A stretch of DNA of 64,000 nt from Spirochaetales bacterium (GTDB lineage: Bacteria > Spirochaetota > Spirochaetia > Sphaerochaetales > Sphaerochaetaceae). Below the pieces are notes generated by a model. It did no database searches and was not told where the DNA came from. It was given only the letters and a program-made list of their open reading frames with translations. The stretch is taken from NCBI GenBank assembly GCA_017470995.1, contig JAFUXI010000056.1, positions 1 to 64,000 of the forward strand, written 5' to 3'. Position 1 is the first letter of the stretch. Each line of letters starts with the position of its first letter. This document shows positions 1 through 64,000 of the stretch, one piece after another. Made by a program: the position numbers and the translations under genes.

Positions 1-564
1 GCTGTCATCATCCCAGAGTCCCTCTGCACCGAATCCACCGTACCATCCGTCGTATGTGACTGTGAAGCCCGGAGCAATCTGCGACTCTCCGCCGAGGAAG
101 TCATAATCGGGATCGCCGTCTTCATCGTCATCATAGTATGAAGCAGCATAGTCAACAGCCGTACCGGAATTGAGGATACCGAAAATGATATCTCCAACGT
201 GGATGTTGGCCTTTGTAATCTTAGCGGTATACTGCGGCTGAAGATCTGCAGTGTAGCTATTTGCTGCCGGCGGAATCAGATTGATATACGGATCGTCCTC
301 AGGTGGAGCCAGATTGATGAAGGCACTTGCCTCTGCTTCCAACTCTGCCCAGATGTCTGTCTGATGATCTTCTCCGATAGAAACCTTTGCAGAGTCAAAC
401 TCGAATTTAAATATGTACTGACCATAGGTACTATTCGCAAAGCCCCAGGTATGTTCATCAAGATCTACACCGAACGAAATATCGGCGTAGCCATGAAAAT
501 CACCTGCGAAAGCGAATCCGGAAATCAGTACTGCAATAAGTAGTACAATTATTCCTTTCTTCAT
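1..564 (-). CDS. Tandem outer-membrane protein, N-terminal part (cut by window edge)
   Basis: The frame is open from the ATG at 564 to the first base of the window, so 188 codons are visible and the C-terminus is missing. The start follows a strong GGAGGATG ribosome site. The first ~21 residues form a signal peptide (MKKGIIVLLIAVLISGFAFAG), so the product is exported. The mature part is rich in aromatic and glycine residues in alternating patterns, as in an outer-membrane beta-barrel. It is a close paralogue of the next gene, sharing blocks such as FKFEFDSAKVSIG, HQTD(I/L)WAELEA and ITKANIH. The two genes are only 15 bases apart on the same strand. Function is not recognisable beyond a probable porin or surface protein. 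Confidence 0.75.
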   Translation of the reverse strand, partial: MKKGIIVLLIAVLISGFAFAGDFHGYADISFGVDLDEHTWGFANSTYGQYIFKFEFDSAKVSIGEDHQTDIWAELEAEASAFINLAPPEDDPYINLIPPAANSYTADLQPQYTAKITKANIHVGDIIFGILNSGTAVDYAASYYDDDEDGDPDYDFLGGESQIAPGFTVTYDGWYGGFGAEGLWDDDS

Positions 565-579
565 GAATCATCCTCCAGA

Positions 580-2085
580 TTAGAAGTAGATTACACAGGA
601 TGCTGTGACTGAACCCTTGTGGTGCTCAAGATCCAGGAAGTCAACCCAGCTAGCAGACGGAATTGCTCTGAACGGCTGGCTATTGTCGCCATAGACCAGA
701 GAAAGTGTTGCGCCTTCGATGATGGCATCCGAAGAAATACCTGCTTCGAAATAGAGACCTGTAAAGGTATCAGTGGCATCGTTCTTGTCAAATGCAAGTG
801 CAGCAACCAAGTCGCCATAAGCTGTGAACTTCTCGTGTGCATATTCGACATAAGCGTCAACTGTAAGACCGATTTCTGTATCGAGATCCTTATTTGCAAG
901 GTTGTCAAATGCAACTGTTTCGGAAAGTTTAACCGTGATAGCATCGATTGTCGTTCCTTCGCTGGCACCGATCTCAAGTGTCATGGCAGGAATAAGAGCA
1001 TCTCTGACTTCTGCATATGCAGAAACATCAAGTGCGATGTCGTCGTTTATGTCAATTGTGTATCCGGCAGCAACCTTGGCATCGAGCTTCAGAGACTCTG
1101 AATAGTCGTCGACATATTTAGCATTTGAACCATCCCAAGTGAAGAGTGCACCGGGTGTTGCGTAGACATTGACTGTAATCGGCAGATTCTCTACGAAGTT
1201 GAGTTCTGCATTGGCTGCAGCCTCAAACAAGAATGTGCTCTTCTTCTCTGTAACTGCAGTCTCGGGAATGATCATGTACTTCACGTCTGTTGCCAAATCT
1301 GCAGAGATTGTGTCTATTGCATAAGCAGCCTTGAAACCGCCGCCGAAATTGGTATAGAGCTTGGGAGCACCGGTTGTAGCATTGATGTTGTCAACGAAAG
1401 TGTTCTTGTCTGTTACGAAGGCATAGGCACCAGCAACGACTGAAACTGCATCGTCAGCGAACTTAAAGGTCGGAGTCTTGATGTGAGCAAAAATCTTGTA
1501 TTCATCGTCTTCACTTCCTTCTTCATTCCAATCACCTTCAGCACCGAATCCACCTTTCCAATCCTTATAGGTGACATTGAATCCGGGAGCACTTCCGGTT
1601 GCTGCAACAGCACTGCGGACTTTGTTGTTGTTGGCTGCAAGGTAAACCTTGTAGTAAGAAGATGCGAAATCCGGCGCCGATCCAGCATTCAGGATGCCGA
1701 TTGTCAAATCCTCACCGATATGGATATTGGCCTTTGTGATCTGAGCCTTGTACTTTGCCTGAAGATTTGCAGTGTAACTATCTGCTGCCGGCGGAATCAG
1801 GTTCTGAGATGGATTGTTGGCAGCAGGAGCTAGAGAAATGAAAGCACTAGCATTTGCTTCCAACTCTGCCCAGAGATCGGTCTGGTGATCCGCTCCGATT
1901 GAAACCTTAGCGGAATCGAACTCGAATTTGAATGTGTACTGACCCCAAGTATAGTTGTCAAATCCCCACTCATGGGCATCAAAGTCGACGCCAAAATCAA
2001 TGCCGGCCAATCCTGTGAAGGTACCAGCAAATGCGAAGCCAGCGACCAGCACCGTAATCAAAAGTACGACGATAACTTTTTTCAT
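580..2085 (-). CDS. Outer-membrane beta-barrel protein, paralogue of the neighbouring gene
   Basis: This gene encodes 501 residues with a clear signal peptide (MKKVIVVLLITVLVAGFAFAG), then a long Gly/Ala/aromatic region of alternating polar and hydrophobic residues ending in CVIYF. A terminal aromatic residue is typical of barrels folded by the BAM machinery. I chose the ATG at 2085 because the signal peptide begins there; an in-frame TTG at 2100 would add five residues. A GGAAG motif lies unusually close (1-2 bases) to this ATG, so the start is a little uncertain. It resembles the truncated neighbour over the first ~180 residues. I infer a major outer-membrane protein of spirochaetal type with unknown substrate. 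Confidence 0.75.
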   Translation of the reverse strand: MKKVIVVLLITVLVAGFAFAGTFTGLAGIDFGVDFDAHEWGFDNYTWGQYTFKFEFDSAKVSIGADHQTDLWAELEANASAFISLAPAANNPSQNLIPPAADSYTANLQAKYKAQITKANIHIGEDLTIGILNAGSAPDFASSYYKVYLAANNNKVRSAVAATGSAPGFNVTYKDWKGGFGAEGDWNEEGSEDDEYKIFAHIKTPTFKFADDAVSVVAGAYAFVTDKNTFVDNINATTGAPKLYTNFGGGFKAAYAIDTISADLATDVKYMIIPETAVTEKKSTFLFEAAANAELNFVENLPITVNVYATPGALFTWDGSNAKYVDDYSESLKLDAKVAAGYTIDINDDIALDVSAYAEVRDALIPAMTLEIGASEGTTIDAITVKLSETVAFDNLANKDLDTEIGLTVDAYVEYAHEKFTAYGDLVAALAFDKNDATDTFTGLYFEAGISSDAIIEGATLSLVYGDNSQPFRAIPSASWVDFLDLEHHKGSVTASCVIYF

Positions 2086-2100
2086 ACTTCCTATATTCAA

Positions 2101-2420
2101 AAAGTACTAAGGTCGTCATTTTGAGAATGCAGTGTTGTTTGTTGGTTGATACTTGCTTCCGATTTCTCCTTTGCTTCATAAAAATGACGTACATTTTCCT
2201 TCAGATGTTCCTTCGCCGACGATGGACTCTTTCTGTGCGTCAGATTCAATGCTGAATAGTTCTCAGTGCAGACTCTTGTTTCGGATTGTTTTAACTCATT
2301 CTATATTCCGGCCTCATCAGGACCATAGAAGGATTCGATACCGGAGGTTCTTTCTCCAATTCGGTTTTACTAACCATAAAATGTGGCGAACTCAGACAAG
2401 ATGTCTGCATTGGATGTGCT
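2101..2420. other. Gene-free stretch between outer-membrane protein gene and IS110 transposase
   Basis: I see no credible gene in these 320 bases. The part nearest 2100 must hold the promoter of the outer-membrane protein gene. The rest is the 3' flank of the IS110-family transposase gene and may contain the element's end. A 9-bp inverted repeat (CGTCATTTT at 2114-2122 and AAAATGACG at 2181-2189) frames a possible stem with a 58-base loop. IS110-family elements carry a non-coding bridge RNA in one flank; since the 5' flank here is very short, this side is the only one with room for it. Confidence 0.4.
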
Positions 2421-3476
2421 TTATTTATCCGACAATCTGTCAGAAATGAAGGGCGTTTTTGTTTTCAACATGACATAGATTATGCGTGACAGTTTCCTTG
2501 CAGTAGCGATTATCGCCTTGCCTGATGATTTCTGCTCTTTGAGTAAATGGTATTGTCTGATTATGCTGAGATTATCGGTTTTGCTCCCCATTCTGACCAT
2601 AGCCACAACACATTGAACCAATGCTGTCCTAAGTTCCTGCGGTCCGCGTTTCGTGATTCTTCCGTAGTGAACTGTTTCATTTGAGTTCTGAACCCAAGGA
2701 ACAAGACCACAGAATGCAGAAAAGCTCTTGTAAGTCAAAAACCTATCTATTTCATCCATATAAGCTCTGATTGTACAGGCATTGACAATTCCAACACCGG
2801 GAATTGTCATGAGAAGGCGTATGTCTTCATCATCTTTTGTTATTGATCTAAGATTCCTTTCCAGCCTCTTCTGTTGGATTTCAATTGCTTCCAATGTATC
2901 GAAAAGGATGCTCATAACTTTTTTTCGGTCTTCGGATAGTGATTGCAGAACCTTATCCCGTCCCTTTTTACTTTGGAACTGTGCTGTTCTGGTTATTATC
3001 CCATATGCAAGAAGCACTGCATGGGCTTGGTTCTTGAGGGCTACCGAGTTCTGAACCAGAAGGGAACGGCTTTTCAGAATCCGTCTTATTCCTTCGGACT
3101 CTGCAGTACATAGATGGCTTTGCGGCAGGATGTCACGTGAGAGAAACTCCGCAAGTGTTTTGGCATCGTTCTTGTCTGTTTTCTTGGTGGAGAGATTGAC
3201 GACCTTGAATCGTAGGGTGTTTACGACTGTTACATTGAATCCGTGCTTCTCCATCATCTCCTTGAAATAGCGAGAGTTGGAAGTGCTCTCGATGGCAAGA
3301 CGCACTTGCTTGGGGTTATGCTCTGATATTTGATTCATTCTTGTGATGAAGGCATTATAGCCTTCAGCCCTGGTCTCGTATTTTGTGTTGTCCTCTATTG
3401 TTTGATTGCCTTTGAGGACACAAACCGTAAACTGTGTCTTGTGCAGATCAATGCCTGCAAATAGCATATTGTCCAT
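2421..3476 (-). CDS. IS110-family transposase (DEDD)
   Basis: This complete 351-residue protein has the two domains of IS110-family recombinases. The N-terminal RuvC-like DEDD domain shows D10 (AGIDLHK), E63 (LAIEST) and D101/D104 (KKTDKNDAK). The C-terminal Transposase_20 domain carries IPGVG at ~225-229, the AFCGLVP segment at ~254-260, and S265 in NSNE at the position of the family's catalytic serine. No frameshift or stop interrupts it, so the element may still be active. The start at 3476 follows GGAGG, but start codon and ribosome site lie inside a perfect hairpin. Upstream transcription from acpP would run straight into it. Confidence 0.92.
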   Translation of the reverse strand: MDNMLFAGIDLHKTQFTVCVLKGNQTIEDNTKYETRAEGYNAFITRMNQISEHNPKQVRLAIESTSNSRYFKEMMEKHGFNVTVVNTLRFKVVNLSTKKTDKNDAKTLAEFLSRDILPQSHLCTAESEGIRRILKSRSLLVQNSVALKNQAHAVLLAYGIITRTAQFQSKKGRDKVLQSLSEDRKKVMSILFDTLEAIEIQQKRLERNLRSITKDDEDIRLLMTIPGVGIVNACTIRAYMDEIDRFLTYKSFSAFCGLVPWVQNSNETVHYGRITKRGPQELRTALVQCVVAMVRMGSKTDNLSIIRQYHLLKEQKSSGKAIIATARKLSRIIYVMLKTKTPFISDRLSDK

Positions 3477-3497
3477 GGGTTAACCTCCATGGACAAT
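3468..3497 (-). promoter_or_regulatory. Hairpin covering the transposase start codon
   Basis: ATTGTCCATGG at 3468-3478 and CCATGGACAAT at 3487-3497 form a perfect 11-bp stem around an 8-base loop. On the sense strand the stem contains the transposase ATG, while the GGAGG ribosome site spans the stem top and loop. An RNA reading through from acpP would fold this and hide the start. That fits the fold-back protection several insertion sequences use against transcription from outside. There is no U tract, so it is not a plain terminator. Confidence 0.6.
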
Positions 3498-3528
3498 GAT
3501 ACATCAATACTGATATAAGCTGGATTGA

Positions 3529-3771
3529 TTAGTTCCCGGACTGCTTCTCGAGGTAGGAAACAACATCTCCAACGGTCTTGAAGACAGCCAGCTCCTCATC
3601 GGGTACCTTAATACCGAAATCTTCCTCGATGGTCATCAGAAGCATTAGAATGTTGAGGGAGTCTGCGCCGAGATCTTCCATAATCCTGGATTCTGCTGTG
3701 ATGCTGTCTTCGGGCTTTCTGAGCTGCTTAGCCAGAACCTTCTTCACGTCATTGAAAAGTTTATCGTTCAT
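3529..3771 (-). CDS. acpP: Acyl carrier protein
   Basis: This gene encodes an 80-residue acidic protein with the phosphopantetheine site LGADSLN, where the serine receives the prosthetic group, and the usual four-helix ACP pattern (IMEDLGADSL, TIEEDFGI, TVGDVVSYLE). It carries growing chains in type II fatty acid synthesis and is the acyl acceptor of PlsX. The start is placed at the ATG at 3771, one base after the plsX stop; a longer upstream frame exists but overlaps plsX and is not ACP-like. It is the last gene of the fak-plsX run, and the IS110 element lies just downstream. Confidence 0.95.
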   Translation of the reverse strand: MNDKLFNDVKKVLAKQLRKPEDSITAESRIMEDLGADSLNILMLLMTIEEDFGIKVPDEELAVFKTVGDVVSYLEKQSGN

Positions 3772-3772
3772 A

Positions 3773-4792
3773 TTACTGCTCCTGATTTGATATTCTGTCC
3801 AGAATTGCTTCTGTCTTCTCTGCAAAAGCGTTTTTCTCCATGCCGAATGCCTGCTCGATGCATTTCTCAACGGCAACTGCATTGCTGCTTCCATGGCCTT
3901 TGACAACTGTTTTTGATGTACCGAGAAGAACACTGCCGCCATAATTCTGATAGTTCATTGTTTCCTTGAAATCATCGAACAGGCCTTTCATCAGGCCTGC
4001 GCCGAGTTTGTATATGGTTTTGGAGAAAATGCCTTTCTTGAGCTTTTTAAGGAGCTCTATGGCTGTTCCCTCCGTTGTCTTGACCAGAACGTTTCCTGAG
4101 AAGCCGTCGCAGACCACAAGATCATAGTTTCCTGCAAGAAGGTCACGTGATTCCATATTTCCGACGAAATTGACTTCGGGAGTGTTCTCAAGCAGTGTAT
4201 AGGCCTTTTTCCTCAGCTCGTCACCTTTTCCCGCTTCGGTACCGATATTGAGCATTGCAACCCTTGGTTTTTCGATATTGTATACTGTCTGTAGGTATAT
4301 AGTTCCGAATACGGCATATTGCTGAAGGTATTCCGGAGTGATATCTACGTTTGCTCCGCTGTCACAGACTCCTACTATTCCTCCCGTCATCGTCGGTAGG
4401 ATAGGGCAGAATGCCGGGCGGATCACATTCCTCAGTCTTCCGATTCTCAGGACGGCTGCCGTTACAAGCGCGCCTGTGCTTCCGGTGCTGACCATGCCTC
4501 CTACGGAATCGTCGGTACGAAGCAGGTTGACTGCAGCCATCATGGAGCTGTCTCTCTTGAGCCTTATTGCGTCCGTGGGTTTCTCATCCGGAGTGATGAC
4601 CGTCGGGGCATGGACTATCTGGAGCCTCTCATGGTCATATGTCCTGTCCTTGAGATGGGAGCTGATTATTTCCTCATCGCCTGTTAGAATCAGGTAGAGA
4701 TCCTTGTTCTTCTCAAGGGCCGAGAGGCTTCCGTCTATGTTTGCCTGGGGGCTTCTGTCGCCTCCGAAGCAGTCTACAGCTATCTTAATCAC
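3773..4792 (-). CDS. plsX: Phosphate acyltransferase PlsX
   Basis: This 339-residue protein matches the length and layout of PlsX. It begins MIKIAVDCFGGDRSP, a form of the family's DAMGGD..P start, and contains GMVSTGSTGALV and CDGFSGNVLVKTTEG. PlsX interconverts acyl-ACP and acyl-phosphate at the inner face of the membrane, feeding glycerol-3-phosphate acylation. Its position directly before acpP is classical. Here it also follows fakA and degV/fakB, whose products make acyl-phosphate from free fatty acids, so the run can take exogenous fatty acids to acyl-ACP. The stop is one base from the acpP start. Confidence 0.95.
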   Translation of the reverse strand: MIKIAVDCFGGDRSPQANIDGSLSALEKNKDLYLILTGDEEIISSHLKDRTYDHERLQIVHAPTVITPDEKPTDAIRLKRDSSMMAAVNLLRTDDSVGGMVSTGSTGALVTAAVLRIGRLRNVIRPAFCPILPTMTGGIVGVCDSGANVDITPEYLQQYAVFGTIYLQTVYNIEKPRVAMLNIGTEAGKGDELRKKAYTLLENTPEVNFVGNMESRDLLAGNYDLVVCDGFSGNVLVKTTEGTAIELLKKLKKGIFSKTIYKLGAGLMKGLFDDFKETMNYQNYGGSVLLGTSKTVVKGHGSSNAVAVEKCIEQAFGMEKNAFAEKTEAILDRISNQEQ

Positions 4793-4801
4793 TTTCTGTT
4801 C

Positions 4802-5923
4802 CTAAACTATCTTCTTAACGTAGGATCTGCGTCTCTTGTGCTTGACCTCGGTAAAGCGCTTCCACTGGTTCTGGATCGCAGCGTTGGTCTCCAGATTAAG
4901 GTTTGTCTCTGCATACTTGATGGATGGATCCTTGAGCATCTTCAGCAGTTCTGCCGAGACGATGGCGCTGATGCCTCTGTTAGCCCATTCGGGATCTACC
5001 CCGACCAGGCCCAAATCTATGATATCAGGATGCTTTACGGCCTTGAGAACCCTGATTATACATCCGGGTGTCAGGTGGCCTCTGCTCTTCTGGACTGCCC
5101 TTCCGATGGAGGGGAAGCAGAGACCCAGGCAGATAGGCTTGTCGTTCTTGTCCAGAATCACCGTGACATGCTTGAGGTCCACGATGAGCTTGAAGCTTGA
5201 AATCAGGGATTTCTTCATGGACTCGGTAAAAGGAACCGTACCGTAAACATCCACATATGCCTTGTCCAGAAGTTCAAAGAAATCGTCCTGATATCTCTTG
5301 AGCCATCTGCTGATGTTCTTTTCGGTTCCGAAATGAAGCTCATAGCGCTTCATCAGGAACTGGGACATCTTTTCAAGTGTTCCATCATCCTCTGCGGGAG
5401 GAGTAAGCATGCTTTCTGTCCAGTCAACTTCCTTTTCATAGCCGAGATTCGAAATCAGTTTCTGGTAGTAATCGGCATTGTACTGCTCTTCGAAGGTTGA
5501 AAGCTGGTCAAAACCCTCAACCAGCAGACCTTCGCGCTCCAGGTCCGAGAAACCCAGAGGGCCGACTATGGTATCCATGCCCTTGCTCAGAGCCCATTTC
5601 TCCACGGCACCGAAGAGTGCGTCGGCAACGTTCTGGTCATCGATGCTGTCGAATCTGGTGAAGCGTACGCGTTTCTCGTTGTGCTTCTCGTTGCTGGCCT
5701 TCTGCAGTATGCCCTGGATCCTTCCGACAATTCTGCCGTCCTGATAGGCATTGTAGCAGACATAATCACAGGTTTCCCTGTAATGGTAGCCGGCCTTGAA
5801 CATTGCCTTCTCGTCCCCGTATAGAGGAGGAACGAAGCAGGGGTTGTCCCTGTACAGCTGCAGAGGGAAGTTGATGAACTGCCTAATTTGTTTTCTTGTC
5901 TTGACTTCTTCGATTGTAATCAT
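4802..5923 (-). CDS. GNAT-fold acyltransferase-like protein of unknown substrate
   Basis: This 373-residue protein starts MITIEEVKTRKQIRQFINFP and continues LYRDNPCFVPPLYGDE, a signature of a widespread uncharacterised N-acetyltransferase-like family. The N-terminal half (~1-150) and the C-terminal third look like two GNAT-type domains. The second has DPEWANRGISAIVSAELL, a variant of the acetyl-CoA-binding loop. Cytoplasmic; substrate unknown. It lies ten bases from degV and nine from plsX, inside the fatty-acid activation genes, so a link with acyl metabolism is likely but not shown by the sequence. Confidence 0.7.
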   Translation of the reverse strand: MITIEEVKTRKQIRQFINFPLQLYRDNPCFVPPLYGDEKAMFKAGYHYRETCDYVCYNAYQDGRIVGRIQGILQKASNEKHNEKRVRFTRFDSIDDQNVADALFGAVEKWALSKGMDTIVGPLGFSDLEREGLLVEGFDQLSTFEEQYNADYYQKLISNLGYEKEVDWTESMLTPPAEDDGTLEKMSQFLMKRYELHFGTEKNISRWLKRYQDDFFELLDKAYVDVYGTVPFTESMKKSLISSFKLIVDLKHVTVILDKNDKPICLGLCFPSIGRAVQKSRGHLTPGCIIRVLKAVKHPDIIDLGLVGVDPEWANRGISAIVSAELLKMLKDPSIKYAETNLNLETNAAIQNQWKRFTEVKHKRRRSYVKKIV

Positions 5924-5933
5924 GGCTTACTAA

Positions 5934-6809
5934 TTATCTGTGGATGGATCTGAAGCAGATTCCGACTCCATCCGGTCCGCTGTGTGCTCCGGCTGTGGGG
6001 TTTGCAGGAACAACCTGGATGTCCAGATCGTTTCCGAGTTTCTCCTTGAGCGCGGCAATGACCTGCTCGACAATCTCAGGGGCGTCTGTATGCCCGATGA
6101 GAATCTTGTGATCCTTGGCGTTGTCACCGAGCTCGATGACCTTGCCTACGACTGCCTCGACAGCTCTTCTTCTGCCGCGTGCCGTGCCGTAGCTTTCCAT
6201 CTTGCCTTCCTGGCTCATATAGATAAGAGGCCTGATTCCGATCAGGCTGCCCATGGTGGCTGTAAGGCCGCTTACTCTGCCGCTGTGTTTGAAGAACTTG
6301 AGATCATCGGCAAAGAAATACATTGCATAATGGTCGACTTCCGTTTCGGCCCACTTGACGATTTCCTCGGCGCTCTTTCCTTCCTGGTACATCTTTCCGA
6401 TATCCATTGCGATGGCGAGGCAGATGGTCGTGATTCCCTTCGTATCAACCTGATAGAGCTTTCTCTCCGGGTACTTCTTCCTGAGTTCCTGAACAGCCTC
6501 CGCCATGTTGTTGAAAGTCATTGTCATTGCTGCGGAGAAGTGGACATACAGAATATCGTTGCCCTGTGCGAACTCCTTTTCGAAGTAATCATAGTACTGC
6601 TGGGTGCTGATGGCGCTTGTGTTGGGAAGAACACCGTCCCTGAGCTGCTGGTAGAAACCATGGACGTCGAACTCATCGAAATCGACGTACGGATATGTTG
6701 TCTTTCCGTCGATGCTGTAAGGCATGCTTATGATTGTCTTGTAGCCATATTCCTTGGCAAGCTGCGGAGTCATGTCGCAGTCTGAATCCGTAAAAAGTAC
6801 GTAGCTCAT
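5934..6809 (-). CDS. DegV-family fatty-acid-binding protein (FakB type)
   Basis: This 291-residue DegV-family protein begins MSYVLFTDSDCDMTPQLAKEY. It has NTSAISTQQYYDYF, where the family binds the fatty acid carboxylate, then HFSAAMTMTFNNM, KHSGRVSG and the GHTDAPE histidine motif near the C-terminus. FakB proteins present a bound fatty acid to the FakA kinase, which makes acyl-phosphate. Here the gene is three bases downstream of the fakA-like gene, which strongly supports this assignment. Which chain types it binds cannot be told from sequence. Confidence 0.85.
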   Translation of the reverse strand: MSYVLFTDSDCDMTPQLAKEYGYKTIISMPYSIDGKTTYPYVDFDEFDVHGFYQQLRDGVLPNTSAISTQQYYDYFEKEFAQGNDILYVHFSAAMTMTFNNMAEAVQELRKKYPERKLYQVDTKGITTICLAIAMDIGKMYQEGKSAEEIVKWAETEVDHYAMYFFADDLKFFKHSGRVSGLTATMGSLIGIRPLIYMSQEGKMESYGTARGRRRAVEAVVGKVIELGDNAKDHKILIGHTDAPEIVEQVIAALKEKLGNDLDIQVVPANPTAGAHSGPDGVGICFRSIHR

Positions 6810-6812
6810 TTT

Positions 6813-8504
6813 CTACTCCTCCAAAATGATCACATAATCGTGAATGGGTTGCCCGCCATCGATCGGGATGATCTCGGTGAGCTTGTATTTCTCTTCAAGT
6901 TCCATGGCCAAGGCATCTGCCTCCTGCTGTGGAACATCCTTTCCTTTGATCAGCATCAATATGCTGTAATCGCCTGAATTGAGGTGAGACAATAGCTTTT
7001 CGCAGGATTCCGCACGGTTTGGGCTATCGGTAAAGATAGTTTCTCCCACAAAGCCGATGAAGTCGCCGCTTCTGATTGCAACACCGTCCTGTTCGGTATC
7101 CCTGTTTGCCTTGCTGACTGCTGCGGTTACGACGCCCTGCATGCTTTCATCTATTGAAGCCAGAAGTTCCTCTGTCGTTTCCTTGGATGTGTCCAGCACA
7201 GAGATGGCTGCATAACCTGTTCCGAGGTCCTTGTTGGGGATAACGATTATGTTTGCCTTGTCATATACTTCCGCAATCTGTCTGGCTGTCAGTATCACAT
7301 TGCCGTTGTTCGGAAACACTATGATGTTCTCGGCTTCGATCGTGTCGAATGCATCCCGGAAGTCCCTGACTGAAGGGTTCATGCTCTGGCCGCCGTTGAT
7401 TACGGCATCCACGCCGATTTCCCTGAAGAGATTACAGACGCCTTCTCCTGCTGCAACCGTGACAGTGGCATATTTCTTCTTCGGCTTATCCGTTCTAAGT
7501 ACAAGATCATCTTCAGACCTGTTATCGGGAGAGCTGTAGTTGTTCTGTACGATGCTCTGGTTGTGCTGGATGGTCATGTTCTCGATCTTGAGGGTCAGGA
7601 ACTCTCCCCATCTCTGGCAGTGGTTCAGAATCTCGCCTGGTGTCTTGGTGTGGACATGGACGCGGATGATGCTGCCGTCACGGAAGGCAACCACCGATTC
7701 TCCGACCTGATTGAGATAATCGAAAACCGGCTGCTCATCGAACGACGAGACATCTCCGACCTTTGCCGTCATGAGCTGGAGAATGAATTCGGTGCAATAG
7801 CCGTAGGTCAGATCACTGTTCTCGTTGAACTTTGAAAGATCCGGCTTCCTTGGGCCATTATCCTTGGCCTGTCCGGTGGAGACTGTTTCATATTCTTCAC
7901 CGAGTAGGGCTTTCTCCATTCCGTGGAATATGTAGACAAGGCCGGCTCCTCCGCTGTCGACAACTCCTGCCTGACCGAGAACCTCAAGCTGGGTCGGGGT
8001 CTTCTCGAGAGCATCGCGCATGGCTGAATTAAGGTCCTTGAAGAGAGACTCGAATTCTTTGTCGCTTCCTTTTTCAACGGCTTCCACTGCGCACCTGAAA
8101 ACGGTGAGGATCGTTCCTTCCACCGGGTGGGCGACTGCCTTGTAGGATTCTTCCACTCCGCTTCTGAGAGCCTTCAGGAAGGCTGCCGGATCGGCGGTTT
8201 CCAGAGCAGAGAGGCCGAGGGCAATGCCCTTGAAGATTCTTGAAAGAATGACCCCGGAGTTGCCTCTTGCACCCATGAACATGCCTTGAGCTGCTTTGTT
8301 AGCTGCATCCGAAAGGCTGTCTTTTCCGGTATCGAGGATTTCTGCTCCGCCGTTTACGGTCATGAACATGTTGTCGCCGGTGTCTCCGTCAGGAATCGGA
8401 AAAACATTGAGATCGTTGACGATCTGTCTGTTTCTGTCCAGTTCCCGAGCTCCACCTATTATCATTCGGGCATAAAGCTTCCCACCGAGTGTTGTTGTAG
8501 CCAT
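6813..8504 (-). CDS. fakA: Fatty acid kinase FakA (DAK2/YloV family)
   Basis: This 563-residue protein has the full YloV/FakA layout. The N-terminal DAK2 nucleotide-binding domain (~1-200) carries NVFPIPDGDTGDNM, with the aspartates that bind magnesium and ATP, and GARGNSGVILS. The middle and C-terminal parts match the family's central and EDD-like domains (INGGQSMNPSV, VFPNNGNVILTA, IHDYVIILEE). It phosphorylates fatty acids held by FakB proteins. It heads the fakA-degV-GNAT-plsX-acpP run. No Shine-Dalgarno is visible before the ATG at 8504. Confidence 0.92.
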   Translation of the reverse strand: MATTTLGGKLYARMIIGGARELDRNRQIVNDLNVFPIPDGDTGDNMFMTVNGGAEILDTGKDSLSDAANKAAQGMFMGARGNSGVILSRIFKGIALGLSALETADPAAFLKALRSGVEESYKAVAHPVEGTILTVFRCAVEAVEKGSDKEFESLFKDLNSAMRDALEKTPTQLEVLGQAGVVDSGGAGLVYIFHGMEKALLGEEYETVSTGQAKDNGPRKPDLSKFNENSDLTYGYCTEFILQLMTAKVGDVSSFDEQPVFDYLNQVGESVVAFRDGSIIRVHVHTKTPGEILNHCQRWGEFLTLKIENMTIQHNQSIVQNNYSSPDNRSEDDLVLRTDKPKKKYATVTVAAGEGVCNLFREIGVDAVINGGQSMNPSVRDFRDAFDTIEAENIIVFPNNGNVILTARQIAEVYDKANIIVIPNKDLGTGYAAISVLDTSKETTEELLASIDESMQGVVTAAVSKANRDTEQDGVAIRSGDFIGFVGETIFTDSPNRAESCEKLLSHLNSGDYSILMLIKGKDVPQQEADALAMELEEKYKLTEIIPIDGGQPIHDYVIILEE

Positions 8505-8552
8505 TTCAAAAGAGGGCAGTGATTCCCTCGCATTCCTTATATAATCAAGTAG

Positions 8553-8582
8553 AATCTATTTCATTTGATAATGATTAGTCAA
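8553..8582 (-). promoter_or_regulatory. Candidate sigma-70 promoter for fakA operon
   Basis: On the minus strand, TTGACT (8577-8582) and TAGATT (8553-8558) are separated by 18 bases, about 50 bases before the fakA ATG. The 98-base gap between trkH and fakA makes a separate promoter plausible. Confidence 0.5.
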
Positions 8583-8602
8583 GGTTGCTGATTTAGTAAA
8601 GC

Positions 8603-10069
8603 TCAGCGCTTCCAGAATGAGCGGGAGAAGATTACGAGGACTGTGAAGATCTCAAGTCTTCCGAGAAGCATCTCGAATGAGCAGACCCACAATGACCAGA
8701 GGGGGAAGATGGAGAAGTTTCCGGCAGGCCCGACCTTTCCGAAACCGATTCCGATGTTTCCCAGGCTCAGAATCGATGCAGCCATGCAGGATTCGATGTC
8801 TATTCCCGTGAGAGTAAGAACCAATGTGCCCAGCATCCATGTGATCATGTAGATTGCACAGAATGCGGCAATAGACATGATGGTGTTGTCATGGACGATG
8901 TCATCGCCGAGTCTGATCTTCGAAACCGATGAAGGATGGATCCTGTTTCGTATGGTGTTTCCGGTAAGCTTGACCAGTGTTTCGATTCTAGTGACCTTCA
9001 TTCCGCCGCCGGCAGAACCCGCGCAGCCTCCGATGAACATCATCACTACCACAATCATGATCGAGAACGTCGGCCAGTTCAGATAGTTGGTGGTTGCAAA
9101 GCCCGTGGTTGTCAGGACAGATGCCACATGGAATGCAGCATATCTGAATGCAGTAAGGATGTTGGAGTATGTTCCTGTGAATGTCAGCTGCAATGCGGCA
9201 AGAAGGGAACCGACGAACCATATGAAGAAGAACCACCTGAGTTCGGAATCCTTAAGCGCACTTTTGATCTTACCGGTGAAGGCCTTGTAGTAGAGAGAAA
9301 AGTTTGCACCTGCAATCAGCATGAAGACTGTTACGACAACATCGACATAAGCGCTGTTGAAAGCACCGATGGATGCGCCCTTGACGCAGAAGCCTGCAGC
9401 CGCGATTGTGGAGAAAGTGACGGTGACCGCTTCATAGAGATCAAGACCACCGAAAAGCAGAAAGATGGTCTCAAGTACGGAGAAACCTACATAAATTCCC
9501 CACAAAGCCATTGCAGTGGTCTTCGTTTTAGGCGTGAGCTTGCCTTTGACCGGTCCTACTGATTCAGCTCCCATGAGGTGGAAGGTCCCGGCTCCAGTGG
9601 TGGCTCCGATGGCCGGAAGCAGGGCCACGAACAGAACGACGATTCCCATCCCGCCGAGCCAGTTCGTCATGCTTCTCCAGAACAGAATTCCCTTGAAACA
9701 ACCTTCGATATCGGTCAGGCAGGTTGCTCCGGTAGTCGTGAAGCCGCTCATGATCTCGAAGAAGGCCGCGCTGTAGGATTTGAAATCTCCAGAGAGTACC
9801 AGAGGAATTGCACCGAACGATGTTGCAATGATCCATGAGAAAGTGACGAAGAAGAATCCGTCGCGTTGCTTGAGGTTGGAGATTTCCACCTTTTTCAGAA
9901 GCAGAAGGGTTCCTCCGGAAATGAGGACCATGATTCCGATGGTAATGAGAAAGGATACTGCAGCCTTTGTCTCGCCGTAATGGTAGCTGACCAGAAGCGG
10001 AACAACCATGAGGATTGCTATGAATATCTGAATGAACGCCAGAAGCTTTATGTTCTTTTTCAGATTCAT
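8603..10069 (-). CDS. trkH: Trk potassium uptake channel subunit TrkH
   Basis: This 488-residue polytopic membrane protein has the four-fold pore-loop repeat of Trk/Ktr channels. The segments TTGATCL, IAAAGFCVKG, TTTGFATTN and LGNIGIGFGKVG each carry a filter glycine. It forms the membrane pore for potassium uptake, gated by the TrkA RCK subunit encoded immediately upstream. The start is one base after the trkA stop, so the two are co-transcribed. Confidence 0.93.
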   Translation of the reverse strand: MNLKKNIKLLAFIQIFIAILMVVPLLVSYHYGETKAAVSFLITIGIMVLISGGTLLLLKKVEISNLKQRDGFFFVTFSWIIATSFGAIPLVLSGDFKSYSAAFFEIMSGFTTTGATCLTDIEGCFKGILFWRSMTNWLGGMGIVVLFVALLPAIGATTGAGTFHLMGAESVGPVKGKLTPKTKTTAMALWGIYVGFSVLETIFLLFGGLDLYEAVTVTFSTIAAAGFCVKGASIGAFNSAYVDVVVTVFMLIAGANFSLYYKAFTGKIKSALKDSELRWFFFIWFVGSLLAALQLTFTGTYSNILTAFRYAAFHVASVLTTTGFATTNYLNWPTFSIMIVVVMMFIGGCAGSAGGGMKVTRIETLVKLTGNTIRNRIHPSSVSKIRLGDDIVHDNTIMSIAAFCAIYMITWMLGTLVLTLTGIDIESCMAASILSLGNIGIGFGKVGPAGNFSIFPLWSLWVCSFEMLLGRLEIFTVLVIFSRSFWKR

Positions 10070-10070
10070 A

Positions 10071-11450
10071 TCAGCCCTTCTTCTGTTTCAGTGTGGATCC
10101 GACATGGAGCAACTTCTGGATAAAGCTTGTGGATTTTCTCTCGATTACGGTAATGATGGCATCCCCGGCTTCAATTGCATAGAAACCTCCGGGTATCACC
10201 GTACTTCCGTCTTTCTTCGTTACGCCGGCTATGATTCCCTTGCCCCTCATGTCGATGTCTTTGAGGTACTTTCCTACCGTAGGATTGTCCTCTGTTATCG
10301 TAAACTCGAAGGCCTCGATCTGACCGTCGAACATGGAGTGCATGCTGGCAACGTTCTGTCCGTGGAGATATCTCATCAGGGAGTCGACGGTGACATCCTG
10401 AGTGGAGATGATGTTGTCGATTCCGAGGTGGCTAGCCATTCTCACATAGTTGGGATTGTGGCTCACCAGGGCAAGACTGTTCTTTATTCCGAAGTGCTTG
10501 GCGTAGCTTGCAGTGATGATGTTCAGCTCATCGTTGTATGTAAGGCACAGAAGCAGATCGTAGTTGCGCAGGTTCTCCTCTTCAAAGACGTTCTCGTTCG
10601 TGATGTCGGCATTAAGCACCAGGACTCCGGGATACATTGTTGCCATCTTCTCGCAGACATCGGCTTTCTTGTCTATCAGTGCGATGTCCTTGTGCTGGTA
10701 TTTCGGAATAGCCCTTAGGAGAAAGTCTGCAACCTGTGTGGCACCCACGATTACAATGCGCTTTGCCTTCATGGACCTGCGGCCGACGGAGGAGAGCAGT
10801 TTCTCCACGCTGTCTTCATGGGCAACCATACTGAGCGTGTCGCCGGTTCTGACTATCGTGTTTCCGCTGGGGACCAGGGCCTCTCCGTTTCTGTTCAGGG
10901 CTGCAATGATGAAGTTCGCGTTGATGTCATGTCTGAGCTGGATGACCGCCTTGTCGGCGTAGGGTGAGTTTTCCTCTACGTAGACGTTGTAAAGCACCAG
11001 AGATGAGTTCTCGAATGAAATGATATCGCTGTAGATTCCGCGCTCGACGTCTTCATAGATGTATTGGGCGACCTCCTGGGTCGGGTTCACTATGTGTGTG
11101 ATTCCCATCAGAGAGGTTCCGATTCCGCTGTAGCCCGTGTAGGACAGATTTCTGATTGAAGCAATCGTGAGCGGGATGTGGAATTCAGAAGAGGCTATTC
11201 CGCTGGAGACGAGGTTCGTCTCGTCGCTTCCTGTGAGTGCAATGAAAGCGTCTGCATCATCTATGCCTGCATCGCTGAGATCCTCAAGGTTCGTACCGCT
11301 GCCTGTGAATCCCAGACAGTCGACCTTGCTCATTGCATCGTTAATATCGTCAGCGTCCTCATCAATGATGATGACATCCTTGTTCTCTTCGACAAGGTGG
11401 CGAGCCAGCCTTATGCCTCTGCGTCCAGCACCTAGAATTGCTACCTTCAT
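10071..11450 (-). CDS. trkA: Trk potassium uptake regulatory subunit TrkA
   Basis: This 459-residue cytoplasmic protein has two RCK units. The first starts MKVAILGAGRRGIRLARHL, a nucleotide-binding Rossmann motif with D at IDED, followed by a TrkA_C-type region. The second begins near residue 225 (RIVIVGATQVADFLLRAI) and has its own C-terminal domain (GKYLKDIDMRGKGIIAGV). It binds NAD(H)/ATP and gates TrkH. The ATG at 11450 lies eight bases from a TACCAT -10 box with a TTGATT -35 box and has no Shine-Dalgarno, so the message may be leaderless. Confidence 0.93.
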   Translation of the reverse strand: MKVAILGAGRRGIRLARHLVEENKDVIIIDEDADDINDAMSKVDCLGFTGSGTNLEDLSDAGIDDADAFIALTGSDETNLVSSGIASSEFHIPLTIASIRNLSYTGYSGIGTSLMGITHIVNPTQEVAQYIYEDVERGIYSDIISFENSSLVLYNVYVEENSPYADKAVIQLRHDINANFIIAALNRNGEALVPSGNTIVRTGDTLSMVAHEDSVEKLLSSVGRRSMKAKRIVIVGATQVADFLLRAIPKYQHKDIALIDKKADVCEKMATMYPGVLVLNADITNENVFEEENLRNYDLLLCLTYNDELNIITASYAKHFGIKNSLALVSHNPNYVRMASHLGIDNIISTQDVTVDSLMRYLHGQNVASMHSMFDGQIEAFEFTITEDNPTVGKYLKDIDMRGKGIIAGVTKKDGSTVIPGGFYAIEAGDAIITVIERKSTSFIQKLLHVGSTLKQKKG

Positions 11451-11458
11451 AGTTCAAT

Positions 11459-11487
11459 ATGGTATACAAAAGGTACTTTGAAATCAA
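11459..11487 (-). promoter_or_regulatory. Promoter of trkA, predicted leaderless
   Basis: Minus-strand TTGATT (11482-11487), 17-base spacer and TACCAT (11459-11464) end eight bases before the trkA ATG. Transcription would start at or within a base or two of the start codon. It diverges from the frdC gene. Confidence 0.5.
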
Positions 11488-11578
11488 CTCTACTAAGAGA
11501 TATGTTATATCTGTTACACATACTGTATTGCTCCGTCAAGATTAAGTGTGTAGGATTGAAAACATCGTGAGGTGAATG

Positions 11579-12139
11579 ATGAAATTGAAAAAACTGAATG
11601 CAATTCTCTCGCTTGCGACATTGGCTTCTCTCCTGGTGCATCTGATCTACAGCGTCTATGCCTATCTCAGATTCTATTACAATCCGGTACTGACAAAGAC
11701 CTTCTCTCTGATTGTGATGGTTCTCACCTGTCTTCATGCAGTCTTGGGAATGGGAATCGTTTTTCTTTCAGGAGACGGCTCCAGGCTTTCCGATTATCCG
11801 AAACAGAATGTTCGGACCATCCTTCAGCGAGTGTCTGCTGCTTTGATTTTTCCTCTTCTTTTCCTACATACGAAAACATTTGATCTGCTTCGTGGTTTTG
11901 CCGAAAAAGGTGCCTGGTTTCCGTTCTATCTTATGATTTTTGTCGAGGTATGTTTCTTTGGAACTATCATTCTTCATGTGGCGGTTTCTATTACCCGTGC
12001 TTTCATAACCCTGGGATGGCTTCAGAGTGAGAAGACGATGAGAATTCTTGATAAGGTAATCCTGGTTATCTGTGCATTGGCATTTATTGTCAGTGCCGTA
12101 GCGATAATCAAAACCCAGCTGGCAATGTTTGCCGGTTGA
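11579..12139 (+). CDS. frdC: Fumarate reductase cytochrome b membrane subunit
   Basis: This ~186-residue protein has five predicted membrane helices and histidines suited to heme ligation (LLVHLIYS, TCLHAVLG, LFLHTKTF, IILHVAVS). Four such helix histidines are expected of a di-heme, B-type anchor of succinate:quinone oxidoreductase. It is directly followed by the flavoprotein and iron-sulfur genes, giving the C-A-B order of that class. It would link the catalytic subunits to the menaquinone pool. Two ATGs occur in tandem (11576 and 11579); I prefer the second because GAGGTG at 11569-11574 is better spaced for it. Confidence 0.8.
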   Translation: MKLKKLNAILSLATLASLLVHLIYSVYAYLRFYYNPVLTKTFSLIVMVLTCLHAVLGMGIVFLSGDGSRLSDYPKQNVRTILQRVSAALIFPLLFLHTKTFDLLRGFAEKGAWFPFYLMIFVEVCFFGTIILHVAVSITRAFITLGWLQSEKTMRILDKVILVICALAFIVSAVAIIKTQLAMFAG

Positions 12140-12150
12140 CGGAGGGAATC

Positions 12151-13785
12151 GTGGATAAAGTCGTGATAGTCGGAAGCGGAATCGCAGGGCTTTCCTGCGC
12201 AATTCGTTGCGCCGGAGCAGGGATGCATGTTGTCCTGGTTTCTCCGTTTCCTTCCGAGCGTTCCCAGTCCGTCATGGCAGCCGGCGGAATCAATGCCGTC
12301 ACATCGGATCATGAGAGCGGAGATTCGGTCTCTTCCCATATCGAGGATACGCTGAAGGGTGGATGTTATCTGGCCGGAAGGATGGCAGTCAGCGGGTTAT
12401 GCAGCCACGCGGAGGATATCATCAGATACCTGGAGGGAATAGGCACTGTCTTTTCTGTCGATGAAAAAGGAAGACCGATGAGACGTGCGTTCGGAGGACA
12501 GTCTTTCAAACGCACCTATTACTGTGGTTCAGGCACAGGGAAGATCATAGTATCCGCCTTGGTCATGGAAGCCCGCAGGCTTGAGGCCGCGGGGCTTATA
12601 ACGCGTATGCTTTGGCAACACTTCCACAGTGCATTGATACATGAAGGTGTTTGCCGCGGTGTTCTCCTGTTCGATGACAGGACAGGCAATCTTCATCCCA
12701 TCTATGCCGATGCCGTAGTTATGGCAACGGGAGGGCAGAATGCTCTCTTCGGGAAGACCACAGGGTCCACACAGTGCGATGGCTATGCCGCAGGCATGCT
12801 CTTTATGCAGGGTGCACAGCTGAAGAACCTCGAATTCATTCAATATCATCCTACCACTATTGAGACCCCTCAGAAGCGAATGCTGATTTCCGAAGCTGTC
12901 AGGGGCGAGGGCGGCAGGCTTTTCTATCAGGAGGACGGAAAGCGTGTCTATTTCATGGAGGATAAGTACGGGGAAAAAGGAAACCTGATGACACGTGATG
13001 TAATTTCGCGGGAGATGGAGTCAACAGGGCGTGATATCTTCCTGGACGTATCTTTCCTTGACAAGGCAACCATAGACAACCGTCTGGGGGAGGTCCGGGA
13101 TCTCTGCATGAAATATGCTCATCTGGACATCTGCCGTGATCCGATACCGGTTGCACCTTCAGTCCATTTCTTCATGGGAGGCCTTGCAGTGCATCTCAAC
13201 CATGAAACCAATCTCAGAAATCTGTTTGCCGTCGGCGAGTGTGCTTCGATGTATCATGGCGCAAACAGGTTGGGCGGTAATTCGCTTCTTGCGGCAATCT
13301 ACAGCGGGAATGTTGCGGCAGATGAGATATCAGGCAGGGCATCGGATGAAAACACCCATGATTTTACCCTCGAGATAGAGAAAAAGAAGGAAGCGTTGGC
13401 CAGGATGTTCGACTCACAGAGCCGATTCCCGTCCTTGTATATCAGGAATATGCTTTCAGATACGATGCGTAAGAATCTGGGAATAGTCCGTGAGGAAAGC
13501 AGCCTCAGGCACGGTATTGAGGAGCTTGAATATTATATTTCGATAGCAGATCAGATCAGGTATGACAGCAGCGTGAATCCCTATGACAACTACAGTCTGA
13601 CCGGGATTCTCGCACTTGCCCGTGCGACACTTGAATGTGCTCTGGAAAGAAAGGAAAGCAGGGGAAGCCACTACCGATCCGATTATCCTGAAACGGATTC
13701 AACGCAGTCATTTGCTTCTCTTGTTTCCTATGACGGAGGTAAATATACCGTTTGTCCTGACAAGGAGTGTTTCTATGAAAGTTAG
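12151..13785 (+). CDS. frdA: Fumarate reductase/succinate dehydrogenase flavoprotein subunit
   Basis: I start this at the GTG at 12151 because GGAGGG at 12141-12146 is correctly placed for it; an in-frame TTG at 12136 lies upstream of that site. The 544-residue product has the FAD motif VVIVGSGIAGLS, the substrate residues of QYHPT, ISEAVRGEGG, HFFMGGLAVH and GANRLGGNSLL, and a C-terminal helical domain. It reduces fumarate (or oxidises succinate). Oddly, the histidine that normally carries covalent FAD (RSH(S/T)) is a glutamine, RSQS with Q39, so the FAD should be non-covalent. It overlaps frdB by 11 bases. Confidence 0.88.
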   Translation: MDKVVIVGSGIAGLSCAIRCAGAGMHVVLVSPFPSERSQSVMAAGGINAVTSDHESGDSVSSHIEDTLKGGCYLAGRMAVSGLCSHAEDIIRYLEGIGTVFSVDEKGRPMRRAFGGQSFKRTYYCGSGTGKIIVSALVMEARRLEAAGLITRMLWQHFHSALIHEGVCRGVLLFDDRTGNLHPIYADAVVMATGGQNALFGKTTGSTQCDGYAAGMLFMQGAQLKNLEFIQYHPTTIETPQKRMLISEAVRGEGGRLFYQEDGKRVYFMEDKYGEKGNLMTRDVISREMESTGRDIFLDVSFLDKATIDNRLGEVRDLCMKYAHLDICRDPIPVAPSVHFFMGGLAVHLNHETNLRNLFAVGECASMYHGANRLGGNSLLAAIYSGNVAADEISGRASDENTHDFTLEIEKKKEALARMFDSQSRFPSLYIRNMLSDTMRKNLGIVREESSLRHGIEELEYYISIADQIRYDSSVNPYDNYSLTGILALARATLECALERKESRGSHYRSDYPETDSTQSFASLVSYDGGKYTVCPDKECFYES

Positions 13786-14473
13786 GATTCTGCGTCAAAA
13801 CTCTCCCGAAGACCAGCCTCATTGGGAAACCTTCGATTACAACGGACCGGAAGATGCCTCGGTGGCCGCTGTTCTCGATTACATAAACTATAATGATGAC
13901 ATTGAAACGGATGAAGGTAAAAAAACGTCCCGTATCATATGGGATTGTTCATGTTTGCAAGGTATCTGCGGAGCTTGTGCCATTGTTATCAATGGTAGAC
14001 CGGCCCTGGCATGTGAGACTTTCATTCGGGATCTGAAGGAAGATGTTCTGGTTCTACGCCCCCTTCGCAAGTTCCCTGTAATCCGCGACCTCATGGTGGA
14101 TCGCTCATCCATCCAGGAGAATCTCAAGAAGTCCGGAATGTTCATCGGTGAGTATTCGGGCTCCGACGAACGGGAACACGATCATCAGTATTCGGTCTCC
14201 AAATGCCTCAAATGCGGACTGTGCCTTGAGGTCTGTCCCAACTATATCAATGGTAAAACCTTTTTCGGCGCTGCCTTTGCAAATGACTGCTATGTCGTTG
14301 CTTCAAGAAACAGTGCCAAAAGCGATGAAATCAGAAAAACCTATGCCGAGCATTTCGGAAGCGGTTGTTCCAAGTCCCTTTCATGCATGGATGTCTGTCC
14401 GATGAAGATCCAGACGATTGCATCCATTGCAAAAATGAATCGGATGAAAAGCCGAAACAGGAAATCCGAATGA
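13775..14473 (+). CDS. frdB: Fumarate reductase iron-sulfur subunit
   Basis: This 232-residue protein carries the three expected clusters. A plant-type [2Fe-2S] site is CLQGICGAC with a further cysteine at ALAC; CLKCGLCLEVCP is the [4Fe-4S] site; later cysteines (NDCY, GCSKS, CMDVCP) supply the third cluster. It passes electrons between FrdA and the cytochrome b subunit. The ATG at 13775 follows AAGGAG and lies inside the end of frdA. Its stop overlaps the next start (ATGA). Upstream in-frame codons do not look like FrdB. Confidence 0.92.
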   Translation: MKVRILRQNSPEDQPHWETFDYNGPEDASVAAVLDYINYNDDIETDEGKKTSRIIWDCSCLQGICGACAIVINGRPALACETFIRDLKEDVLVLRPLRKFPVIRDLMVDRSSIQENLKKSGMFIGEYSGSDEREHDHQYSVSKCLKCGLCLEVCPNYINGKTFFGAAFANDCYVVASRNSAKSDEIRKTYAEHFGSGCSKSLSCMDVCPMKIQTIASIAKMNRMKSRNRKSE

Positions 14474-14982
14474 AGATAAGAAAAACCACTATTTCCGATA
14501 TCGATCCAATAATGGCTATCTATGAGCATGCCAGGGCTTTCATGGCCGAGCACGGCAATCCCACCCAGTGGGGGCCGAGAAAATGGCCGCCGAGGGAGCT
14601 GATTCTCCAGGACATCGAACAGAAGAAAAGCTACGTCTGCGAGAACGACGGCAGCATAGTCGGTACCTTCTTCTTTGATTTCGGAGTTGACATCGAGCCT
14701 ACCTACCGCACGATTGAGGACGGATCATGGTCAGCAGACAAACCTTACGGGATCATTCACAGGATTGCCTCCGCCGGGGCGATGAAAGGAATAGGGCAAT
14801 TCTGCATTGATTGGGCTCTCATACAGTGTCCGTATCTTCGTATCGATACCCATGCGGACAACATGGTGATGCAGGGGCTTTTGAAGAAGAACGGATTCAG
14901 ATATTGCGGAATCATTTATGTGGAAAACGGAACATCACCACGCAGAGCCTATGATAAAATGAAAAACGGAGGAACAAGATGA
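14470..14982 (+). CDS. GNAT family N-acetyltransferase
   Basis: This 170-residue protein begins MKIRKTTISDIDPIMAIYEHAR, the usual first strand and helix of a GNAT fold. It continues with GSIVGTFFFDFG and IHRIASAGAMKGIGQFCIDWA, where the acetyl-CoA-binding loop lies, and ends with GLLKKNGFRYCGIIYVENG. It probably acetylates a small molecule or protein; the substrate is unknown. It overlaps frdB by four bases and the nitroreductase stub by four, so it is transcribed with the fumarate reductase genes. Confidence 0.85.
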   Translation: MKIRKTTISDIDPIMAIYEHARAFMAEHGNPTQWGPRKWPPRELILQDIEQKKSYVCENDGSIVGTFFFDFGVDIEPTYRTIEDGSWSADKPYGIIHRIASAGAMKGIGQFCIDWALIQCPYLRIDTHADNMVMQGLLKKNGFRYCGIIYVENGTSPRRAYDKMKNGGTR

Positions 14983-15044
14983 ACAGCATTTTCCATCGCG
15001 TCAGCGTCAGAAGATATCAGGACAGACCAGTCGAGAAGGAGTAG
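14979..15044 (+). pseudogene. Truncated nitroreductase gene (N-terminal stub)
   Basis: A start codon overlapping the GNAT gene (ATGA) opens a 21-codon frame, MNSIFHRVSVRRYQDRPVEK plus one Glu, before TAG. The pattern of SVR.Y.D.PV..E is the hallmark N-terminus of FMN-dependent nitroreductases, normally ~170-200 residues. Past the TAG the same frame still reads ILAVLR, as the family would, and then runs into a copy of the tRNA-fMet 3' end. The gene was therefore cut by a rearrangement at the tRNA and also carries a stop. Confidence 0.75.
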
Positions 15045-15060
15045 ATACTTGCAGTCCTAC

Positions 15061-15076
15061 GCAGGGGTAGGACTCG
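15061..15076 (-). repeat. 16-bp copy of the tRNA-fMet 3' end (candidate att scar)
   Basis: GCAGGGGTAGGACTCG at 15061-15076 is identical to 15201-15216, which forms the T-arm and acceptor 3' side of the tRNA-fMet gene, in the same orientation and 140 bases away. Duplicated tRNA 3' ends are typical of site-specific integration. The copy sits exactly where the nitroreductase frame breaks. The space between holds the tRNA terminator and a GC-rich segment but no gene. Confidence 0.55.
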
Positions 15077-15163
15077 ACGTTCCGCTGCGCTTCACTACAC
15101 CGCCTTCGTCGCAAGGCAATGCGCCTGCCTTGCTCCTCGTACCTCGTCCAACCCCACAAATCA

Positions 15164-15193
15164 AAAAACGGAACCCTTTCGGATTCCGTTTTT
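15164..15193 (-). terminator. Terminator after tRNA-fMet
   Basis: AAAAACGGAA (15164-15173) pairs perfectly with TTCCGTTTTT (15184-15193) around a 10-base loop. Read on the minus strand it lies directly after the tRNA and ends in a U run. It can also act on the plus strand to end the frd transcript. Confidence 0.8.
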
Positions 15194-15198
15194 CGCTT

Positions 15199-15271
15199 TA
15201 GCAGGGGTAGGACTCGGACCTACGGCCTCCAGGTTATGAGCCTGGCGAGCTGCCAACTGCTCCACCCTGCG
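15199..15271 (-). tRNA. Initiator tRNA-Met (CAT)
   Basis: The minus strand folds into a standard cloverleaf with anticodon CAT (plus-strand 15236-15238). Initiator features are present: C1 opposite U72 leaves the acceptor end unpaired, and the D-stem has A11-U24. The anticodon stem is CCAGG/CCTGG, so the usual three G-C pairs are reduced to two plus A29-U41. CCA is not encoded. A promoter TTGACA-N17-TACATT lies at 15286-15314. Confidence 0.9.
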
Positions 15272-15285
15272 TCGAATGCTCAATC

Positions 15286-15314
15286 AATGTAAAGATTTTT
15301 AACTAAAGTGTCAA
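15286..15314 (-). promoter_or_regulatory. Promoter of tRNA-fMet
   Basis: Minus-strand TTGACA (15309-15314), 17-base spacer and TACATT (15286-15291) sit 15 bases before the tRNA 5' end. Confidence 0.75.
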
Positions 15315-15341
15315 CCTCAAGTTTCAAAAAAGTAGAATGTA

Positions 15342-16256
15342 TCAGAAAAGGGTAGGCTGGATGTCGTCACCGGTCTTCTTTCCGAAGGTGCGGGAGATCT
15401 GTAGGGAACGTTTCACCTTGGTTCCTGCCGTATGCGGCGGATTGACTATTACCGCATCCTTGAAGCGGCGCGGCCAGAGGAAGGTCCTGTTGTCATAGGT
15501 TTCCTTGAGGATGAAGATCTTCTTTCCCTGCTTCTCGCTGTACTGGGCCTGCTTAACACCGCCGCCACCGTCACGCGATTCTATGACAAAGCTTCCGAGA
15601 GCGATCTGGCTCATCAGCAGGTTGCGCTGCATGAAGAAGTATCTCTGCACTTCACGGCTGGGAGCGAATTGGGAAATGACCAGACCATGCTCTGCCACAA
15701 GGGCCTGAAGTTTCTCATGTTTGGGAGGGTAAGATTCACAAACGGAGGTACCGATTACTCCGATAGTTTTAAAATCTTTAGCTAATGCCTCGATATGGGC
15801 AACTCCATCGATTCCCATTGCCAGACCGCTGACGATGGTGAATCCGCTTTCTCCCAGCGAATCCACGACCTCTCTGGTCAGGGCCATGCCTCTGTCAGAA
15901 GGGCTCCTGGTTCCTACAACGCAGATGCCCTTTGCCTTCAGAAGTGAACTGTCTCCGAGAAGGTAGAGGAATGGGGTGTCCGTGACCTCGGTAGGCCAGA
16001 GCGGATGGGTTGGATCTATTATGATTGTCTTTTCCGGAAGTTTCTCGAAAGCACTCCTGCATTTGGAATATGCGTCGTTGACTGCGGAGCTGTCGACACC
16101 GAGGACCGAAGCATAGGCCTTCACGTTGTAGGGCAGTTCCTCCCTGGCATCGCACTCGTTGCCTATCTGGAGAAAAACACTCTGGCAATAGTTGTCCGCT
16201 TTCTGGAGGATGCGGACTACGGTCTCATAGTTCAGCGCTTTCTGGTAGTTGTCCAT
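15342..16256 (-). CDS. DprA/Smf-like Rossmann protein, divergent
   Basis: This 304-residue protein has a helical N-terminal region (~1-75) and a DprA-type Rossmann core: VVGTRSPSDRG, VSGLAMGIDGVAHIEAL, GVIGTSVCESYPP and QRYFFMQRNLLMSQIALGSFVIE. DprA binds single-stranded DNA and loads RecA. The segment normally reading SGSL(I/M)TA is here ESRDGGGGVKQAQYSEKQGK, so this is not a standard competence DprA. Family members with this change often sit in accessory or defence contexts, but none is visible here. The start at 16256 has no Shine-Dalgarno and lies seven bases from a TACAAT -10 box. Confidence 0.75.
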   Translation of the reverse strand: MDNYQKALNYETVVRILQKADNYCQSVFLQIGNECDAREELPYNVKAYASVLGVDSSAVNDAYSKCRSAFEKLPEKTIIIDPTHPLWPTEVTDTPFLYLLGDSSLLKAKGICVVGTRSPSDRGMALTREVVDSLGESGFTIVSGLAMGIDGVAHIEALAKDFKTIGVIGTSVCESYPPKHEKLQALVAEHGLVISQFAPSREVQRYFFMQRNLLMSQIALGSFVIESRDGGGGVKQAQYSEKQGKKIFILKETYDNRTFLWPRRFKDAVIVNPPHTAGTKVKRSLQISRTFGKKTGDDIQPTLF

Positions 16257-16263
16257 ACTCAGG

Positions 16264-16269
16264 ATTGTA
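16264..16269 (-). promoter_or_regulatory. -10 box of dprA-like gene, predicted leaderless
   Basis: TACAAT on the minus strand ends seven bases before the ATG at 16256. The -35 position (TGGTGC, 16287-16292) is weak. It is back to back with the tRNA-Phe promoter. Confidence 0.4.
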
Positions 16270-16293
16270 CCTTATTTTTTACAAATGCACCAC

Positions 16294-16322
16294 TTGACAG
16301 TTATGAATCTTTGGGTTATACA
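16294..16322 (+). promoter_or_regulatory. Promoter of tRNA-Phe
   Basis: TTGACA (16294-16299), 17-base spacer and TATACA (16317-16322) end 11 bases before the tRNA. Confidence 0.8.
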
Positions 16323-16333
16323 TACTTCTGCAC

Positions 16334-16406
16334 GCCGTTTTAGCTCAGTAGGTAGAGCAATGGACTGAAAATCCATGTGTCCCTGGTTCAATTCCTGGAG
16401 ACGGCA
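16334..16406 (+). tRNA. tRNA-Phe (GAA)
   Basis: A 73-base cloverleaf begins GCCGTTTTAGCTC. The anticodon loop is CTGAAAA with anticodon GAA. The acceptor stem pairs GCCGTTT with AGACGGC (one G-U) and the discriminator is A. The T-stem CCTGG/CCTGG has a U51-U63 mismatch. CCA is not encoded. Confidence 0.92.
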
Positions 16407-16412
16407 GACAAG

Positions 16413-16440
16413 GGCAGCTAGAAATAGCTGCCTTTCGTTT
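16413..16440 (+). terminator. Terminator after tRNA-Phe
   Basis: GGCAGCTA (16413-16420) pairs with TAGCTGCC (16425-16432), followed by TTTCGTTTT. Genes downstream on this strand are reached by readthrough or another promoter. Confidence 0.8.
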
Positions 16441-16454
16441 TATGGGGTTAAAAC

Positions 16455-17024
16455 ATGACAAAACAGGAAATCCGAAGTCGGATGATCAGGATTCTCAGGT
16501 CTCAGAACGGTCCGGATGCTTCATCTGTGGCCGACCGGATCTGCGAGCTTCCGGAATACAGGGATGCCGATTTTATTCTCGGCTATGTTCCCCTGAAAAG
16601 TGAAGTCGATATCAGCCTGGTCATGGACAGAGCTGTACGCGCGGGGAAGACAATAGCGTTTCCGGATGTTGAGGTGGGAAGAATCAGAATTGCTGATGCA
16701 GACTGGAAGAATAACCTTATTGAGCTCCCCAACAAGACAAGCACAGTCGGCAACTCAGACATATTGAATATTAATGAAATCAGAGTTAGAATGCTTCTCA
16801 GCGAAAAACACAAAGGACTTATCCTGGTACCCGGACTTGCCTTCACAGAATTCGGAACCAGACTTGGGAGAGGTGCAGGATACTATGATCAACTATTCGA
16901 TTTGATGGGCAATGCCCGATTGGCGGATTTCATCTCAATCGGAATCTGTAGAAAAATTCAGCTGGTGGAGGATTTGCCCCAGCAACCACACGACAAGAAA
17001 GTCCGTATGGTTATCGCATTCTGA
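16455..17024 (+). CDS. 5-formyltetrahydrofolate cyclo-ligase
   Basis: This 189-residue protein matches the YgfA/MTHFS family: basic N-terminus MTKQEIRSRMIRILRSQNG, ILGYVPLKSEVDIS, and the diagnostic ATP/substrate loop VPGLAFTEFGTRLGRGAGYYD, followed by HDKKVRMVIAF. The enzyme converts 5-formyl-THF and ATP to 5,10-methenyl-THF in one-carbon metabolism. It lies between the tRNA-Phe terminator and the ABC exporter genes. Confidence 0.92.
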   Translation: MTKQEIRSRMIRILRSQNGPDASSVADRICELPEYRDADFILGYVPLKSEVDISLVMDRAVRAGKTIAFPDVEVGRIRIADADWKNNLIELPNKTSTVGNSDILNINEIRVRMLLSEKHKGLILVPGLAFTEFGTRLGRGAGYYDQLFDLMGNARLADFISIGICRKIQLVEDLPQQPHDKKVRMVIAF

Positions 17025-17045
17025 CATTAAACAAAAAACAACAAT

Positions 17046-18764
17046 ATGCGTAGACTATTGAAGTATGCCCGCAAGCAGTGGAAGCTATACCTTATAGCCG
17101 CAGTTTTTCTGGTGATAGGTGTCTATCTCAGTGCTTTGGGGCCCAAATATATAAAGGAAATAATCGATACATGCATCGTGGGCGGGCGCGGAGATCTGTT
17201 CTTCTCCATAGCAATCCCCATGCTGGTGATCTATCTCATTACGGGTGTAGCCAAGTACATACAGGAGTTCGCCTCTGACTGCATCAGCTCTGCCATGCAG
17301 AGGTGCATGCGTGAGGAGACCTTCCGCAGTATTCTGGCCGAAGACCAGTATTTCTTCAGGGAGAACAACCCCGGAGAGTTGATGAGCAGAACAAAACAGG
17401 ATATTGAAACCGTCGGATTCACAACGGGCTTCATCATCATGTTCTTCATCGAGATCGTTTTCCACGTGATCTACATGTCATACTGCCTCATCAAGATCAA
17501 TCCCAGCGGTGCAATCCCTGCCCTGGTCATCATGCCCATAATCGGTGTGCTTGCAATCATCTCGGAGCCGAAGGGTGACAAGCTTTCGGACCAGAGATCG
17601 GATGACATCGCCGACATGAACCAGAACGCAACCGAAAGCCTCAGCGGAATAAGAACCGTAAAGGCGTTCGGCCGCGAGCGCGAGGAGTCAAAGCGCTTTG
17701 ACAAGAGCAACAGGTCGTTCTTCAGACACTCTCTGAAGCTCGACTACCTCTGGGCAAACTGGATTACTCCGATGGAAGCACTTGCCAGAATCATGCTTTA
17801 TCTGGCGATCCTGCTTTCCGGAATCCAGGTTATCAGGGGAAAGATGACTCTGGGAGAGCTTTCGGCGGTCACCTCGTACACCAGTGAGCTGGCATGGCCG
17901 ATGATGGAGCTCGGATGGCTTCTGACGGAGTTCGCAGCAGCCCGTGCCTCACTGAGAAAGATAACCAAGATCCTGGATGCAAAACCGAGGATCAAGGATG
18001 GTCCGAAGCACCTTGATAAGGTGACGGGAGACTTGGAATTCGACCATGTCACGCTCGAAGTTGCAGACGGTAAGAAAATACTTGATGATGTCTCATTTCA
18101 CCTTGAAAGTGGCAAAACTTTGGGGATTATGGGAGCTACAGGAAGCGGAAAGAGTACAATTGCCAATCTGACAATGCGCTTTTTGGACCCCACATCCGGT
18201 TCTGTCAAGACCGATGGAATAGACCTGAAGGAACTGGATATCGACAGCGCCAGATCGGGCAAGGCAATCGTCACTCAGGACATCTTCCTCTTCTCCGATA
18301 CGATCACATCGAATCTGGACAAGGGAAAGAAGGGCCTCATCGAGCAGGAGATTCTGGAGCAGTCTGCAAAGGATGCCGCTGCACATGACTTCATCTCAAA
18401 GCTTTCCGAAGGCTATGAAACGGTCATAGGAGAGAAGGGTGTGGGTCTTTCCGGCGGACAGAAGCAGAGGGTCTCGATTGCCAGGGCATTTGCTTCCGGC
18501 AGGCCTCTTCTGATCTTCGATGATGCGACTTCTGCTCTGGACATGGAGACCGAGAAGAAGGTTCAGCGTGCAATCCTGCACCGCAACAACCTTACCATGA
18601 TGATAATAGCCCACAGGATTTCCGCAGTCAGGGATGCCGATGAGATAATCATCCTTGATCATGGAAAGATCGTGGAACGCGGTACCCATGAAAGCCTGAT
18701 GGCTCTCAAGGGCAACTACTACAAGACCTACATAACACAATATCCGGACGAGGAGGTGAACTGA
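17046..18764 (+). CDS. ABC exporter half-transporter with degenerate Walker B
   Basis: This 572-residue protein has an N-terminal six-helix exporter domain (~1-300) and an ATPase domain with Walker A GATGSGKST (~361), signature LSGGQKQR (~468) and Walker B LLIFDDATSALD (~487). The residue after the Walker B aspartate is D instead of the catalytic glutamate, so its own ATP site should be weak. The partner gene overlaps by one base and carries the complementary change, so the two form a heterodimeric multidrug- or lipid-type exporter in the inner membrane. No ribosome site is clear before the ATG. Confidence 0.92.
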   Translation: MRRLLKYARKQWKLYLIAAVFLVIGVYLSALGPKYIKEIIDTCIVGGRGDLFFSIAIPMLVIYLITGVAKYIQEFASDCISSAMQRCMREETFRSILAEDQYFFRENNPGELMSRTKQDIETVGFTTGFIIMFFIEIVFHVIYMSYCLIKINPSGAIPALVIMPIIGVLAIISEPKGDKLSDQRSDDIADMNQNATESLSGIRTVKAFGREREESKRFDKSNRSFFRHSLKLDYLWANWITPMEALARIMLYLAILLSGIQVIRGKMTLGELSAVTSYTSELAWPMMELGWLLTEFAAARASLRKITKILDAKPRIKDGPKHLDKVTGDLEFDHVTLEVADGKKILDDVSFHLESGKTLGIMGATGSGKSTIANLTMRFLDPTSGSVKTDGIDLKELDIDSARSGKAIVTQDIFLFSDTITSNLDKGKKGLIEQEILEQSAKDAAAHDFISKLSEGYETVIGEKGVGLSGGQKQRVSIARAFASGRPLLIFDDATSALDMETEKKVQRAILHRNNLTMMIIAHRISAVRDADEIIILDHGKIVERGTHESLMALKGNYYKTYITQYPDEEVN

Positions 18765-20548
18765 TGGCTGTCAATACCTATAAAGAAGACGAAAACGTAT
18801 CGAACGTCAGCAATTTCAAGACCCTCCTCCGTACAGTCAGCTATCTCAAGGACTACAAGCTGCAGTCGGCACTTGCAATCATCATGATTCTTGTCGAAAC
18901 GCTGATCGTTGCCATGTTGCCGTCTCTGAGCGAGCGTGCGGTCGATGTGAACATAGCCAACAAGGATACAAGAGGCCTGCTGATCACAATGGGAATCGCT
19001 TCGGCCCTGGCAATCTCTTCATGGCTCCTGACACTGGGATTCAAGAAGATACTGGCCAATGTGACCAACAAGATCGTCTATGATATCAGACACGATGCCT
19101 TCGACCATCTCGAGACGCTGTCTCTCTACTATTTTGACTCGAGACCTACAGGAAAGATCCTGAGCAGGCTGATAAACGATGTCTCTTCCCTGAAGGAGAT
19201 GTTCACCAGACTCATCACGAGTCTGATTCCGAACCTGACGCTGATCATTGCCGTTGTGGTGATAATGCTGAGGGCGAATCCGATTCTTAGCCTCTCGGCC
19301 TTCCTTGTCGTTCCGCTTCTTGTCGTGAGCATCTACTTCGTCATGATCAAGAACTTCAAAAACTGGATGGACTTCAGGCAGAAGAACTCCAACATGAACG
19401 CCTATACCCATGAATCCTACGCAGGCATCAAGGTCATCCAGGCCTTCAGCGCCGAGAAGGAGACAATCGAAGAAGGCGACAAGATCATGAAGGATGTCGA
19501 AAGATCCTGGGTAAAGGCAGTAAGAAGGGCGGACCTTCTGAATATCGTCATCCACTGGTCCATGGGAATCGGCTACTTCGTTCTCTACCTGTTTGCAGTC
19601 AAATGGCTCAAGCTCGGGGAGACCTCGGTCGGTCAGCTGATTGCCTTTGCAAGCTATATCGCTCTGTTCTGGCAGCCGATCAGGTCCTTGGCGGCAACGT
19701 TCAACCAGTTTACGAACCAGGTTACAAGCGCACAGAGAGTCTTCGAGCTTCTGGATACCCAGTCGATCCTGCAGGAAGTTCCGGATGCGGTCGAGCTCAA
19801 GGTCACAGAGGGTGAGGTCGATTTCAGGAACATCACCTTTGCCTATCCCGACGAGCCCGATGTCGAGGTTCTCCATGACATGTCGCTGACGGTAAAGCCC
19901 GGCGAGATGATCGCCCTGGTAGGTCCTACCGGAGCAGGAAAGACCACGATAGTCAACCTGATCTCCAGATTCTATGATCCGGTATCCGGACAGGTACTCA
20001 TCGACGGTCAGGACATCTCCAAGGTAACGCTGGCTTCACTTAGATCCAACATCGGTGTCATGACACAGGATTCCTTCCTCTTCTCGGGAACCATTCGCGA
20101 GAACCTTCTCTACGGAAAGCCGGATGCAACCGATGAGGAGATGAAGAGCGCCTGCCACAAGCTGGGAATGGATGACATGATCAACACCCAGCCCGAGGGA
20201 TACGATACCAAGGTTTCGCTTGATTCCCTGTCGCAGGGTCAGAAGCAGCTGATAGCCCTCGCCAGGACTCTGATCGCAGATCCGAAGATACTTCTTCTGG
20301 ACGAGGCAACCAGTGCCATCGATACAAGGACCGAGGAGCTTGTCCAGGCCGGAATGACAATCCTGATGAAGGGCCGCACGAGCTTCGTCGTGGCTCACAG
20401 ACTCTCGACCATCACCAAGGCCGACAGGATTCTGGTAATCCAGAACAAGGGCATTGCAGAGGCCGGAACGCATAAGGAACTGCTTCAGAAGAACGGCATC
20501 TATGCCGATCTCTACAACTCCCAGTTCGAAGAGTTGGATAAAGAGTGA
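18764..20548 (+). CDS. ABC exporter half-transporter, partner with degenerate signature
   Basis: This 594-residue partner has a six-helix membrane domain and an ATPase domain with Walker A GPTGAGKTT (~386), a signature altered to LSQGQKQL (~488), Walker B LLLDEATSAID (~509, catalytic E present) and the H-loop VVAHRLST. In the dimer, this intact Walker A/B faces the intact LSGGQ of the first subunit, and the altered signature faces the weak site. That is the asymmetric pattern of TM287/288- and BmrCD-type exporters. The substrate is unknown. It starts at the TGATG junction after GGAGGT. Confidence 0.93.
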   Translation: MAVNTYKEDENVSNVSNFKTLLRTVSYLKDYKLQSALAIIMILVETLIVAMLPSLSERAVDVNIANKDTRGLLITMGIASALAISSWLLTLGFKKILANVTNKIVYDIRHDAFDHLETLSLYYFDSRPTGKILSRLINDVSSLKEMFTRLITSLIPNLTLIIAVVVIMLRANPILSLSAFLVVPLLVVSIYFVMIKNFKNWMDFRQKNSNMNAYTHESYAGIKVIQAFSAEKETIEEGDKIMKDVERSWVKAVRRADLLNIVIHWSMGIGYFVLYLFAVKWLKLGETSVGQLIAFASYIALFWQPIRSLAATFNQFTNQVTSAQRVFELLDTQSILQEVPDAVELKVTEGEVDFRNITFAYPDEPDVEVLHDMSLTVKPGEMIALVGPTGAGKTTIVNLISRFYDPVSGQVLIDGQDISKVTLASLRSNIGVMTQDSFLFSGTIRENLLYGKPDATDEEMKSACHKLGMDDMINTQPEGYDTKVSLDSLSQGQKQLIALARTLIADPKILLLDEATSAIDTRTEELVQAGMTILMKGRTSFVVAHRLSTITKADRILVIQNKGIAEAGTHKELLQKNGIYADLYNSQFEELDKE

Positions 20549-20574
20549 TAATTGCCTGAAATAAGTTGAAACTT

Positions 20575-20613
20575 AAAAAAATGGTCGGGGTTTTTTCAAC
20601 TCCGACCATTTTT
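20575..20613. terminator. Bidirectional terminator between ABC exporter and hsp20
   Basis: ATGGTCGG (20581-20588) pairs with CCGACCAT (20602-20609), extended by A runs on one side and T runs on the other. It serves the convergent ABC exporter and hsp20 genes. Confidence 0.85.
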
Positions 20614-20627
20614 ATTGTTGGAAATCG

Positions 20628-21038
20628 TCAGCCAGCAATCTTGACTGCAATCTTCTTTGGCTGCTCGACAGGGAGCTTAGGCAACGTGATCGTCAGGATT
20701 CCGTTCTTGAACTCTGCCTCGATTGCCTCTTCATTGATTCCCTCCGGCAATGAGAAGGACCTGCTGAACTTCACATAATCTCTCTCATGCAGGATGTACT
20801 TCCTGTCTTCCTTCTTCTCTGCCTTCTCCGAAGAGATGTGCAGCACATGCTTCTCAACATCGATGTTTACATCTTCACTTGTGTATCCGGGAAGCTCAGC
20901 CTCCACATAGAAGGCCTTTGAATCCTCATAGACATTCACTGTAGGATAGCTGCTGTTCCTGATTCCCCAGGTTCCGAACATGTCGTTGAAAAGTTCGTCC
21001 ATGTAATCGTTTGTTTTTCTTGTCATCATATAAGCCAT
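20628..21038 (-). CDS. Small heat shock protein Hsp20
   Basis: This 136-residue protein has the alpha-crystallin domain: PTVNVYEDSKAFYVEAELPGYTSED, the VLHISSEKAEKK strand, RSFSLPEGINEEAIEAEFKNGILTITLPK, and a short tail with the VEQPKKIAVK segment. Such proteins hold unfolding proteins in the cytoplasm. The ATG at 21038 follows GGAGG. The promoter upstream is of the sigma-54 type, which is unusual for this gene, and no CIRCE repeat is present. Confidence 0.95.
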   Translation of the reverse strand: MAYMMTRKTNDYMDELFNDMFGTWGIRNSSYPTVNVYEDSKAFYVEAELPGYTSEDVNIDVEKHVLHISSEKAEKKEDRKYILHERDYVKFSRSFSLPEGINEEAIEAEFKNGILTITLPKLPVEQPKKIAVKIAG

Positions 21039-21099
21039 TTTGGACCTCCAAATATTTTGTTGTTTCTTTCATCGGCCATCCGACCGACACCATCATAAT

Positions 21100-21117
21100 A
21101 GCAATTGCCGTGCCAAC
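21100..21117 (-). promoter_or_regulatory. Sigma-54 (RpoN) promoter of hsp20
   Basis: The minus strand reads TTGGCACGGCAATTGCT, which matches the RpoN consensus TGGCACG-N4-TTGC(A/T) at every conserved position, with GG and GC 10 bases apart. Transcription would begin near 21089, leaving a leader of about 50 bases with a good ribosome site. This class of promoter needs an ATP-driven enhancer-binding protein. Confidence 0.8.
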
Positions 21118-21234
21118 TTTTGTATAAATCATTTGGTGTTAAGGAAATGAGATAAAAGAAGAGATTTTACTATTATAATTCAGAACCTTGATTTTGGGTC
21201 TAATTGAAACAAGGAAACAAAAAACGGCATTTTA

Positions 21235-21283
21235 TGTGTCATTTTGACCCATAGAGGAAAAAATGACCCGTATTTGTGTCAAA
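21235..21283. promoter_or_regulatory. Repeated TGTGTCA/TGACCC sites, candidate activator sites
   Basis: TGTGTCA occurs at 21235-21241 and 21275-21281, and TGACCC at 21245-21250 and 21264-21269. GTCATTTTGAC at 21238-21248 is a palindrome. The cluster is ~120-180 bases upstream of the hsp20 sigma-54 promoter, the usual enhancer distance, and just upstream of the alaS promoter. The rest of 21118-21234 is AT-rich with no gene seen. Confidence 0.45.
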
Positions 21284-21320
21284 ATGGTGTTCCGGGACTT
21301 CTTCGGACCGGTGACTGTTG

Positions 21321-21349
21321 TTGACTGTTTTTTTACATATAGATAATAT
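21321..21349 (+). promoter_or_regulatory. Promoter of alaS, predicted leaderless
   Basis: TTGACT (21321-21326), 17-base spacer and TAATAT (21344-21349) end ten bases before the alaS ATG at 21360. The expected start point near 21356-21360 leaves essentially no 5' leader, and no Shine-Dalgarno is present. Confidence 0.75.
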
Positions 21350-21359
21350 CTAATGCATT

Positions 21360-23153
21360 ATGAAACCACTTACAGCTAACGAACTGAGAAAGAAATTCAT
21401 CGACTTTTTCGTATCCAAGGGCCACGTACAGATCAGTGGCGCTTCCGTCATTCCCGAGAACGATCCGACCGTGCTTTTCACGACAGCCGGCATGCATCCT
21501 CTTGTTCCGTACATCCTGGGCCAGCCCCATCCGGCCGGAAAGAGACTTACCGACTATCAGAAGTGCATCAGAACAGGCGATATCGACAGTGTAGGCGATC
21601 CGCATCACCTTACATGTTTCGAGATGCTCGGAAACTGGTCCCTCGGTGATTACTTCAAGAAGGAGATGATTCCCTGGAGCTACGAGTTCCTGACAAAGGA
21701 GCTCGGAATTGATCCGGACAAGCTTTCCGTTACAGTATTTGAAGGCGAAGAGGGTATTCCTCGTGATGAAGAGAGCGCCGAAATCTGGCACAAGTGCGGA
21801 ATCCCTTACGAGAGAATCTATTTCATGCCCAGAGAGGACAACTGGTGGGGACCTGCCGGAGAGACCGGACCCTGCGGACCTGATACCGAGATGTTCATCG
21901 ACACCGGACGCCCTGCATGCGGTCCCGACTGCAAGCCCGGCTGCTCATGCGGCAAGTACTTCGAGGTCTGGAACGACGTTCTGATGGGATACCAGAAGAC
22001 CAAGGACGGACGTTTCGTGGAAATGGAGCGCAAGTGCATCGATACCGGAATGGGAATCGAGAGAACCATTGCAATTCTCCAGGGCAAGAAGAGCGTCTAT
22101 GAGACAGAAGTCATGCAGCCGATCCTCAAGAAGATCGGTGAGCTTGCCGGTGTCACATACGGACAGGACGAGAAGACCGATATCTCGATGAGAATCATCG
22201 CAGACCATATCAGAACCAGCACTTTCATCCTCGGTGACCAGAGAGGTGTTTCTCCTTCGAACGTCGGACAGGGCTATATTCTCAGAAGGCTCATCAGAAG
22301 GGCTGTGAGAAACGGCAAGCACCTCGGAATAGAGGGAGCATTTCTGGCAAAGGTAGCCGAGGTTGTCATTGAGCTTTACGGTGAGCCGTATCCCGAGCTG
22401 GTCCAGAACAAGGAAAGGGTCTACAACGAGCTGACAGCCGAGGAGAACAAGTTCTCCGAGACACTCGAGAAGGGTGAGAAGCAGTTCGACAAGATGACAT
22501 TCTTCCTCGAGAAGCAGGGAGTCAAGGAGATTGCAGGCGGTTCTGCCTTCAAGCTCTATGACACCTATGGTTTCCCGATCGAGCTTACCCAGGAGCTTGC
22601 CGCAGAGAAGGGCTTCACGGTTGACGTCAAGGGCTTCCAGGAGGCATTCGCAAAGCATCAGGAGCTCTCCAGAACAGCTATGGCAGGAGATTTCAAGAGC
22701 GGACTGGGTGATCACAGCGAGCAGACTACTGCATTGCATACTGCAACCCACATGCTTCAGGCAGCCCTGCGCCAGGTCCTCGGAAACGAGGTAGGCCAGA
22801 AGGGTTCCAACATTACTCCCGAAAGACTCAGGTTCGACTTCACATACCATGAGAAGATGACACCGGAGCAGATCAAGAAGGTCGAGGATATCGTCAACGA
22901 GCAGATCGCAAGGGATCTCAAGGTCACAGTCGAGACAATGAGCCCCGAAGAGGCCGTGAAGAACGGTGCAATCGCATTCTTCTCCAGCAAGTACGGCGAG
23001 CAGGTCACCGTCTATTCGATCGGTGATTTCTCCAAGGAAGTCTGTGCAGGTCCGCATGTCCAGCACACCGGAGATATGGGCCACTTCCACATCCTCAAGG
23101 AGGAGAGCTCCTCTGCGGGTGTAAGAAGAATCAAGGCAGTTCTTGAGAAATAA
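21360..23153 (+). CDS. alaS: Alanyl-tRNA synthetase, short spirochaetal form
   Basis: This 597-residue protein holds the class II catalytic core (LRKKFIDFFVSKGHVQISG, GDPHHLTCFEMLGNWSLGDYF, GAGMHPL-like segments), the tRNA-recognition region, and the editing domain with zinc ligands LHTATH and CAGPHVQH. It stops right after the editing domain. The ~280-residue C-terminal region with the DHHA1/oligomerisation domain found in most bacterial AlaS (~870 residues) is absent, as in other spirochaetes. A terminator follows, so this is a natural end and not a frameshift. The start has no ribosome site. Confidence 0.95.
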   Translation: MKPLTANELRKKFIDFFVSKGHVQISGASVIPENDPTVLFTTAGMHPLVPYILGQPHPAGKRLTDYQKCIRTGDIDSVGDPHHLTCFEMLGNWSLGDYFKKEMIPWSYEFLTKELGIDPDKLSVTVFEGEEGIPRDEESAEIWHKCGIPYERIYFMPREDNWWGPAGETGPCGPDTEMFIDTGRPACGPDCKPGCSCGKYFEVWNDVLMGYQKTKDGRFVEMERKCIDTGMGIERTIAILQGKKSVYETEVMQPILKKIGELAGVTYGQDEKTDISMRIIADHIRTSTFILGDQRGVSPSNVGQGYILRRLIRRAVRNGKHLGIEGAFLAKVAEVVIELYGEPYPELVQNKERVYNELTAEENKFSETLEKGEKQFDKMTFFLEKQGVKEIAGGSAFKLYDTYGFPIELTQELAAEKGFTVDVKGFQEAFAKHQELSRTAMAGDFKSGLGDHSEQTTALHTATHMLQAALRQVLGNEVGQKGSNITPERLRFDFTYHEKMTPEQIKKVEDIVNEQIARDLKVTVETMSPEEAVKNGAIAFFSSKYGEQVTVYSIGDFSKEVCAGPHVQHTGDMGHFHILKEESSSAGVRRIKAVLEK

Positions 23154-23158
23154 TCAGA

Positions 23159-23186
23159 TGGCCGGTGTTTTACGCCGGCCTTATTT
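23159..23186 (+). terminator. Terminator after alaS
   Basis: GGCCGG (23160-23165) pairs with CCGGCC (23175-23180), followed by TTATTTAT. It lies five bases after the alaS stop. Confidence 0.75.
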
Positions 23187-23198
23187 ATCGGAGTTAAC

Positions 23199-24485
23199 AT
23201 GGATCAGAAATACATCGAATCAACGCTGGAGCTGACTGATTTCATCCAGGACAGCCCGTCCTGCTATCATGTGGTTGCAAATGCCGCAGCCATGCTCGAG
23301 GATGCCGGTGCCATCCGTCTGGATGAAAAGAACACCTTCTCCCTGGAAGCCGGAAACTGCTACTTCGTCACCCGTAACGGCAGTGCCCTGATTGCCTTCC
23401 GCATGCCGCAGGATCCTGCAACGGGATACTCGATTGTTTCCGCGCATACTGATTCACCTTCCTTCAAGCTCAAGGAGAATCCGGAAATCAGAAACGGCGG
23501 AACATATACCACTCTCAACGTAGAGGCTTACGGCGGAATGCTCATGGCTCCGTGGTTCGATCGTCCTCTTTCAATAGCCGGCAGAGCTTTTGTGAAGGAA
23601 AACGATGGTTCAATCAGCCAGAGACTGGTGAATTTCGATAGGGATCTGTGCCAGATAGTCAATCTCTGCATCCATCAGAACAGGGAAGCCAACAAGGGTT
23701 ATGAGTACAAGGTCCAGAAGGATATGCTGCCCATTATCTCCCTCGGTTCAGAGCATACGGTAAGAGAACTCGTGGCAGAGGCCCTGGAGATCGACGAAGA
23801 AAACCTCCTGGATACCGAGCTCTTTCTGTACAACAGAACGGCTCCGTCCATCTGGGGCGTGGATCAGGAGTTCTTCTCCAGCCCTAAGATCGATGACCTT
23901 CAGTGCGCCTTCTGTGCGCTCAAGGCCTTCATCGACTGCGAGGACTCCTCTTCTTCCAGAATCCAGATGATTGCTCTCTTCGATAACGAGGAAGTAGGAA
24001 GCTCCACCAAGCAGGGTGCCGACAGCGATTTCCTGAGACAGGTAGTTCATCGTATCGGCTGTGCTTTGGACTGGGATTTCGACAAGAGATGCAGCATCCA
24101 GGCATCAAGCTTCATGCTCAGCGCCGACAACGGCCATTCCATGCATCCGAACTATCAGGAGAAGTGCGACCCGACCAACAAGCCGCTCATCAACGGAGGA
24201 GTTCTCATCAAGTATGCCGGAAACCAGAAGTACACCACGGATGCCTATTCGGCTTCATACCTGAAGGGGATACTGAAGGATGCCGATGTTCCATATCAGC
24301 TGTTCTTCAACAATTCCAATGTCACAGGCGGAAGTACTCTCGGCAATATCTCAACCTCACAGTTCTCGATTCCGACGGTAGACATCGGTGCTGCGCAGCT
24401 TGCAATGCATTCTCCCTACGAGACTGCGGGAACAAAGGATACACTGAACCTTGTAGAAGGAATGAAGGCTTTCTTCAAAGCCTGA
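23199..24485 (+). CDS. apeB: M18 family aspartyl aminopeptidase
   Basis: This 428-residue zinc peptidase begins MDQKYIESTLELTDFIQDSPSCYHVV, typical of M18. Metal-binding and catalytic segments are present: SAHTDSPSFKLK, FDNEEVGSSTKQGA, SADNGHSMHPNY and the C-terminal VDIGAAQLAMHSPYET. It removes N-terminal acidic residues from peptides in the cytoplasm. GGAG precedes the ATG. It converges on the long minus-strand operon with one base between stops. Confidence 0.92.
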   Translation: MDQKYIESTLELTDFIQDSPSCYHVVANAAAMLEDAGAIRLDEKNTFSLEAGNCYFVTRNGSALIAFRMPQDPATGYSIVSAHTDSPSFKLKENPEIRNGGTYTTLNVEAYGGMLMAPWFDRPLSIAGRAFVKENDGSISQRLVNFDRDLCQIVNLCIHQNREANKGYEYKVQKDMLPIISLGSEHTVRELVAEALEIDEENLLDTELFLYNRTAPSIWGVDQEFFSSPKIDDLQCAFCALKAFIDCEDSSSSRIQMIALFDNEEVGSSTKQGADSDFLRQVVHRIGCALDWDFDKRCSIQASSFMLSADNGHSMHPNYQEKCDPTNKPLINGGVLIKYAGNQKYTTDAYSASYLKGILKDADVPYQLFFNNSNVTGGSTLGNISTSQFSIPTVDIGAAQLAMHSPYETAGTKDTLNLVEGMKAFFKA

Positions 24486-24486
24486 A

Positions 24487-25536
24487 TCAACTGACCGAGA
24501 ACACGAAGCTTATGCTGTTCAGCCTCTTCCAATAGTAGTTGAGAAGAGGAAATCTGCCGTTGTGCCAGATGGCTTCCACCGAAAGAATTCTGTTCTCGAT
24601 CGTACGTTCTATTCCTATCACAACATCGAATTCCGCTTCCCATCCCGATGTATCATCAGCCCTTGTCAGTGTGTGATTCGTTATTCCATCCTGATGCAGG
24701 CGTCCCTGAAAGCTTAGGAAAACATCGCTGTGTCCGAATTGATAACTGAAGGTCAACTCACCGTTGAAAATCAGGGCTTTGTAAGACAGCCCGTAATCAC
24801 CTCTGATTGCATATGACCCGGGGTCTCTTTCCTGATTTGTCTTGCCTCCTGAAACTATGTAGTCAGGACGGTGGACAAAGGGCAGCATATAGCTGTTCTT
24901 CTGGGGAAAGATTACTGAAATTGCACCTTTGACATAGGGGAAAGCCTCATTTGAATAACCCAAGGCTATCTCGAAGTTGTCCCTCACGTATTCCGAGATG
25001 TCGGCATTGACCATCGTCGGATCCTCTCTGACAAGAGAAGCGAGCGTTTCATCTCCAACATGGCCGGAAAAGTGCCGGGAACCGAATCTGAATATAATGG
25101 AATCCAGAATCTTCGCTTCCCCTCCGAGGAAGTAGGATCCGTCGAATCCCAGGACGTCATTCCCATTGAGGAGAAAGAAAACCCCTCGGATATAAGCCTC
25201 AATGCGTCCTCCGATTTCAAGTTTGTTCCATGAGAATCTCGGGGTCGAGGCCCCACCGCCTGCCTGCATGAGAAGGTAATAGTTGTCCTTTTCTTTGTTG
25301 AAGGTCTTGAATTCGCTGTAATACTCACCGGGAATCCCGTCCTTTCTGTCGAATCTGATGAGGTCTCCTTCCGGATCTGTTGATAATGCGCTTATGACTC
25401 CGAGTCTTGTCTTCGGGCTGAACAGGTCGGATTTGAATGATCCGAAGAATCCTGCTTCAGGTCCCATGGAAAACGAGAAAGCTGCAAGAGAAAAGCAGAT
25501 TGCCGCAAACACCAGTATAGCCAGTGTTCTTTTCAT
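24487..25536 (-). CDS. Outer-membrane protein of lipid-export-like operon, copy 2
   Basis: This 349-residue protein has a signal peptide (MKRTLAILVFAAICFSLAAFSFS) and a barrel-like mature part of alternating aromatic strands. It contains FDGSYFLGGEAKILDSIIFRFGSRHFSGHVGDE, matching a block in the upstream gene; H.SGH.GDE resembles the signature of DUF1207 proteins. It ends in FVFSVS. It is the last gene of the operon, 12 bases after its paralogue, and converges on apeB. Function unknown; I infer an outer-membrane receptor or terminal step for the exported lipid. Confidence 0.65.
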   Translation of the reverse strand: MKRTLAILVFAAICFSLAAFSFSMGPEAGFFGSFKSDLFSPKTRLGVISALSTDPEGDLIRFDRKDGIPGEYYSEFKTFNKEKDNYYLLMQAGGGASTPRFSWNKLEIGGRIEAYIRGVFFLLNGNDVLGFDGSYFLGGEAKILDSIIFRFGSRHFSGHVGDETLASLVREDPTMVNADISEYVRDNFEIALGYSNEAFPYVKGAISVIFPQKNSYMLPFVHRPDYIVSGGKTNQERDPGSYAIRGDYGLSYKALIFNGELTFSYQFGHSDVFLSFQGRLHQDGITNHTLTRADDTSGWEAEFDVVIGIERTIENRILSVEAIWHNGRFPLLNYYWKRLNSISFVFSVS

Positions 25537-25548
25537 TGTTTCACTCTC

Positions 25549-26685
25549 CTATAGGGTGAGTCCTAGTCCCACGGAAAAGTACTCGATATCATTGAACCAA
25601 TAGTTCAGCAGGGGAAACCTTCCCTTGTGGTATGTGAACTCGATGTTGAATTCCGGCAGTGTAACCTTGTCCCGGAAAGCGAATCCCAAAACCGCTGAGA
25701 ATTCTTTTTTCCATCCGAGGTCTTCCGAATAGGTTGCGGTAACCGGATCGATCTTGCCGTCCTGATGGAGCTGGATATCTATGCCTGCATAGACCCTCCC
25801 GACATTGTCTATACTGTATTGTGCTTCCAGCGAGAATCCGAATCTCCAGGCTTTGTAGGACGACGGGTAGAATCTGTTGTCCCTGTCTTCAAAGCCCTCC
25901 TGTGTCCAGATGTGATCGGACGTGTTGGCTTTTTCCGGAGATTCCTCGCTTGAGGGTTTTGTAGTATTTGCAGGAACGTGGGCTGCGGGTCTGATCCATG
26001 CCTTGCCTTCCGGGAGTTCCACATCGATTCCGAATCTGATGATGTCGGACAGAGTGTAGCTTGCCCCGAAGTACCAGGAGTTGTTCCTTGTGTATTCGGT
26101 TATCGCCTTGTAGTCTGTGCCTTCTGTGTATCCGCGGGAGAAGAAATCTCCGAGTATCTCATCTCCCCAATGGCCGGAGTAATGATGAAAGCCTCCGCGG
26201 ATGGCGATGCTGTCGAAGAGGAGGGAGGAAAGGCCTAGTCCGTACTGCCCGTCGAAGCCCAGACAATCTACTCCGCCGTAGGCACCGAAGACAGAGTTTA
26301 TTCCTCCGTGAATGTAAATCTCTATCGCTGCAGTTTCTTTCCACGTGAACCTGAGCAATCCGATGTCCGTACAGCTCTTGAGCGCCCAGTATTTTGTATT
26401 GTGGGTGTTGAGTTCCTTGAATTCAAGTTCCTTGTATGTCGGATTGCCTGTCCCGTCATCTGCTGATACCAGAATAGTATTGGTTACGTTATCGGCTTTT
26501 GCCGGGGCAATGAGATAGCTGAACCGTATGTCATTGGAAAATGGATAAGCAAGGCTTTCCTTATAGAGCGGCTTTACAGGTGCGAAATCCAAAGATAAAT
26601 CCCCGAATCCGAATTCTATTGTTGCGGATGCATTTGCCATGATGAGCAGCAATGCAACAGAAATAAAGATATGTTTTCCCTTCAT
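25549..26685 (-). CDS. Outer-membrane protein of lipid-export-like operon, copy 1
   Basis: This 378-residue secreted protein (signal peptide MKGKHIFISVALLLIMANASA) has a beta-rich mature part. The block CLGFDGQYGLG...FDS...GGFHHYSGHWGDE is shared with the following gene, and both end with a HNGRFPLLNYYW- or HKGRFPLLNYWF-type motif ~15 residues from the C-terminus. The H.SGH.GDE motif suggests kinship with DUF1207. The strong pairwise conservation shows a duplication. It lies 38 bases after the DUF3261-like lipoprotein gene. Role unknown. Confidence 0.65.
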   Translation of the reverse strand: MKGKHIFISVALLLIMANASATIEFGFGDLSLDFAPVKPLYKESLAYPFSNDIRFSYLIAPAKADNVTNTILVSADDGTGNPTYKELEFKELNTHNTKYWALKSCTDIGLLRFTWKETAAIEIYIHGGINSVFGAYGGVDCLGFDGQYGLGLSSLLFDSIAIRGGFHHYSGHWGDEILGDFFSRGYTEGTDYKAITEYTRNNSWYFGASYTLSDIIRFGIDVELPEGKAWIRPAAHVPANTTKPSSEESPEKANTSDHIWTQEGFEDRDNRFYPSSYKAWRFGFSLEAQYSIDNVGRVYAGIDIQLHQDGKIDPVTATYSEDLGWKKEFSAVLGFAFRDKVTLPEFNIEFTYHKGRFPLLNYWFNDIEYFSVGLGLTL

Positions 26686-26723
26686 GCCGTCACTATAAAC
26701 ATACGCTATGGGTGTTTCAAGCT

Positions 26724-27287
26724 TTATTGAAGGAATTCTATCTGATAGCTGTAATCACGAAGGCGGTTTACTACATGTATGCCGCCTTCTTCATATTCAA
26801 TGTTGTAGATTATCTCATCGTCTTCGAGAATGACTCTGCGTACAAGTTTCCCTTCCGAGAAGGATTCCACCAGAACCAGGTCGCTGTTGGAGAACTCGGC
26901 ACCGATTGAACCGGTGGATGCAAAGCAGAGCTGCATGTCTGCAACGATGAACATGCCTATGATCCTGTACTCCGGAAGGAAGGTGGACTCGAAGCTGATC
27001 TTTTCCCCGTCATAGACTACCTTGCACATCGTCTGGCCGGTAGGAGCGAACATCACGAGATTCAGCGCAGTCTCATCAGAGGTGAACCATGCTTCCATCG
27101 CAACGTTCTCATAGCCCGGAAACGATCCGGTGATCAGCTGGTACGAATCAACCGGTTCATCTATAGCCGACAGGGGGAGAAGATGGAAGTAGGAGTTCTC
27201 TCCCATGCGGAAGCTCAGTGTAGTACATGAGGTCAGGCAGAGGAATGCTGCAAGCACTGAAACGACAAGTAGTGTTTTCCTTTTCAT
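26724..27287 (-). CDS. DUF3261-like lipoprotein
   Basis: From the ATG at 27287 this encodes 187 residues with a lipobox (FLCLTSC), so it is lipid-anchored, probably to the outer membrane. The mature part, with LLPLSAIDEPVDSYQLITGSF, LVMFAPTGQTMCKVVYDGEKISFES and ADMQLCFAS, follows the pattern of DUF3261 proteins that accompany aryl-polyene clusters and resemble LolB-like folds. The start overlaps the exporter stop by four bases (ATGA). A role as acceptor for cargo from the LolA-like protein is plausible. Family membership is by eye. Confidence 0.65.
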   Translation of the reverse strand: MKRKTLLVVSVLAAFLCLTSCTTLSFRMGENSYFHLLPLSAIDEPVDSYQLITGSFPGYENVAMEAWFTSDETALNLVMFAPTGQTMCKVVYDGEKISFESTFLPEYRIIGMFIVADMQLCFASTGSIGAEFSNSDLVLVESFSEGKLVRRVILEDDEIIYNIEYEEGGIHVVNRLRDYSYQIEFLQ

Positions 27288-29581
27288 TTGTCTGCTCCTA
27301 TGGCGCACAAAAAAGCAACCAGTATTCCGATGAATACCGTGAGTCCGAAGATGTGTACGGGTGTGAAACTGCTGAACAGCAGAGAGCCGAAGCTCAGTTC
27401 GGTTGTTATGAATGACAGGAATATCGCCTTCTTGGATCCGTTGTTTTTCCCGGATCTGGCAAAGACCATGTAGTCCAAACCAAGGCCTACAATCAGCACA
27501 AGACCGACTGCAACGAAGAAGTCGAGCCTGTAGCCGAAGAGGGTAAGGATCCCTATCGTTCCAATCAGGACAGTGTAGGGCGCGAGGCTCATGGCAAGGC
27601 CCTTCTTCCAGCCGAACAGAACCACAAGGACAATGATTATGGCCACAATAGCCACGATGAACATCCTGAAGATGAGGGATGAAAGATTGTCCAGCTCCCG
27701 GCTTACATCCTTGCTTGTCTGGAAGTATTCGACCCCGTCAAAGGAATCCGAAATGGTTTTTATCTCATCTCCGTCCTTGGCATTCTGGATGACTACAACT
27801 TCATAGAAGCGGCCTTCGATCTCGCCCAGGGAAATCGAACCAAGCATCGAACGAATGCTTGAAGGTAGGGATGATGTTGAGAATAATGAAGCATTATCTG
27901 AAATCCGAGCTACTATAGCTGCTTTATCTTCATCTGAAACTCCCAGGATTTCACATTGCTCATCAAGAAGCGGAATAAGGCAGGAAGCAGCTTTCAGACT
28001 TGCTCTTTGGACCGAAGCAGGAGGCACGAACGACGATGTTGCGATATAGCCTGAGATGGAACCTGTCTGCTTGAGTTTCTCCAATTCACCGGTAAAGAGG
28101 AACTCCTTCTCAAGAACGTCGTTTTCATCGGAGCCTTCCACTATCGCATAGGTGGTCGAAAGGAATCCTGTGGCTTTGCCTGCGGTCGCCTCGCCCTTGA
28201 GCATCCTCTCCGACGGGGTGTAGAGGCTTGTGATATCGTTCTTCACGGTAAGGCGCGGAATCTGTACGGCAAGGAGGACTGTTGCCGCAATTGCCAGAAT
28301 GGGAAGCAGAAGCGGTACAGAAACCTTCTTCTCCGGTCTGGCCGCAAAGGATTTCGGATTGATCATCCTTTCGGAGAGGAGTTTCGGGTAGAGCAGCATG
28401 GCCACCAGATAGGAACTGAGAAGGCCCGTAAGGGAGATTACGGCCATCTGTTTCAATATCCCGTAGGAAGAGAAGAGCAGCACCAGATAGCACAGTTCCG
28501 TCGATATGAAACTGACGCTCAGGCTCTTTCCGATTTTCTTCTTCAGATCGAAGGTTTCGTCCGGGGACTTCTGGGCAAGCGTCATGTAGCTGTGTATGGA
28601 GTAGTCTATGCAGGTTCCGATCAGCGTTGTCCCGAATATCATGGAAAGCACATGGATTTCCCTGAAGAACAGAAGCAGAGCTGCAACTGCGCTTCCTGTG
28701 GCGATTGCCAGGCTCATGGCAAACAGCCAGAGAATATGGAAGTTCCTGCACAGGAGGAAGAACATCAGTAGTATCAGAAGAACTGAGGCTACCGAGATGA
28801 CGGTAATCTCATTCTGGGCTCCGCTTGCACTTTCGTAGCTGTGGAATGCGAGGCCGCTGCAGCTTATCTGAGCATTCTCTTCCGTATATCTGTCACAGAT
28901 TTCGAAAATGCTTTCTATGCCGCTGTTCTTGCCCGCAAGGCTGAGGCTTTCTGCAGTCAGGCGTCCGCTGATGATCACGTACCATATGTCGTCTACCTGT
29001 GCACAGAGAACTCCGTCCTTCGGTGAGAACGGTGTGAGGTTTCCTACCTTGTCCAGGAGGTTGAACCAGACTGTTTCGCTCAGCAGGAACGGGTCCTTGT
29101 CCAGATTGGAGAGGGAAGAGATCGTGAAGGCGCTGAAGATCCTTGCAAGGCTGTCATCCTGGAAGGACCGCGGGTCCGCCTTGATTCTGCTTCGTGTCTC
29201 TGCGTCAAGGAGTCTGTAGACATTGTCGGATACCATCGAGAACAGTTCCTCCGTGTCCAAGACAGAGCTCTCGATTGAAATGGATTCGAATGCTCCGCAG
29301 TTTTCCAGAAGAGGGAATATCTGCATCGCCTTGTTTCTGACTGCTTCGAAATCCTCTCCGCTTACGAAGATGTTGACGTTTGCGTTCTGGCCCTCGGTGA
29401 ATGCGCTTTCCGCCTTGAGCATCGAGTCCGATACACCGCCCTGGGGAATCATGCTGGTAAAGCTTGTGCTTATCTTCCTGGGACTGACAATGCAGGCAAC
29501 TGCAGCTGCTGCAAAAAGAATCAGCAGGGCAGTCAGAAAGATTGCTGTAGGTTTAAAGCGAGTACAGTGCAAGCTCTTCAT
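27284..29581 (-). CDS. MMPL/RND-family exporter
   Basis: This 765-residue protein has the RND half-duplicated plan: one N-terminal helix, a large periplasmic domain (~35-250), a bundle of about five helices (~255-410), a second helix and periplasmic domain, and a final bundle. TLIGTCIDYSIHSYM and GLGLDYMVFARSG carry the aspartates of the proton relay. MMPL proteins export lipids or polyenes to the outer leaflet or periplasm. It corresponds to the predicted exporter (COG4258) of aryl-polyene clusters. The ATG at 29581 lies inside the LolA-like gene (29-base overlap). Confidence 0.88.
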   Translation of the reverse strand: MKSLHCTRFKPTAIFLTALLILFAAAAVACIVSPRKISTSFTSMIPQGGVSDSMLKAESAFTEGQNANVNIFVSGEDFEAVRNKAMQIFPLLENCGAFESISIESSVLDTEELFSMVSDNVYRLLDAETRSRIKADPRSFQDDSLARIFSAFTISSLSNLDKDPFLLSETVWFNLLDKVGNLTPFSPKDGVLCAQVDDIWYVIISGRLTAESLSLAGKNSGIESIFEICDRYTEENAQISCSGLAFHSYESASGAQNEITVISVASVLLILLMFFLLCRNFHILWLFAMSLAIATGSAVAALLLFFREIHVLSMIFGTTLIGTCIDYSIHSYMTLAQKSPDETFDLKKKIGKSLSVSFISTELCYLVLLFSSYGILKQMAVISLTGLLSSYLVAMLLYPKLLSERMINPKSFAARPEKKVSVPLLLPILAIAATVLLAVQIPRLTVKNDITSLYTPSERMLKGEATAGKATGFLSTTYAIVEGSDENDVLEKEFLFTGELEKLKQTGSISGYIATSSFVPPASVQRASLKAASCLIPLLDEQCEILGVSDEDKAAIVARISDNASLFSTSSLPSSIRSMLGSISLGEIEGRFYEVVVIQNAKDGDEIKTISDSFDGVEYFQTSKDVSRELDNLSSLIFRMFIVAIVAIIIVLVVLFGWKKGLAMSLAPYTVLIGTIGILTLFGYRLDFFVAVGLVLIVGLGLDYMVFARSGKNNGSKKAIFLSFITTELSFGSLLFSSFTPVHIFGLTVFIGILVAFLCAIGADK

Positions 29582-30185
29582 CTGTCAGCTTCCTGATCTG
29601 AAGGTCAGAGAACTCATAGAGGATGGAATCGCCGGTGGTTTCCGTCATCTTCAGGGATTCGAAAGAACAGGAACCGGTCATGAGTATACTGGTCATGAAT
29701 GACCCTACGACCTTGTCCTTGGGAATAAGGGTAAGGGTCCATTTGGTATCTTCTTTGACGAGATATGTCTTGAAAAGTGAAGCTATCTTCGAGAAATCGG
29801 CACTGAAAACACATTCCATTGAGGTAGCTATCTGAATGTATATCGGATTGTTCGCAATATCGAGATGGGACGGCTCTCCGTCTCGGATCTTCTGCACAAG
29901 CTTGTCTTTGCCGACAACCAGAATGGAGGCATAGGGCTTCTCCGTGCACCACACGATTCCCATTCCGGATGCGATGGTGATCCTGCCTGTCGAGACAAAG
30001 CTCCTGGGACTGCCGGCGACAGTCTTTGTCTGCCTGAAAAGCCCAGCCATGGTGGAACCTCCGAAGGCATCGGAGATGAAGGAGTAATTGCCTGACATCA
30101 GATCGACTTCGGTTCCGGGATTATCCGCAGCAAAGAGCGGAAAGAGCAGAAAAAGCATGGCAATGACGATGATTACTTTGCGCAT
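29553..30185 (-). CDS. LolA-like periplasmic carrier
   Basis: From the ATG at 30185 (preceded by AAGGAAA) this encodes 210 residues with a signal peptide (MRKVIIVIAMLFLLFPLFAAD). The mature part shows the LolA pattern: MAGLFRQTKTVAGSPRSFVSTGRITIASGMGIVWCTEKPYASILVV, in blocks of strand and helix. LolA-type proteins ferry lipid moieties across the periplasm. In aryl-polyene clusters a divergent LolA sits beside the MMPL exporter, exactly as here. It is thus more likely a dedicated carrier than the housekeeping LolA. Confidence 0.8.
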   Translation of the reverse strand: MRKVIIVIAMLFLLFPLFAADNPGTEVDLMSGNYSFISDAFGGSTMAGLFRQTKTVAGSPRSFVSTGRITIASGMGIVWCTEKPYASILVVGKDKLVQKIRDGEPSHLDIANNPIYIQIATSMECVFSADFSKIASLFKTYLVKEDTKWTLTLIPKDKVVGSFMTSILMTGSCSFESLKMTETTGDSILYEFSDLQIRKLTDEELALYSL

Positions 30186-31108
30186 AGTTTCCTTATAAGG
30201 TCGATTATCTTCCGTTTGGGCGGACAAGGCAACATGTGGAAATCATTTTCTCCGTGCTCTTCGCTTTCCCAAAGGCGCAGGACTTCCTGCTGAAAAGGCC
30301 TGTCCGTTTCCATTCCGGTCTGTCTGCCGGCCTTCAGATCGGATACAAGCGATACTGTGAAGTGCCAGAGATCCTGTTTCCGGGAAACGCCGGTCTCGGC
30401 GGTATCGGCCTGTCTGAAAAGATCTTCCCAGGTCCGGTTCTCTGGTGATCTGTAGGTATATGTCTCTCCGTAGTAGCCGACTATATAGTCAGAGGGCCTT
30501 GCATCGGATCGGACATCCCTTACAAGGATGATCCTGTCTGCCTTTTTGTTTGAAAGTGAGACTATCGGGAACTGGATTGCAATTAGAATGCCCTGCACGA
30601 TGTATGAGATGAGGGCATTGTAGATGGTCCATATCCGGAGCGTGCTGCCGAAAACGATGAACAGATTGATTGCCAGGCTGATGATGAAGTGGATGCACCA
30701 CATTATGTTCAGTGCCTTGCAGCAACGTTCCAGCATGCCTCTCCCGGGGTGCGTTTCGATTGCGCTGTCCATCATCATGGCAAAGGTGGTGATTATGGGC
30801 TTGCCTCTCAGAAGCGGGACACCGAAGGCAAATAGGAAAACCAGTGTAAGACAGACCGGATAGAACTTCAGCACCGTCTCGCTCTGGGTGATCAGAACAA
30901 CTATTGCCACAAGTCCCAGGAGAATTGCGCTCCAGTTCCGTTTGCCCTTGGTGTGGAAGAATCCGAAGTAGGCGATGGCTATGATCATCATCCCGATGGA
31001 GACGATGCTTATGGGCAGCTTGAACACCACAAGGGTCAGGAAAATGAAAAGAGGATAGGTGACAATCAATGTCACCAGAAAGATTTTCGCGATGCTTCTG
31101 CCTTTCAT
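30173..31108 (-). CDS. COG4648-like membrane protein with extra C-terminal domain
   Basis: This 311-residue protein has about six hydrophobic helices in residues 1-190. Segments VLKFYPVCLTLVFLFAFG and WCIHFIISLAINLFIVFG then WTIYNALISYIVQGIL match the pattern of COG4648 membrane proteins, which recur in aryl-polyene clusters. Residues ~190-311 are a soluble tail (SDYIVGYYGETYTYRSPENR, WHFTVSLVSDLKAGRQ) I do not recognise and which that family usually lacks. It overlaps the LolA-like start by 13 bases. Its role is unknown; I infer a membrane partner of the exporter or the ligase. Confidence 0.65.
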   Translation of the reverse strand: MKGRSIAKIFLVTLIVTYPLFIFLTLVVFKLPISIVSIGMMIIAIAYFGFFHTKGKRNWSAILLGLVAIVVLITQSETVLKFYPVCLTLVFLFAFGVPLLRGKPIITTFAMMMDSAIETHPGRGMLERCCKALNIMWCIHFIISLAINLFIVFGSTLRIWTIYNALISYIVQGILIAIQFPIVSLSNKKADRIILVRDVRSDARPSDYIVGYYGETYTYRSPENRTWEDLFRQADTAETGVSRKQDLWHFTVSLVSDLKAGRQTGMETDRPFQQEVLRLWESEEHGENDFHMLPCPPKRKIIDLIRKLCAK

Positions 31109-31114
31109 CGGTCT

Positions 31115-31684
31115 TCAGAACTGGAAACAGTAGCCTGTTCTCATTGAAGTCAGCAGCACACCCAGTGTAGCCATGGATGTCAGCGGACCGATGAACGGGC
31201 CGTGTTCTTGGACTTCTCCGTATGAATAGTAGCTTACGTAGCCGCCGACCGGGATGTCGATTCCGACAAATACTCCGTGGGATCTGCGGTATCCGAACCA
31301 GTGGGTGTACTGGATGCCGAATGTCAGGCCGGCGAACTTCAGGTATGTCGGTTCGGTTTTTGTTTCTTCTTCATAAACATAGCTGTCGTTCCCGTTGATG
31401 TTGAGATAGCTCAGGCCGAATCTGAGGTCCAGATCATTGCCTACGTTCTGAATCAGGTCAACAGACAGCAGCCCCTGTGCATAGATCCAGCCGAAGTCGT
31501 CCTCAGTCTGGTTTGCAAGTCTTGCAACCGAGATTGTGCCTCCGATCTTGACGCTGTCGGTAAGGGAAACCGTTGCTCCGGCATTGGCTCCCAGAATGGA
31601 GAATCCGAGCTGGAACGACATTGTTCCGGCAAAGGCCGCTGCTGCGCAGAGCAGGATGCAGATTATTGTAATCGCTTTTTTCAT
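31115..31684 (-). CDS. Small outer-membrane beta-barrel protein
   Basis: This 189-residue protein has a signal peptide (MKKAITIICILLCAAAAFAG) and roughly eight amphipathic strands with tight turns, ending in aromatic GYCFQF as barrel proteins do. It lies between the acyl carrier protein (one-base overlap) and the COG4648-like gene, so it belongs to the lipid-export-like operon. No family is recognised. An eight-stranded barrel could act as a lipid-modifying or lipid-binding outer-membrane component, but that is a guess. Confidence 0.65.
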   Translation of the reverse strand: MKKAITIICILLCAAAAFAGTMSFQLGFSILGANAGATVSLTDSVKIGGTISVARLANQTEDDFGWIYAQGLLSVDLIQNVGNDLDLRFGLSYLNINGNDSYVYEEETKTEPTYLKFAGLTFGIQYTHWFGYRRSHGVFVGIDIPVGGYVSYYSYGEVQEHGPFIGPLTSMATLGVLLTSMRTGYCFQF

Positions 31685-31941
31685 TATGACTCCTTGATCC
31701 TGCTTCCGATGTAGTCGACTACATCCCGTACAGTTACGAAATCATTGAAACCCACATCGCCGAACTGGATCGAGAATGTTTCCTCGATCATTATCACCAT
31801 GCAGATCATGCCGATTGAGTTCAATCCGACCTGTGTGCGCAGATCGGAAGCTTCGTCGATGTTATCCATTACATCCGCCTTGTCAGGGAGGGCGGTTCTG
31901 AAGATATCCTTCAGTTTTTCCAAAATATCCTTTCTGTTCAT
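31684..31941 (-). CDS. Dedicated acyl carrier protein
   Basis: From the ATG at 31941 this encodes 85 residues: MNRKDILEKLKDIFRTALP, the phosphopantetheine site VGLNSIGM and VIMIEETFSIQFGD, the standard second ACP helix. It differs clearly from the housekeeping acpP product at 3529-3771. It overlaps the ligase gene by four bases (ATGA), so the ligase probably loads it. It should hold an acyl chain as a thioester for the acyltransferases of the operon. Confidence 0.88.
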   Translation of the reverse strand: MNRKDILEKLKDIFRTALPDKADVMDNIDEASDLRTQVGLNSIGMICMVIMIEETFSIQFGDVGFNDFVTVRDVVDYIGSRIKES

Positions 31942-33458
31942 TCCGGCTGATTCCTCAATACCTTCATGCTCGGGCTTCTTGCAAAGTCCTTGTCCCTGAT
32001 TACGATCCTGTTGATGCGGCAATGGGAGGGGAGCGTGGAGTTAACTTCATTGATCTCGGCTTTCAGATACTCCTCCATGTTCTGGACGCCCTTTGCCTTG
32101 AGGTTCGCCATTCTCGGAAGAACCTCAAGAGTGAGGATATCCATGCCGTTCTCAGTCCTGTGGGTTACAAGGCAGTCCTGGATGTCGTCTATCATGTCGA
32201 AGGTATTCTCGATTTCCTGCGGAGATACGTTTTCTCCTGTTGCAAGCACTATCAGCTCCTTCAGACGCCCGGTGATGTAGAGCCTCTGGTCTTCATCGAA
32301 TCTGACCAGATCTCCCGTGCGGAACCATCCGTCTACAAAGGAAGCTTCCGTCTCCTTCGGATCGTTGAGATAGCAGTCCATCACATTGGGTCCCTTTATC
32401 CAGAGTTCCCCGTCCACTACCTTGGCCTGCATTCCGGGGTAGATGTATCCGACGGATTCGGGATGCTGGTCCGATTCCGGGTTCCCGCTGACAAGGTTTG
32501 CGCTCTCAGTCAGACCGTAGCCGGGAAGGAGCTTGATGCCGAACTTATCGTATTCCCTGACAAGATAGGGCGGAACCATCGCAGCGCCGCAGATGATGGT
32601 CTTCACATCATTGCCGAACATGTTCCGTCCGAGCTGTCTGGAAAGATTTAGTGCCATTTCTACAAGAGCAGGTACCAGAACAAGGATGCTGGGTCTGAAG
32701 ATTGCGATGTCCTTGAACATGTCCTTCGGATTCCGGCAGATGCGGATTGCGCTTCCGGTGTAGATGCTTGTCATCAGGTTCCTGATAAGACCGAAGATGT
32801 GGGTAAGCGGGAGAACCAGAACATAGCGCTGGAAGAAAACGTCAGGGTAGCCGTAGCAGCCGTTCTTTGCTCCGGTGGTGATTGCCCTGTGAGAAAGCAG
32901 AACCCCCTTGCTCTGTCCGGTCGTGCCGCTTGTAAAGAGCATTGCGCACGGATCGGAAGGCTCCACCTCGGTCATTTTGCACGGCTGTGCGCTCTGGCCT
33001 GGGTTGATGATAGCAAGAGCAGGTTTTGTGCTCTTTGCAAGTTCTGTCTTGGGTGCAAGCTCTTCCGAAGTAATGATGGCCTTCAGGTTGTACTTCATCG
33101 TACAGCCCATGATGGCCTGCGGAGGAAGCTGGGCGGGAAAGAGAACCGCCACTGCACCTGCTGTTACGGTTGCGAAGAATGCCTTGACCGCATCATAGCA
33201 GTTCGGCAGAAGAATGCCGACAAGGTCACCCTTTGCTACCCCTGCATCTTTGAGGGCGCCGCGAAGGACTGCCGTATCCGCACCGAGCTGAGAGAAGGTT
33301 GTCTCAGTCTCGTCCGATACAGCTGTTCTGTCGGAGTATGCGTCTGTGCTATGCTGAAGAAGCTGTTGCACAGTATTGTAGTCTACAATCTGATCGAAGG
33401 TCTGTTTGTCGCAATAGGATCTGAAATTCTCAACATTGCCTTCATATACGGTCATCAT
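31938..33458 (-). CDS. AMP-dependent acyl ligase (acyl-ACP/CoA synthetase type)
   Basis: This 506-residue adenylate-forming enzyme shows all core motifs: LFTSGTTGQSKGVLLSH (~170), YGLTES (~310), GWFRTGDLVRF (~360), GRLKELIVLATGENVSP (~385) and the C-terminal catalytic lysine in RSPSMKVLR. It activates a carboxylic acid with ATP and transfers it to a thiol, here most likely the ACP encoded by the next gene. Two ATGs stand in tandem (33458 and 33455); AAGGAG suits either. In aryl-polyene clusters the equivalent ligase starts the chain; here no chain-extending enzymes are present. Confidence 0.92.
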   Translation of the reverse strand: MMTVYEGNVENFRSYCDKQTFDQIVDYNTVQQLLQHSTDAYSDRTAVSDETETTFSQLGADTAVLRGALKDAGVAKGDLVGILLPNCYDAVKAFFATVTAGAVAVLFPAQLPPQAIMGCTMKYNLKAIITSEELAPKTELAKSTKPALAIINPGQSAQPCKMTEVEPSDPCAMLFTSGTTGQSKGVLLSHRAITTGAKNGCYGYPDVFFQRYVLVLPLTHIFGLIRNLMTSIYTGSAIRICRNPKDMFKDIAIFRPSILVLVPALVEMALNLSRQLGRNMFGNDVKTIICGAAMVPPYLVREYDKFGIKLLPGYGLTESANLVSGNPESDQHPESVGYIYPGMQAKVVDGELWIKGPNVMDCYLNDPKETEASFVDGWFRTGDLVRFDEDQRLYITGRLKELIVLATGENVSPQEIENTFDMIDDIQDCLVTHRTENGMDILTLEVLPRMANLKAKGVQNMEEYLKAEINEVNSTLPSHCRINRIVIRDKDFARSPSMKVLRNQPE

Positions 33459-34107
33459 ATAACTCCTTGTAGTATTTCTCGAGTTCTATTTCCTTTTCAC
33501 GCAGGTTCGCGGAGATTTCCTCAAGTTCATTTACCGACGGGAACTTTCCGCGATATTCAAGATCCAGAGGTTCTCCGACGATGAGAATCTTTCTTTTCTT
33601 TCCCTCGGGTTTTCTTATGTAGATCGGAAGAATCGGGCATCTGTTCATGATTGCCATTATCGAGATTCCGCTCTTGAAGTCTGCAAGCTGGTCTGCATTC
33701 TCGTTGATGTGTCCTTCCGGGAATACCGCCACCGGTTTTTCACGCTTCAGGACTTCTCCTGCCTGCCTGATTACGGACATGTTGAGGTTCTGCCGGTCAA
33801 CCTTGATGCAGTGCATGTTGCGGAAGAAGAAGTTCCCTAGTTTTGTCTCAAAGAGTTCGCTTGCAGCCAGAAAGTGAACCTGCCTGTACCAGAATGCACA
33901 GAGGATTGCGGCAACATCCAGAAAGGAAGTGTGGTTGGACATGATCAGAAGCTTTCCTTTGGGGATGCGCTTCATACTCTTGTTTATGAAAACCACGCGC
34001 GGAGCAAGGAAGGGGGCGGGAAAGATTCCCGTCACCTTTACGAAGTAGTAGAGGAAATAGTTTCTGACAGGCCTCTTCTCAGGCTTCGAAGCTTTCTCCA
34101 AGTTCAA
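33442..34107 (-). CDS. PlsC-type acyltransferase, copy 2
   Basis: This 221-residue protein has one N-terminal hydrophobic segment and the PlsC motifs: catalytic NHTSFLD (H-x4-D, ~58-64), FPEGH (~129) and PILPIYI. It transfers an acyl chain from a carrier to a lysophospholipid-like acceptor at the inner membrane. It overlaps the ligase start by 17 bases and the preceding acyltransferase by 29. The partner operon genes suggest the carrier is the dedicated ACP. Confidence 0.88.
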   Translation of the reverse strand: MNLEKASKPEKRPVRNYFLYYFVKVTGIFPAPFLAPRVVFINKSMKRIPKGKLLIMSNHTSFLDVAAILCAFWYRQVHFLAASELFETKLGNFFFRNMHCIKVDRQNLNMSVIRQAGEVLKREKPVAVFPEGHINENADQLADFKSGISIMAIMNRCPILPIYIRKPEGKKRKILIVGEPLDLEYRGKFPSVNELEEISANLREKEIELEKYYKELYDDRI

Positions 34108-34714
34108 TTACCTTCCTTCTCACGATCTCTGCAATATCCAAAAGGTTTTCCTTATGGCTCTTGCTTTCATCATAAAGTTCTTTCACATATATCGGTTTTC
34201 CGATTGCAGCCCTGACACGGCCCTTCTTGAAATACTCTCCGCTTGAATAGAGCGGGATAATCGGCGCATCGCATTCAAGTGCCATGTGGACGAAACTGGG
34301 CTTGAAGGGCAGGGGTTTTTCCTCGTCTGCTTCCGCTATGCGTGATTCGGGAAAAACCTGGACAACCCCACCTTTGTCCAGAATATGCTGGCACTGTTTT
34401 ATGAATCCCAGATCCTGCGCCTTTCGGCTTACGAATATTCCCTGGTTCATCTTCAGAAACAGTGTCAGGAAAAAGTTGATGTGTTTCAGCACATCCGCCA
34501 TGATGCATCTGTGTGCACGGAAGGGCAGGGCATAGAGCCAGAACCCGAAGTCCCAGACCGTCGTGTGGTTCGAGACTATTATCGCCTTGCCCTTGATAAG
34601 CCGTCCCTGTGCTTTTCTGTCCTCATACCTGAATCTGGGATTGACCCAGAAACGGTAGACGGGATAACCCGTGATGCGGATAAAGAGCTGGAACAACCAT
34701 GCACCGATGCTCAT
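34079..34714 (-). CDS. PlsC-type acyltransferase, copy 1
   Basis: This 211-residue member of the lysophospholipid acyltransferase family has NHTTVWD (H-x4-D) and FPESR in place of the usual FPEG, plus PIIPLYSSGE. The changed second motif points to a different acceptor from that of the neighbouring copy. The N-terminal hydrophobic stretch should bind the inner membrane. It starts six bases after the transporter gene. Two such enzymes side by side suggest two successive acylations. Confidence 0.85.
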   Translation of the reverse strand: MSIGAWLFQLFIRITGYPVYRFWVNPRFRYEDRKAQGRLIKGKAIIVSNHTTVWDFGFWLYALPFRAHRCIMADVLKHINFFLTLFLKMNQGIFVSRKAQDLGFIKQCQHILDKGGVVQVFPESRIAEADEEKPLPFKPSFVHMALECDAPIIPLYSSGEYFKKGRVRAAIGKPIYVKELYDESKSHKENLLDIAEIVRRKVIELGESFEA

Positions 34715-34720
34715 GGACTA

Positions 34721-36577
34721 TCAGGCCTCAAGGAGCTTGTTCACATTCTTCTGGAGAATGCAAAGCGCAATAAGGTTTACCGGCAGAATCGGAAGAATTA
34801 TGCAGGAAATTGTCAGAACGGCCTTGTTTCCCGTCATCTTCACGCCCTTTTTGTCTGCCTCGGCCTTCAGGGCATCAAAGGCCTTGATGGCTGAGATTAT
34901 TCCGCCGAACGGAATCAGACATCCCAGAAGCCATGCCAGCTTAGCCTTGAAGGACTTGGCCTGCTCCCTTACGGACTTGAATAGATATGCAGTCCAGATG
35001 AAGCCGAAGATGAAGCCCGAGAGGATCGACAGTCCGACCATGACCGGGAGGAACTCTCCCTTGCCGTTCTCGTCCACATCGACGGGAATGTTGGAGATGT
35101 CCAGGCTGGGATCCATCTTCTTGAGTTCCTTGGCCACCAGCTCAGGTGAGAAATCCTTGGGCATCCTGAAGGCCAGGATGACGCCGAGGATACACACGAT
35201 GCAGACGATGAACGGAACCATAAGCGTTCCGAGGTTGAATACGTTGGAAGTGTCCAGACCGAACTTGGATGCGGCCTCTGCAGCATTGGTTGCATAGACG
35301 ACTCCGGATGCACCCTTGCTGATGAAGAGCATCTTGATGTTCTCATAGACCAGGGAACCCGAAATTGCACCGACTATCGATGTGGTGACGGCATTGGCGG
35401 CGAAGTACATGGCGCTGTGGTTGCGTCCGGTGAGCTTCTCCTCAACGCTTGAAATCTGCGAGGGAACGAGGTAGGGCATCATGAAGAACGATCCGATTGC
35501 CCAGCTTCCCGAAACTCCTCCGATGCATCCGATGAGCATCTGAAGTCCCTTATTGTTGGGGCCGATGACATAAAGCGATCCGAAGAAGAACGAAAGGATT
35601 GCCACTGCAAAAGCCAGAAGACAGGTCTGGTATGTAAAACGCACACCCTTTTTCGCCTTGAGCTTGTTGAAAAGGTAAAGCATGATCGGAACCGGAGCAA
35701 AGGCACAGGTGTTGAGGATTGCCATCTGCAGTCCGTTCATGCCCATTCCTCCGACTATCATGGCGTTCATGCCGACCAGGAACATCTGAAGGCCGAAATA
35801 TGTGCAGCAGTTGACGAATGTCCAGCTCATGAAGAGCTTGTTGGAGAATGTCAGCTTCAGGCTCTGCCAGATGGTGATCTTCTCCTCCTTCATGCCTTCG
35901 TTCTCAGGATAACCGTACTTTTCTCCTTCCTTGATGAGGAAAAGGGGAATGATCATGGTCAGCATCAGAGGAAGTCCCATGAGGGCGAACTTGTCGATGT
36001 GCATCTTCATGGCATCGAGAAGAAGGGGTACCAGGGCATAGACGAGGCAGTAGCTTATGGTGTCAAAGAAGGACTTATAGCCCGATACCCTCAATCTCTG
36101 GGATTCGCTGTTGCAGGTTGTGGAAAGCGATCCGTAGAAGGAAATGAGACACATCGTATAGGTTGCGAAGAACACCAGGGACCAGAAGAAGACCCAAATT
36201 GTGTTCAGAAGCTGTCCCTGAGGACCTCCGACGGGAATCCAGCAGAGTGCATAAGATACGATCATGGGGATAAGACAGATGGCGATGGGCGGTCTTCTTC
36301 TTCCCCATTTGGTCGAGAGAGTATCAGTGATGTGTGCGAACGGGATATCGATGATTCCGTCGAAAACCTTGCCGATTGCATAGAGAATCGGGAAGATGGC
36401 AGGGAGAATGAAGCATGTTCCGCTCATTATCGCCTGGAATGTGTTGCCGCTTCCGAGAGCGGCGGGATTGATGGCGTCGGTGTAGTAGGCACCCATGAGT
36501 ACCATCAGGAAGTTCGGTCCGAAACCGGACAGCGAGAAAAGGAGTTCCTTTCCTCTTGAATCCAAAGACTTCACCAT
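34721..36577 (-). CDS. GPH/MelB-type (MFS_2) transporter, long form
   Basis: This 618-residue protein has ~12 helices and the family signature GKVFDGIIDIPFAHITDTL followed by TKWGRRRPP, the cation-binding aspartates and cytoplasmic loop of MelB-type symporters. It is ~150 residues longer than typical sugar symporters; a polar insertion (~420-490) and a C-terminal membrane region account for this. It heads the operon after AAGGAG and a consensus promoter. Most relatives move glycosides, but the same fold includes lysolipid transporters. Beside two acyltransferases, a lipid-related substrate is an attractive inference. Confidence 0.75.
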   Translation of the reverse strand: MVKSLDSRGKELLFSLSGFGPNFLMVLMGAYYTDAINPAALGSGNTFQAIMSGTCFILPAIFPILYAIGKVFDGIIDIPFAHITDTLSTKWGRRRPPIAICLIPMIVSYALCWIPVGGPQGQLLNTIWVFFWSLVFFATYTMCLISFYGSLSTTCNSESQRLRVSGYKSFFDTISYCLVYALVPLLLDAMKMHIDKFALMGLPLMLTMIIPLFLIKEGEKYGYPENEGMKEEKITIWQSLKLTFSNKLFMSWTFVNCCTYFGLQMFLVGMNAMIVGGMGMNGLQMAILNTCAFAPVPIMLYLFNKLKAKKGVRFTYQTCLLAFAVAILSFFFGSLYVIGPNNKGLQMLIGCIGGVSGSWAIGSFFMMPYLVPSQISSVEEKLTGRNHSAMYFAANAVTTSIVGAISGSLVYENIKMLFISKGASGVVYATNAAEAASKFGLDTSNVFNLGTLMVPFIVCIVCILGVILAFRMPKDFSPELVAKELKKMDPSLDISNIPVDVDENGKGEFLPVMVGLSILSGFIFGFIWTAYLFKSVREQAKSFKAKLAWLLGCLIPFGGIISAIKAFDALKAEADKKGVKMTGNKAVLTISCIILPILPVNLIALCILQKNVNKLLEA

Positions 36578-36603
36578 AAGTCTACTCCTTACATATAGGA
36601 AAA

Positions 36604-36632
36604 ATTATAGTGATACCACTTGTTATGTTCAA
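36604..36632 (-). promoter_or_regulatory. Promoter of the twelve-gene lipid-export-like operon
   Basis: Minus-strand TTGAAC (36627-36632), a 17-base spacer and the perfect TATAAT (36604-36609) lie ~27 bases before the transporter ATG at 36577. A terminator for the upstream gene ends just before it. Confidence 0.85.
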
Positions 36633-36644
36633 CTCAGATTTTAC

Positions 36645-36676
36645 AAAAAAAAGACACCCCGTTTCCGAGGTGTCCG
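36645..36676 (-). terminator. Terminator of small barrel gene
   Basis: GACACC (minus strand, from 36674) pairs with GGTGTC around a TCGGAAACGG loop and is followed by eight U residues. It isolates the downstream operon. Confidence 0.85.
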
Positions 36677-36702
36677 TCAACTTCAGCAGTGCTGAACCGA
36701 TC

Positions 36703-37191
36703 TTACAGATGGTAGACCAGTCCGAGAACTCCTGCCCAGCTGAAGGGGTTGAAGCTTCCGTCAGCTTCGCCTGTGATCTTGAATCTTGCACCGAGGGCGA
36801 GTCTGATGTATGCGGTCCAGTCGGACTTGTTGTTGATTGTGAAATCATAGGAAACAGAACCTGTTCCTCTGACTGCGAGGGCAAAGTACTGATAGTCCTT
36901 GTGCAGGCCGACGTTCGCACCTACCTGAGCACCGACGTTGACATTGAACTTTGCCTTGTCGATGTTGAACTCAGCGACCTTGAACTCCATTCCGGCAGCT
37001 GCATCGAGATATGCATAGGATCCGAGATATGCACCGGCTGTTACGTACAGGTTTGTGCCCTTCTCACCCTTGAATCCGAATGTGATGCCTGTGGGCTCTC
37101 CGAGCTCACCACCGATTGTTGCTGCACCCTTTGCTGCAACAGGGATGAGAACCAGTGCAACAAGTGCCAGAACGATAAGAACTTTCTTCAT
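36703..37191 (-). CDS. Small secreted beta-barrel protein
   Basis: This 162-residue protein has a signal peptide (MKKVLIVLALVALVLIPVAAKG) and glycine- and aromatic-rich alternating strands ending in VLGLVYHL. It is followed by its own terminator, so it forms a single-gene unit. I recognise no family; it resembles the small outer-membrane barrels common in spirochaetes. It diverges from rlmN across a 117-base gap that must hold both promoters. Confidence 0.65.
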   Translation of the reverse strand: MKKVLIVLALVALVLIPVAAKGAATIGGELGEPTGITFGFKGEKGTNLYVTAGAYLGSYAYLDAAAGMEFKVAEFNIDKAKFNVNVGAQVGANVGLHKDYQYFALAVRGTGSVSYDFTINNKSDWTAYIRLALGARFKITGEADGSFNPFSWAGVLGLVYHL

Positions 37192-37308
37192 TTGAATTCT
37201 CCTGTTTTCCCAATTGGGTCGAAAGTATTAATACTGCTCCAATCTTACCACGAATAAAAAGCACTGCAAAGTATGCAAAAATAACTTTTTGGGGTATCAT
37301 TACTGACT

Positions 37309-38349
37309 GTGGACAAGGATACAGTTTTTTCCCTTTATGCAAAAAAACCATCTCAGATAGCGGAAATCCTTTCACTGGAAAAGCCTTTCCAGGGAAAGCA
37401 GATCTATCAGTGGCTGGTGCGGGGGGTGTCCGACTTCGACGGGATGACGAACCTCCCGAAGTCCCTGAGACAGGATCTTGCACAGAAATATCCCAAGCTC
37501 TCTTCAAGTGATGTCATTACGGCTCAGACGGACGATGAGAACAACATCAAGCTTGCTCTCGGACTCCATGACGCAAGCATAGTCGAGTGTGTGCTTCTGT
37601 CGGACAGGGAAGGGGAGCTTACCGCATGTCTTTCCAGCCAGGTCGGATGCGCCATGGGCTGCAGGTTCTGCCGGACCGGAACCCTGCACCTGAAGAGGAA
37701 TCTGCAGGATTTTGAAATAGTCGAGCAGTTCATGCATCTTCAGAGAGCCGCATCCGACAAGATAAGCCATGTGGTGTTCATGGGAATGGGGGAGCCTTTT
37801 GCAAACCTCGACAGTGTCCTGAGCGCGATAAGCTTTCTCCATGATCCGGAAGGAATCAACCTCAGCCACAGGAGAATAACCATCTCGACCTGTGGTCTGG
37901 TTCCCGGAATCAATGAACTGGCAAAGCGGAGGGTCCCCGTAAAGCTTGCCGTGTCCCTGGTTACGGCAGACGACCAGAAGCGCTCATCCCTGATGCCGGT
38001 CAACAGGTCGTTCGGCCTGAAGAGTCTCAGAGATGCCCTTGTAAGGTTCCAGAAAGTCAGCGGCAGGCGCTTTACGTTCGAGTACTGCATGATCCATGAC
38101 ATGAATATCTCCGAGGATGATGCCGACAAGCTCTCCAGGTTCTGCAGGAATCTGGAAGTGATAGTGAATCTCATCCCGTTCAATCCCTGCCCGGAGCTTC
38201 CGTTTGAGACCCCGAGTGATGCAGAAATCAGAAAGTTCACTTCTTTCCTCAAGGCAAGGGGAGTGGATTACACGATCAGGATCAGCAGAGGCCGCTCCAT
38301 CAAGGGAGCCTGCGGACAGCTTGCGGGAAAGCTTGAGGAGAACGTCTGA
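37309..38349 (+). CDS. rlmN: 23S rRNA (A2503-C2) methyltransferase RlmN
   Basis: This 346-residue radical SAM enzyme has the cluster motif CAMGCRFC, then FMGMGEPFANLD, RRITISTCG, LAVSLVTAD, NLIPFNPC and the C-terminal cysteine in GACGQL that carries the methyl group. It methylates A2503 of 23S rRNA and A37 of some tRNAs. The start is the GTG at 37309 (VDKDTVFSLYAKKPSQIAE). No Shine-Dalgarno is present, and a TATCAT box ends eight bases upstream, so the message may be leaderless. Confidence 0.93.
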   Translation: MDKDTVFSLYAKKPSQIAEILSLEKPFQGKQIYQWLVRGVSDFDGMTNLPKSLRQDLAQKYPKLSSSDVITAQTDDENNIKLALGLHDASIVECVLLSDREGELTACLSSQVGCAMGCRFCRTGTLHLKRNLQDFEIVEQFMHLQRAASDKISHVVFMGMGEPFANLDSVLSAISFLHDPEGINLSHRRITISTCGLVPGINELAKRRVPVKLAVSLVTADDQKRSSLMPVNRSFGLKSLRDALVRFQKVSGRRFTFEYCMIHDMNISEDDADKLSRFCRNLEVIVNLIPFNPCPELPFETPSDAEIRKFTSFLKARGVDYTIRISRGRSIKGACGQLAGKLEENV

Positions 38350-38361
38350 GCCCTCCGTGCC

Positions 38362-38940
38362 TCATAGCTCGGTGACTGCTATTGCGCTCACGAAATCCAT
38401 GTCCTTGTAGAACGATCCCTCGAAACCTGTATCGAAGTTCAGGATCTTAACCGTTCCGTCCTCTTTCTCCTCGCAGCTCCAGTAATAGGTGAAGTCCAGT
38501 TCCACGAGCTCTTTCTCAACAAGCTGCTGAAGAATACCCGCAAGTTCCGCAACTGTAGGAAGTCTGTATGAGAGTTCTTCGGATGACAGTTCCTTGCAGT
38601 ATTCCTCTGCGCTTTCATAGGATTGCACTTCGAAGAGAGGTTCTGAAATCTCAAGATAACGGCCTTCGCATTCGAATACGGGCATCCCGTGGGGGCCGAT
38701 TTCTCCGGTCTGCCATTCAGGAACTGTCTGAGGTTCTGTTTCTTTCGGAATGACTTGAGGTACTTCCTCCCGGGGTTCCTCTTCAGGTATTACAACTTCT
38801 TCGGGTTGCTCCTCGGGTTCTGCCTGAGGCTGTATCTCGATTTCCTCTACCGGCTCCAGGACTATCTCTGCGGTCTTGCAGGATACGAATGCAAGAAGAA
38901 GGAGAAGGGATAGAATCAGAAGAATGGTTTTTGCTTTCAT
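38362..38940 (-). CDS. Lipoprotein with Glu/Pro-rich linker and DUF1566-like domain
   Basis: From the ATG at 38940 this encodes 192 residues. The lipobox LAFVSC (~16-21) predicts a lipid anchor. A linker rich in Glu, Pro and Val (~25-75) leads to a C-terminal domain with SYRLPTVAELAGILQQ, FTYYWSCEEKEDGT and DFVSAIAV, the pattern of DUF1566 (Lcl C-terminal) modules. The promoter is an extended -10 (TGGTATAAT) embedded in the end of hflX, six bases before the ATG, with no ribosome site. Function unknown. Confidence 0.75.
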   Translation of the reverse strand: MKAKTILLILSLLLLLAFVSCKTAEIVLEPVEEIEIQPQAEPEEQPEEVVIPEEEPREEVPQVIPKETEPQTVPEWQTGEIGPHGMPVFECEGRYLEISEPLFEVQSYESAEEYCKELSSEELSYRLPTVAELAGILQQLVEKELVELDFTYYWSCEEKEDGTVKILNFDTGFEGSFYKDMDFVSAIAVTEL

Positions 38941-38946
38941 GCCAGG

Positions 38947-38955
38947 ATTATACCA
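38947..38955 (-). promoter_or_regulatory. Extended -10 promoter of DUF1566-like lipoprotein, predicted leaderless
   Basis: TGGTATAAT on the minus strand ends six bases before the ATG at 38940. It overlaps the last codons of hflX. No -35 match is evident, as is allowed for extended -10 promoters. Confidence 0.6.
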
Positions 38956-40081
38956 TGGCTTTGAGAATGCCGTCGACTTCATTGAGAACATGTTCCATGG
39001 ACTCATCCTTTGTCACGGAGACCTTCAGACACTTTTCCCCTGAAAGACAGAATGAATTGATGGCAAACTGAGTTTCCTCGGTGACCCTGTCCATCTTGTT
39101 CAGAAGAACCAGCCGTGGTTTGTCGAATGCCTTGAGGTCCTCAAGGACGCTTCGTGTAGTCTCCCAGCACATCAGGAAGTCTTCCCTCGATGCATCCAGT
39201 ACTATCAGCAGCATATCTGCAAGCACGGCTTCCTCCAGCGTGGATTTGAATGCGTCAACGAGCTCATGGGGAAGGTCACTTACAAAACCTACGGTATCGG
39301 TGAAAAGAACATCTTCTCCACTAGGCAGATGGACGCGTCTGGTTGTCGGATCCAAGGTGGCGAAAAGCTTGTCCTCCGACAGAACCGATGCATCTGAGAT
39401 TCTGTTGAGCAAAGTAGATTTTCCGCTATTTGTATAGCCTACAATCGCAACATTCCTGATGTTTTTAGAGGTTCTGTTGTGTCTCTGGATATCGCGGCTC
39501 TTTCCGATTTCTGCTATTTCTCGCTTTAACCTTACTATTCTGGCCTGGGCCTGACGCCTGTCAAGCTCAAGCTGTTTCTCTCCGCTTCCCTTGGCTCCCT
39601 TTACGCCTCCGCGCTGCTGGGAGAGATCCGCCCATCTGCGCTTGAGGCGCGGCAGCGAATACTGCAGCTGAGCAAGCTCGACCTGAAGTCTGGCCTCTCG
39701 TGTTGTGGCCCTGTCGGCGAAAATCTGCAGGATTATCTCCTGCCTGTCCACTACGGCAATCTCCAGTATCTGTTCCAGGTTTCTCTGGATCCTCGGGCTG
39801 ATTGCATTGTTGAAGACAATGAGGTTGCACTGGTTCTCCTGTGCAATCCATGCCAGTCTCTGAACCTGCCCGCTTCCGATATAGGTAGCACTGTTGAAAG
39901 AACGGATGTTGAAATAATCCCATGCTGCAGTCTTAATGCCCAGCGTCGAGCACAGGTCCTCAAGCTCATCCCTGTTGCGCTGTGCGGCGGTTCTGGATGA
40001 GGCCTGGTCCGAGGTTACAACCAGCATGGCTGTGATTTTCTTGAATATGTCCTGCGGCTTGGTGATATCGGCGCGGTTCAT
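38948..40081 (-). CDS. hflX: GTPase HflX
   Basis: From the ATG at 40081 this encodes 377 residues with the HflX N-terminal domain (GSGQVQRLAWIAQENQCNLI, LQVELAQLQYSLPRL, RGGVKGAKGSGEKQLELDRR) and a G domain with GYTNSGKST, DTVGFV and NKMD. HflX binds and splits stalled ribosomes under stress. Upstream in-frame codons exist but do not belong to the family. A TATCAT box lies six bases before the ATG and no ribosome site is seen. It diverges from ychF. Confidence 0.93.
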   Translation of the reverse strand: MNRADITKPQDIFKKITAMLVVTSDQASSRTAAQRNRDELEDLCSTLGIKTAAWDYFNIRSFNSATYIGSGQVQRLAWIAQENQCNLIVFNNAISPRIQRNLEQILEIAVVDRQEIILQIFADRATTREARLQVELAQLQYSLPRLKRRWADLSQQRGGVKGAKGSGEKQLELDRRQAQARIVRLKREIAEIGKSRDIQRHNRTSKNIRNVAIVGYTNSGKSTLLNRISDASVLSEDKLFATLDPTTRRVHLPSGEDVLFTDTVGFVSDLPHELVDAFKSTLEEAVLADMLLIVLDASREDFLMCWETTRSVLEDLKAFDKPRLVLLNKMDRVTEETQFAINSFCLSGEKCLKVSVTKDESMEHVLNEVDGILKAMV

Positions 40082-40153
40082 GATTCGATGATAGCATATA
40101 GAGCATTCAGTAAAAAGATGATAGTATTTGAATGAATCACTACGGAGGGTCAT

Positions 40154-41254
40154 ATGGGACTTAACTGCGGTATCGTAGGACTTCCTAATGTCGGAAAGTC
40201 CACCATCTTCTCTGCCTTGACAAGCGCACCTGCCGAGGCTGCCAACTATCCTTTCTGCACGATCGAGCCGAACGTAGGCAGAGTCAATGTACCTGACTCA
40301 AGGCTGGACAGGATCGTGAGCCTCATTCCGCCGGCAAAGGTGATTCCAGCCGTAACCGAGTTCGTTGACATCGCAGGTCTGGTGGCCGGAGCCTCTAAGG
40401 GTGAGGGTCTGGGAAACAAGTTCCTTGCAAACATCAGGGAAGTGGGGGTCATCGCCCATGTTGTCAGATGTTTCGAGAACCCCGACATCATCCATGTCAA
40501 CAACAAGATAGATCCCGCAGGTGATATCGAGACCATCGACATCGAGCTCGCACTTGCCGACTACGAGACGGTGGACAAGAGATATCAGAAAGATGCAAAG
40601 CTAGCGAAGGTGAACCATTCCAAGGAGCTTTTGGCCGTTATTCCCATCTACGAGAAGCTTCTAGCCGGACTGGGCCAGGGACAGAGTGCCAGGACCATCC
40701 TTCCCGATGAAGAGGAAAGGGCTCTGGTTGCGGATCTGCATCTGATCACAATGAAGCCCGTAATCTATGTCTGCAACATCGACGAGGCTTCGATCGGTCA
40801 GGACAACGATTATGTAAAGACCGTCAAGGAAATCGCCTCACAGCGCGGAAGTTCGGTGGTCACGATCTGCGGAAAGATCGAAGCCGAGATAGCCGCCATG
40901 GACAGCGCCGAGGACAGGGCTGAATTCCTTGCCGATATGGGTCTTGAGGAAAGCGGCATGAATGCCCTTATCCGTGAAGCCTATGCAACGCTGGGGCTCA
41001 GGACATTCTTCACAGCAGGTCCCGACGAGGACCGTGCCTGGACATTCAAGGCCGGCTACAAGGCACCGCAGGCTGCAGGTGTAATCCATACCGACTTCGA
41101 GAAGGGCTTCATCAAGGCCGAGGTCTACAGCTGCGAGGATCTGTTCAAGTACGGAAGCGAGGCAAAGGTCAAGGAAGCCGGAAAGCTGCGCATTGAGGGA
41201 AAGGACTATGTCGTTCAGGATGGCGACGTAATGTTCTTCAGATTCAACGTCTGA
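40154..41254 (+). CDS. ychF: Ribosome-binding ATPase YchF
   Basis: This 366-residue Obg-family protein begins MGLNCGIVGLPNVGKSTIFSALT. NIDE replaces the usual G4 motif NKxD, explaining ATP preference. The coiled-coil insertion (~130-190) and the C-terminal TGS domain (LRTFFTAGPDEDRAWTFKAG, VVQDGDVMFFRFNV) are present. It acts on ribosomes in translation and stress. A strong GGAGGG site precedes the ATG. Its stop lies inside the structured element at 41251-41352. Confidence 0.95.
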   Translation: MGLNCGIVGLPNVGKSTIFSALTSAPAEAANYPFCTIEPNVGRVNVPDSRLDRIVSLIPPAKVIPAVTEFVDIAGLVAGASKGEGLGNKFLANIREVGVIAHVVRCFENPDIIHVNNKIDPAGDIETIDIELALADYETVDKRYQKDAKLAKVNHSKELLAVIPIYEKLLAGLGQGQSARTILPDEEERALVADLHLITMKPVIYVCNIDEASIGQDNDYVKTVKEIASQRGSSVVTICGKIEAEIAAMDSAEDRAEFLADMGLEESGMNALIREAYATLGLRTFFTAGPDEDRAWTFKAGYKAPQAAGVIHTDFEKGFIKAEVYSCEDLFKYGSEAKVKEAGKLRIEGKDYVVQDGDVMFFRFNV

Positions 41255-41352
41255 GTAAAAGCTCATCTGCCATCTCTGTGTCTCTACTCAGCGCCTACCA
41301 GATAGGTATGTCGCTTCGTCTCGCCCCAGTCTGACAGCAATCTATTACTCAG
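41251..41352. other. Structured intergenic element A at a convergent junction
   Basis: A 102-base segment is closed by CTGAGTAA (41251-41258) and TTACTCAG (41345-41352). Its centre is a TACC-N5-GGTA hairpin inside GCCTACC and GGTATGTC. It aligns without gaps over 81 inner bases (about 64% identical) with 57259-57338, whose closing stem has a different but equally perfect sequence. A second TACTCAG at 41284-41290 could pair with the 5' arm instead. No U tract follows. Either strand could be transcribed; function unknown. Confidence 0.65.
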
Positions 41353-41372
41353 AATCAGCTGGTTTGTGTAGA

Positions 41373-42116
41373 TCAGTATTCAAGGTAGAAGTCGATGCTC
41401 TCGTGAAGAAGAAGGAAGTCGATCAGCGGGAAAGAGAACTCCACTGTCTTTGAATTGCGCAGTTTCCCGTTGTGGGAAACTATAGCCTTCGGTGCCACTA
41501 CCTGTATGGAAATCTTTGAGTTTCCAATGCTTTCGGGACATTGTTCACCAAGGATGAAGCTTACCATTTCCAGATATTCCTCTTCGGTCAGATCGTTGTT
41601 GTAAAGCGGTCCGTACACCTCGAAGTTGGGGTCTGCAAGGAAGGGGATTATCTTTGTAAGCTGCGCGTAGTTTTCCATATTGATGCTTATTTCCACGTGC
41701 GTTCTGGAATCGACCTGTTTGACGGTTACGATCGTCTGGTCCGCCTGACCGTTGGAGAGGTCCACAAGCAGGGTGGAGAAGTCACTGAATGAGAAGTCTC
41801 CCATATAGGTGTTGTACCCGGTTTCCAGAAAGCGTATTGAAGATGTGACGTTCGAGGCCTCGAGGTTCTTCACGAAATCCTGAATGGCTACGTCCACTAT
41901 AGGGTCGTTGTTGCCCTTGCTTTCCCAGTCGGAGAGGTCTTCCACAACGCCGACGAAGAAATCGTCCACGCTTAGATCCACATGGCTCTTGCCGGAAAGC
42001 TCCTTCGTGACCGTTATTTCATCCTTCAGAGTAAGCTTCTCGGCTACCACGCAGGAGCAGAGCATAAGGATCGTGCAGAGGCAAATCGCTGCAGAAAGGA
42101 CTGATCTTCTTCTCAT
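41373..42116 (-). CDS. Lipoprotein of unknown function
   Basis: From the ATG at 42116 this encodes 247 residues with a lipobox ending LMLCSC (~16-21). The mature protein has two-part alpha/beta character, with KSHVDLSVDDFFVGVVEDL and FPLIDFLLLHESIDFYLEY at the C-terminus. I recognise no family, though similar lipoproteins are common in spirochaetes. It has a consensus promoter (TTGAGA-N17-TATCAT) ending six bases before the ATG and no ribosome site. Confidence 0.7.
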   Translation of the reverse strand: MRRRSVLSAAICLCTILMLCSCVVAEKLTLKDEITVTKELSGKSHVDLSVDDFFVGVVEDLSDWESKGNNDPIVDVAIQDFVKNLEASNVTSSIRFLETGYNTYMGDFSFSDFSTLLVDLSNGQADQTIVTVKQVDSRTHVEISINMENYAQLTKIIPFLADPNFEVYGPLYNNDLTEEEYLEMVSFILGEQCPESIGNSKISIQVVAPKAIVSHNGKLRNSKTVEFSFPLIDFLLLHESIDFYLEY

Positions 42117-42122
42117 GGCAAC

Positions 42123-42151
42123 ATGATAACCCATGTGCCTTTTTTTCTCAA
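42123..42151 (-). promoter_or_regulatory. Promoter of lipoprotein gene, predicted leaderless
   Basis: Minus-strand TTGAGA (42146-42151), 17-base spacer and TATCAT (42123-42128) end six bases before the ATG at 42116. Confidence 0.7.
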
Positions 42152-42156
42152 TTATT

Positions 42157-42174
42157 CTTAATCTTTAGATTAAG
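42157..42174. promoter_or_regulatory. 18-bp palindrome between lipoprotein gene and topA
   Basis: CTTAATCTTTAGATTAAG is a perfect 8-bp inverted repeat with a 2-base centre. It lies directly upstream of the lipoprotein -35 box and ~35 bases upstream of the topA -35 box, a position suited to a dimeric regulator acting on one or both. Confidence 0.45.
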
Positions 42175-42209
42175 GTCGAAAACCACACAAAAAAACTGGC
42201 AAAGGCCGA

Positions 42210-42238
42210 TTGACAACCTCTCGGAACATTACTATATA
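42210..42238 (+). promoter_or_regulatory. Promoter of topA
   Basis: TTGACA (42210-42215), 17-base spacer and TATATA (42233-42238). The topA ATG follows 59 bases later behind AAGGAG. Confidence 0.8.
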
Positions 42239-42297
42239 TATTAGGCGCTGCCTTTTCGGCACGCTTAGTTCATCAATAATCTACAAGGAGAATCCAG

Positions 42298-44841
42298 ATG
42301 GCTGAGAAGAAGGTAATCATCGTCGAGTCGCCCACCAAGGCCAAGACTATCAGACGCTTTCTCGGTTCGGATTGCACGGTCGTTGCCAGCAACGGTCACA
42401 TCAGAACACTTCCGAAGAACGATCTCTGCATTGACGTGAGAAACGGCTACAAGCCGAAGTATGTTATAGACGAAACCAAGGAGAAGGTCATCTCCCAGAT
42501 CAAGAGCGAGCTCAAGGGAGCCGACGAACTGATCCTGGCAACTGATGAGGACCGCGAGGGAGAAAGCATCAGCTGGCACCTTGTCGAGGTCCTGAAGCCC
42601 AAGATGAAGACCAGAAGGATGGTTTTCCATGAAATCACGAAGAAAGCCATTCTCGAGGCTTTTGCAAACGGCCGTGATCTGGATATGAACCTTGTCCATG
42701 CCCAGGAAGCCAGAAGAGTTCTCGACAGGCTTTTCGGCTACACCATTTCTCCCGTTCTCTGGTCGAAGCTCTCCAACAAGAGCCTCAGCGCCGGCCGCGT
42801 CCAGTCACCCGGACTCAAGCTTGTCGTTGACCGCGAGAGAACAAGACTCTCTTTCAAGAAGTCCGTCTATTGGGATCTGAAGGCAACCTTCAAGGAAGGC
42901 TTCAGCGCATCCCTTGAGACCATCGGAGGCCTCAGGGTAGCCAACGGCAAGGACTTCGACGGAGAGAGCGGACACTATTCCGCAGGCCCGAAGGTCGTTC
43001 TTCTCACAAAGGAAGATGCCGCCAATCTTCTGGCATCACTGAAGGGCAGCTCCTATTCGGTAAGTGATGTGCGCGAGAAGCAGGTTCTTCAGTATCCTGC
43101 CGCCCCGTTTACCACAAGTACTCTCCAGCAGGAAAGCAACAGAAAGCTCCATATGTCCGCAAAGGAGACCATGAGAGTCGCCCAGAGCCTCTATGAGAAC
43201 GGTTACATCACCTACATGAGAACAGATAATCCGGCTCTGAGCCAGGAAGGTACTACTGCCGCGAGAGAAGCTGCAATCTCCCTGTACGGTATGGATTTTG
43301 TTCCCGAGAAGGCCAGATATTACAGTGCAAAGAGCTCAAATGCCCAAGAAGCCCATGAGGCCATCAGACCTGCAGGCGAGCACTTCAGAACTCCCGAGGA
43401 GTCGGGTCTTTCCGGCAAGGAACTTGACCTGTACACTCTCATCTGGAAGAGAACGCTTGCTTCCCAGATGAAGAATGCCCAGAAGCTCAACACCACTGTT
43501 CTGATCGATACACAGACCAGCGACGGCAAGAAGGCCGTGTTCTCTACCACCGGAGTAAGAATCGAGTTCCCCGGCTTCATCAGAGTCTATGTTGAAGGAA
43601 CCGATGATCCTGATGCAGCTCTCGAGGATAAGGAGACTCCGCTTCCCGAGCTCACCGTTTCACAGATTCTGAATCTCAAGAAACTCGAGGATGTCTTCCA
43701 CGAGACCAAGGAGCCCAACCGCTATACCGAAGCTTCTCTGGTCCAGACCCTCGAGAAACTCGGAATCGGAAGACCTTCAACCTATGCATCTATCATCGAC
43801 AGGCTTTTCGAGAAGAGCTATGTAATCAGAGACAAGGGTACGCTCGTTCCCACATTCATGGGTTTCGGTGTAATCCAGCTTCTTGAGAAGTACTTCGGCG
43901 ACAGAATCGACTATGGATTCACCAGCGACATGGAAACCAAGCTGGATGAAATTGCCAAGGGAGAGCTGAATGAACTCCAGTTCCTCAAGAACTTCTATGA
44001 AGGAGAGGAGGGCCTCGATCAGCAGGTCAGGTCCAACAAGGTCAAGATCAACTCCAAGGATGTCAAGAAGCTCGAGCTCCCGCAGCTTTCGGATGAAAAC
44101 GAGATCTTCCTCGGACCCTACGGTCCTTATGTGAGGGGAGAGGACGGCAAGTTCATCTCTGTTCCGGCAGAATGGACTCCTGCTACAGTGACCAACCAGA
44201 TGGTGGAGACCCTCCGCAGAGAGGGAGCAAAGCCGGCCGAAGTCAAGTCCAATGCCCCCGAGAAGCTCGGAGAGACAGAAGACGGTCAGCCGATTCTCTA
44301 CTGCACAGGTAAGTTCGGTGATTACTGGCAGGTCGGCGACAGGGCCCAGACAGATGAGATCAAGCGCTTCAAGGTTCCCAAGGAGTATCAGGGAAACAAG
44401 ACCCTCGATCCCCAGATCGTCATGAGGTACTTCAATCTTCCGCTGGTGATCGGAACCGATGAGGCAGGCGAGGTCATCACTGCCGATATCGGCAAGTTCG
44501 GTCCATATGTCAGATGCGGCAACGAGTTCAGAAGCGTAAAGACTTCAAGCGAGCTGTTCGAGATTACAGAGGAGCAGGCCAGACAGATGCTGAGCACTCC
44601 CAAGGAGAGCAAGAAAGCCGCTTCATCCGCTGCTCAGACTTCCACCAGAAGAAGCAACAATGCACAGGCTGTCGTTGACTTCGGTGACTATGAAGGCCAG
44701 AACCTCGGAATCTATCACGGAAAGTACGGTTACTATCTGCGCCACGGCGACAAGAACATCAGAATCGCCAAGGAGTATCAGAGAGACGAAGAGGCCTGCA
44801 AGTCAATGACGAAAGAAACGGCCGTTTCCTTCATCAAATAA
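42298..44841 (+). CDS. topA: DNA topoisomerase I
   Basis: This 847-residue type IA topoisomerase has an N-terminal TOPRIM domain (VIIVESPTKAKTI, ATDEDREGE), the active-site tyrosine in GYITYMRTDN, QEAHEAIRPA, and RPSTYASIIDRL. The C-terminal half carries repeats around LGPYGPYVRG, GKFGDYWQVG, GKFGPYVRCG and GKYGYYLRHG instead of cysteine zinc fingers. It relaxes negative supercoils. It is not linked to a dprA gene here, unlike many genomes. Confidence 0.95.
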   Translation: MAEKKVIIVESPTKAKTIRRFLGSDCTVVASNGHIRTLPKNDLCIDVRNGYKPKYVIDETKEKVISQIKSELKGADELILATDEDREGESISWHLVEVLKPKMKTRRMVFHEITKKAILEAFANGRDLDMNLVHAQEARRVLDRLFGYTISPVLWSKLSNKSLSAGRVQSPGLKLVVDRERTRLSFKKSVYWDLKATFKEGFSASLETIGGLRVANGKDFDGESGHYSAGPKVVLLTKEDAANLLASLKGSSYSVSDVREKQVLQYPAAPFTTSTLQQESNRKLHMSAKETMRVAQSLYENGYITYMRTDNPALSQEGTTAAREAAISLYGMDFVPEKARYYSAKSSNAQEAHEAIRPAGEHFRTPEESGLSGKELDLYTLIWKRTLASQMKNAQKLNTTVLIDTQTSDGKKAVFSTTGVRIEFPGFIRVYVEGTDDPDAALEDKETPLPELTVSQILNLKKLEDVFHETKEPNRYTEASLVQTLEKLGIGRPSTYASIIDRLFEKSYVIRDKGTLVPTFMGFGVIQLLEKYFGDRIDYGFTSDMETKLDEIAKGELNELQFLKNFYEGEEGLDQQVRSNKVKINSKDVKKLELPQLSDENEIFLGPYGPYVRGEDGKFISVPAEWTPATVTNQMVETLRREGAKPAEVKSNAPEKLGETEDGQPILYCTGKFGDYWQVGDRAQTDEIKRFKVPKEYQGNKTLDPQIVMRYFNLPLVIGTDEAGEVITADIGKFGPYVRCGNEFRSVKTSSELFEITEEQARQMLSTPKESKKAASSAAQTSTRRSNNAQAVVDFGDYEGQNLGIYHGKYGYYLRHGDKNIRIAKEYQRDEEACKSMTKETAVSFIK

Positions 44842-44863
44842 CTGAAATCGAGGAGAGAATAAG

Positions 44864-46408
44864 ATGAAATCCATAAGAATCGCAGTTGTTATGATTCTTG
44901 TGGCGCTGCTTGCTCTTACAGGTTGCACCAAGGGGGGGAAAAAGGTTGCATCTGAGGCGAATCCGGGAAAAACGGATATCAGCGCCCATGCAAGGGATAA
45001 CACTGTCTATATCGGCGTTGCCCAGGACTTCGACAGTCTGGATCCGCATCATATGACTGCCGCCGGGACCAAGGAGATTCTTTTCAACGTCTTCGAAGGA
45101 CTGGTGAAACCTGACTCTTCAGGACAGATTGTTCCTGCAGTGGCATCAGATGTGTCCAGATCCGCTGACGGTCTGGTGTACTCATTCACCCTCAGGGACG
45201 GAATTCTGTTTCATAACGGTCAGCCGGTGGAAATGGACGATGTCATTTATTCCATCCAAAGGAGATGGGACGGCAATGACAGCGCGGCATACCTCAAGGC
45301 CCTGAATGTGATCAAGGAGCTGAAAGTCGAAGGAAAGAAGCTTGACATAATCCTCTCGGAGCCAAGCAATGAGTTCCTTGCCGCCCTGATGGACGTCTAT
45401 ATCATCCCGAAGGACAATTCCGAGCTCGAGACCTCACCGGTCGGAACCGGTCCGTACAGGTTCGTCTCAAGATCGGTTCAGGACAGTCTGGTTCTTGAGA
45501 GCTTCGATTCCTACTGGGGAGAGAAGGGCAGGATAAAGACTGTGGTATTCAAGGTCCTTGAGAGCGCAGATGGTCTGATTCTGGGACTCCAGAGCGGAGC
45601 ATTGGATCTGGTTGCGCACCTAAGCAGTGACCAGACGGCCCAGCTGGATGAGGGCTTCAATGTCGTGGTAGGCACCATGAACATTGTTCAGGCCCTGTAT
45701 CTGAACAATGCCGCAAAGCCTTTCGATGACGTCAGGGTCAGACAGGCCCTGTGCTATGCCATCGACAGGCAGGCCATCATAGACATCGCCTTCGACGGTT
45801 ATGGCGTGCCTCTCGGAACCTCCATGTTCCCGTCTTTCGCAAAGTACTATGTGGATTCACTGACGGATTACTACAGCTACGATCCGGAGAAGGCCAGAAG
45901 CCTTCTGTCGGAGGCCGGTTATCCGGACGGTTTCAAGATGACGATCTCAGTGCCCAGCAACTACACGCCCCATGTCAACGCTGCAACGGTCATCGCCGAG
46001 CAGCTGAGGGATGTCGGGATTCATGCAACACTGGACCTGCTGGATTGGAGTACATGGCTGTCTGAGGTCTACAGCAAACGCAATTTCCAGACTACCGTCA
46101 CAGGTGTCACCAGTGACAACATGACGGCCAGGAAACTGCTTGAGCGCTTCGGCACCACGACTGGAAACAACTTCACAAACTACAGCAACAGCGAATATGA
46201 CGCCGTCCTGGCACAGGCTCTCTCTGAAAGCGATGATGCCGCTCAGACCGAACTCTATAAGAAACTTGAGATGAATCTGACGGAGAATGCAGCAAATGTC
46301 TACATTCAGGATCTGGCAGATCTGATTGCAGTCAGAAATGGGCTCGGAGGTTATGTCCTCTACCCGCTGTACGTCATGGACGTCTCTACGCTTTTCTGGG
46401 AAAACTGA
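44864..46408 (+). CDS. Peptide ABC transporter substrate-binding lipoprotein
   Basis: This 514-residue family-5 solute-binding protein has a lipobox (ALLALTGC). Family motifs include NVFEGLVKPDSSGQIVPAVA, YSFTLRDGILFHNGQPVEMDDVIYS, TSPVGTGPYRFVS and DVRVRQALCYAIDRQAI. It captures peptides or related solutes outside the inner membrane. It starts 22 bases after topA behind GAGGAGA and is followed by two permease and two ATPase genes, so the transporter is complete. Confidence 0.92.
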   Translation: MKSIRIAVVMILVALLALTGCTKGGKKVASEANPGKTDISAHARDNTVYIGVAQDFDSLDPHHMTAAGTKEILFNVFEGLVKPDSSGQIVPAVASDVSRSADGLVYSFTLRDGILFHNGQPVEMDDVIYSIQRRWDGNDSAAYLKALNVIKELKVEGKKLDIILSEPSNEFLAALMDVYIIPKDNSELETSPVGTGPYRFVSRSVQDSLVLESFDSYWGEKGRIKTVVFKVLESADGLILGLQSGALDLVAHLSSDQTAQLDEGFNVVVGTMNIVQALYLNNAAKPFDDVRVRQALCYAIDRQAIIDIAFDGYGVPLGTSMFPSFAKYYVDSLTDYYSYDPEKARSLLSEAGYPDGFKMTISVPSNYTPHVNAATVIAEQLRDVGIHATLDLLDWSTWLSEVYSKRNFQTTVTGVTSDNMTARKLLERFGTTTGNNFTNYSNSEYDAVLAQALSESDDAAQTELYKKLEMNLTENAANVYIQDLADLIAVRNGLGGYVLYPLYVMDVSTLFWEN

Positions 46409-47367
46409 TGAACGAAGTCCTGCTGTATGTCCTGAAACGCCTGCTGATTCTGGTTCTGACCATGATCCTGGTGTCTTTCATGACGTTCGGGGCTTTCTCG
46501 TTGATCTCCGGTGATCCGGCAAGGACAATTCTCGGAACAGAGGCTACGGAAGTACAGGTCCGGTCCCTGAGACATGAACTGGGACTGGACAGGCCTTTCA
46601 TGGCTCGCTATCTGTCCTGGCTTCTAGGTTTCTTCTCCGGAAATCTCGGTGTCTCTTTTTCCTACAGACAACCTGTCTGGGAACTGGTCGGTTCCAAGCT
46701 CATGCTGTCGCTTTCCATGAGCCTTCTGAGCTTTCTGATGATAATCCTCGTGGCTATTCCCCTCGGGGTTTTCTCATATAAGGCTACCGGAAAGACCATG
46801 ATCTGGCTCAGAACCATTTTCAATCAGCTTGGTATGGCCATACCTCCGTTTTTCACAGGTATAGTGTTCTCATGGATCTTCGGTATATTATTCAGGCTTT
46901 TCACTCCGGGTGACTTCAAAGGGTTCTCCGTATCTTTCTGGCCGTCATTCATGCATCTTTTTTTCGGGGCAGTTTGTCTCAGCATTCCCAGAATAGCCAT
47001 GACAATCCGCATGATGCGCTCCACAGTCATTTCCGAAATGAACAAGGCCTATGTCCGTACCGCCATAAGCAGAGGCAATGACCGCAGGAGCGTGCTGAGC
47101 AGACATGTTCTGAAGAACTCCCTGGTTTCAGTCATCAGCTTCCTCGGTCAAACCCTGGCAGAACTTGTCTGTGCGGGAATTGTGGTTGAGCAGGTGCTCG
47201 GAATACCCGGAGTGGGTCGATTCCTTGTTACATCCATCCTTCACAGGGACTATCCCGTGGTTCAGACCATAGTCGTCATTCTGACTTTCTGGGTGGTGTT
47301 CGCAAGTTTCATCGCAGACATAATCAATCAGGTCCTGGATCCGAGGTTGAGAAGAGGGCAGACATGA
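46408..47367 (+). CDS. Peptide ABC transporter permease (DppB/OppB type)
   Basis: This 319-residue inner-membrane permease starts LLYVLKRLLILVLTMILVSFMTF, a typical OppB N-terminus. It contains the cytoplasmic loop that contacts the ATPase (EMNKAYVRTAISRGNDRRSVLSRHVLKNSL) and VLGIPGVGRFLV. It shares one base with the binding-protein stop (TGATG) and overlaps the second permease. Confidence 0.93.
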   Translation: MNEVLLYVLKRLLILVLTMILVSFMTFGAFSLISGDPARTILGTEATEVQVRSLRHELGLDRPFMARYLSWLLGFFSGNLGVSFSYRQPVWELVGSKLMLSLSMSLLSFLMIILVAIPLGVFSYKATGKTMIWLRTIFNQLGMAIPPFFTGIVFSWIFGILFRLFTPGDFKGFSVSFWPSFMHLFFGAVCLSIPRIAMTIRMMRSTVISEMNKAYVRTAISRGNDRRSVLSRHVLKNSLVSVISFLGQTLAELVCAGIVVEQVLGIPGVGRFLVTSILHRDYPVVQTIVVILTFWVVFASFIADIINQVLDPRLRRGQT

Positions 47368-48188
47368 CGAAGAAAGATAGCTCGATCGATCCGAAGTCTT
47401 TCCTCATTGTCGGGGCGGTTATCACCCTGTTGCTTGTCCTTGTCATCATAGTGGGAATGTTCTGGACTCCATACTCGCCGACAGCCATGAAGTACGGCCG
47501 TTTTCAGAGTCCCAGCTGGAATCATATCTTCGGTACCGATAACTTCGGGCGTGACATATTCTCCAGAATAGTCAAAGGTGCAGGAAACACTCTGGTCATT
47601 GCTTTGTCCACAGTCATCATCGGGGCCGCAGGTGGAATCCTGATAGGTTCGCTGACCGGCTACTTCGGAGGTGCGGTGGATGTGGTTCTGATGAGAGTCA
47701 ACGATGCCCTGACTGCATTCCCGAGCTTTCTTCTGGCACTTCTGATAGTCAGTCTTGTGGGGCCCGGAAGCAAATACAGCGTCGTGCTTGCCCTGGGGCT
47801 GGTCTTCATACCAAGTTTTGCCAGGGTCACGAGAAGCGAGTTCGCTTCGCTCAGAAGCAGGAACTTCGTCACGGGTGCCAGACTGACGGGTGCCGGCCAT
47901 GCACGCATAATCTTCGTATACCTTCTTCCCAATACCGGAAGGGTTCTCCTCCCGGCGCTGACGATCGGTTTCAACAACGCCGTTCTGGCAGAGGCCAGCA
48001 TGAGCTTTCTGGGAATCGGCGTGACTCCTCCGGACTCATCTTTGGGCTATATGCTTTCAGAGGCGCAGAGCATGGTCTCCATCGCCCCCTGGTATGCACT
48101 CAGCACGGGATTGTCCATCGTGCTTCTGGTCTTCGGTGTAGGGCTGATAGGCGAAGGCCTTCAGGCTAGAGCCAAGGAGGTGGATTGA
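47364..48188 (+). CDS. Peptide ABC transporter permease (DppC/OppC type)
   Basis: This 274-residue permease shows HIFGTDNFGRDIFSRIVKGA, the coupling loop SRNFVTGARLTGAGHARIIFVYLLPN and ASMSFLGIGVTPPDSSLG, all hallmarks of the DppC family. It pairs with the upstream permease. It overlaps that gene by four bases and abuts the first ATPase gene. Confidence 0.93.
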   Translation: MTKKDSSIDPKSFLIVGAVITLLLVLVIIVGMFWTPYSPTAMKYGRFQSPSWNHIFGTDNFGRDIFSRIVKGAGNTLVIALSTVIIGAAGGILIGSLTGYFGGAVDVVLMRVNDALTAFPSFLLALLIVSLVGPGSKYSVVLALGLVFIPSFARVTRSEFASLRSRNFVTGARLTGAGHARIIFVYLLPNTGRVLLPALTIGFNNAVLAEASMSFLGIGVTPPDSSLGYMLSEAQSMVSIAPWYALSTGLSIVLLVFGVGLIGEGLQARAKEVD

Positions 48189-48974
48189 ATGCTTGTCATC
48201 AATGATCTCCATGTCAGGTTCAACGGTAGGGAAAGGGAGGCCGTCGGAGGAATCTCCCTTACCATAAACGACGGGGAGATTGTCGGCCTCGTCGGAGAGA
48301 GCGGGAGCGGAAAGACCGTCACGGCCATGAGCATAGCAGGACTGCTTCCCAGACGACAGTGCACCTATTCGGGTGATATCCTCCTTGACGGGAAGGATCT
48401 CCTTCATGCTCAGCGCAGCGAACTTCGCAAGCTCCACGGCAAGGAGATCGGAGTGGTGTTCCAGGAGCCCATGAGTTCCATGGATCCCTTGATGAAGATC
48501 GGTCATCAGATAGGTGAGGTCCTCAGAATCCACACTGATCTTTCGATGTCCCAGATTAAGGAGAAAGCTCTGGAAGCTATGGCTTCTGTCGAATTACAGA
48601 ACCCTGAACAGATCTATGATTGCTATCCCAATGAGCTTTCCGGAGGCATGCTTCAGCGTTGCATGATTGCTGCCGCGATAGTGATAGAACCAAGCCTTCT
48701 TCTTCTGGATGAACCGACTACTGCCCTGGATGTTACTATCCAGGCCCAGATACTTGAACTTCTGAAGAAGCTGAACGCCAGACTTGGAATCTCCATGCTT
48801 CTGATATCCCATAATCTGAACGTGGTGAGAAAGCTCTGCTCCAGGATTGCAGTCATGAAGAGGGGCCTTATTGTGGAGATCGGAGATACCGAGAGTGTGT
48901 TTCTCAATCCACAGCACGATTACACCAAAGCCCTGATTAAGGCCATTCCGACAAGGGAAAGGAGGTTCGGATGA
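48189..48974 (+). CDS. Peptide ABC transporter ATPase (DppD/OppD type)
   Basis: This 261-residue ATPase has Walker A GESGSGKT, signature LSGGMLQR, Walker [12 protein letters not shown] and H-loop ISHNLN. It is shorter than the usual ~330 residues because the C-terminal oligopeptide-transporter extension, which in some members binds an iron-sulfur cluster, is missing. It follows the permease stop directly and overlaps the next ATPase gene by four bases. Confidence 0.92.
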
Positions 48975-49705
48975 AAGAACCCGTCCTTGAGGTCAGACAT
49001 GTCAGCGGCGGCTATCGCGAAAGCGGAGTTCTGGGAACCAGGAAGCGTTACCAGGAGGTCATCCAGGATGTTGACTTCTGCGTTTACCATGGTGAGATCC
49101 TGGGTCTTGTCGGTGAGAGCGGAACCGGAAAAACAACGCTGACCAGAATGATATTGGGAATGCTGAAGCCGGAGAGCGGAGAGATCATTCACCACACGAA
49201 GCGGCCACAGATAATCTTCCAGGATCCCTACAGTTCCCTGAACCCTGTCTACACTGCAGAATGGGCTGTGGAGGAACCTCTGAGGGTGTTCGGAAAATAC
49301 GATGCCAAGGAACGCAAGAGAAGAGTCTACGAGATGCTTGAAAGGGTCAAGCTTCCCAGAGAATGCTGGAATGCAAAGCCCGATGACCTTTCAGGCGGAC
49401 AGCGACAGAGGGTCTGCATAGCCGCTGCGCTGATCCAACGACCCAGATTCCTCATTGCCGATGAACCGGTGAGCGCCCTTGATGTGACGATCCAGGCCAA
49501 GATTCTGGATCTGATAAAGGAGTTGAGAGACGATCTCGATCTGAGTTTCCTGTTCATCTCCCATGACCTGAATGTGGTCTATCAGCTCTGTGACCGGGTC
49601 CTTGTCATGAAAAGCGGCAGGATCGTGGAGCAGGGTGATATCGAAGAGGTTTACAACAACCCCAAGTCCGAGTATACGAAAAAACTGCTTGAAGCATCAC
49701 TTTAA
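48971..49705 (+). CDS. Peptide ABC transporter ATPase (DppF/OppF type)
   Basis: This 244-residue second ATPase has Walker [22 protein letters not shown], signature LSGGQRQR, Walker [12 protein letters not shown] and ISHDLN. Like its partner it lacks the long C-terminal extension. Two different ATPases per complex are normal for this family. Its end overlaps the 3' end of the convergent trmO gene by four bases, leaving no room for a separate terminator. Confidence 0.92.
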
Positions 49706-50376
49706 GATTCGGAGATATCCAGCACCCTCAGCGTGTCGCCTGAGACATTGAAGCGGATATCCAGGTCGGAATATTTCATTCCGTAAACTCTGTTCGGATC
49801 GTCCTGGTAATGAGGTCTGGGATCCTGCTCAAGAGCCTGGACAAGTGGTTCTCTCGAATCCTCGGGAATTCTTTCAAGCAACTCAGAAGGGATGACGACA
49901 TCAAGGGTCCTGTATTCACTGCTTTCAACATAGCCTGACCTTGCGTCGCTGTGGCAGTCGAACTGCTTGAGGTAGGGCTTGATGTCATAGATCGGAGTGC
50001 CGTCCAACAGGTCTGCTCCTATTACGACAAGAACAGGTCCTTCATCGGTTTCGATGATCTCTTTCAGCTCTACACTTGACAAACCAATGGGGTTTGGCCT
50101 GAATGGGGACCTTGTTGCAAATACTCCGACTCTTTGGTTTCCACCAAGTCTTGGTGGTCTGACCGTCGGTCTGAAGGAATCGTCTTCAGGAGTCTCTGAG
50201 AATCCCCACAGAAGCCAGATATGGGAAAAGCCTTCCAATCCTCTGACTGCGTTGGCGTCTCTGTACTCTTCTTCGAAGACGATTCTGGAGATGTTCCGGG
50301 CAAGTCCGCTCTGTCTGGGGATGCCGAACTTCTCCGTGTAGTCGTTATGTATGCGTGCGATTGTCTTGAGGGTCAT
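49702..50376 (-). CDS. trmO: tRNA (N6-threonylcarbamoyladenosine-37) methyltransferase TrmO
   Basis: From the ATG at 50376 this encodes 224 residues of the TsaA/YaeB family: [59 protein letters not shown] and [13 protein letters not shown]. TrmO N6-methylates t6A37 in certain tRNAs using SAM. A C-terminal part with [16 protein letters not shown] matches the full-length form. An extended -10 box (TGTTATAAT) ends six bases before the ATG and there is no ribosome site. Confidence 0.9.
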
Positions 50377-50382
50377 GGGATG

Positions 50383-50391
50383 ATTATAACA
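50383..50391 (-). promoter_or_regulatory. Extended -10 promoter of trmO, predicted leaderless
   Basis: TGTTATAAT on the minus strand ends six bases before the trmO ATG. No -35 match is seen. Confidence 0.65.
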
Positions 50392-50399
50392 CAAAAGAG

Positions 50400-50505
50400 T
50401 TGAAGTGGGGCTCGCCTTCAGCCTACCGGAAGTCCGGCTTCAGGCCGGCTCCGCTTCGGACGCATGCGTCCTCCTACCGCGGAGCTTCTCGCCCAAAGAT
50501 GCCAA
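50400..50505. other. GC-rich hairpin-dense spacer beyond tRNA-Asp
   Basis: No gene is seen here. The segment is dense in small palindromes, including GGACGCATGCGTCC (50458-50471) and CCGGAAGTCCGG (50427-50438), and is more GC-rich than its flanks. GGGGCTCG near its left end also occurs in the T-arm of tRNA-Asp. A similar GC-rich spacer lies beyond tRNA-fMet at 15061-15160, so the arrangement is repeated. Confidence 0.45.
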
Positions 50506-50510
50506 CATAC

Positions 50511-50538
50511 AAAAAACCGACCTACAGAGGTCGGTTTT
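50511..50538 (-). terminator. Terminator after tRNA-Asp
   Basis: AAAACCGACC (50513-50522) pairs with GGTCGGTTTT (50529-50538) around a six-base loop. Read on the minus strand it ends in six U residues. Confidence 0.85.
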
Positions 50539-50545
50539 CAGTTTG

Positions 50546-50619
50546 CGAGATCTACGGGGCTCGAACCCGTGGCCTCCACCGTGACAGGGTGGCGTGATAA
50601 CCAGCTTCACCAAGATCCC
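50546..50619 (-). tRNA. tRNA-Asp (GTC)
   Basis: The minus strand gives a full cloverleaf beginning GGGATCTTGGTGAAG. The anticodon stem-loop is CCACC-CTGTCAC-GGTGG with anticodon GTC. The acceptor pairs GGGATCT with AGATCTC (one G-U) and the discriminator is G, as expected for Asp. CCA is not encoded. A TTGACA-N17-TAATTT promoter lies at 50632-50660. Confidence 0.93.
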
Positions 50620-50631
50620 AAATGCATTATG

Positions 50632-50660
50632 AAATTACAATATCTGTTTCTGTTTGTCAA
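50632..50660 (-). promoter_or_regulatory. Promoter of tRNA-Asp
   Basis: Minus-strand TTGACA (50655-50660), 17-base spacer and TAATTT (50632-50637), 12 bases before the tRNA. Confidence 0.75.
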
Positions 50661-50708
50661 CATCGCCGGGAAAAAAACTTCAAATTCAAGCTTTGATGCT
50701 CATTTTTC

Positions 50709-50737
50709 TTGGAAAACACTCTTTTAATATATATAAT
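50709..50737 (+). promoter_or_regulatory. Promoter of PAP2 phosphatase gene
   Basis: TTGGAA (50709-50714), 17-base spacer and TATAAT (50732-50737). The ATG at 50757 follows behind AGGAGA. Confidence 0.8.
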
Positions 50738-50756
50738 CCATTGCAGGAGAATGGAT

Positions 50757-51662
50757 ATGGAAATACAGAAGCAAATACTGCTGTTCCTGAGCGGAACCCA
50801 TAGCAGTTTCCAGAATATTCTGGCTCAGGCTTTCACAATTTTTGCAGAAGAGTATCTTCTGATTGCAATTTCCCTGTTCGTGTACTGGTGCATCAGCAAG
50901 AAAAAAGGTTTTATAACCGCTTTTTCGCTTCTGAGTGCGATGAATGTAATGGGTGTTGCCAAAGCCATAGTCAGATTCCCGAGACCATGGACCGTAATCG
51001 AGGGCCTGGATGTCGTGCGCCAGAATACCGCAACAGGTTATTCTTTCCCCAGCGGCCATACCACATGCGCCGCCAGTGCATATACTTCGCTTGCCGTCAC
51101 ATTCAAGAAAAGGTGGCTGTCCATCAGCTGTGCTGCCTTGATCGTGCTTGTCGGTCTTTCCAGAATTTATCTGTGTGTTCATTGGCCGATGGATGTTGCA
51201 GGCGGTATTCTGATCGGCTGCGGAGTATCGTTTCTGATGGCCTCATGGCTGGACAGGCTTTATGATGACAAGGCAAGGTCCGTCCGGATAGCCGTCATCA
51301 TCGGCATAGTGTTCACTGCAGGAATGCTGCTGTTATCCATCCTGCTTCTGCTGGAGAAGATCGATGCCACGGCTTTCGAGGATCTCAACATAACGTTTGC
51401 CATGTTCGGTGGGTTGGGTTTCGGCTTTGCCCTCGAGAGAACCAAATATGATTTTGAAATCGAGGAAGGCTCATGGGGCAGGAAAGTCATCAGATTCCTT
51501 GTGGGAATGCTCGGTGTCCTGGTTCTGATGGTTGCATGCAAAGCGTTGTTGAAGGCAATCGGGATCTACAATCCCCTCACAAGGGCCATCAGATATCTTC
51601 TGGTCGGTTTCTGGGGTGGTTGTTATCCGATAATCGGGAAGAAGCTTAAGCTGTTTGTTTGA
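50757..51662 (+). CDS. PAP2-family membrane phosphatase
   Basis: This ~301-residue protein has the three PAP2 motifs: KAIVRFPRP, FPSGHTT and SRIYLCVHWPMDV, placed at the membrane surface between helices. The C-terminal ~150 residues add about four more helices. Such enzymes remove phosphate from lipid phosphates such as phosphatidic acid or undecaprenyl pyrophosphate. I start at 50757 because AGGAG is six bases upstream; an ATG at 50751 is too close to it. The substrate is not evident. Confidence 0.88.
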   Translation: MEIQKQILLFLSGTHSSFQNILAQAFTIFAEEYLLIAISLFVYWCISKKKGFITAFSLLSAMNVMGVAKAIVRFPRPWTVIEGLDVVRQNTATGYSFPSGHTTCAASAYTSLAVTFKKRWLSISCAALIVLVGLSRIYLCVHWPMDVAGGILIGCGVSFLMASWLDRLYDDKARSVRIAVIIGIVFTAGMLLLSILLLLEKIDATAFEDLNITFAMFGGLGFGFALERTKYDFEIEEGSWGRKVIRFLVGMLGVLVLMVACKALLKAIGIYNPLTRAIRYLLVGFWGGCYPIIGKKLKLFV

Positions 51663-51676
51663 CAAGGAGGCAGTAA

Positions 51677-51916
51677 ATGACCTTGAAAGATATTCTTGAA
51701 GTAGTAAGGGATTCGACCAGAATCAAGATTGCCGATGCAAAAGGAGCAGCGCTTACTGCAAACCTTCATAAGAGGGATCTGACGGATGAGTACAATGATT
51801 GCAAGGTTCTGAATATCTGTACCCGCTATCAGAGCAACGGCCATACTGTCAGATTCTATCTCCTGATAACCGTAGATGCCGGGAACAAGACTGCCTATCA
51901 CGCGGATATAGACTGA
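51677..51916 (+). CDS. Small protein of unknown function
   Basis: This 79-residue frame starts 14 bases after the PAP2 stop behind AAGGAGG, so translation is well supported. The product is soluble with mixed charge: DILEVVRDSTRIKIADAKGA, LTDEYNDCKVLNICTRYQSNG and FYLLITVDAG. The run of predicted strands after residue 40 suggests a small alpha/beta domain. I recognise no family. It is probably co-transcribed with the phosphatase gene and ends just before the tRNA-Arg terminator. Confidence 0.7.
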   Translation: MTLKDILEVVRDSTRIKIADAKGAALTANLHKRDLTDEYNDCKVLNICTRYQSNGHTVRFYLLITVDAGNKTAYHADID

Positions 51917-51928
51917 GATAAAAAGAAA

Positions 51929-51951
51929 GGGCTTCTCTTCTGAAGAAGCCC
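51929..51951 (-). terminator. Terminator after tRNA-Arg
   Basis: GGGCTTC (51929-51935) pairs with GAAGCCC (51945-51951). On the minus strand it follows tRNA-Arg directly and ends in CTTTCTTTTT. Confidence 0.8.
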
Positions 51952-51956
51952 TCAAG

Positions 51957-52030
51957 TGATCCTGGTGCGATTCGAACGCGCGACCCCATCCTTAGGAGGG
52001 ATGTGCTCTATCCATCTGAGCTACAGGACC
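51957..52030 (-). tRNA. tRNA-Arg (CCT)
   Basis: The minus strand folds as GGTCCTG-TA-GCTC and so on, with anticodon loop CTCCTAA (CCT). The acceptor pairs GGTCCTG with CAGGATC (one G-U). The T-stem GCGCG/CGCAC has a C50-A64 mismatch, otherwise normal. CCA is not encoded. This tRNA reads the AGG codon. Confidence 0.92.
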
Positions 52031-52039
52031 AGCTGAATT

Positions 52040-52068
52040 AGAATAGTGCAATACCATACTTTGGTCAA
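52040..52068 (-). promoter_or_regulatory. Promoter of tRNA-Arg
   Basis: Minus-strand TTGACC (52063-52068), 17-base spacer and TATTCT (52040-52045), nine bases before the tRNA. It overlaps the ribosome site of the divergent smr gene. Confidence 0.75.
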
Positions 52069-52076
52069 GGAGAAAC

Positions 52077-52484
52077 ATGTCCGGAAAGAGCTTTGCAGAC
52101 ATCTATAGCCAATGGGAGAAAACCCACGATGAAGGCCGTGAAATTGCAAAGCGCGCCCGGGTCTCCGATGCACCCAAGGATGATGGTCCGTCAATAAACC
52201 AGATAAGGCGGATGTCGGCTCAGGATGAACTTGATCTTCATGAGATGATACTGGAAGATGCCGCAGTTGCAACCCGGCAGTTTCTGGACAGAAGCTTTGC
52301 CCGCGGATTGAAGAAGGTGCATGTCATCACCGGCAAAGGCATCCATTCGAAAAACGGAGAGGCAGTACTGAGACCTTCGATAATCAGAATCTGCCGGAGT
52401 CATCCGAAAGTCAGAGAGGTTACCGTTCCCAAGGCATCCGAAGGTGGAAGCGGGGCACTGACAGTTATTTTCAAAAGCAGATGA
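52077..52484 (+). CDS. Smr-domain protein
   Basis: This 135-residue protein is a short basic N-terminal region plus an Smr domain: ELDLHEMILEDAAVATRQFLDRS, KVHVITGKGIHSKNGEAVLR and GSGALTVIF. L-D-L-H and the H-x-I-x-G-K-G motif are the family core. Stand-alone Smr proteins act on RNA or DNA, and some cleave mRNA at stalled ribosomes. AAGGAG precedes the ATG. It is followed 21 bases later by mnmA. Confidence 0.88.
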   Translation: MSGKSFADIYSQWEKTHDEGREIAKRARVSDAPKDDGPSINQIRRMSAQDELDLHEMILEDAAVATRQFLDRSFARGLKKVHVITGKGIHSKNGEAVLRPSIIRICRSHPKVREVTVPKASEGGSGALTVIFKSR

Positions 52485-52505
52485 CAGTGTCTGCGGAGGA
52501 TTTGA

Positions 52506-53579
52506 ATGAGTAAGGTTTTGGTAGGCATGAGTGGCGGAATCGATTCCTCAATTGCTGCATATCTCTTGAAAAAACAAGGTTATGAGGTCTCTGGGGTTAC
52601 CATGTCGCTTTGGAAAGACGGAAGAGTTTTCCATGGGGACACTACTAAGGATGCCTGTTTTTCCCCGAACAAGAAAGAAGAGATAGAAAAGGCCCGTTCG
52701 ATCTGCGACAGGCTTGGAATCGAGCATCATGTTCTGGATATTGCAGATCTTTATGAGTCCACGGTCCTGAAGAACTTCAAGGATGAATACCTGGGTGGCA
52801 GAACTCCGAATCCGTGCATCTGGTGCAACCAAAAGATCAAGTTCGGAGCAATGGTCGATTATGCAAAAGAGGCAGGAATACAGTTCGACTATTTCGCCAC
52901 GGGACACTATGCGCGCATCGAAAGGGAAAACGACCGCTACTGTCTGAAGAGGGGAATGGATCCGTTGAAGGACCAGAGCTACTTTCTGTACAGGCTTTCC
53001 CAGCGGCAGCTTGCAAGGACCCTCTTCCCATTGGGGTCGATGAGCAAGAAACAGGTCAGGGAAATAGACGTGGAGCTGGGTTTCCATCCTGAAGACCAGG
53101 GCGAAAGCCAGGACTTCTACAGCGGAAGCTATGCTGATCTCCTTGAGGTCGAACCGACACCCGGTGACATCGTAGATATGCAGGGAAAGGTACTGGGCCG
53201 TCACAACGGAATCTGGAACTATACCATCGGACAGAGAAAAGGCCTCGGAGTTTCCGCTCCGAAGCCTCTTTATGTCATTTCTCTTGATGTTCCCGGAAAC
53301 AGAGTAGTGGTCGGTTATGAAGAAAACACCATCAACACCGTTGTCAGGGCAGCTAATCTCAATTGGGTTTCAATCGAGGATCTTCCATCAACCATCCATG
53401 CAAGCGCCAAGATCCGTTCTACCGGCATTCCAGTTGCCTGTCAGGTCTCCATCGATTCACAGGACAGGTTGTGCGCCGTCTTCGACGTTCCCGTCAAGGC
53501 TGCCACACCGGGCCAGAGCCTTGTCGTCTATGACAATGACAAGGTCCTGGTCGGCGGTATCATCGAATCGGTCGATTAG
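52506..53579 (+). CDS. mnmA: tRNA-specific 2-thiouridylase MnmA
   Basis: This 357-residue enzyme has the PP-loop SGGIDSSIAAYLL, the catalytic cysteine in GGRTPNPCIWCNQKIKFG, FATGHYARI, DQSYFLYRLSQ, and the second cysteine in STGIPVACQV. It adds sulfur to U34 of tRNAs for Lys, Glu and Gln. GGAGG precedes the ATG. It overlaps the convergent M29 peptidase gene by four bases. Confidence 0.95.
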   Translation: MSKVLVGMSGGIDSSIAAYLLKKQGYEVSGVTMSLWKDGRVFHGDTTKDACFSPNKKEEIEKARSICDRLGIEHHVLDIADLYESTVLKNFKDEYLGGRTPNPCIWCNQKIKFGAMVDYAKEAGIQFDYFATGHYARIERENDRYCLKRGMDPLKDQSYFLYRLSQRQLARTLFPLGSMSKKQVREIDVELGFHPEDQGESQDFYSGSYADLLEVEPTPGDIVDMQGKVLGRHNGIWNYTIGQRKGLGVSAPKPLYVISLDVPGNRVVVGYEENTINTVVRAANLNWVSIEDLPSTIHASAKIRSTGIPVACQVSIDSQDRLCAVFDVPVKAATPGQSLVVYDNDKVLVGGIIESVD

Positions 53580-54799
53580 AAAGCCCAGTTTCCGTTGCGG
53601 AAGACAGGCACTGTCTTTCCGTCTCTTGTTTTTGCAGTGATGTTCATGTCGCTGCAGCCGATCATGAAGTCCACGTGGATCATCGACTTGTTGACTCCGA
53701 GTTCTCTGCACTGCTCGAGCGTCATGTTCTCGAAACCCTTGACGCAGTCCGGGAATCCGAGACCGAGTGCCAGATGACAGGCGGCATTCTCATCGAAGAG
53801 AGTGTTGTAGAACAGAAGCCCGCTGTTGGAGATGGGGGAGTCTACCGGAACCAGTGCGCATTCGCCGAGATAATGTGAGCCTTCATCCATCTCGATCATC
53901 TTCGTGAGCATCTCCTTGTTCTTCTCTGCATCCCACTCGACAGCCCTGCCGTCCTTGAAGCGGATCCAGAAGTTCTCGATCAGCTGGCCCATGAAGCTGA
54001 GCGGCTTCGTGGCATAGACGATTCCTTCGGCTCTGCCGCGCTTGGGGGAGGTAAAGCATTCCTCCGACGGGATGTTGGGATTGAAATAGATGTTCTGCAA
54101 CGATCGCTCTCCGCCTCCGCAGAACTGAGACAGCTCCATGAGGCCGACAGTGAAGTTTGTTCCGTTTGATGCCTCATAGTGCAGCTCGTCGATTCCGAGG
54201 CTGTTCAGATAGTTGCAGCGGTTGAGAAGGTCCTTGTTGTGCTCTTCCCATGCCTTGATGGGGTCATCATTGACACGGCTGGTTGCGAGAATGGCTTCCC
54301 AAAGCTTCTCTACTGCCTGATGCTTTGAAAGGTTCGGGAACAGTTTCTTTGCCCAAGCCTCGCCGGGAACGGCGGCAATACACCACTGGTACTTGTTCTC
54401 CAGCTGGTCCCTATAGGTTCTGATAATCGGATATAGCTTCTGTGAAGCCTGCTGGAGCTTGTTCTGGTCAGCTCCCTTCATTCCGTCCGGATCCTCGGAT
54501 TCGATGTATATCCTGCAGGGGATGGTATCGACGCGATGCTGCCAGCGCTCCTTCTCCCACTTTTCCATGGTGGACATGGTCTCGAGAGACCTGTATTTTG
54601 CATGGATCTTGGATGTCTTCTGGTCCGTCCAGTCAACGATGACCTTCTTTGCGCCGAGCTTGTAGCACTCCTCGACAACCATCCTGACGAACTCAGGCTG
54701 ATCGAATGCAGCCGTGATCTCGACTTCCTGCCCTTTCTGCACATTGATGCCGCATTTGGCGATCAGCTGTGCATACTTTCTCAAAACTGTCTTTTTCAT
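53576..54799 (-). CDS. M29 family aminopeptidase
   Basis: This 407-residue peptidase begins LRKYAQLIAKCGINVQKGQEVEI, as the AmpS/PepS family does. Metal-binding segments are PSEECFTSPKRGRAEG, DEGSHYLGECALVP, YNTLFDENAACHLALG and KSMIHVDFMIG. It removes N-terminal residues from cytoplasmic peptides. Its ATG overlaps the trmJ stop (ATGA), so the two genes share the trmJ promoter. Confidence 0.92.
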   Translation of the reverse strand: MKKTVLRKYAQLIAKCGINVQKGQEVEITAAFDQPEFVRMVVEECYKLGAKKVIVDWTDQKTSKIHAKYRSLETMSTMEKWEKERWQHRVDTIPCRIYIESEDPDGMKGADQNKLQQASQKLYPIIRTYRDQLENKYQWCIAAVPGEAWAKKLFPNLSKHQAVEKLWEAILATSRVNDDPIKAWEEHNKDLLNRCNYLNSLGIDELHYEASNGTNFTVGLMELSQFCGGGERSLQNIYFNPNIPSEECFTSPKRGRAEGIVYATKPLSFMGQLIENFWIRFKDGRAVEWDAEKNKEMLTKMIEMDEGSHYLGECALVPVDSPISNSGLLFYNTLFDENAACHLALGLGFPDCVKGFENMTLEQCRELGVNKSMIHVDFMIGCSDMNITAKTRDGKTVPVFRNGNWAF

Positions 54800-55548
54800 A
54801 TTTGTGTTTCTCCTTGTTCCCTGGTCTTATGTTTTGCTATCTTCTGAGATTTGGTGAAGATTTTCTCCATCTTCTGGACTTCACCCTCGGTCATTCCCGC
54901 ACGTTCCATGATTGATGTCAAGAATTCCCTGGTTCTGGATATCTCCTCATCATTTTTGAAGTATCCCATGGCTTTTAGGCTATCAATGCATGTATCTGAT
55001 GCAGCGTCTATTCTTGATGAAGGAACTACGTTGGACTGCCCTCTGTAGGGCCTCAGGCGCTGAAACAGGCTGTAGCAGATGATCTGCACCGCCTGGGAAA
55101 GATTCAGGGATGGGAACTTGTCGCTGGTAGGGATGGTTACCACGGTGGAGCAGGCTTTGACCTGCTCGTCGGAAAGCCCGTTGGATTCACATCCGAATAC
55201 TACTGAGACCTTTCCCGCTCCCAGGCCGTTGATATGCTCTGCAAGTTCCTCGGGGTTCACCCTGCTGGTCTTGCGTCCCTTGCCTGATCTCCTGGTTGCT
55301 GCAACAGACAGGATACTGTCGCAGAGAGCTTCCTTGAGATCTGTAAACTCCCTTCGGTTTTCATAAAGGTCATAGGCATGAAGGGCGAGGGTGCGTATTC
55401 TCTCCTCGTCATAGATTCTGTCCGTCACCAGAGTCAGATGAGTCAGTCCCATGGTCTTCATTGCGCGGCAGACACTGCCTATGTTGGCTCCGTCCTGAGT
55501 GTCGCAGAGGACTATCTCTATGCGGTCCAGATTGCCATTGTTGTCCAT
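54796..55548 (-). CDS. trmJ: tRNA/rRNA 2'-O-methyltransferase, TrmJ type
   Basis: This 250-residue SPOUT enzyme has NIGSVCRAMKTMGL, VVFGCESNGLSDEQ and IPTSDKFPSLNLSQAVQIICY, the three SpoU motifs, plus a C-terminal helical extension (DEEISRTREFLTSIMERAGM) typical of TrmJ, which 2'-O-methylates position 32 of tRNAs. The exact target is inferred. I start at the ATG at 55548; a GTG at 55554 is closer to the -10 box than transcription could include. There is no ribosome site. Confidence 0.85.
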   Translation of the reverse strand: MDNNGNLDRIEIVLCDTQDGANIGSVCRAMKTMGLTHLTLVTDRIYDEERIRTLALHAYDLYENRREFTDLKEALCDSILSVAATRRSGKGRKTSRVNPEELAEHINGLGAGKVSVVFGCESNGLSDEQVKACSTVVTIPTSDKFPSLNLSQAVQIICYSLFQRLRPYRGQSNVVPSSRIDAASDTCIDSLKAMGYFKNDEEISRTREFLTSIMERAGMTEGEVQKMEKIFTKSQKIAKHKTREQGETQI

Positions 55549-55554
55549 GCGCAC

Positions 55555-55583
55555 ATTTTATGTCATATTGCGAGTTTTTCCAA
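55555..55583 (-). promoter_or_regulatory. Promoter of trmJ, predicted leaderless
   Basis: Minus-strand TTGGAA (55578-55583), 17-base spacer and TAAAAT (55555-55560) end six bases before the trmJ ATG, so the start point falls on the ATG itself. It overlaps the divergent promoter at 55568-55596. Confidence 0.8.
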
Positions 55584-55596
55584 GGTGGGTTAACAT
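55568..55596 (+). promoter_or_regulatory. Promoter of AI-2E-family gene, predicted leaderless
   Basis: TTGCGA (55568-55573), 17-base spacer and TAACAT (55591-55596) end seven bases before the ATG at 55604. Confidence 0.65.
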
Positions 55597-55603
55597 TGAA
55601 TGT

Positions 55604-56782
55604 ATGAACGAGAAAACCGAGAAGAATATTTCCACGTTGAAGACCGTGATGACCATACTGCTCATCATCACAGTCCTTGCCATAAGCAAGATTTCCGGAG
55701 CAGTAAGCATAAGGATTCTGCTTTCATTTTTCATTTTCCTCCTTGTGCTGCCGCTGGTATCGGCCCTGGAGAAGGCCAAGTTCCCCAATTGGCTGTCTAC
55801 GGTAATTGCGGTTCTGGTCATAGTCGCCGTTGTTCTGTTCTTCGTGTGGTTCGTGTTCTTCAGCGTCGATATGCTGATCCAGAAAGTCCCGGATTATGCT
55901 GCCAGGATAAATGACCTTGACGGGCTTCTGAAGGGAATGGCAAGCAAATGGATCGATATCCCGGAAGATGTGTCATTCTTCTCCGCTCTTAAGATCGACT
56001 GGGTCGGAAGCATAATAATGCCTACCCTCAGATCCGTTTCCAGTTCTGCAATCAGCATTCTCAGCAGTGTTCTCCTTATCATCCTCATGACTGTGTTCCT
56101 TCTCGGTGAACGGCATGTGATCATCCCAAAGCTCCTGAATTTCATCAAGGAAGGGGAAGGGGACAAGCTTACGGTGATCTGGGAAAGGATCATCAGGCAG
56201 ATAAGCAAGTACATTACGATCAAGGTCTTCATAAGTATTCTGACCGGTGCCCTGTTCTATGTCATCTGTCTTATTGTCGGGCTGGATTTCGCTCTCCTCT
56301 GGGGAGTTCTGGCTGTGGTGCTCAACTTCATTCCCACCATCGGAAGCATCATCATAACCGTTCTGGTCACGCTGATGGCCATAATCCAGTTTGCACCGTC
56401 GATCGGACCGATCCTCTTTGTCGGCATAGGTGCCATCCTTGTCCAGAACATAGTCGGAAACTTCCTGGATCCGAGACTCTCCGGCAACTCGCTCAACCTC
56501 AGCCCGTTCATCATCCTCGTGTCTCTCAGCGCATTCGGTTTCGTATGGGGTATTGTCGGTATGTTCCTGGCCGTGCCGCTTCTGAGCATCCTGCAGATCA
56601 TCTGTGCAAACGTGGAGTCCACCAGGCCGATTGCCATGCTCATCAGTTCGGGTCGATCATATAGGAAACAGACCAAGGAACGAACGGATCGCAGGCGGAC
56701 AACCAGGCGAAACGGCAAAAATCCGAAGGGGTCTGAATACGGTCAATTCTCAGACGACATAATGTTCCCCGACGGAAAATGA
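55604..56782 (+). CDS. AI-2E-family membrane permease
   Basis: From the ATG at 55604 this encodes 392 residues with about eight helices and the family blocks GALFYVICLIVGLDFALLWGVLAVVLNFIPTIGS, QNIVGNFLDPRLSGNSLNLSPFIIL and GIVGMFLAVPLLSILQI. Members export or import small molecules or act as Na+/H+ antiporters; the substrate is not clear. The C-terminal ~50 residues form a very basic tail (RSYRKQTKERTDRRRTTRR). An overlapping out-of-frame ATG sits at 55600. Confidence 0.88.
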   Translation: MNEKTEKNISTLKTVMTILLIITVLAISKISGAVSIRILLSFFIFLLVLPLVSALEKAKFPNWLSTVIAVLVIVAVVLFFVWFVFFSVDMLIQKVPDYAARINDLDGLLKGMASKWIDIPEDVSFFSALKIDWVGSIIMPTLRSVSSSAISILSSVLLIILMTVFLLGERHVIIPKLLNFIKEGEGDKLTVIWERIIRQISKYITIKVFISILTGALFYVICLIVGLDFALLWGVLAVVLNFIPTIGSIIITVLVTLMAIIQFAPSIGPILFVGIGAILVQNIVGNFLDPRLSGNSLNLSPFIILVSLSAFGFVWGIVGMFLAVPLLSILQIICANVESTRPIAMLISSGRSYRKQTKERTDRRRTTRRNGKNPKGSEYGQFSDDIMFPDGK

Positions 56783-56890
56783 ACTAAACACAAAACAAAA
56801 CTCTTTTTTATCTTGACGGTTTCCCCTTTCATGTGCATATTACTTATGCTATTTGACTAGCATTGCGACTAATGTCGACTGGAGTTTGAC

Positions 56891-57247
56891 ATGGATTATG
56901 AGATGACAGCCTTTGAGAAGGAAATGGAGCAGAATCTCCTTGAATTGCGCAGCAACCTGCTTGCCAAGATTTCAAAGTCAGACAGTGACTTTCAGAACCT
57001 CGTAGGCTCATCCGGAACGGGTGACAGTGTGGACATCGCCAGCGATGACCTTGCTTCCAAGAAAATGGAAGCCATCGGAAAGATCGATGCGGGCAAGCTC
57101 AACGCCATTAATCAGGCTCTTGTGAGAATCAGGAACGGGAAGTACGGTGTCTGCGCCATGTGCGGGAAGAAGATTCCAGAGGACAGGCTCAGGGCAATTC
57201 CCTATGCACTTCTCTGCATGCCCTGCAAGCGCAGTTCCGAACGCTGA
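56891..57247 (+). CDS. DksA/TraR-family zinc-finger protein
   Basis: This 118-residue protein has an N-terminal coiled coil with the acidic tip DSVDIASDD and a C-terminal zinc finger CAMCG then CMPCK (C-x2-C-x17-C-x2-C). DksA-like proteins enter the RNA polymerase secondary channel and modulate the stringent response. GGAG precedes the ATG. A TTGACG box ~75 bases upstream may belong to its promoter. The stop lies at the start of structured element B. Confidence 0.9.
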   Translation: MDYEMTAFEKEMEQNLLELRSNLLAKISKSDSDFQNLVGSSGTGDSVDIASDDLASKKMEAIGKIDAGKLNAINQALVRIRNGKYGVCAMCGKKIPEDRLRAIPYALLCMPCKRSSER

Positions 57248-57351
57248 GCAAATGAATACTCATCCGTGATTTCAGTGCCTCTTTCAAAAGCCTACCGATA
57301 AGGTATGTCTTTTTCTCTCGGCACTGTCTCCCGTCGATTATTCATTTGCTG
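57244..57351. other. Structured intergenic element B at a convergent junction
   Basis: AGCAAATGAATA (57247-57258) pairs perfectly with TATTCATTTGCT (57339-57350). Inside, CAGTGCC (57273-57279) pairs with GGCACTG (57320-57326) and TACC-N5-GGTA forms the central hairpin within GCCTACC and GGTATGTC. The core aligns gaplessly with the element at 41251-41352. Like it, the element begins at the stop codon of a plus-strand gene and faces a convergent minus-strand gene. Confidence 0.65.
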
Positions 57352-57367
57352 TTGTTTCTTGTATTGG

Positions 57368-58012
57368 TTAAAAACCGAAATATCTTTTTTCGTCAGCTAT
57401 AACCGTCGGTTCGTCGTGACCGGGATAGACGGTTGTGTCTTCGGGAAGCGACAGCAGTCGTCTTAGTGATTTCATGATCTGTTCTTCCGAGCCTCCCAGA
57501 TCGGTTCTTCCGTAGGAATGCCTGAATAGGGTATCCCCCGAGAACAGGACCTTGTCCTCCGGACTGTAGAGACAGATGGAGCCATCGGTATGCCCCGGTG
57601 TATGGAGAACCCTGAACGGGCCGATGTTGTCATTGTCTTTGAGAAGCAAATCGGGAGCGGGAACCTTGAATCCGCTCTTTGCCAGATTCAGTGCAGAGCA
57701 ATAGTATCCCATGGCATGTCTTGTCACTTTCTCGATGCTCTGCGGATCAAAGTCTTCGGCTGAGCCTGCGGCGATTATAGCCGAGGGGTAGCGTTCATGA
57801 AGGAACGACAATGCTCCCACATGGTCAAAATGGGAGTGGGTGAGGATGATGTGTGTGGGTTTCCACTGCAGGTGGGCTTCGATGAGATCTGCATCGTCAC
57901 CCGGATCTATGACGGCAAGAAATGATTTGTCAGGGTCCTGATTGACCCTGACAAGATAGCAGTTAGTCTGGATTATACCGACTCTGATGCACTCTATCTC
58001 AATTCTGCTCAT
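57368..58012 (-). CDS. Metallo-beta-lactamase fold hydrolase (glyoxalase II-like)
   Basis: This 214-residue protein has IQTNCYLV, DPGDDAD, the metal motif THSHFDHVG, LHTPGHTDGSICLY, SGDTLFRHSYGRTDL and PGHDEPT. The layout is that of small glyoxalase II-like thioester hydrolases of the cytoplasm. The physiological substrate is not given by sequence. Its start overlaps the upstream gene's 3' end by 14 bases, so the two are translated from one message. Confidence 0.9.
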   Translation of the reverse strand: MSRIEIECIRVGIIQTNCYLVRVNQDPDKSFLAVIDPGDDADLIEAHLQWKPTHIILTHSHFDHVGALSFLHERYPSAIIAAGSAEDFDPQSIEKVTRHAMGYYCSALNLAKSGFKVPAPDLLLKDNDNIGPFRVLHTPGHTDGSICLYSPEDKVLFSGDTLFRHSYGRTDLGGSEEQIMKSLRRLLSLPEDTTVYPGHDEPTVIADEKRYFGF

Positions 58013-58502
58013 CCTTCTCCTTGCTGTAGTTCATCTTGACTTTTCTGCCCTTGAAGGTCTGGCCGTTTACTGCTTCAATAATACCCTCAGTCTTGTCATT
58101 ACTTATGTAAACGAAAGAGTAGTTCTGCTTATAGGCTACCGAAAGGATGTCTTCAGAATTGAGCCCGGTCTTTTCGCAGATGAAGTCCACAAGTTCTTTC
58201 GGGTTGGCTTTGCTTGCTTTTCCGATGTTGATGTAGAAGGATGTTGCGTTCTCGACTGCGGGTTTCTGCTGAGGCTTTCTCTCCTGCCTCTCCTGTCTCT
58301 GAGGTCTCTGTGTGTTGCTGCCTCTGGTGATGTAGAGATAAGCCAGAAGATAGCCGCGCATGGTGAAGCTCATGTTCTTCTTCATCAGCTTCTTCATGTC
58401 TTCCAGTTCCTGCGGGTTGTTATAGAGCTTCATCTGCTCGACAAGCTCTCTGATCTTCTGTCCGTCGTCTTCCTTGACGTTATCTTTAATGGATTCTGCC
58501 AT
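57999..58502 (-). CDS. Stand-alone DbpA-type RNA-binding protein
   Basis: This 167-residue protein has a charged helical N-terminus (~1-60), a Gln/Arg-rich linker (~62-80) and a C-terminal domain reading FYINIGKASKANPKELVDFICEKTG, SFVYISND and GQTFKGRKVKMNYS. This is the RRM-like domain that normally sits at the C-terminus of DbpA/CsdA DEAD-box helicases and grips structured rRNA. No helicase core is present and the frame is intact with its own start, so it is a free RNA-binding module, possibly a ribosome-assembly cofactor. Confidence 0.8.
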   Translation of the reverse strand: MAESIKDNVKEDDGQKIRELVEQMKLYNNPQELEDMKKLMKKNMSFTMRGYLLAYLYITRGSNTQRPQRQERQERKPQQKPAVENATSFYINIGKASKANPKELVDFICEKTGLNSEDILSVAYKQNYSFVYISNDKTEGIIEAVNGQTFKGRKVKMNYSKEKDEQN

Positions 58503-58604
58503 ATTTTACTCCTGATAAAGGATTGTGTTTGTTGTCTCGGCACGTAGTATACAACATTTTGGAATTAATTAGCAGACGTTTTTAAAGACTTATTTACAAC
58601 TATG

Positions 58605-58613
58605 TGTTATATT
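58605..58613 (+). promoter_or_regulatory. Extended -10 promoter of coiled-coil gene, predicted leaderless
   Basis: TGTTATATT ends six bases before the ATG at 58620. No ribosome site and no clear -35 box are seen. Confidence 0.6.
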
Positions 58614-58619
58614 CTTGAT

Positions 58620-59738
58620 ATGCCGAACATCACTGCAGATATCGAAAGCCTCAAGAGGGATATTGAAAGAGCCCATATGGAGCTCCTGCAGATGTATCAG
58701 GAGCTGGGAGAGGTTTCGTTTGCCTGGCATGATGCAATAGGGTATGAACCAAGCCGTGAGCCATACGGTAAACTTCTCGAACTTGTCCAGGAAAAGGATG
58801 ATGTGGACAGGCGCATAGAAGCCCTCAAGACTGCTGTCAGCGAGATGTCCGCCGGCGGCAGGGGAATTGAACAGACCAGACTCTCGATGAAGGATCTGGA
58901 CAACAGGTTTTCCATTCTCATTTCATCGCTGGGAGCCGTTGCAATAGAGATCGACTCTGCCGGAAAGCTTCCCCAGCGCCTCAGAAAATGCCTTGAGCCC
59001 ATGAGGGATTACGAGCACAAGCTGGATGAGCTCGGAGCCAAGCTTGACAAATACCGCGCAACCGGACCGGCATTCATGGTATCGGTCTATGAGAAGAAGA
59101 TGGAGAAGGTGCGGCTCGGTCTGGATGCAGTCTTTGCCGAGACCGGACGCCGGATCTACAATTCAGGGGATTTCAGGGAAGTTCCGGGTCAGAGGGCCAA
59201 GGGAATTCTGGATGAGATGGACCAGATCAAGTTCGCCAAGAAAAACTACAAGAATGATATCCTCGACCACAGGAGCATGATAGACGAGGCTCAGGGGTCG
59301 CTCCGGAGCATGGGTGCCTTCGGGGAGGAGAACCGCAAGCTCAGGGAGCTCCAGGCTACCCAGAATCAGATTGCGGACAGGCTCTCGGATATCTATTCCA
59401 CATACGGGCAGATTCTGGCGGAGGGAATTCCCTACTGGATGGACAATCAGGCACCGGATGAACTGAAGAAATGCTGTACACAGGTCATCCGGCAGACCGG
59501 GAAGATCGCCAGGCTGAACCTCAATCTGGACCACCTGATGATGGAACATGATATCGAGATCCACAACATGCAGCTGTCACAGCTGTCGGAGCAGATGAAC
59601 CATCTCAACAGCCAGATACTGGCCATAGAGAATCAGAAGGCTGAGCTTCAGCAGAAGGTCGATGCCGAGTTGAAATCAGTCTCTGATCTAAGAATGAAAC
59701 AGAATGAAATAACGAAAAAAATAGCCCAAATGGAGTAG
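58620..59738 (+). CDS. Long coiled-coil protein
   Basis: This ~372-residue protein is almost wholly helical with heptad repeats: ITADIESLKRDIERAHMELLQMYQELGEV at the start and LSEQMNHLNSQILAIENQKAELQQKVDAEL near the end. There is no signal peptide or membrane segment. I recognise no family; similar helical proteins sit beside mechanosensitive channel genes in some spirochaetes. An earlier ATG at 58602 is upstream of the likely start point of transcription. It leads a four-gene run with mscS two bases downstream. Confidence 0.65.
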   Translation: MPNITADIESLKRDIERAHMELLQMYQELGEVSFAWHDAIGYEPSREPYGKLLELVQEKDDVDRRIEALKTAVSEMSAGGRGIEQTRLSMKDLDNRFSILISSLGAVAIEIDSAGKLPQRLRKCLEPMRDYEHKLDELGAKLDKYRATGPAFMVSVYEKKMEKVRLGLDAVFAETGRRIYNSGDFREVPGQRAKGILDEMDQIKFAKKNYKNDILDHRSMIDEAQGSLRSMGAFGEENRKLRELQATQNQIADRLSDIYSTYGQILAEGIPYWMDNQAPDELKKCCTQVIRQTGKIARLNLNLDHLMMEHDIEIHNMQLSQLSEQMNHLNSQILAIENQKAELQQKVDAELKSVSDLRMKQNEITKKIAQME

Positions 59739-59740
59739 GT

Positions 59741-60544
59741 ATGGAGAAATTCACTAACTTTCTAGTGCAAACAGGGTTTAATTGGATTGCAGTACTGGCA
59801 ATGGCTGTCTTCGGATATCTGATTGTCGGCAATCTGATGAGACAGTTGAAAGTCGCACTTCTGGCTAGCAATATGGACAACTCTCTCGTGAACTTCGTGC
59901 TCACGATCGTGAGGTTTGTGCTGCTTCTTGCTCTGCTGCTTCTGTGTCTTGCAAATCTTGGGATTCCCCTTACGGGTATTGTGAGTGCAATCTCTGCGGC
60001 AACCCTGGCAATAGGGCTGGCGCTTAAGGACATCCTCAGCAGTGTTGCCAATGGAATAGTGCTTGTCATCAATTGTCCGTTCAAGGAAGGCGACTACGTC
60101 GAAATCGGTTCGGTTGCAGGTTCCATCAAGGAAGTAAAGCTCATGCATACCGTTCTGACCACACCGGACAACAAGCAGGTGATGCTTCCCAATTCACAGG
60201 TCTTCGCTACTCCGATTACCAACTATTCCGTCAATGACAACAGGCGAATGGACATCTCTGTGGCAATCGATTACAGCGAGAACCCCGAGAAGGTCAAGAA
60301 GATGCTTCTGGATGTTGCAACAAAGCATCCGCTTGTCCTTGATGAGCCGGCTCCTGCCTGCCATTTCAATTACAGCAATGATTCTGCAATCACCCTGAAT
60401 GTCAGGGTCTGGTGCAAGAGAACCGATTACTGGACGGTCAACTGGGACCTGAACGAGCAGCTTACCAAGAAGCTGATAGACAAGGGCATCCAGATACCGT
60501 TCCCGCAGGTGACGGTAAGCTATCGCAAGGAGGCCGGAAAATGA
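59741..60544 (+). CDS. mscS: Small-conductance mechanosensitive channel MscS
   Basis: This 267-residue protein has three N-terminal helices. The third has the Gly/Ala pore pattern (GIVSAISAATLAIGLALKDILSSVANG), followed by the beta domain with FKEGDYVEIGSVAGSIKEV and PNSQVFATPITNYS. It opens under membrane tension to release solutes in osmotic downshift. It overlaps the next gene by four bases (ATGA). Confidence 0.95.
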   Translation: MEKFTNFLVQTGFNWIAVLAMAVFGYLIVGNLMRQLKVALLASNMDNSLVNFVLTIVRFVLLLALLLLCLANLGIPLTGIVSAISAATLAIGLALKDILSSVANGIVLVINCPFKEGDYVEIGSVAGSIKEVKLMHTVLTTPDNKQVMLPNSQVFATPITNYSVNDNRRMDISVAIDYSENPEKVKKMLLDVATKHPLVLDEPAPACHFNYSNDSAITLNVRVWCKRTDYWTVNWDLNEQLTKKLIDKGIQIPFPQVTVSYRKEAGK

Positions 60545-61050
60545 CATTAGCTGAACTTCTGAAAACCGACAGTTTCACAAATATGGTAGTCTCCGTTGCC
60601 TTCTGGGCAGTTCTCTACATCCTGATCAAGCTCTTTACCATACGTGCGGGTGCCGATGATCTTCTGAGGATGGGAACAAAGAAAATCCTGAAGCTCAAGA
60701 AGATGACCCGTCAGTTCAGGATTCTCTGCACTTCAAGAGGGGCATACAGGAATGTCTCCAAGGCTGTAAAACTCCTTCCGAAGATCATCAAGGCGGAAAA
60801 GAAAGCCACTCGACTTCTGGTCATGTACCTTTTTGATGACAGCGAGGATTTCGATGTGGCTGCGGCCAAGGATCTCGTGGTAAAGATTCCGGACTACTGC
60901 CGCTATGCCATAGTGACCGTTGCAGACAAGAAGGATGAGAGCCTTGTTCCTCTGTTCGACGGTGCCGAGGCAGAACTCAAGCAGGCAATCGCACTGCTGA
61001 AGAAAGCCGCTGCCATCGATAAGAAGAAGGAGCTCCTGCAGATACAATGA
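60541..61050 (+). CDS. Small membrane-anchored protein of unknown function
   Basis: This 169-residue protein has one N-terminal helix (~16-33, VVSVAFWAVLYILIKLFTI) and a cytoplasmic helical part rich in Lys and Arg (KKILKLKKMTRQFR, KLLPKIIKAEKKATR), ending in a charged helix. No family recognised. It is locked between mscS and the metalloprotease gene by four-base overlaps on both sides, so it is surely co-expressed with them. Confidence 0.7.
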   Translation: MTLAELLKTDSFTNMVVSVAFWAVLYILIKLFTIRAGADDLLRMGTKKILKLKKMTRQFRILCTSRGAYRNVSKAVKLLPKIIKAEKKATRLLVMYLFDDSEDFDVAAAKDLVVKIPDYCRYAIVTVADKKDESLVPLFDGAEAELKQAIALLKKAAAIDKKKELLQIQ

Positions 61051-63743
61051 TTAAGACCAGACGTCTTCTGGCTGTTTTCCTCGTTGCAATCATCCTTGCT
61101 CCTCTGGGGGCTTCCGTCACCAGGGGAACTTCAGGCCTTCTGACTGCATCTACAGAGCATTTCGATATCATCTATCGCAGCTCGAACAAGGAAACGGCGG
61201 CCCTGCTGTACAACAACTGCGAGGATATCTATGCCTCTCTTGTGGGCTTCTACAGTTTTGATCCCAAGTTGCACATCCCGGTTGTGGTAACGGGCGAATA
61301 CAAATCCCTGAATGCCTACTTCACAAATTCTCCGGCCAACCACATCGTCATGTTCGATACGGTTTCGGACATAGGACAGCTTTCCAATTACCCGCAGACC
61401 ATCCTTTATATTTTCCGTCATGAACTGACACATGCATTCCAGTTCAATATCAGAGGACCGTTCATGCAGTTCATGGCCAATGTGTTCGGCGATGTCCTTT
61501 CGCTATCTCCGATTCTCTACATGTATCCGTCTCTCTCGGAAGGCGGAGCGGTCCTGACCGAGAGTCTGGACGGCTACGGGAGACTCAACGATTCCTATGC
61601 AATGCAGATAGTCCGACAGGCCAAGATAGAAGGTCTTTTCCCTTCATGGCTTGAGGTTTCCGGTGCCAGGGACACATACCCGTCCGGGCTTCTGTATTAC
61701 AACTTCGCTGCAGCTTTCCTGGAGTATCTTGCCCTTACATACGGTTACGACAGAGTTGCATCCCTCTATGTGGATTTCTCGAAGCTGAGCTGGTCAACCT
61801 TCCGGAAGATCAAGAATGTTTTCGGAATTCCCGTGAAGCAGGCATGGCAGGACTTCTACGACTGGGTCGAGATTCCAGAGAATGTGCAGGATGCGGAGAA
61901 GGTCGAACCAAGGACGCAGAGCGGCAGCTATGCCTCTCCGGTTCTTGCCCCGGACGGAAGCCTTCTTGTCTATGACTACAGCAGCTGGGATGTGCTGAGA
62001 TTCTCCGACGACCTCTCTGCGTGCAAGCCTGTTCTTTCCGTCTATACAGACGAGCAGAACCTCAGTGTCTCACCGGACGGCACGAGGATGCTTGTCTCCA
62101 ATATCACTCAGTCTTCATCCTGCGTTATGCTCTATGAATTCAGAAACGGGAAGGCCTCGTTAATCCATAGGTTCGTGTCTTCGGAAGGCAAGAGCTTCAG
62201 GAAAGGAGGCTTTGTCTCATATGACGGCAGAGACTATGTCCTGCTTTGGTCCAACATCGGACAGAACACGTATCTTGACCTCTATGATCCGGCCACATAT
62301 GAGGCGGTTGAAGGCAAGGGCGTTGAATTGGGATTCGATGTGATAGCATCGGATTTCGTAGATATCGGAGACGGACGGGTTGCATTCCTGTACAGCCATG
62401 CATCTTGCCAGAACATAGCCATACTGTCAGTTTCGGACATGTCCGTAAGCTTGGTAAGCAATCCTGACAATATCGAAATACTCTCGCTTGCAAGGGGCAG
62501 GGATGGAGAGAGGGATGTTCTCTGCTTCTCATGGTGTCCCGATGATGCCAAGTCCACGAACCTCTGCCGATACGGCGAGCTTAGCATCTTCTCGGATAAT
62601 GCAGAAATGATTCTTTCTGATTCGGATATCAGCGGCGGAGTTTCCAGCCCGATCAGAATCAATGACAGTGTGGTCTTTGTCGCCAGGTATTTCGAGCAGG
62701 TCAAACTCAGGAAAACCGGTTTGGCTGACATGAATCTGCAGGAGGCGTCAAGTTTGGGATTTGAGAGCGCAAAAGATGCTCCCAAACCGGATACACTTGC
62801 ACTTTCTGAAGCTTCTAAGCGATATAGGGCCATCAAATATTTCAAGGATGGAATTCTCTTTCCTTTCGGTATGGTGCAGATAGGCGCCTCGGAAAACATA
62901 GGTCTGGGACTGACCTGGCTTACAACGGACCCTACCGAGACATTCACCCATCAGATTGCCGCCGGCTATCAGGTTACCAGCGTAATGGGATCATATACCT
63001 TCACATATTCCGGCAGTATCCCGTTCTCCGTGTATCTGTCGGCAATCTACGGAACCGGAGTCTTTGCAGATCCCACCACAATCCAGAAAGGGGATCTGAT
63101 TCTGGATGCGGGAATAAGCTCATCACTGAGCTTCGAACTTGATTCGTTTAACTCGCTCGGTGTTTCAGGGAAGTTCGAGTTCGCGGCATTCAGCAGCCCG
63201 TCAAGCGGTCTGACCTACGGTATTTCCTCCTACGTTTCCGCTTCACATACCTTTGCAAGAAGAACCGGAATGAACCCGTACGCGGTGTTCGGGTTCTCGA
63301 CTACTGCATATCTCAGCGACCTCAGTCCCGGTGCACGCTTTGCCCTGAGGTTGCCGCAGCTGATGTGGTGGCACTGCGACGGTCCGAATGTCACGAATCT
63401 GCCTTTCAGCCTTTCTGTGGATGCCATCTATGATACATTCAATAAAGTCGTGGGATTGGATGGTACAGCAACAGTAGTCCTTTACAGCAGGGAGATACAG
63501 CGTGCTATTCCCGTAGTTCTCTTCGGATTGCACTTCCAGCGCTTTACCCTGGATGTGAGGTACAATGCCAACTACATAACCGGAACGGATGTGTTCGGTC
63601 AGAAACTTTCCATGACCGCGGCATTCTCACTGACTCCTGTTCTCGGTGAGTACCTTACAAACCTGAAGATGAGGCTTGGGGCGACCGTCGAGACCGACTT
63701 TGAAAAAGTGTCTGTAAGCTTTGCCTTCGGGACGGATATGTAG
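61047..63743 (+). CDS. Outer-membrane metalloprotease: zinc peptidase, propeller and barrel in one chain
   Basis: This 898-residue protein has a signal peptide (~1-23), then a gluzincin-type peptidase domain with FRHELTHAFQF (HExxH, ~128) and SEGGAVLTE (~170) as likely third zinc ligand. Residues ~290-560 carry repeats such as ASPVLAPDGSLLVYDY and NLSVSPDGTRMLVS, the pattern of a TolB-like beta-propeller. The last ~300 residues alternate like an outer-membrane barrel and end in VSFAFGTDM. The order suggests a protease anchored in the outer membrane by its own barrel; which face it occupies is uncertain. The first domain resembles 'peptidase MA'-like proteins. Confidence 0.8.
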   Translation: MIKTRRLLAVFLVAIILAPLGASVTRGTSGLLTASTEHFDIIYRSSNKETAALLYNNCEDIYASLVGFYSFDPKLHIPVVVTGEYKSLNAYFTNSPANHIVMFDTVSDIGQLSNYPQTILYIFRHELTHAFQFNIRGPFMQFMANVFGDVLSLSPILYMYPSLSEGGAVLTESLDGYGRLNDSYAMQIVRQAKIEGLFPSWLEVSGARDTYPSGLLYYNFAAAFLEYLALTYGYDRVASLYVDFSKLSWSTFRKIKNVFGIPVKQAWQDFYDWVEIPENVQDAEKVEPRTQSGSYASPVLAPDGSLLVYDYSSWDVLRFSDDLSACKPVLSVYTDEQNLSVSPDGTRMLVSNITQSSSCVMLYEFRNGKASLIHRFVSSEGKSFRKGGFVSYDGRDYVLLWSNIGQNTYLDLYDPATYEAVEGKGVELGFDVIASDFVDIGDGRVAFLYSHASCQNIAILSVSDMSVSLVSNPDNIEILSLARGRDGERDVLCFSWCPDDAKSTNLCRYGELSIFSDNAEMILSDSDISGGVSSPIRINDSVVFVARYFEQVKLRKTGLADMNLQEASSLGFESAKDAPKPDTLALSEASKRYRAIKYFKDGILFPFGMVQIGASENIGLGLTWLTTDPTETFTHQIAAGYQVTSVMGSYTFTYSGSIPFSVYLSAIYGTGVFADPTTIQKGDLILDAGISSSLSFELDSFNSLGVSGKFEFAAFSSPSSGLTYGISSYVSASHTFARRTGMNPYAVFGFSTTAYLSDLSPGARFALRLPQLMWWHCDGPNVTNLPFSLSVDAIYDTFNKVVGLDGTATVVLYSREIQRAIPVVLFGLHFQRFTLDVRYNANYITGTDVFGQKLSMTAAFSLTPVLGEYLTNLKMRLGATVETDFEKVSVSFAFGTDM

Positions 63744-63759
63744 AGGTTGAAGTAAGAGC

Positions 63760-63788
63760 TTGAAGAAAGCCGATACTTAACATATACT
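63760..63788 (+). promoter_or_regulatory. Promoter of Y-family polymerase gene, predicted leaderless
   Basis: TTGAAG (63760-63765), 17-base spacer and TATACT (63783-63788) end seven bases before the ATG at 63796. Confidence 0.75.
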
Positions 63789-63795
63789 AAGCATT

Positions 63796-64000
63796 ATGGG
63801 AAGCGGACATACATACATCGCAATTGACCTCAAAAGCTTCTATGCCTCGGCAGAGTGCAGGAGCCTGCAGCTGGATCCTCTGGATGCCAACTTGGTCGTG
63901 GCCGATTCCTCGCGTACAGAAAAGACAATCTGTCTTGCAGTCTCTCCATCGTTAAAAGCACTCGGAATTCCGGGAAGACCTCGACTTTTTGAGGTTGTTC
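63796..64000 (+). CDS. Y-family DNA polymerase, N-terminal part (cut by window edge)
   Basis: The frame opens at 63796 and runs off the window after 68 codons. It reads MGSGHTYIAIDLKSFYASAE, with the metal-binding aspartate and the steric-gate region of UmuC/DinB polymerases, then NLVVADSSRTEKTICLAVSPSLK and GIPGRPRLFEV. The DLKSFYAS and SRTEKTICLAVSPSLK forms are nearer to the UmuC/YqjW-type branch than to classical DinB. It would perform lesion bypass. No ribosome site is visible. Confidence 0.85.
   Translation, partial: MGSGHTYIAIDLKSFYASAECRSLQLDPLDANLVVADSSRTEKTICLAVSPSLKALGIPGRPRLFEVV

Follow-up and report, generated by a model that had tools for sequence, protein, structure and literature searches.

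Aryl polyene (APE) clusters are among the closest described relatives of the locus analysed here. In the E. coli cluster apeA-R, ApeGLMN have been proposed as a dedicated transport machinery, with ApeN annotated as LolB-like, and neither the lipid anchor of aryl polyenes nor their route of transport has been settled (PMC8253772). A twelve-gene operon in the window, by which we mean the whole 64,000-nt stretch of spirochaete DNA that was analysed, shares ApeD-, ApeE-, ApeG-, ApeH-, ApeL-, ApeM- and ApeN-type genes with that cluster, including the ApeG/L/M/N transport set, but has no ketosynthases, ketoreductase, dehydratases, thioesterase, ApeJ glycosyl/acyltransferase or methyltransferase, carries a ligase of a different type and has two PlsC genes. 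Full aryl-polyene-type clusters also occur in spirochaetes (L018 in G015, L015 in G047, and L113). Their ApeG, LolA, MMPL and DUF3261 proteins are homologous to those of the window, with 40-42% identity between the window MMPL and those of G015 and G047, but they keep two ketosynthases, a ketoreductase, a dehydratase and an ApeG-fused ligase, none of which the window has, and none of 45 such loci has FakA/FakB nearby. The solved structure nearest the window MMPL is the hopanoid exporter HpnN, a protein with a lipid cargo, as proposed for the window MMPL, although the similarity is weak (1.1e-12). We know of no ligase/ACP module for HpnN.

Partial parallels exist on both the activation and the delivery side. 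In the AasR/AcpR system of Rhodobacteria, a dedicated ligase and ACP steer fatty acids to one special lipid, as proposed here for the window, but that system feeds serine palmitoyltransferase in sphingolipid synthesis and its described gene sets have no MMPL/LolA/DUF3261 module (PMC9386255). LplT-Aas combines a transporter, a PlsC domain, an acyl-ACP ligase and an ACP as the window does, but Aas is one fused protein and, unlike the window operon, the system has no periplasmic or outer-membrane delivery parts (PMC11416262). The flexirubin LolA2/LolB2 proteins of Flavobacterium are a LolA and LolB-like pair in a polyene-pigment locus, comparable to the pair in the window, but sit in a complete pigment operon (PMC11885536).

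Because the chain-building and aryl-ligase features were looked for and not found, the window cluster is not an aryl polyene cluster. We propose, with a probability of roughly 0.6, that it is an aryl-polyene-type envelope-lipid cluster that lost its chain-building enzymes and aryl-acid ligase and was re-coupled to ready-made fatty acids.

Organization of the operon

The ORF list of the window contains 12 co-directional minus-strand reading frames (36577 to 24487), separated by overlaps or short gaps, of which the widest (38 bp) lies just before the first outer-membrane protein gene (OMP1). The operon ends 1 bp from a convergent M18 aminopeptidase gene identified by Pfam. The twelve-gene operon of the preliminary description is thus real, and its chance or chimeric assembly is ruled out by recurrence of the arrangement in other MAGs from separate assemblies. 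Its further claim of one promoter for all twelve genes needs qualifying. A promoter-like site (TTGAAC-17-TATAAT, 36604..36632, minus strand, 10/12 match) is well placed after a terminator-like hairpin with a T run at 36675-36652, but such sites are not above chance by count (11 observed in the region versus 11.4 in shuffles), so transcription of the twelve genes as a single unit is putative. OMP1 also has its own promoter-like site (26720-26692).

Acyl activation genes

The first gene (34721..36577; all operon genes lie on the minus strand) encodes a 618-aa MFS_2 (GPH/MelB-type) transporter (PF13347, 2.1e-34). It is followed by two PlsC-family acyltransferases, one of 211 aa with an HTTVWD motif (34079..34714; PF01553, 1.1e-17) and one of 221 aa with HTSFLD and FPEGH motifs and a TTG start (33442..34107; PF01553, 4.9e-24), the second of which also matches AGP acyltransferase and acyl-ACP--phospholipid acyltransferase models. 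Next come a 506-aa AMP-forming acyl ligase of the fatty-acid-ligase type (31938..33458; PF00501, 1.2e-62) and a dedicated 85-aa ACP with a GLNS motif (31684..31941; PF00550, PP-binding, 1.1e-6), one of two ACPs in the genome. Profile searches thus confirmed all five of these earlier assignments. A small secreted barrel-like protein of 189 aa (31115..31684) has no family match; its homologues are found in loci L019 and L020, and it is present in genomes G000 (the window's own), G135 and G129.

The best NCBIfam match of the ligase is a long-chain-fatty-acid--CoA ligase (9.6e-65). Its subfamily is rare, being found in 3 of 393 phylum genomes and 7 of 139 family genomes, and discrete, with the three phylum members at about 1e-278 and nothing further down to 1e-90. 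Substrates are not reliably predicted from ligase family. The ligase and ACP genes are adjacent and overlapping, as in the ligase-with-cognate-ACP arrangement of Aas and AasR. The earlier interpretation of the locus as an aryl-polyene-type cluster that has no chain-building genes and loads a pre-formed acid onto its own ACP is supported, having withstood each test applied. That acid is probably a fatty acid that the cell scavenges.

The position of the MFS gene at the head of the operon, and the matches of the second PlsC protein and the ligase to acyl-ACP--phospholipid acyltransferase models, would also suit lysophospholipid salvage by a split version of the LplT-Aas unit of E. coli (PMC11416262). 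The MFS protein would then import a lysolipid, the ligase charge the ACP and PlsC re-acylate, and the Ape-type genes would be a neighbouring relic or a separate lipid shuttle. We regard such salvage as unlikely. Among ketosynthase-less clusters the transporter gene occurs in G000 and G135 only, with a remnant MFS-PlsC pair in G127, and a sequence search for a solved relative of the protein found none, whereas the combination of ligase, ACP, PlsC, ApeG and MMPL recurs in two lineages. By gene neighbourhood (loci L020 and L053), the transporter is lineage-specific and not core.

A ligase stump in the ApeG-like protein

The ApeG-like (COG4648/VC0807) membrane protein of 311 aa (30173..31108) is a weak match to the library profile of the VC0807 family (NF041646, 3.6e-5), but homology to L112, an ApeG-ApeH fusion of a full aryl-polyene-type cluster, is firm (1.7e-43), and homologues in full clusters uphold the COG4648-like assignment made earlier despite the profile result. 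Its predicted structure has a mean pLDDT of 72.7 and a low-confidence tail.

Full clusters have ApeG and the ligase in one fused protein, and the one such ligase examined (L111) finds its best match in 4-coumarate-CoA ligase (2.7e-25). The window protein carries about 120 extra residues at its C terminus, in which residues about 192-264 (30317..30535) form a vestigial ligase (ApeH) stump: 70 columns are collinear with the start of the fused ligase (hhalign P 5.5e-6, against 0.83 for the reversed control), a signal that is weak by single-sequence search (0.0069, just above shuffles). Three Treponema-type ApeG proteins bear longer ligase stumps (1e-14 to 1e-20). Because an ApeH stump remains on ApeG and a free long-chain-type ligase is encoded in the operon, the aryl-type ligase was lost, with a free fatty-acid-type ligase there instead. 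The ancestor of the window cluster was thus a full aryl-polyene-type cluster, of whose ligase domain a stump is all that survived.

That descent, with the ApeH of such clusters activating 4-hydroxybenzoate (PMC8253772), and the presence of feruloyl- and oxalyl-CoA ligases among the solved structures nearest the operon ligase would fit the loading of an aromatic or other pre-formed non-fatty acid, for example a dietary plant phenolic, to give an aryl-lipid without a polyene chain. We hold this to be improbable, since only a remnant of the old aryl-type domain survives and the ligase now present is of another type, and since the FakB/FakA, patatin and hydrolase genes adjacent to related clusters encode enzymes that handle fatty acids or lipids.

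Absence of chain-building enzymes and apparent lack of fatty-acid synthesis

The window's genome is a 1.92-Mb assembly, 81% complete, and is closely related to spirochaete MAGs from rumen and gut; most of the genomes compared are incomplete MAGs. Profiles built from spirochaete aryl-polyene-type clusters found no ketosynthase, ketoreductase or dehydratase in the window, and a search of the 81% complete genome was also empty for ketosynthase while 14 of 14 control genomes were positive. The absence of chain-building enzymes noted in the preliminary description is thereby extended from the window to the genome for ketosynthase, and a ketosynthase elsewhere is ruled out for this assembly. Across the genus, ketosynthase was found in none of 11 genomes apart from one weak fragment, FabD in none of the 11, and PlsY was missing from 10, with a fragment in G127. 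This spirochaete seems unable to make its own fatty acids.

A separate housekeeping operon for exogenous fatty acids lies at 3529..8504 on the minus strand. It comprises FakA (6813-8504; FakA profile covering the Dak2, middle and C-terminal domains), FakB (5934-6809; DegV profile), a 373-aa reading frame to which no name was assigned (4802-5923), PlsX (3773-4792; PlsX profile) and the genome's other ACP (3529-3771). The domains of the FakAB exogenous fatty-acid system are therefore found in this operon, as they are beside the cluster of G133. Such a Fak-PlsX-ACP operon, in a genome where ketosynthase and FabD were not found, is as expected of a cell living on exogenous fatty acids. PlsX here stands without its usual partner, PlsY. 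A transposase-like ORF, of IS110 type by appearance, adjoins the housekeeping ACP at 2421-3476, and a similar one occupies the same place in G133 (L058).

The absence of FASII hallmarks (ketosynthase and FabD) and of PlsY would also accord with a route that generally replaces bulk phospholipid synthesis where FASII is missing and in which the export genes matter little. The separate FakA-FakB-PlsX-ACP operon, the nine PlsC-family matches in the genome and the complete lack of the ligase in several congeners make this the least probable of the alternatives.

Export genes

The LolA-like periplasmic lipid carrier (29553..30185, likely start 30185, ORF from 30227) is recognized by PF03548 (1.5e-7), by the flexirubin-type NCBIfam model LolA2_flexi (4.5e-17) and by similarity to the solved LolA-family protein 8t5j (4e-13). 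The adjoining MMPL/RND exporter of 765 aa (27284..29581) matches PF03176 (1.7e-4, over the cut-off) and HpnN (2.6e-13), which bears out its assignment; its Asp-Tyr pairs D326-Y327 and D703-Y704, invariant in our alignment, are what we take to be the proton relay. The DUF3261 lipoprotein (26724..27287, likely start 27287, ORF from 27308) matches PF11659 (6.1e-15), and its lipobox Cys28 is invariant in 33 sequences. In Foldseek, its AF2 model (pLDDT 91.9) finds its best matches in LolB proteins (2.8e-5, TM only 0.43-0.54), and DUF3261 is predicted to have a LolB-like fold. The LolA and DUF3261 assignments therefore hold in profile searches, the latter also by predicted fold.

A predicted LolB-like DUF3261 protein together with LolA and MMPL agrees with the transport role proposed for ApeGLMN in E. 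coli (PMC8253772). As to the earlier claim that MMPL and LolA deliver the product to the outer membrane, the transport set is confirmed by family and fold, while the product and the direction of its transport are proposed. Retention of these transport proteins without polyene chemistry suggests that ApeGLMN is a modular lipid exporter independent of that chemistry, and the window operon offers a small system in which to study ApeGLMN lipid export.

The last two genes encode the paralogous outer-membrane proteins OMP1 (25549..26685) and OMP2 (24487..25536), for which profile searches found no family match. They are paralogues as first described (28% identity, 8e-29) but are accessory rather than core, being missing from the sister operon of G135 (L020), whose ligase and MMPL are 95% and 91% identical to those of the window. 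Their candidacy as an outer-membrane port was demoted for that reason. Both share an H-x-SGH-x-GDE region and an FPLLNY end, and relative to G135 they are inserted between DUF3261 and the aminopeptidase.

Ketosynthase-less clusters in two lineages

DUF3261 neighbourhoods across the family and phylum are mostly full aryl-polyene-type clusters, with two ketosynthases, a ketoreductase, a dehydratase, a glycosyltransferase and HtrB-like genes. A scan with the MMPL alignment gave 80 spirochaete loci. Ketosynthase is present in 45 of them, and among the remaining 35 several stand alone or lie at a contig edge. Ten spirochaete genomes hold the operon's ligase in a cluster or block that has no ketosynthase, so the gene-neighbourhood survey called for by the preliminary description shows that the arrangement recurs. 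Seven carriers are Sphaerochaetaceae (G000, G135, G133, G129, G026, G018 and G019) and three are Treponema or Spirochaetaceae (L129, L158 and L178), and both lineages carry the distinctive ligase, the dedicated ACP and PlsC. The ligase contig of G019 holds DUF3261, with ApeG, LolA and MMPL not seen on it, and in G133 the ApeG/LolA/MMPL/DUF3261 genes lie kilobases away from the ligase block. Genome-wide searches found no ketosynthase in any of the seven Sphaerochaetaceae carriers; among the Treponema-type carriers it is absent in one and present elsewhere in the genome in two, so loss of fatty-acid synthesis is not required for the cluster.

Ketosynthase-less sequences fall into two supported groups in the MMPL tree, a Sphaerochaetaceae-type (97) and a Treponema-type (100), with one row, L115, placed by kinship to L116, its own contig having no ligase. 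Both groups sit among ketosynthase-containing relatives, and a single ancestral ketosynthase-less lineage is ruled out by the AU test (p-AU 4.6e-5, lnL difference 304). The ketosynthase-less arrangement thus arose at least twice. Ligases are 49-53% identical across these two MMPL lineages, with 49% between the window and the Treponema-type group. One ligase module was therefore combined, whether by transfer or by being assembled more than once, with two distinct export modules, which is the strongest argument that the activation and export halves work together.

FakB/FakA adjoin the cluster in 8 of the 10 ketosynthase-less genomes, a count that includes G019 and the ligase contig of G129, where only FakB is visible before the contig end, versus 0 of the 45 ketosynthase-containing loci. 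Within a single survey the ratio is 4 of 6 versus 0 of 45 (Fisher p 6e-5), for loci that are phylogenetically non-independent and many of which are cut by contig ends. The window operon and its sister in G135 have no adjacent FakB/FakA, and the only Fak genes of the window are those of the housekeeping operon, which lies about 16 kb past the end of the twelve-gene operon. In this respect the twelve-gene operon is less typical than its relatives.

Proposed pathway

If the operon is indeed an envelope-lipid cluster that now draws on ready-made fatty acids, the stand-alone AMP ligase would activate a free fatty acid taken from the gut and charge the dedicated ACP with it, and the two PlsC-type acyltransferases would transfer the chain to an acceptor, either glycerol-phosphate or a lysolipid. 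Removal of the lipid from the cytoplasmic membrane would fall to the ApeG-like protein together with the MMPL pump, driven by protons. LolA would then ferry it through the periplasm to the outer membrane, where the LolB-like DUF3261 lipoprotein would receive it. We infer the fatty-acid substrate, the acceptor (anchor) lipid, every enzymatic step and the direction of transport.

We put at about even odds that these clusters are a class without earlier description, in which a polyene-export machinery cut at least twice from polyketide synthesis was joined to a fatty-acyl ligase/ACP/PlsC/fatty-acid-kinase set and exports lipids made from scavenged fat. Literature searches found nothing combining aryl polyenes with fatty acid kinase, and survey-type papers only for aryl polyenes and spirochaetes. 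If the proposal is true, spirochaetes scavenge fatty acids of the host or its diet, build lipids from them and export these to the outer membrane, which would bear on how bacteria without fatty-acid synthesis furnish that membrane from scavenged lipids.

Variation among related loci

Sister clusters additionally encode a patatin-like phospholipase (1e-26), alpha/beta hydrolases that are either secreted or membrane proteins, an LRAT-PPTase protein and a didomain protein of the AMP-binding/ACP kind; the patatin and hydrolases, as lipid-releasing enzymes, and FakB/FakA all handle fatty acids or lipids. The patatin-like protein of L204 (5850-8120) has 756 aa and a likely signal peptide, and its gene lies directly upstream of DUF3261-PlsC-PlsC-ligase-ACP-FakB. 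LRAT and phosphopantetheinyl-transferase-like domains are joined in one protein in the ketosynthase-less cluster L178 (7336-8349). AMP-binding and ACP domains likewise share one protein heading PlsC-PlsC genes in L051 (2568-3824) and L024 (1272-2681), and the ligase part of the L051 protein looks degenerate.

In Treponema bryantii, a stand-alone LolA-MMPL pair lies beside a PlsC-like gene (L127:9349-12340) within 22 kb that hold no other ape genes, and L126 has a similar bare pair. The full aryl-polyene-type cluster of a Spirochaetales MAG (L018:1689-9051) is accompanied by carboxyltransferase-like, FabD-like and PPTase-like genes, as if it made its own malonyl supply.
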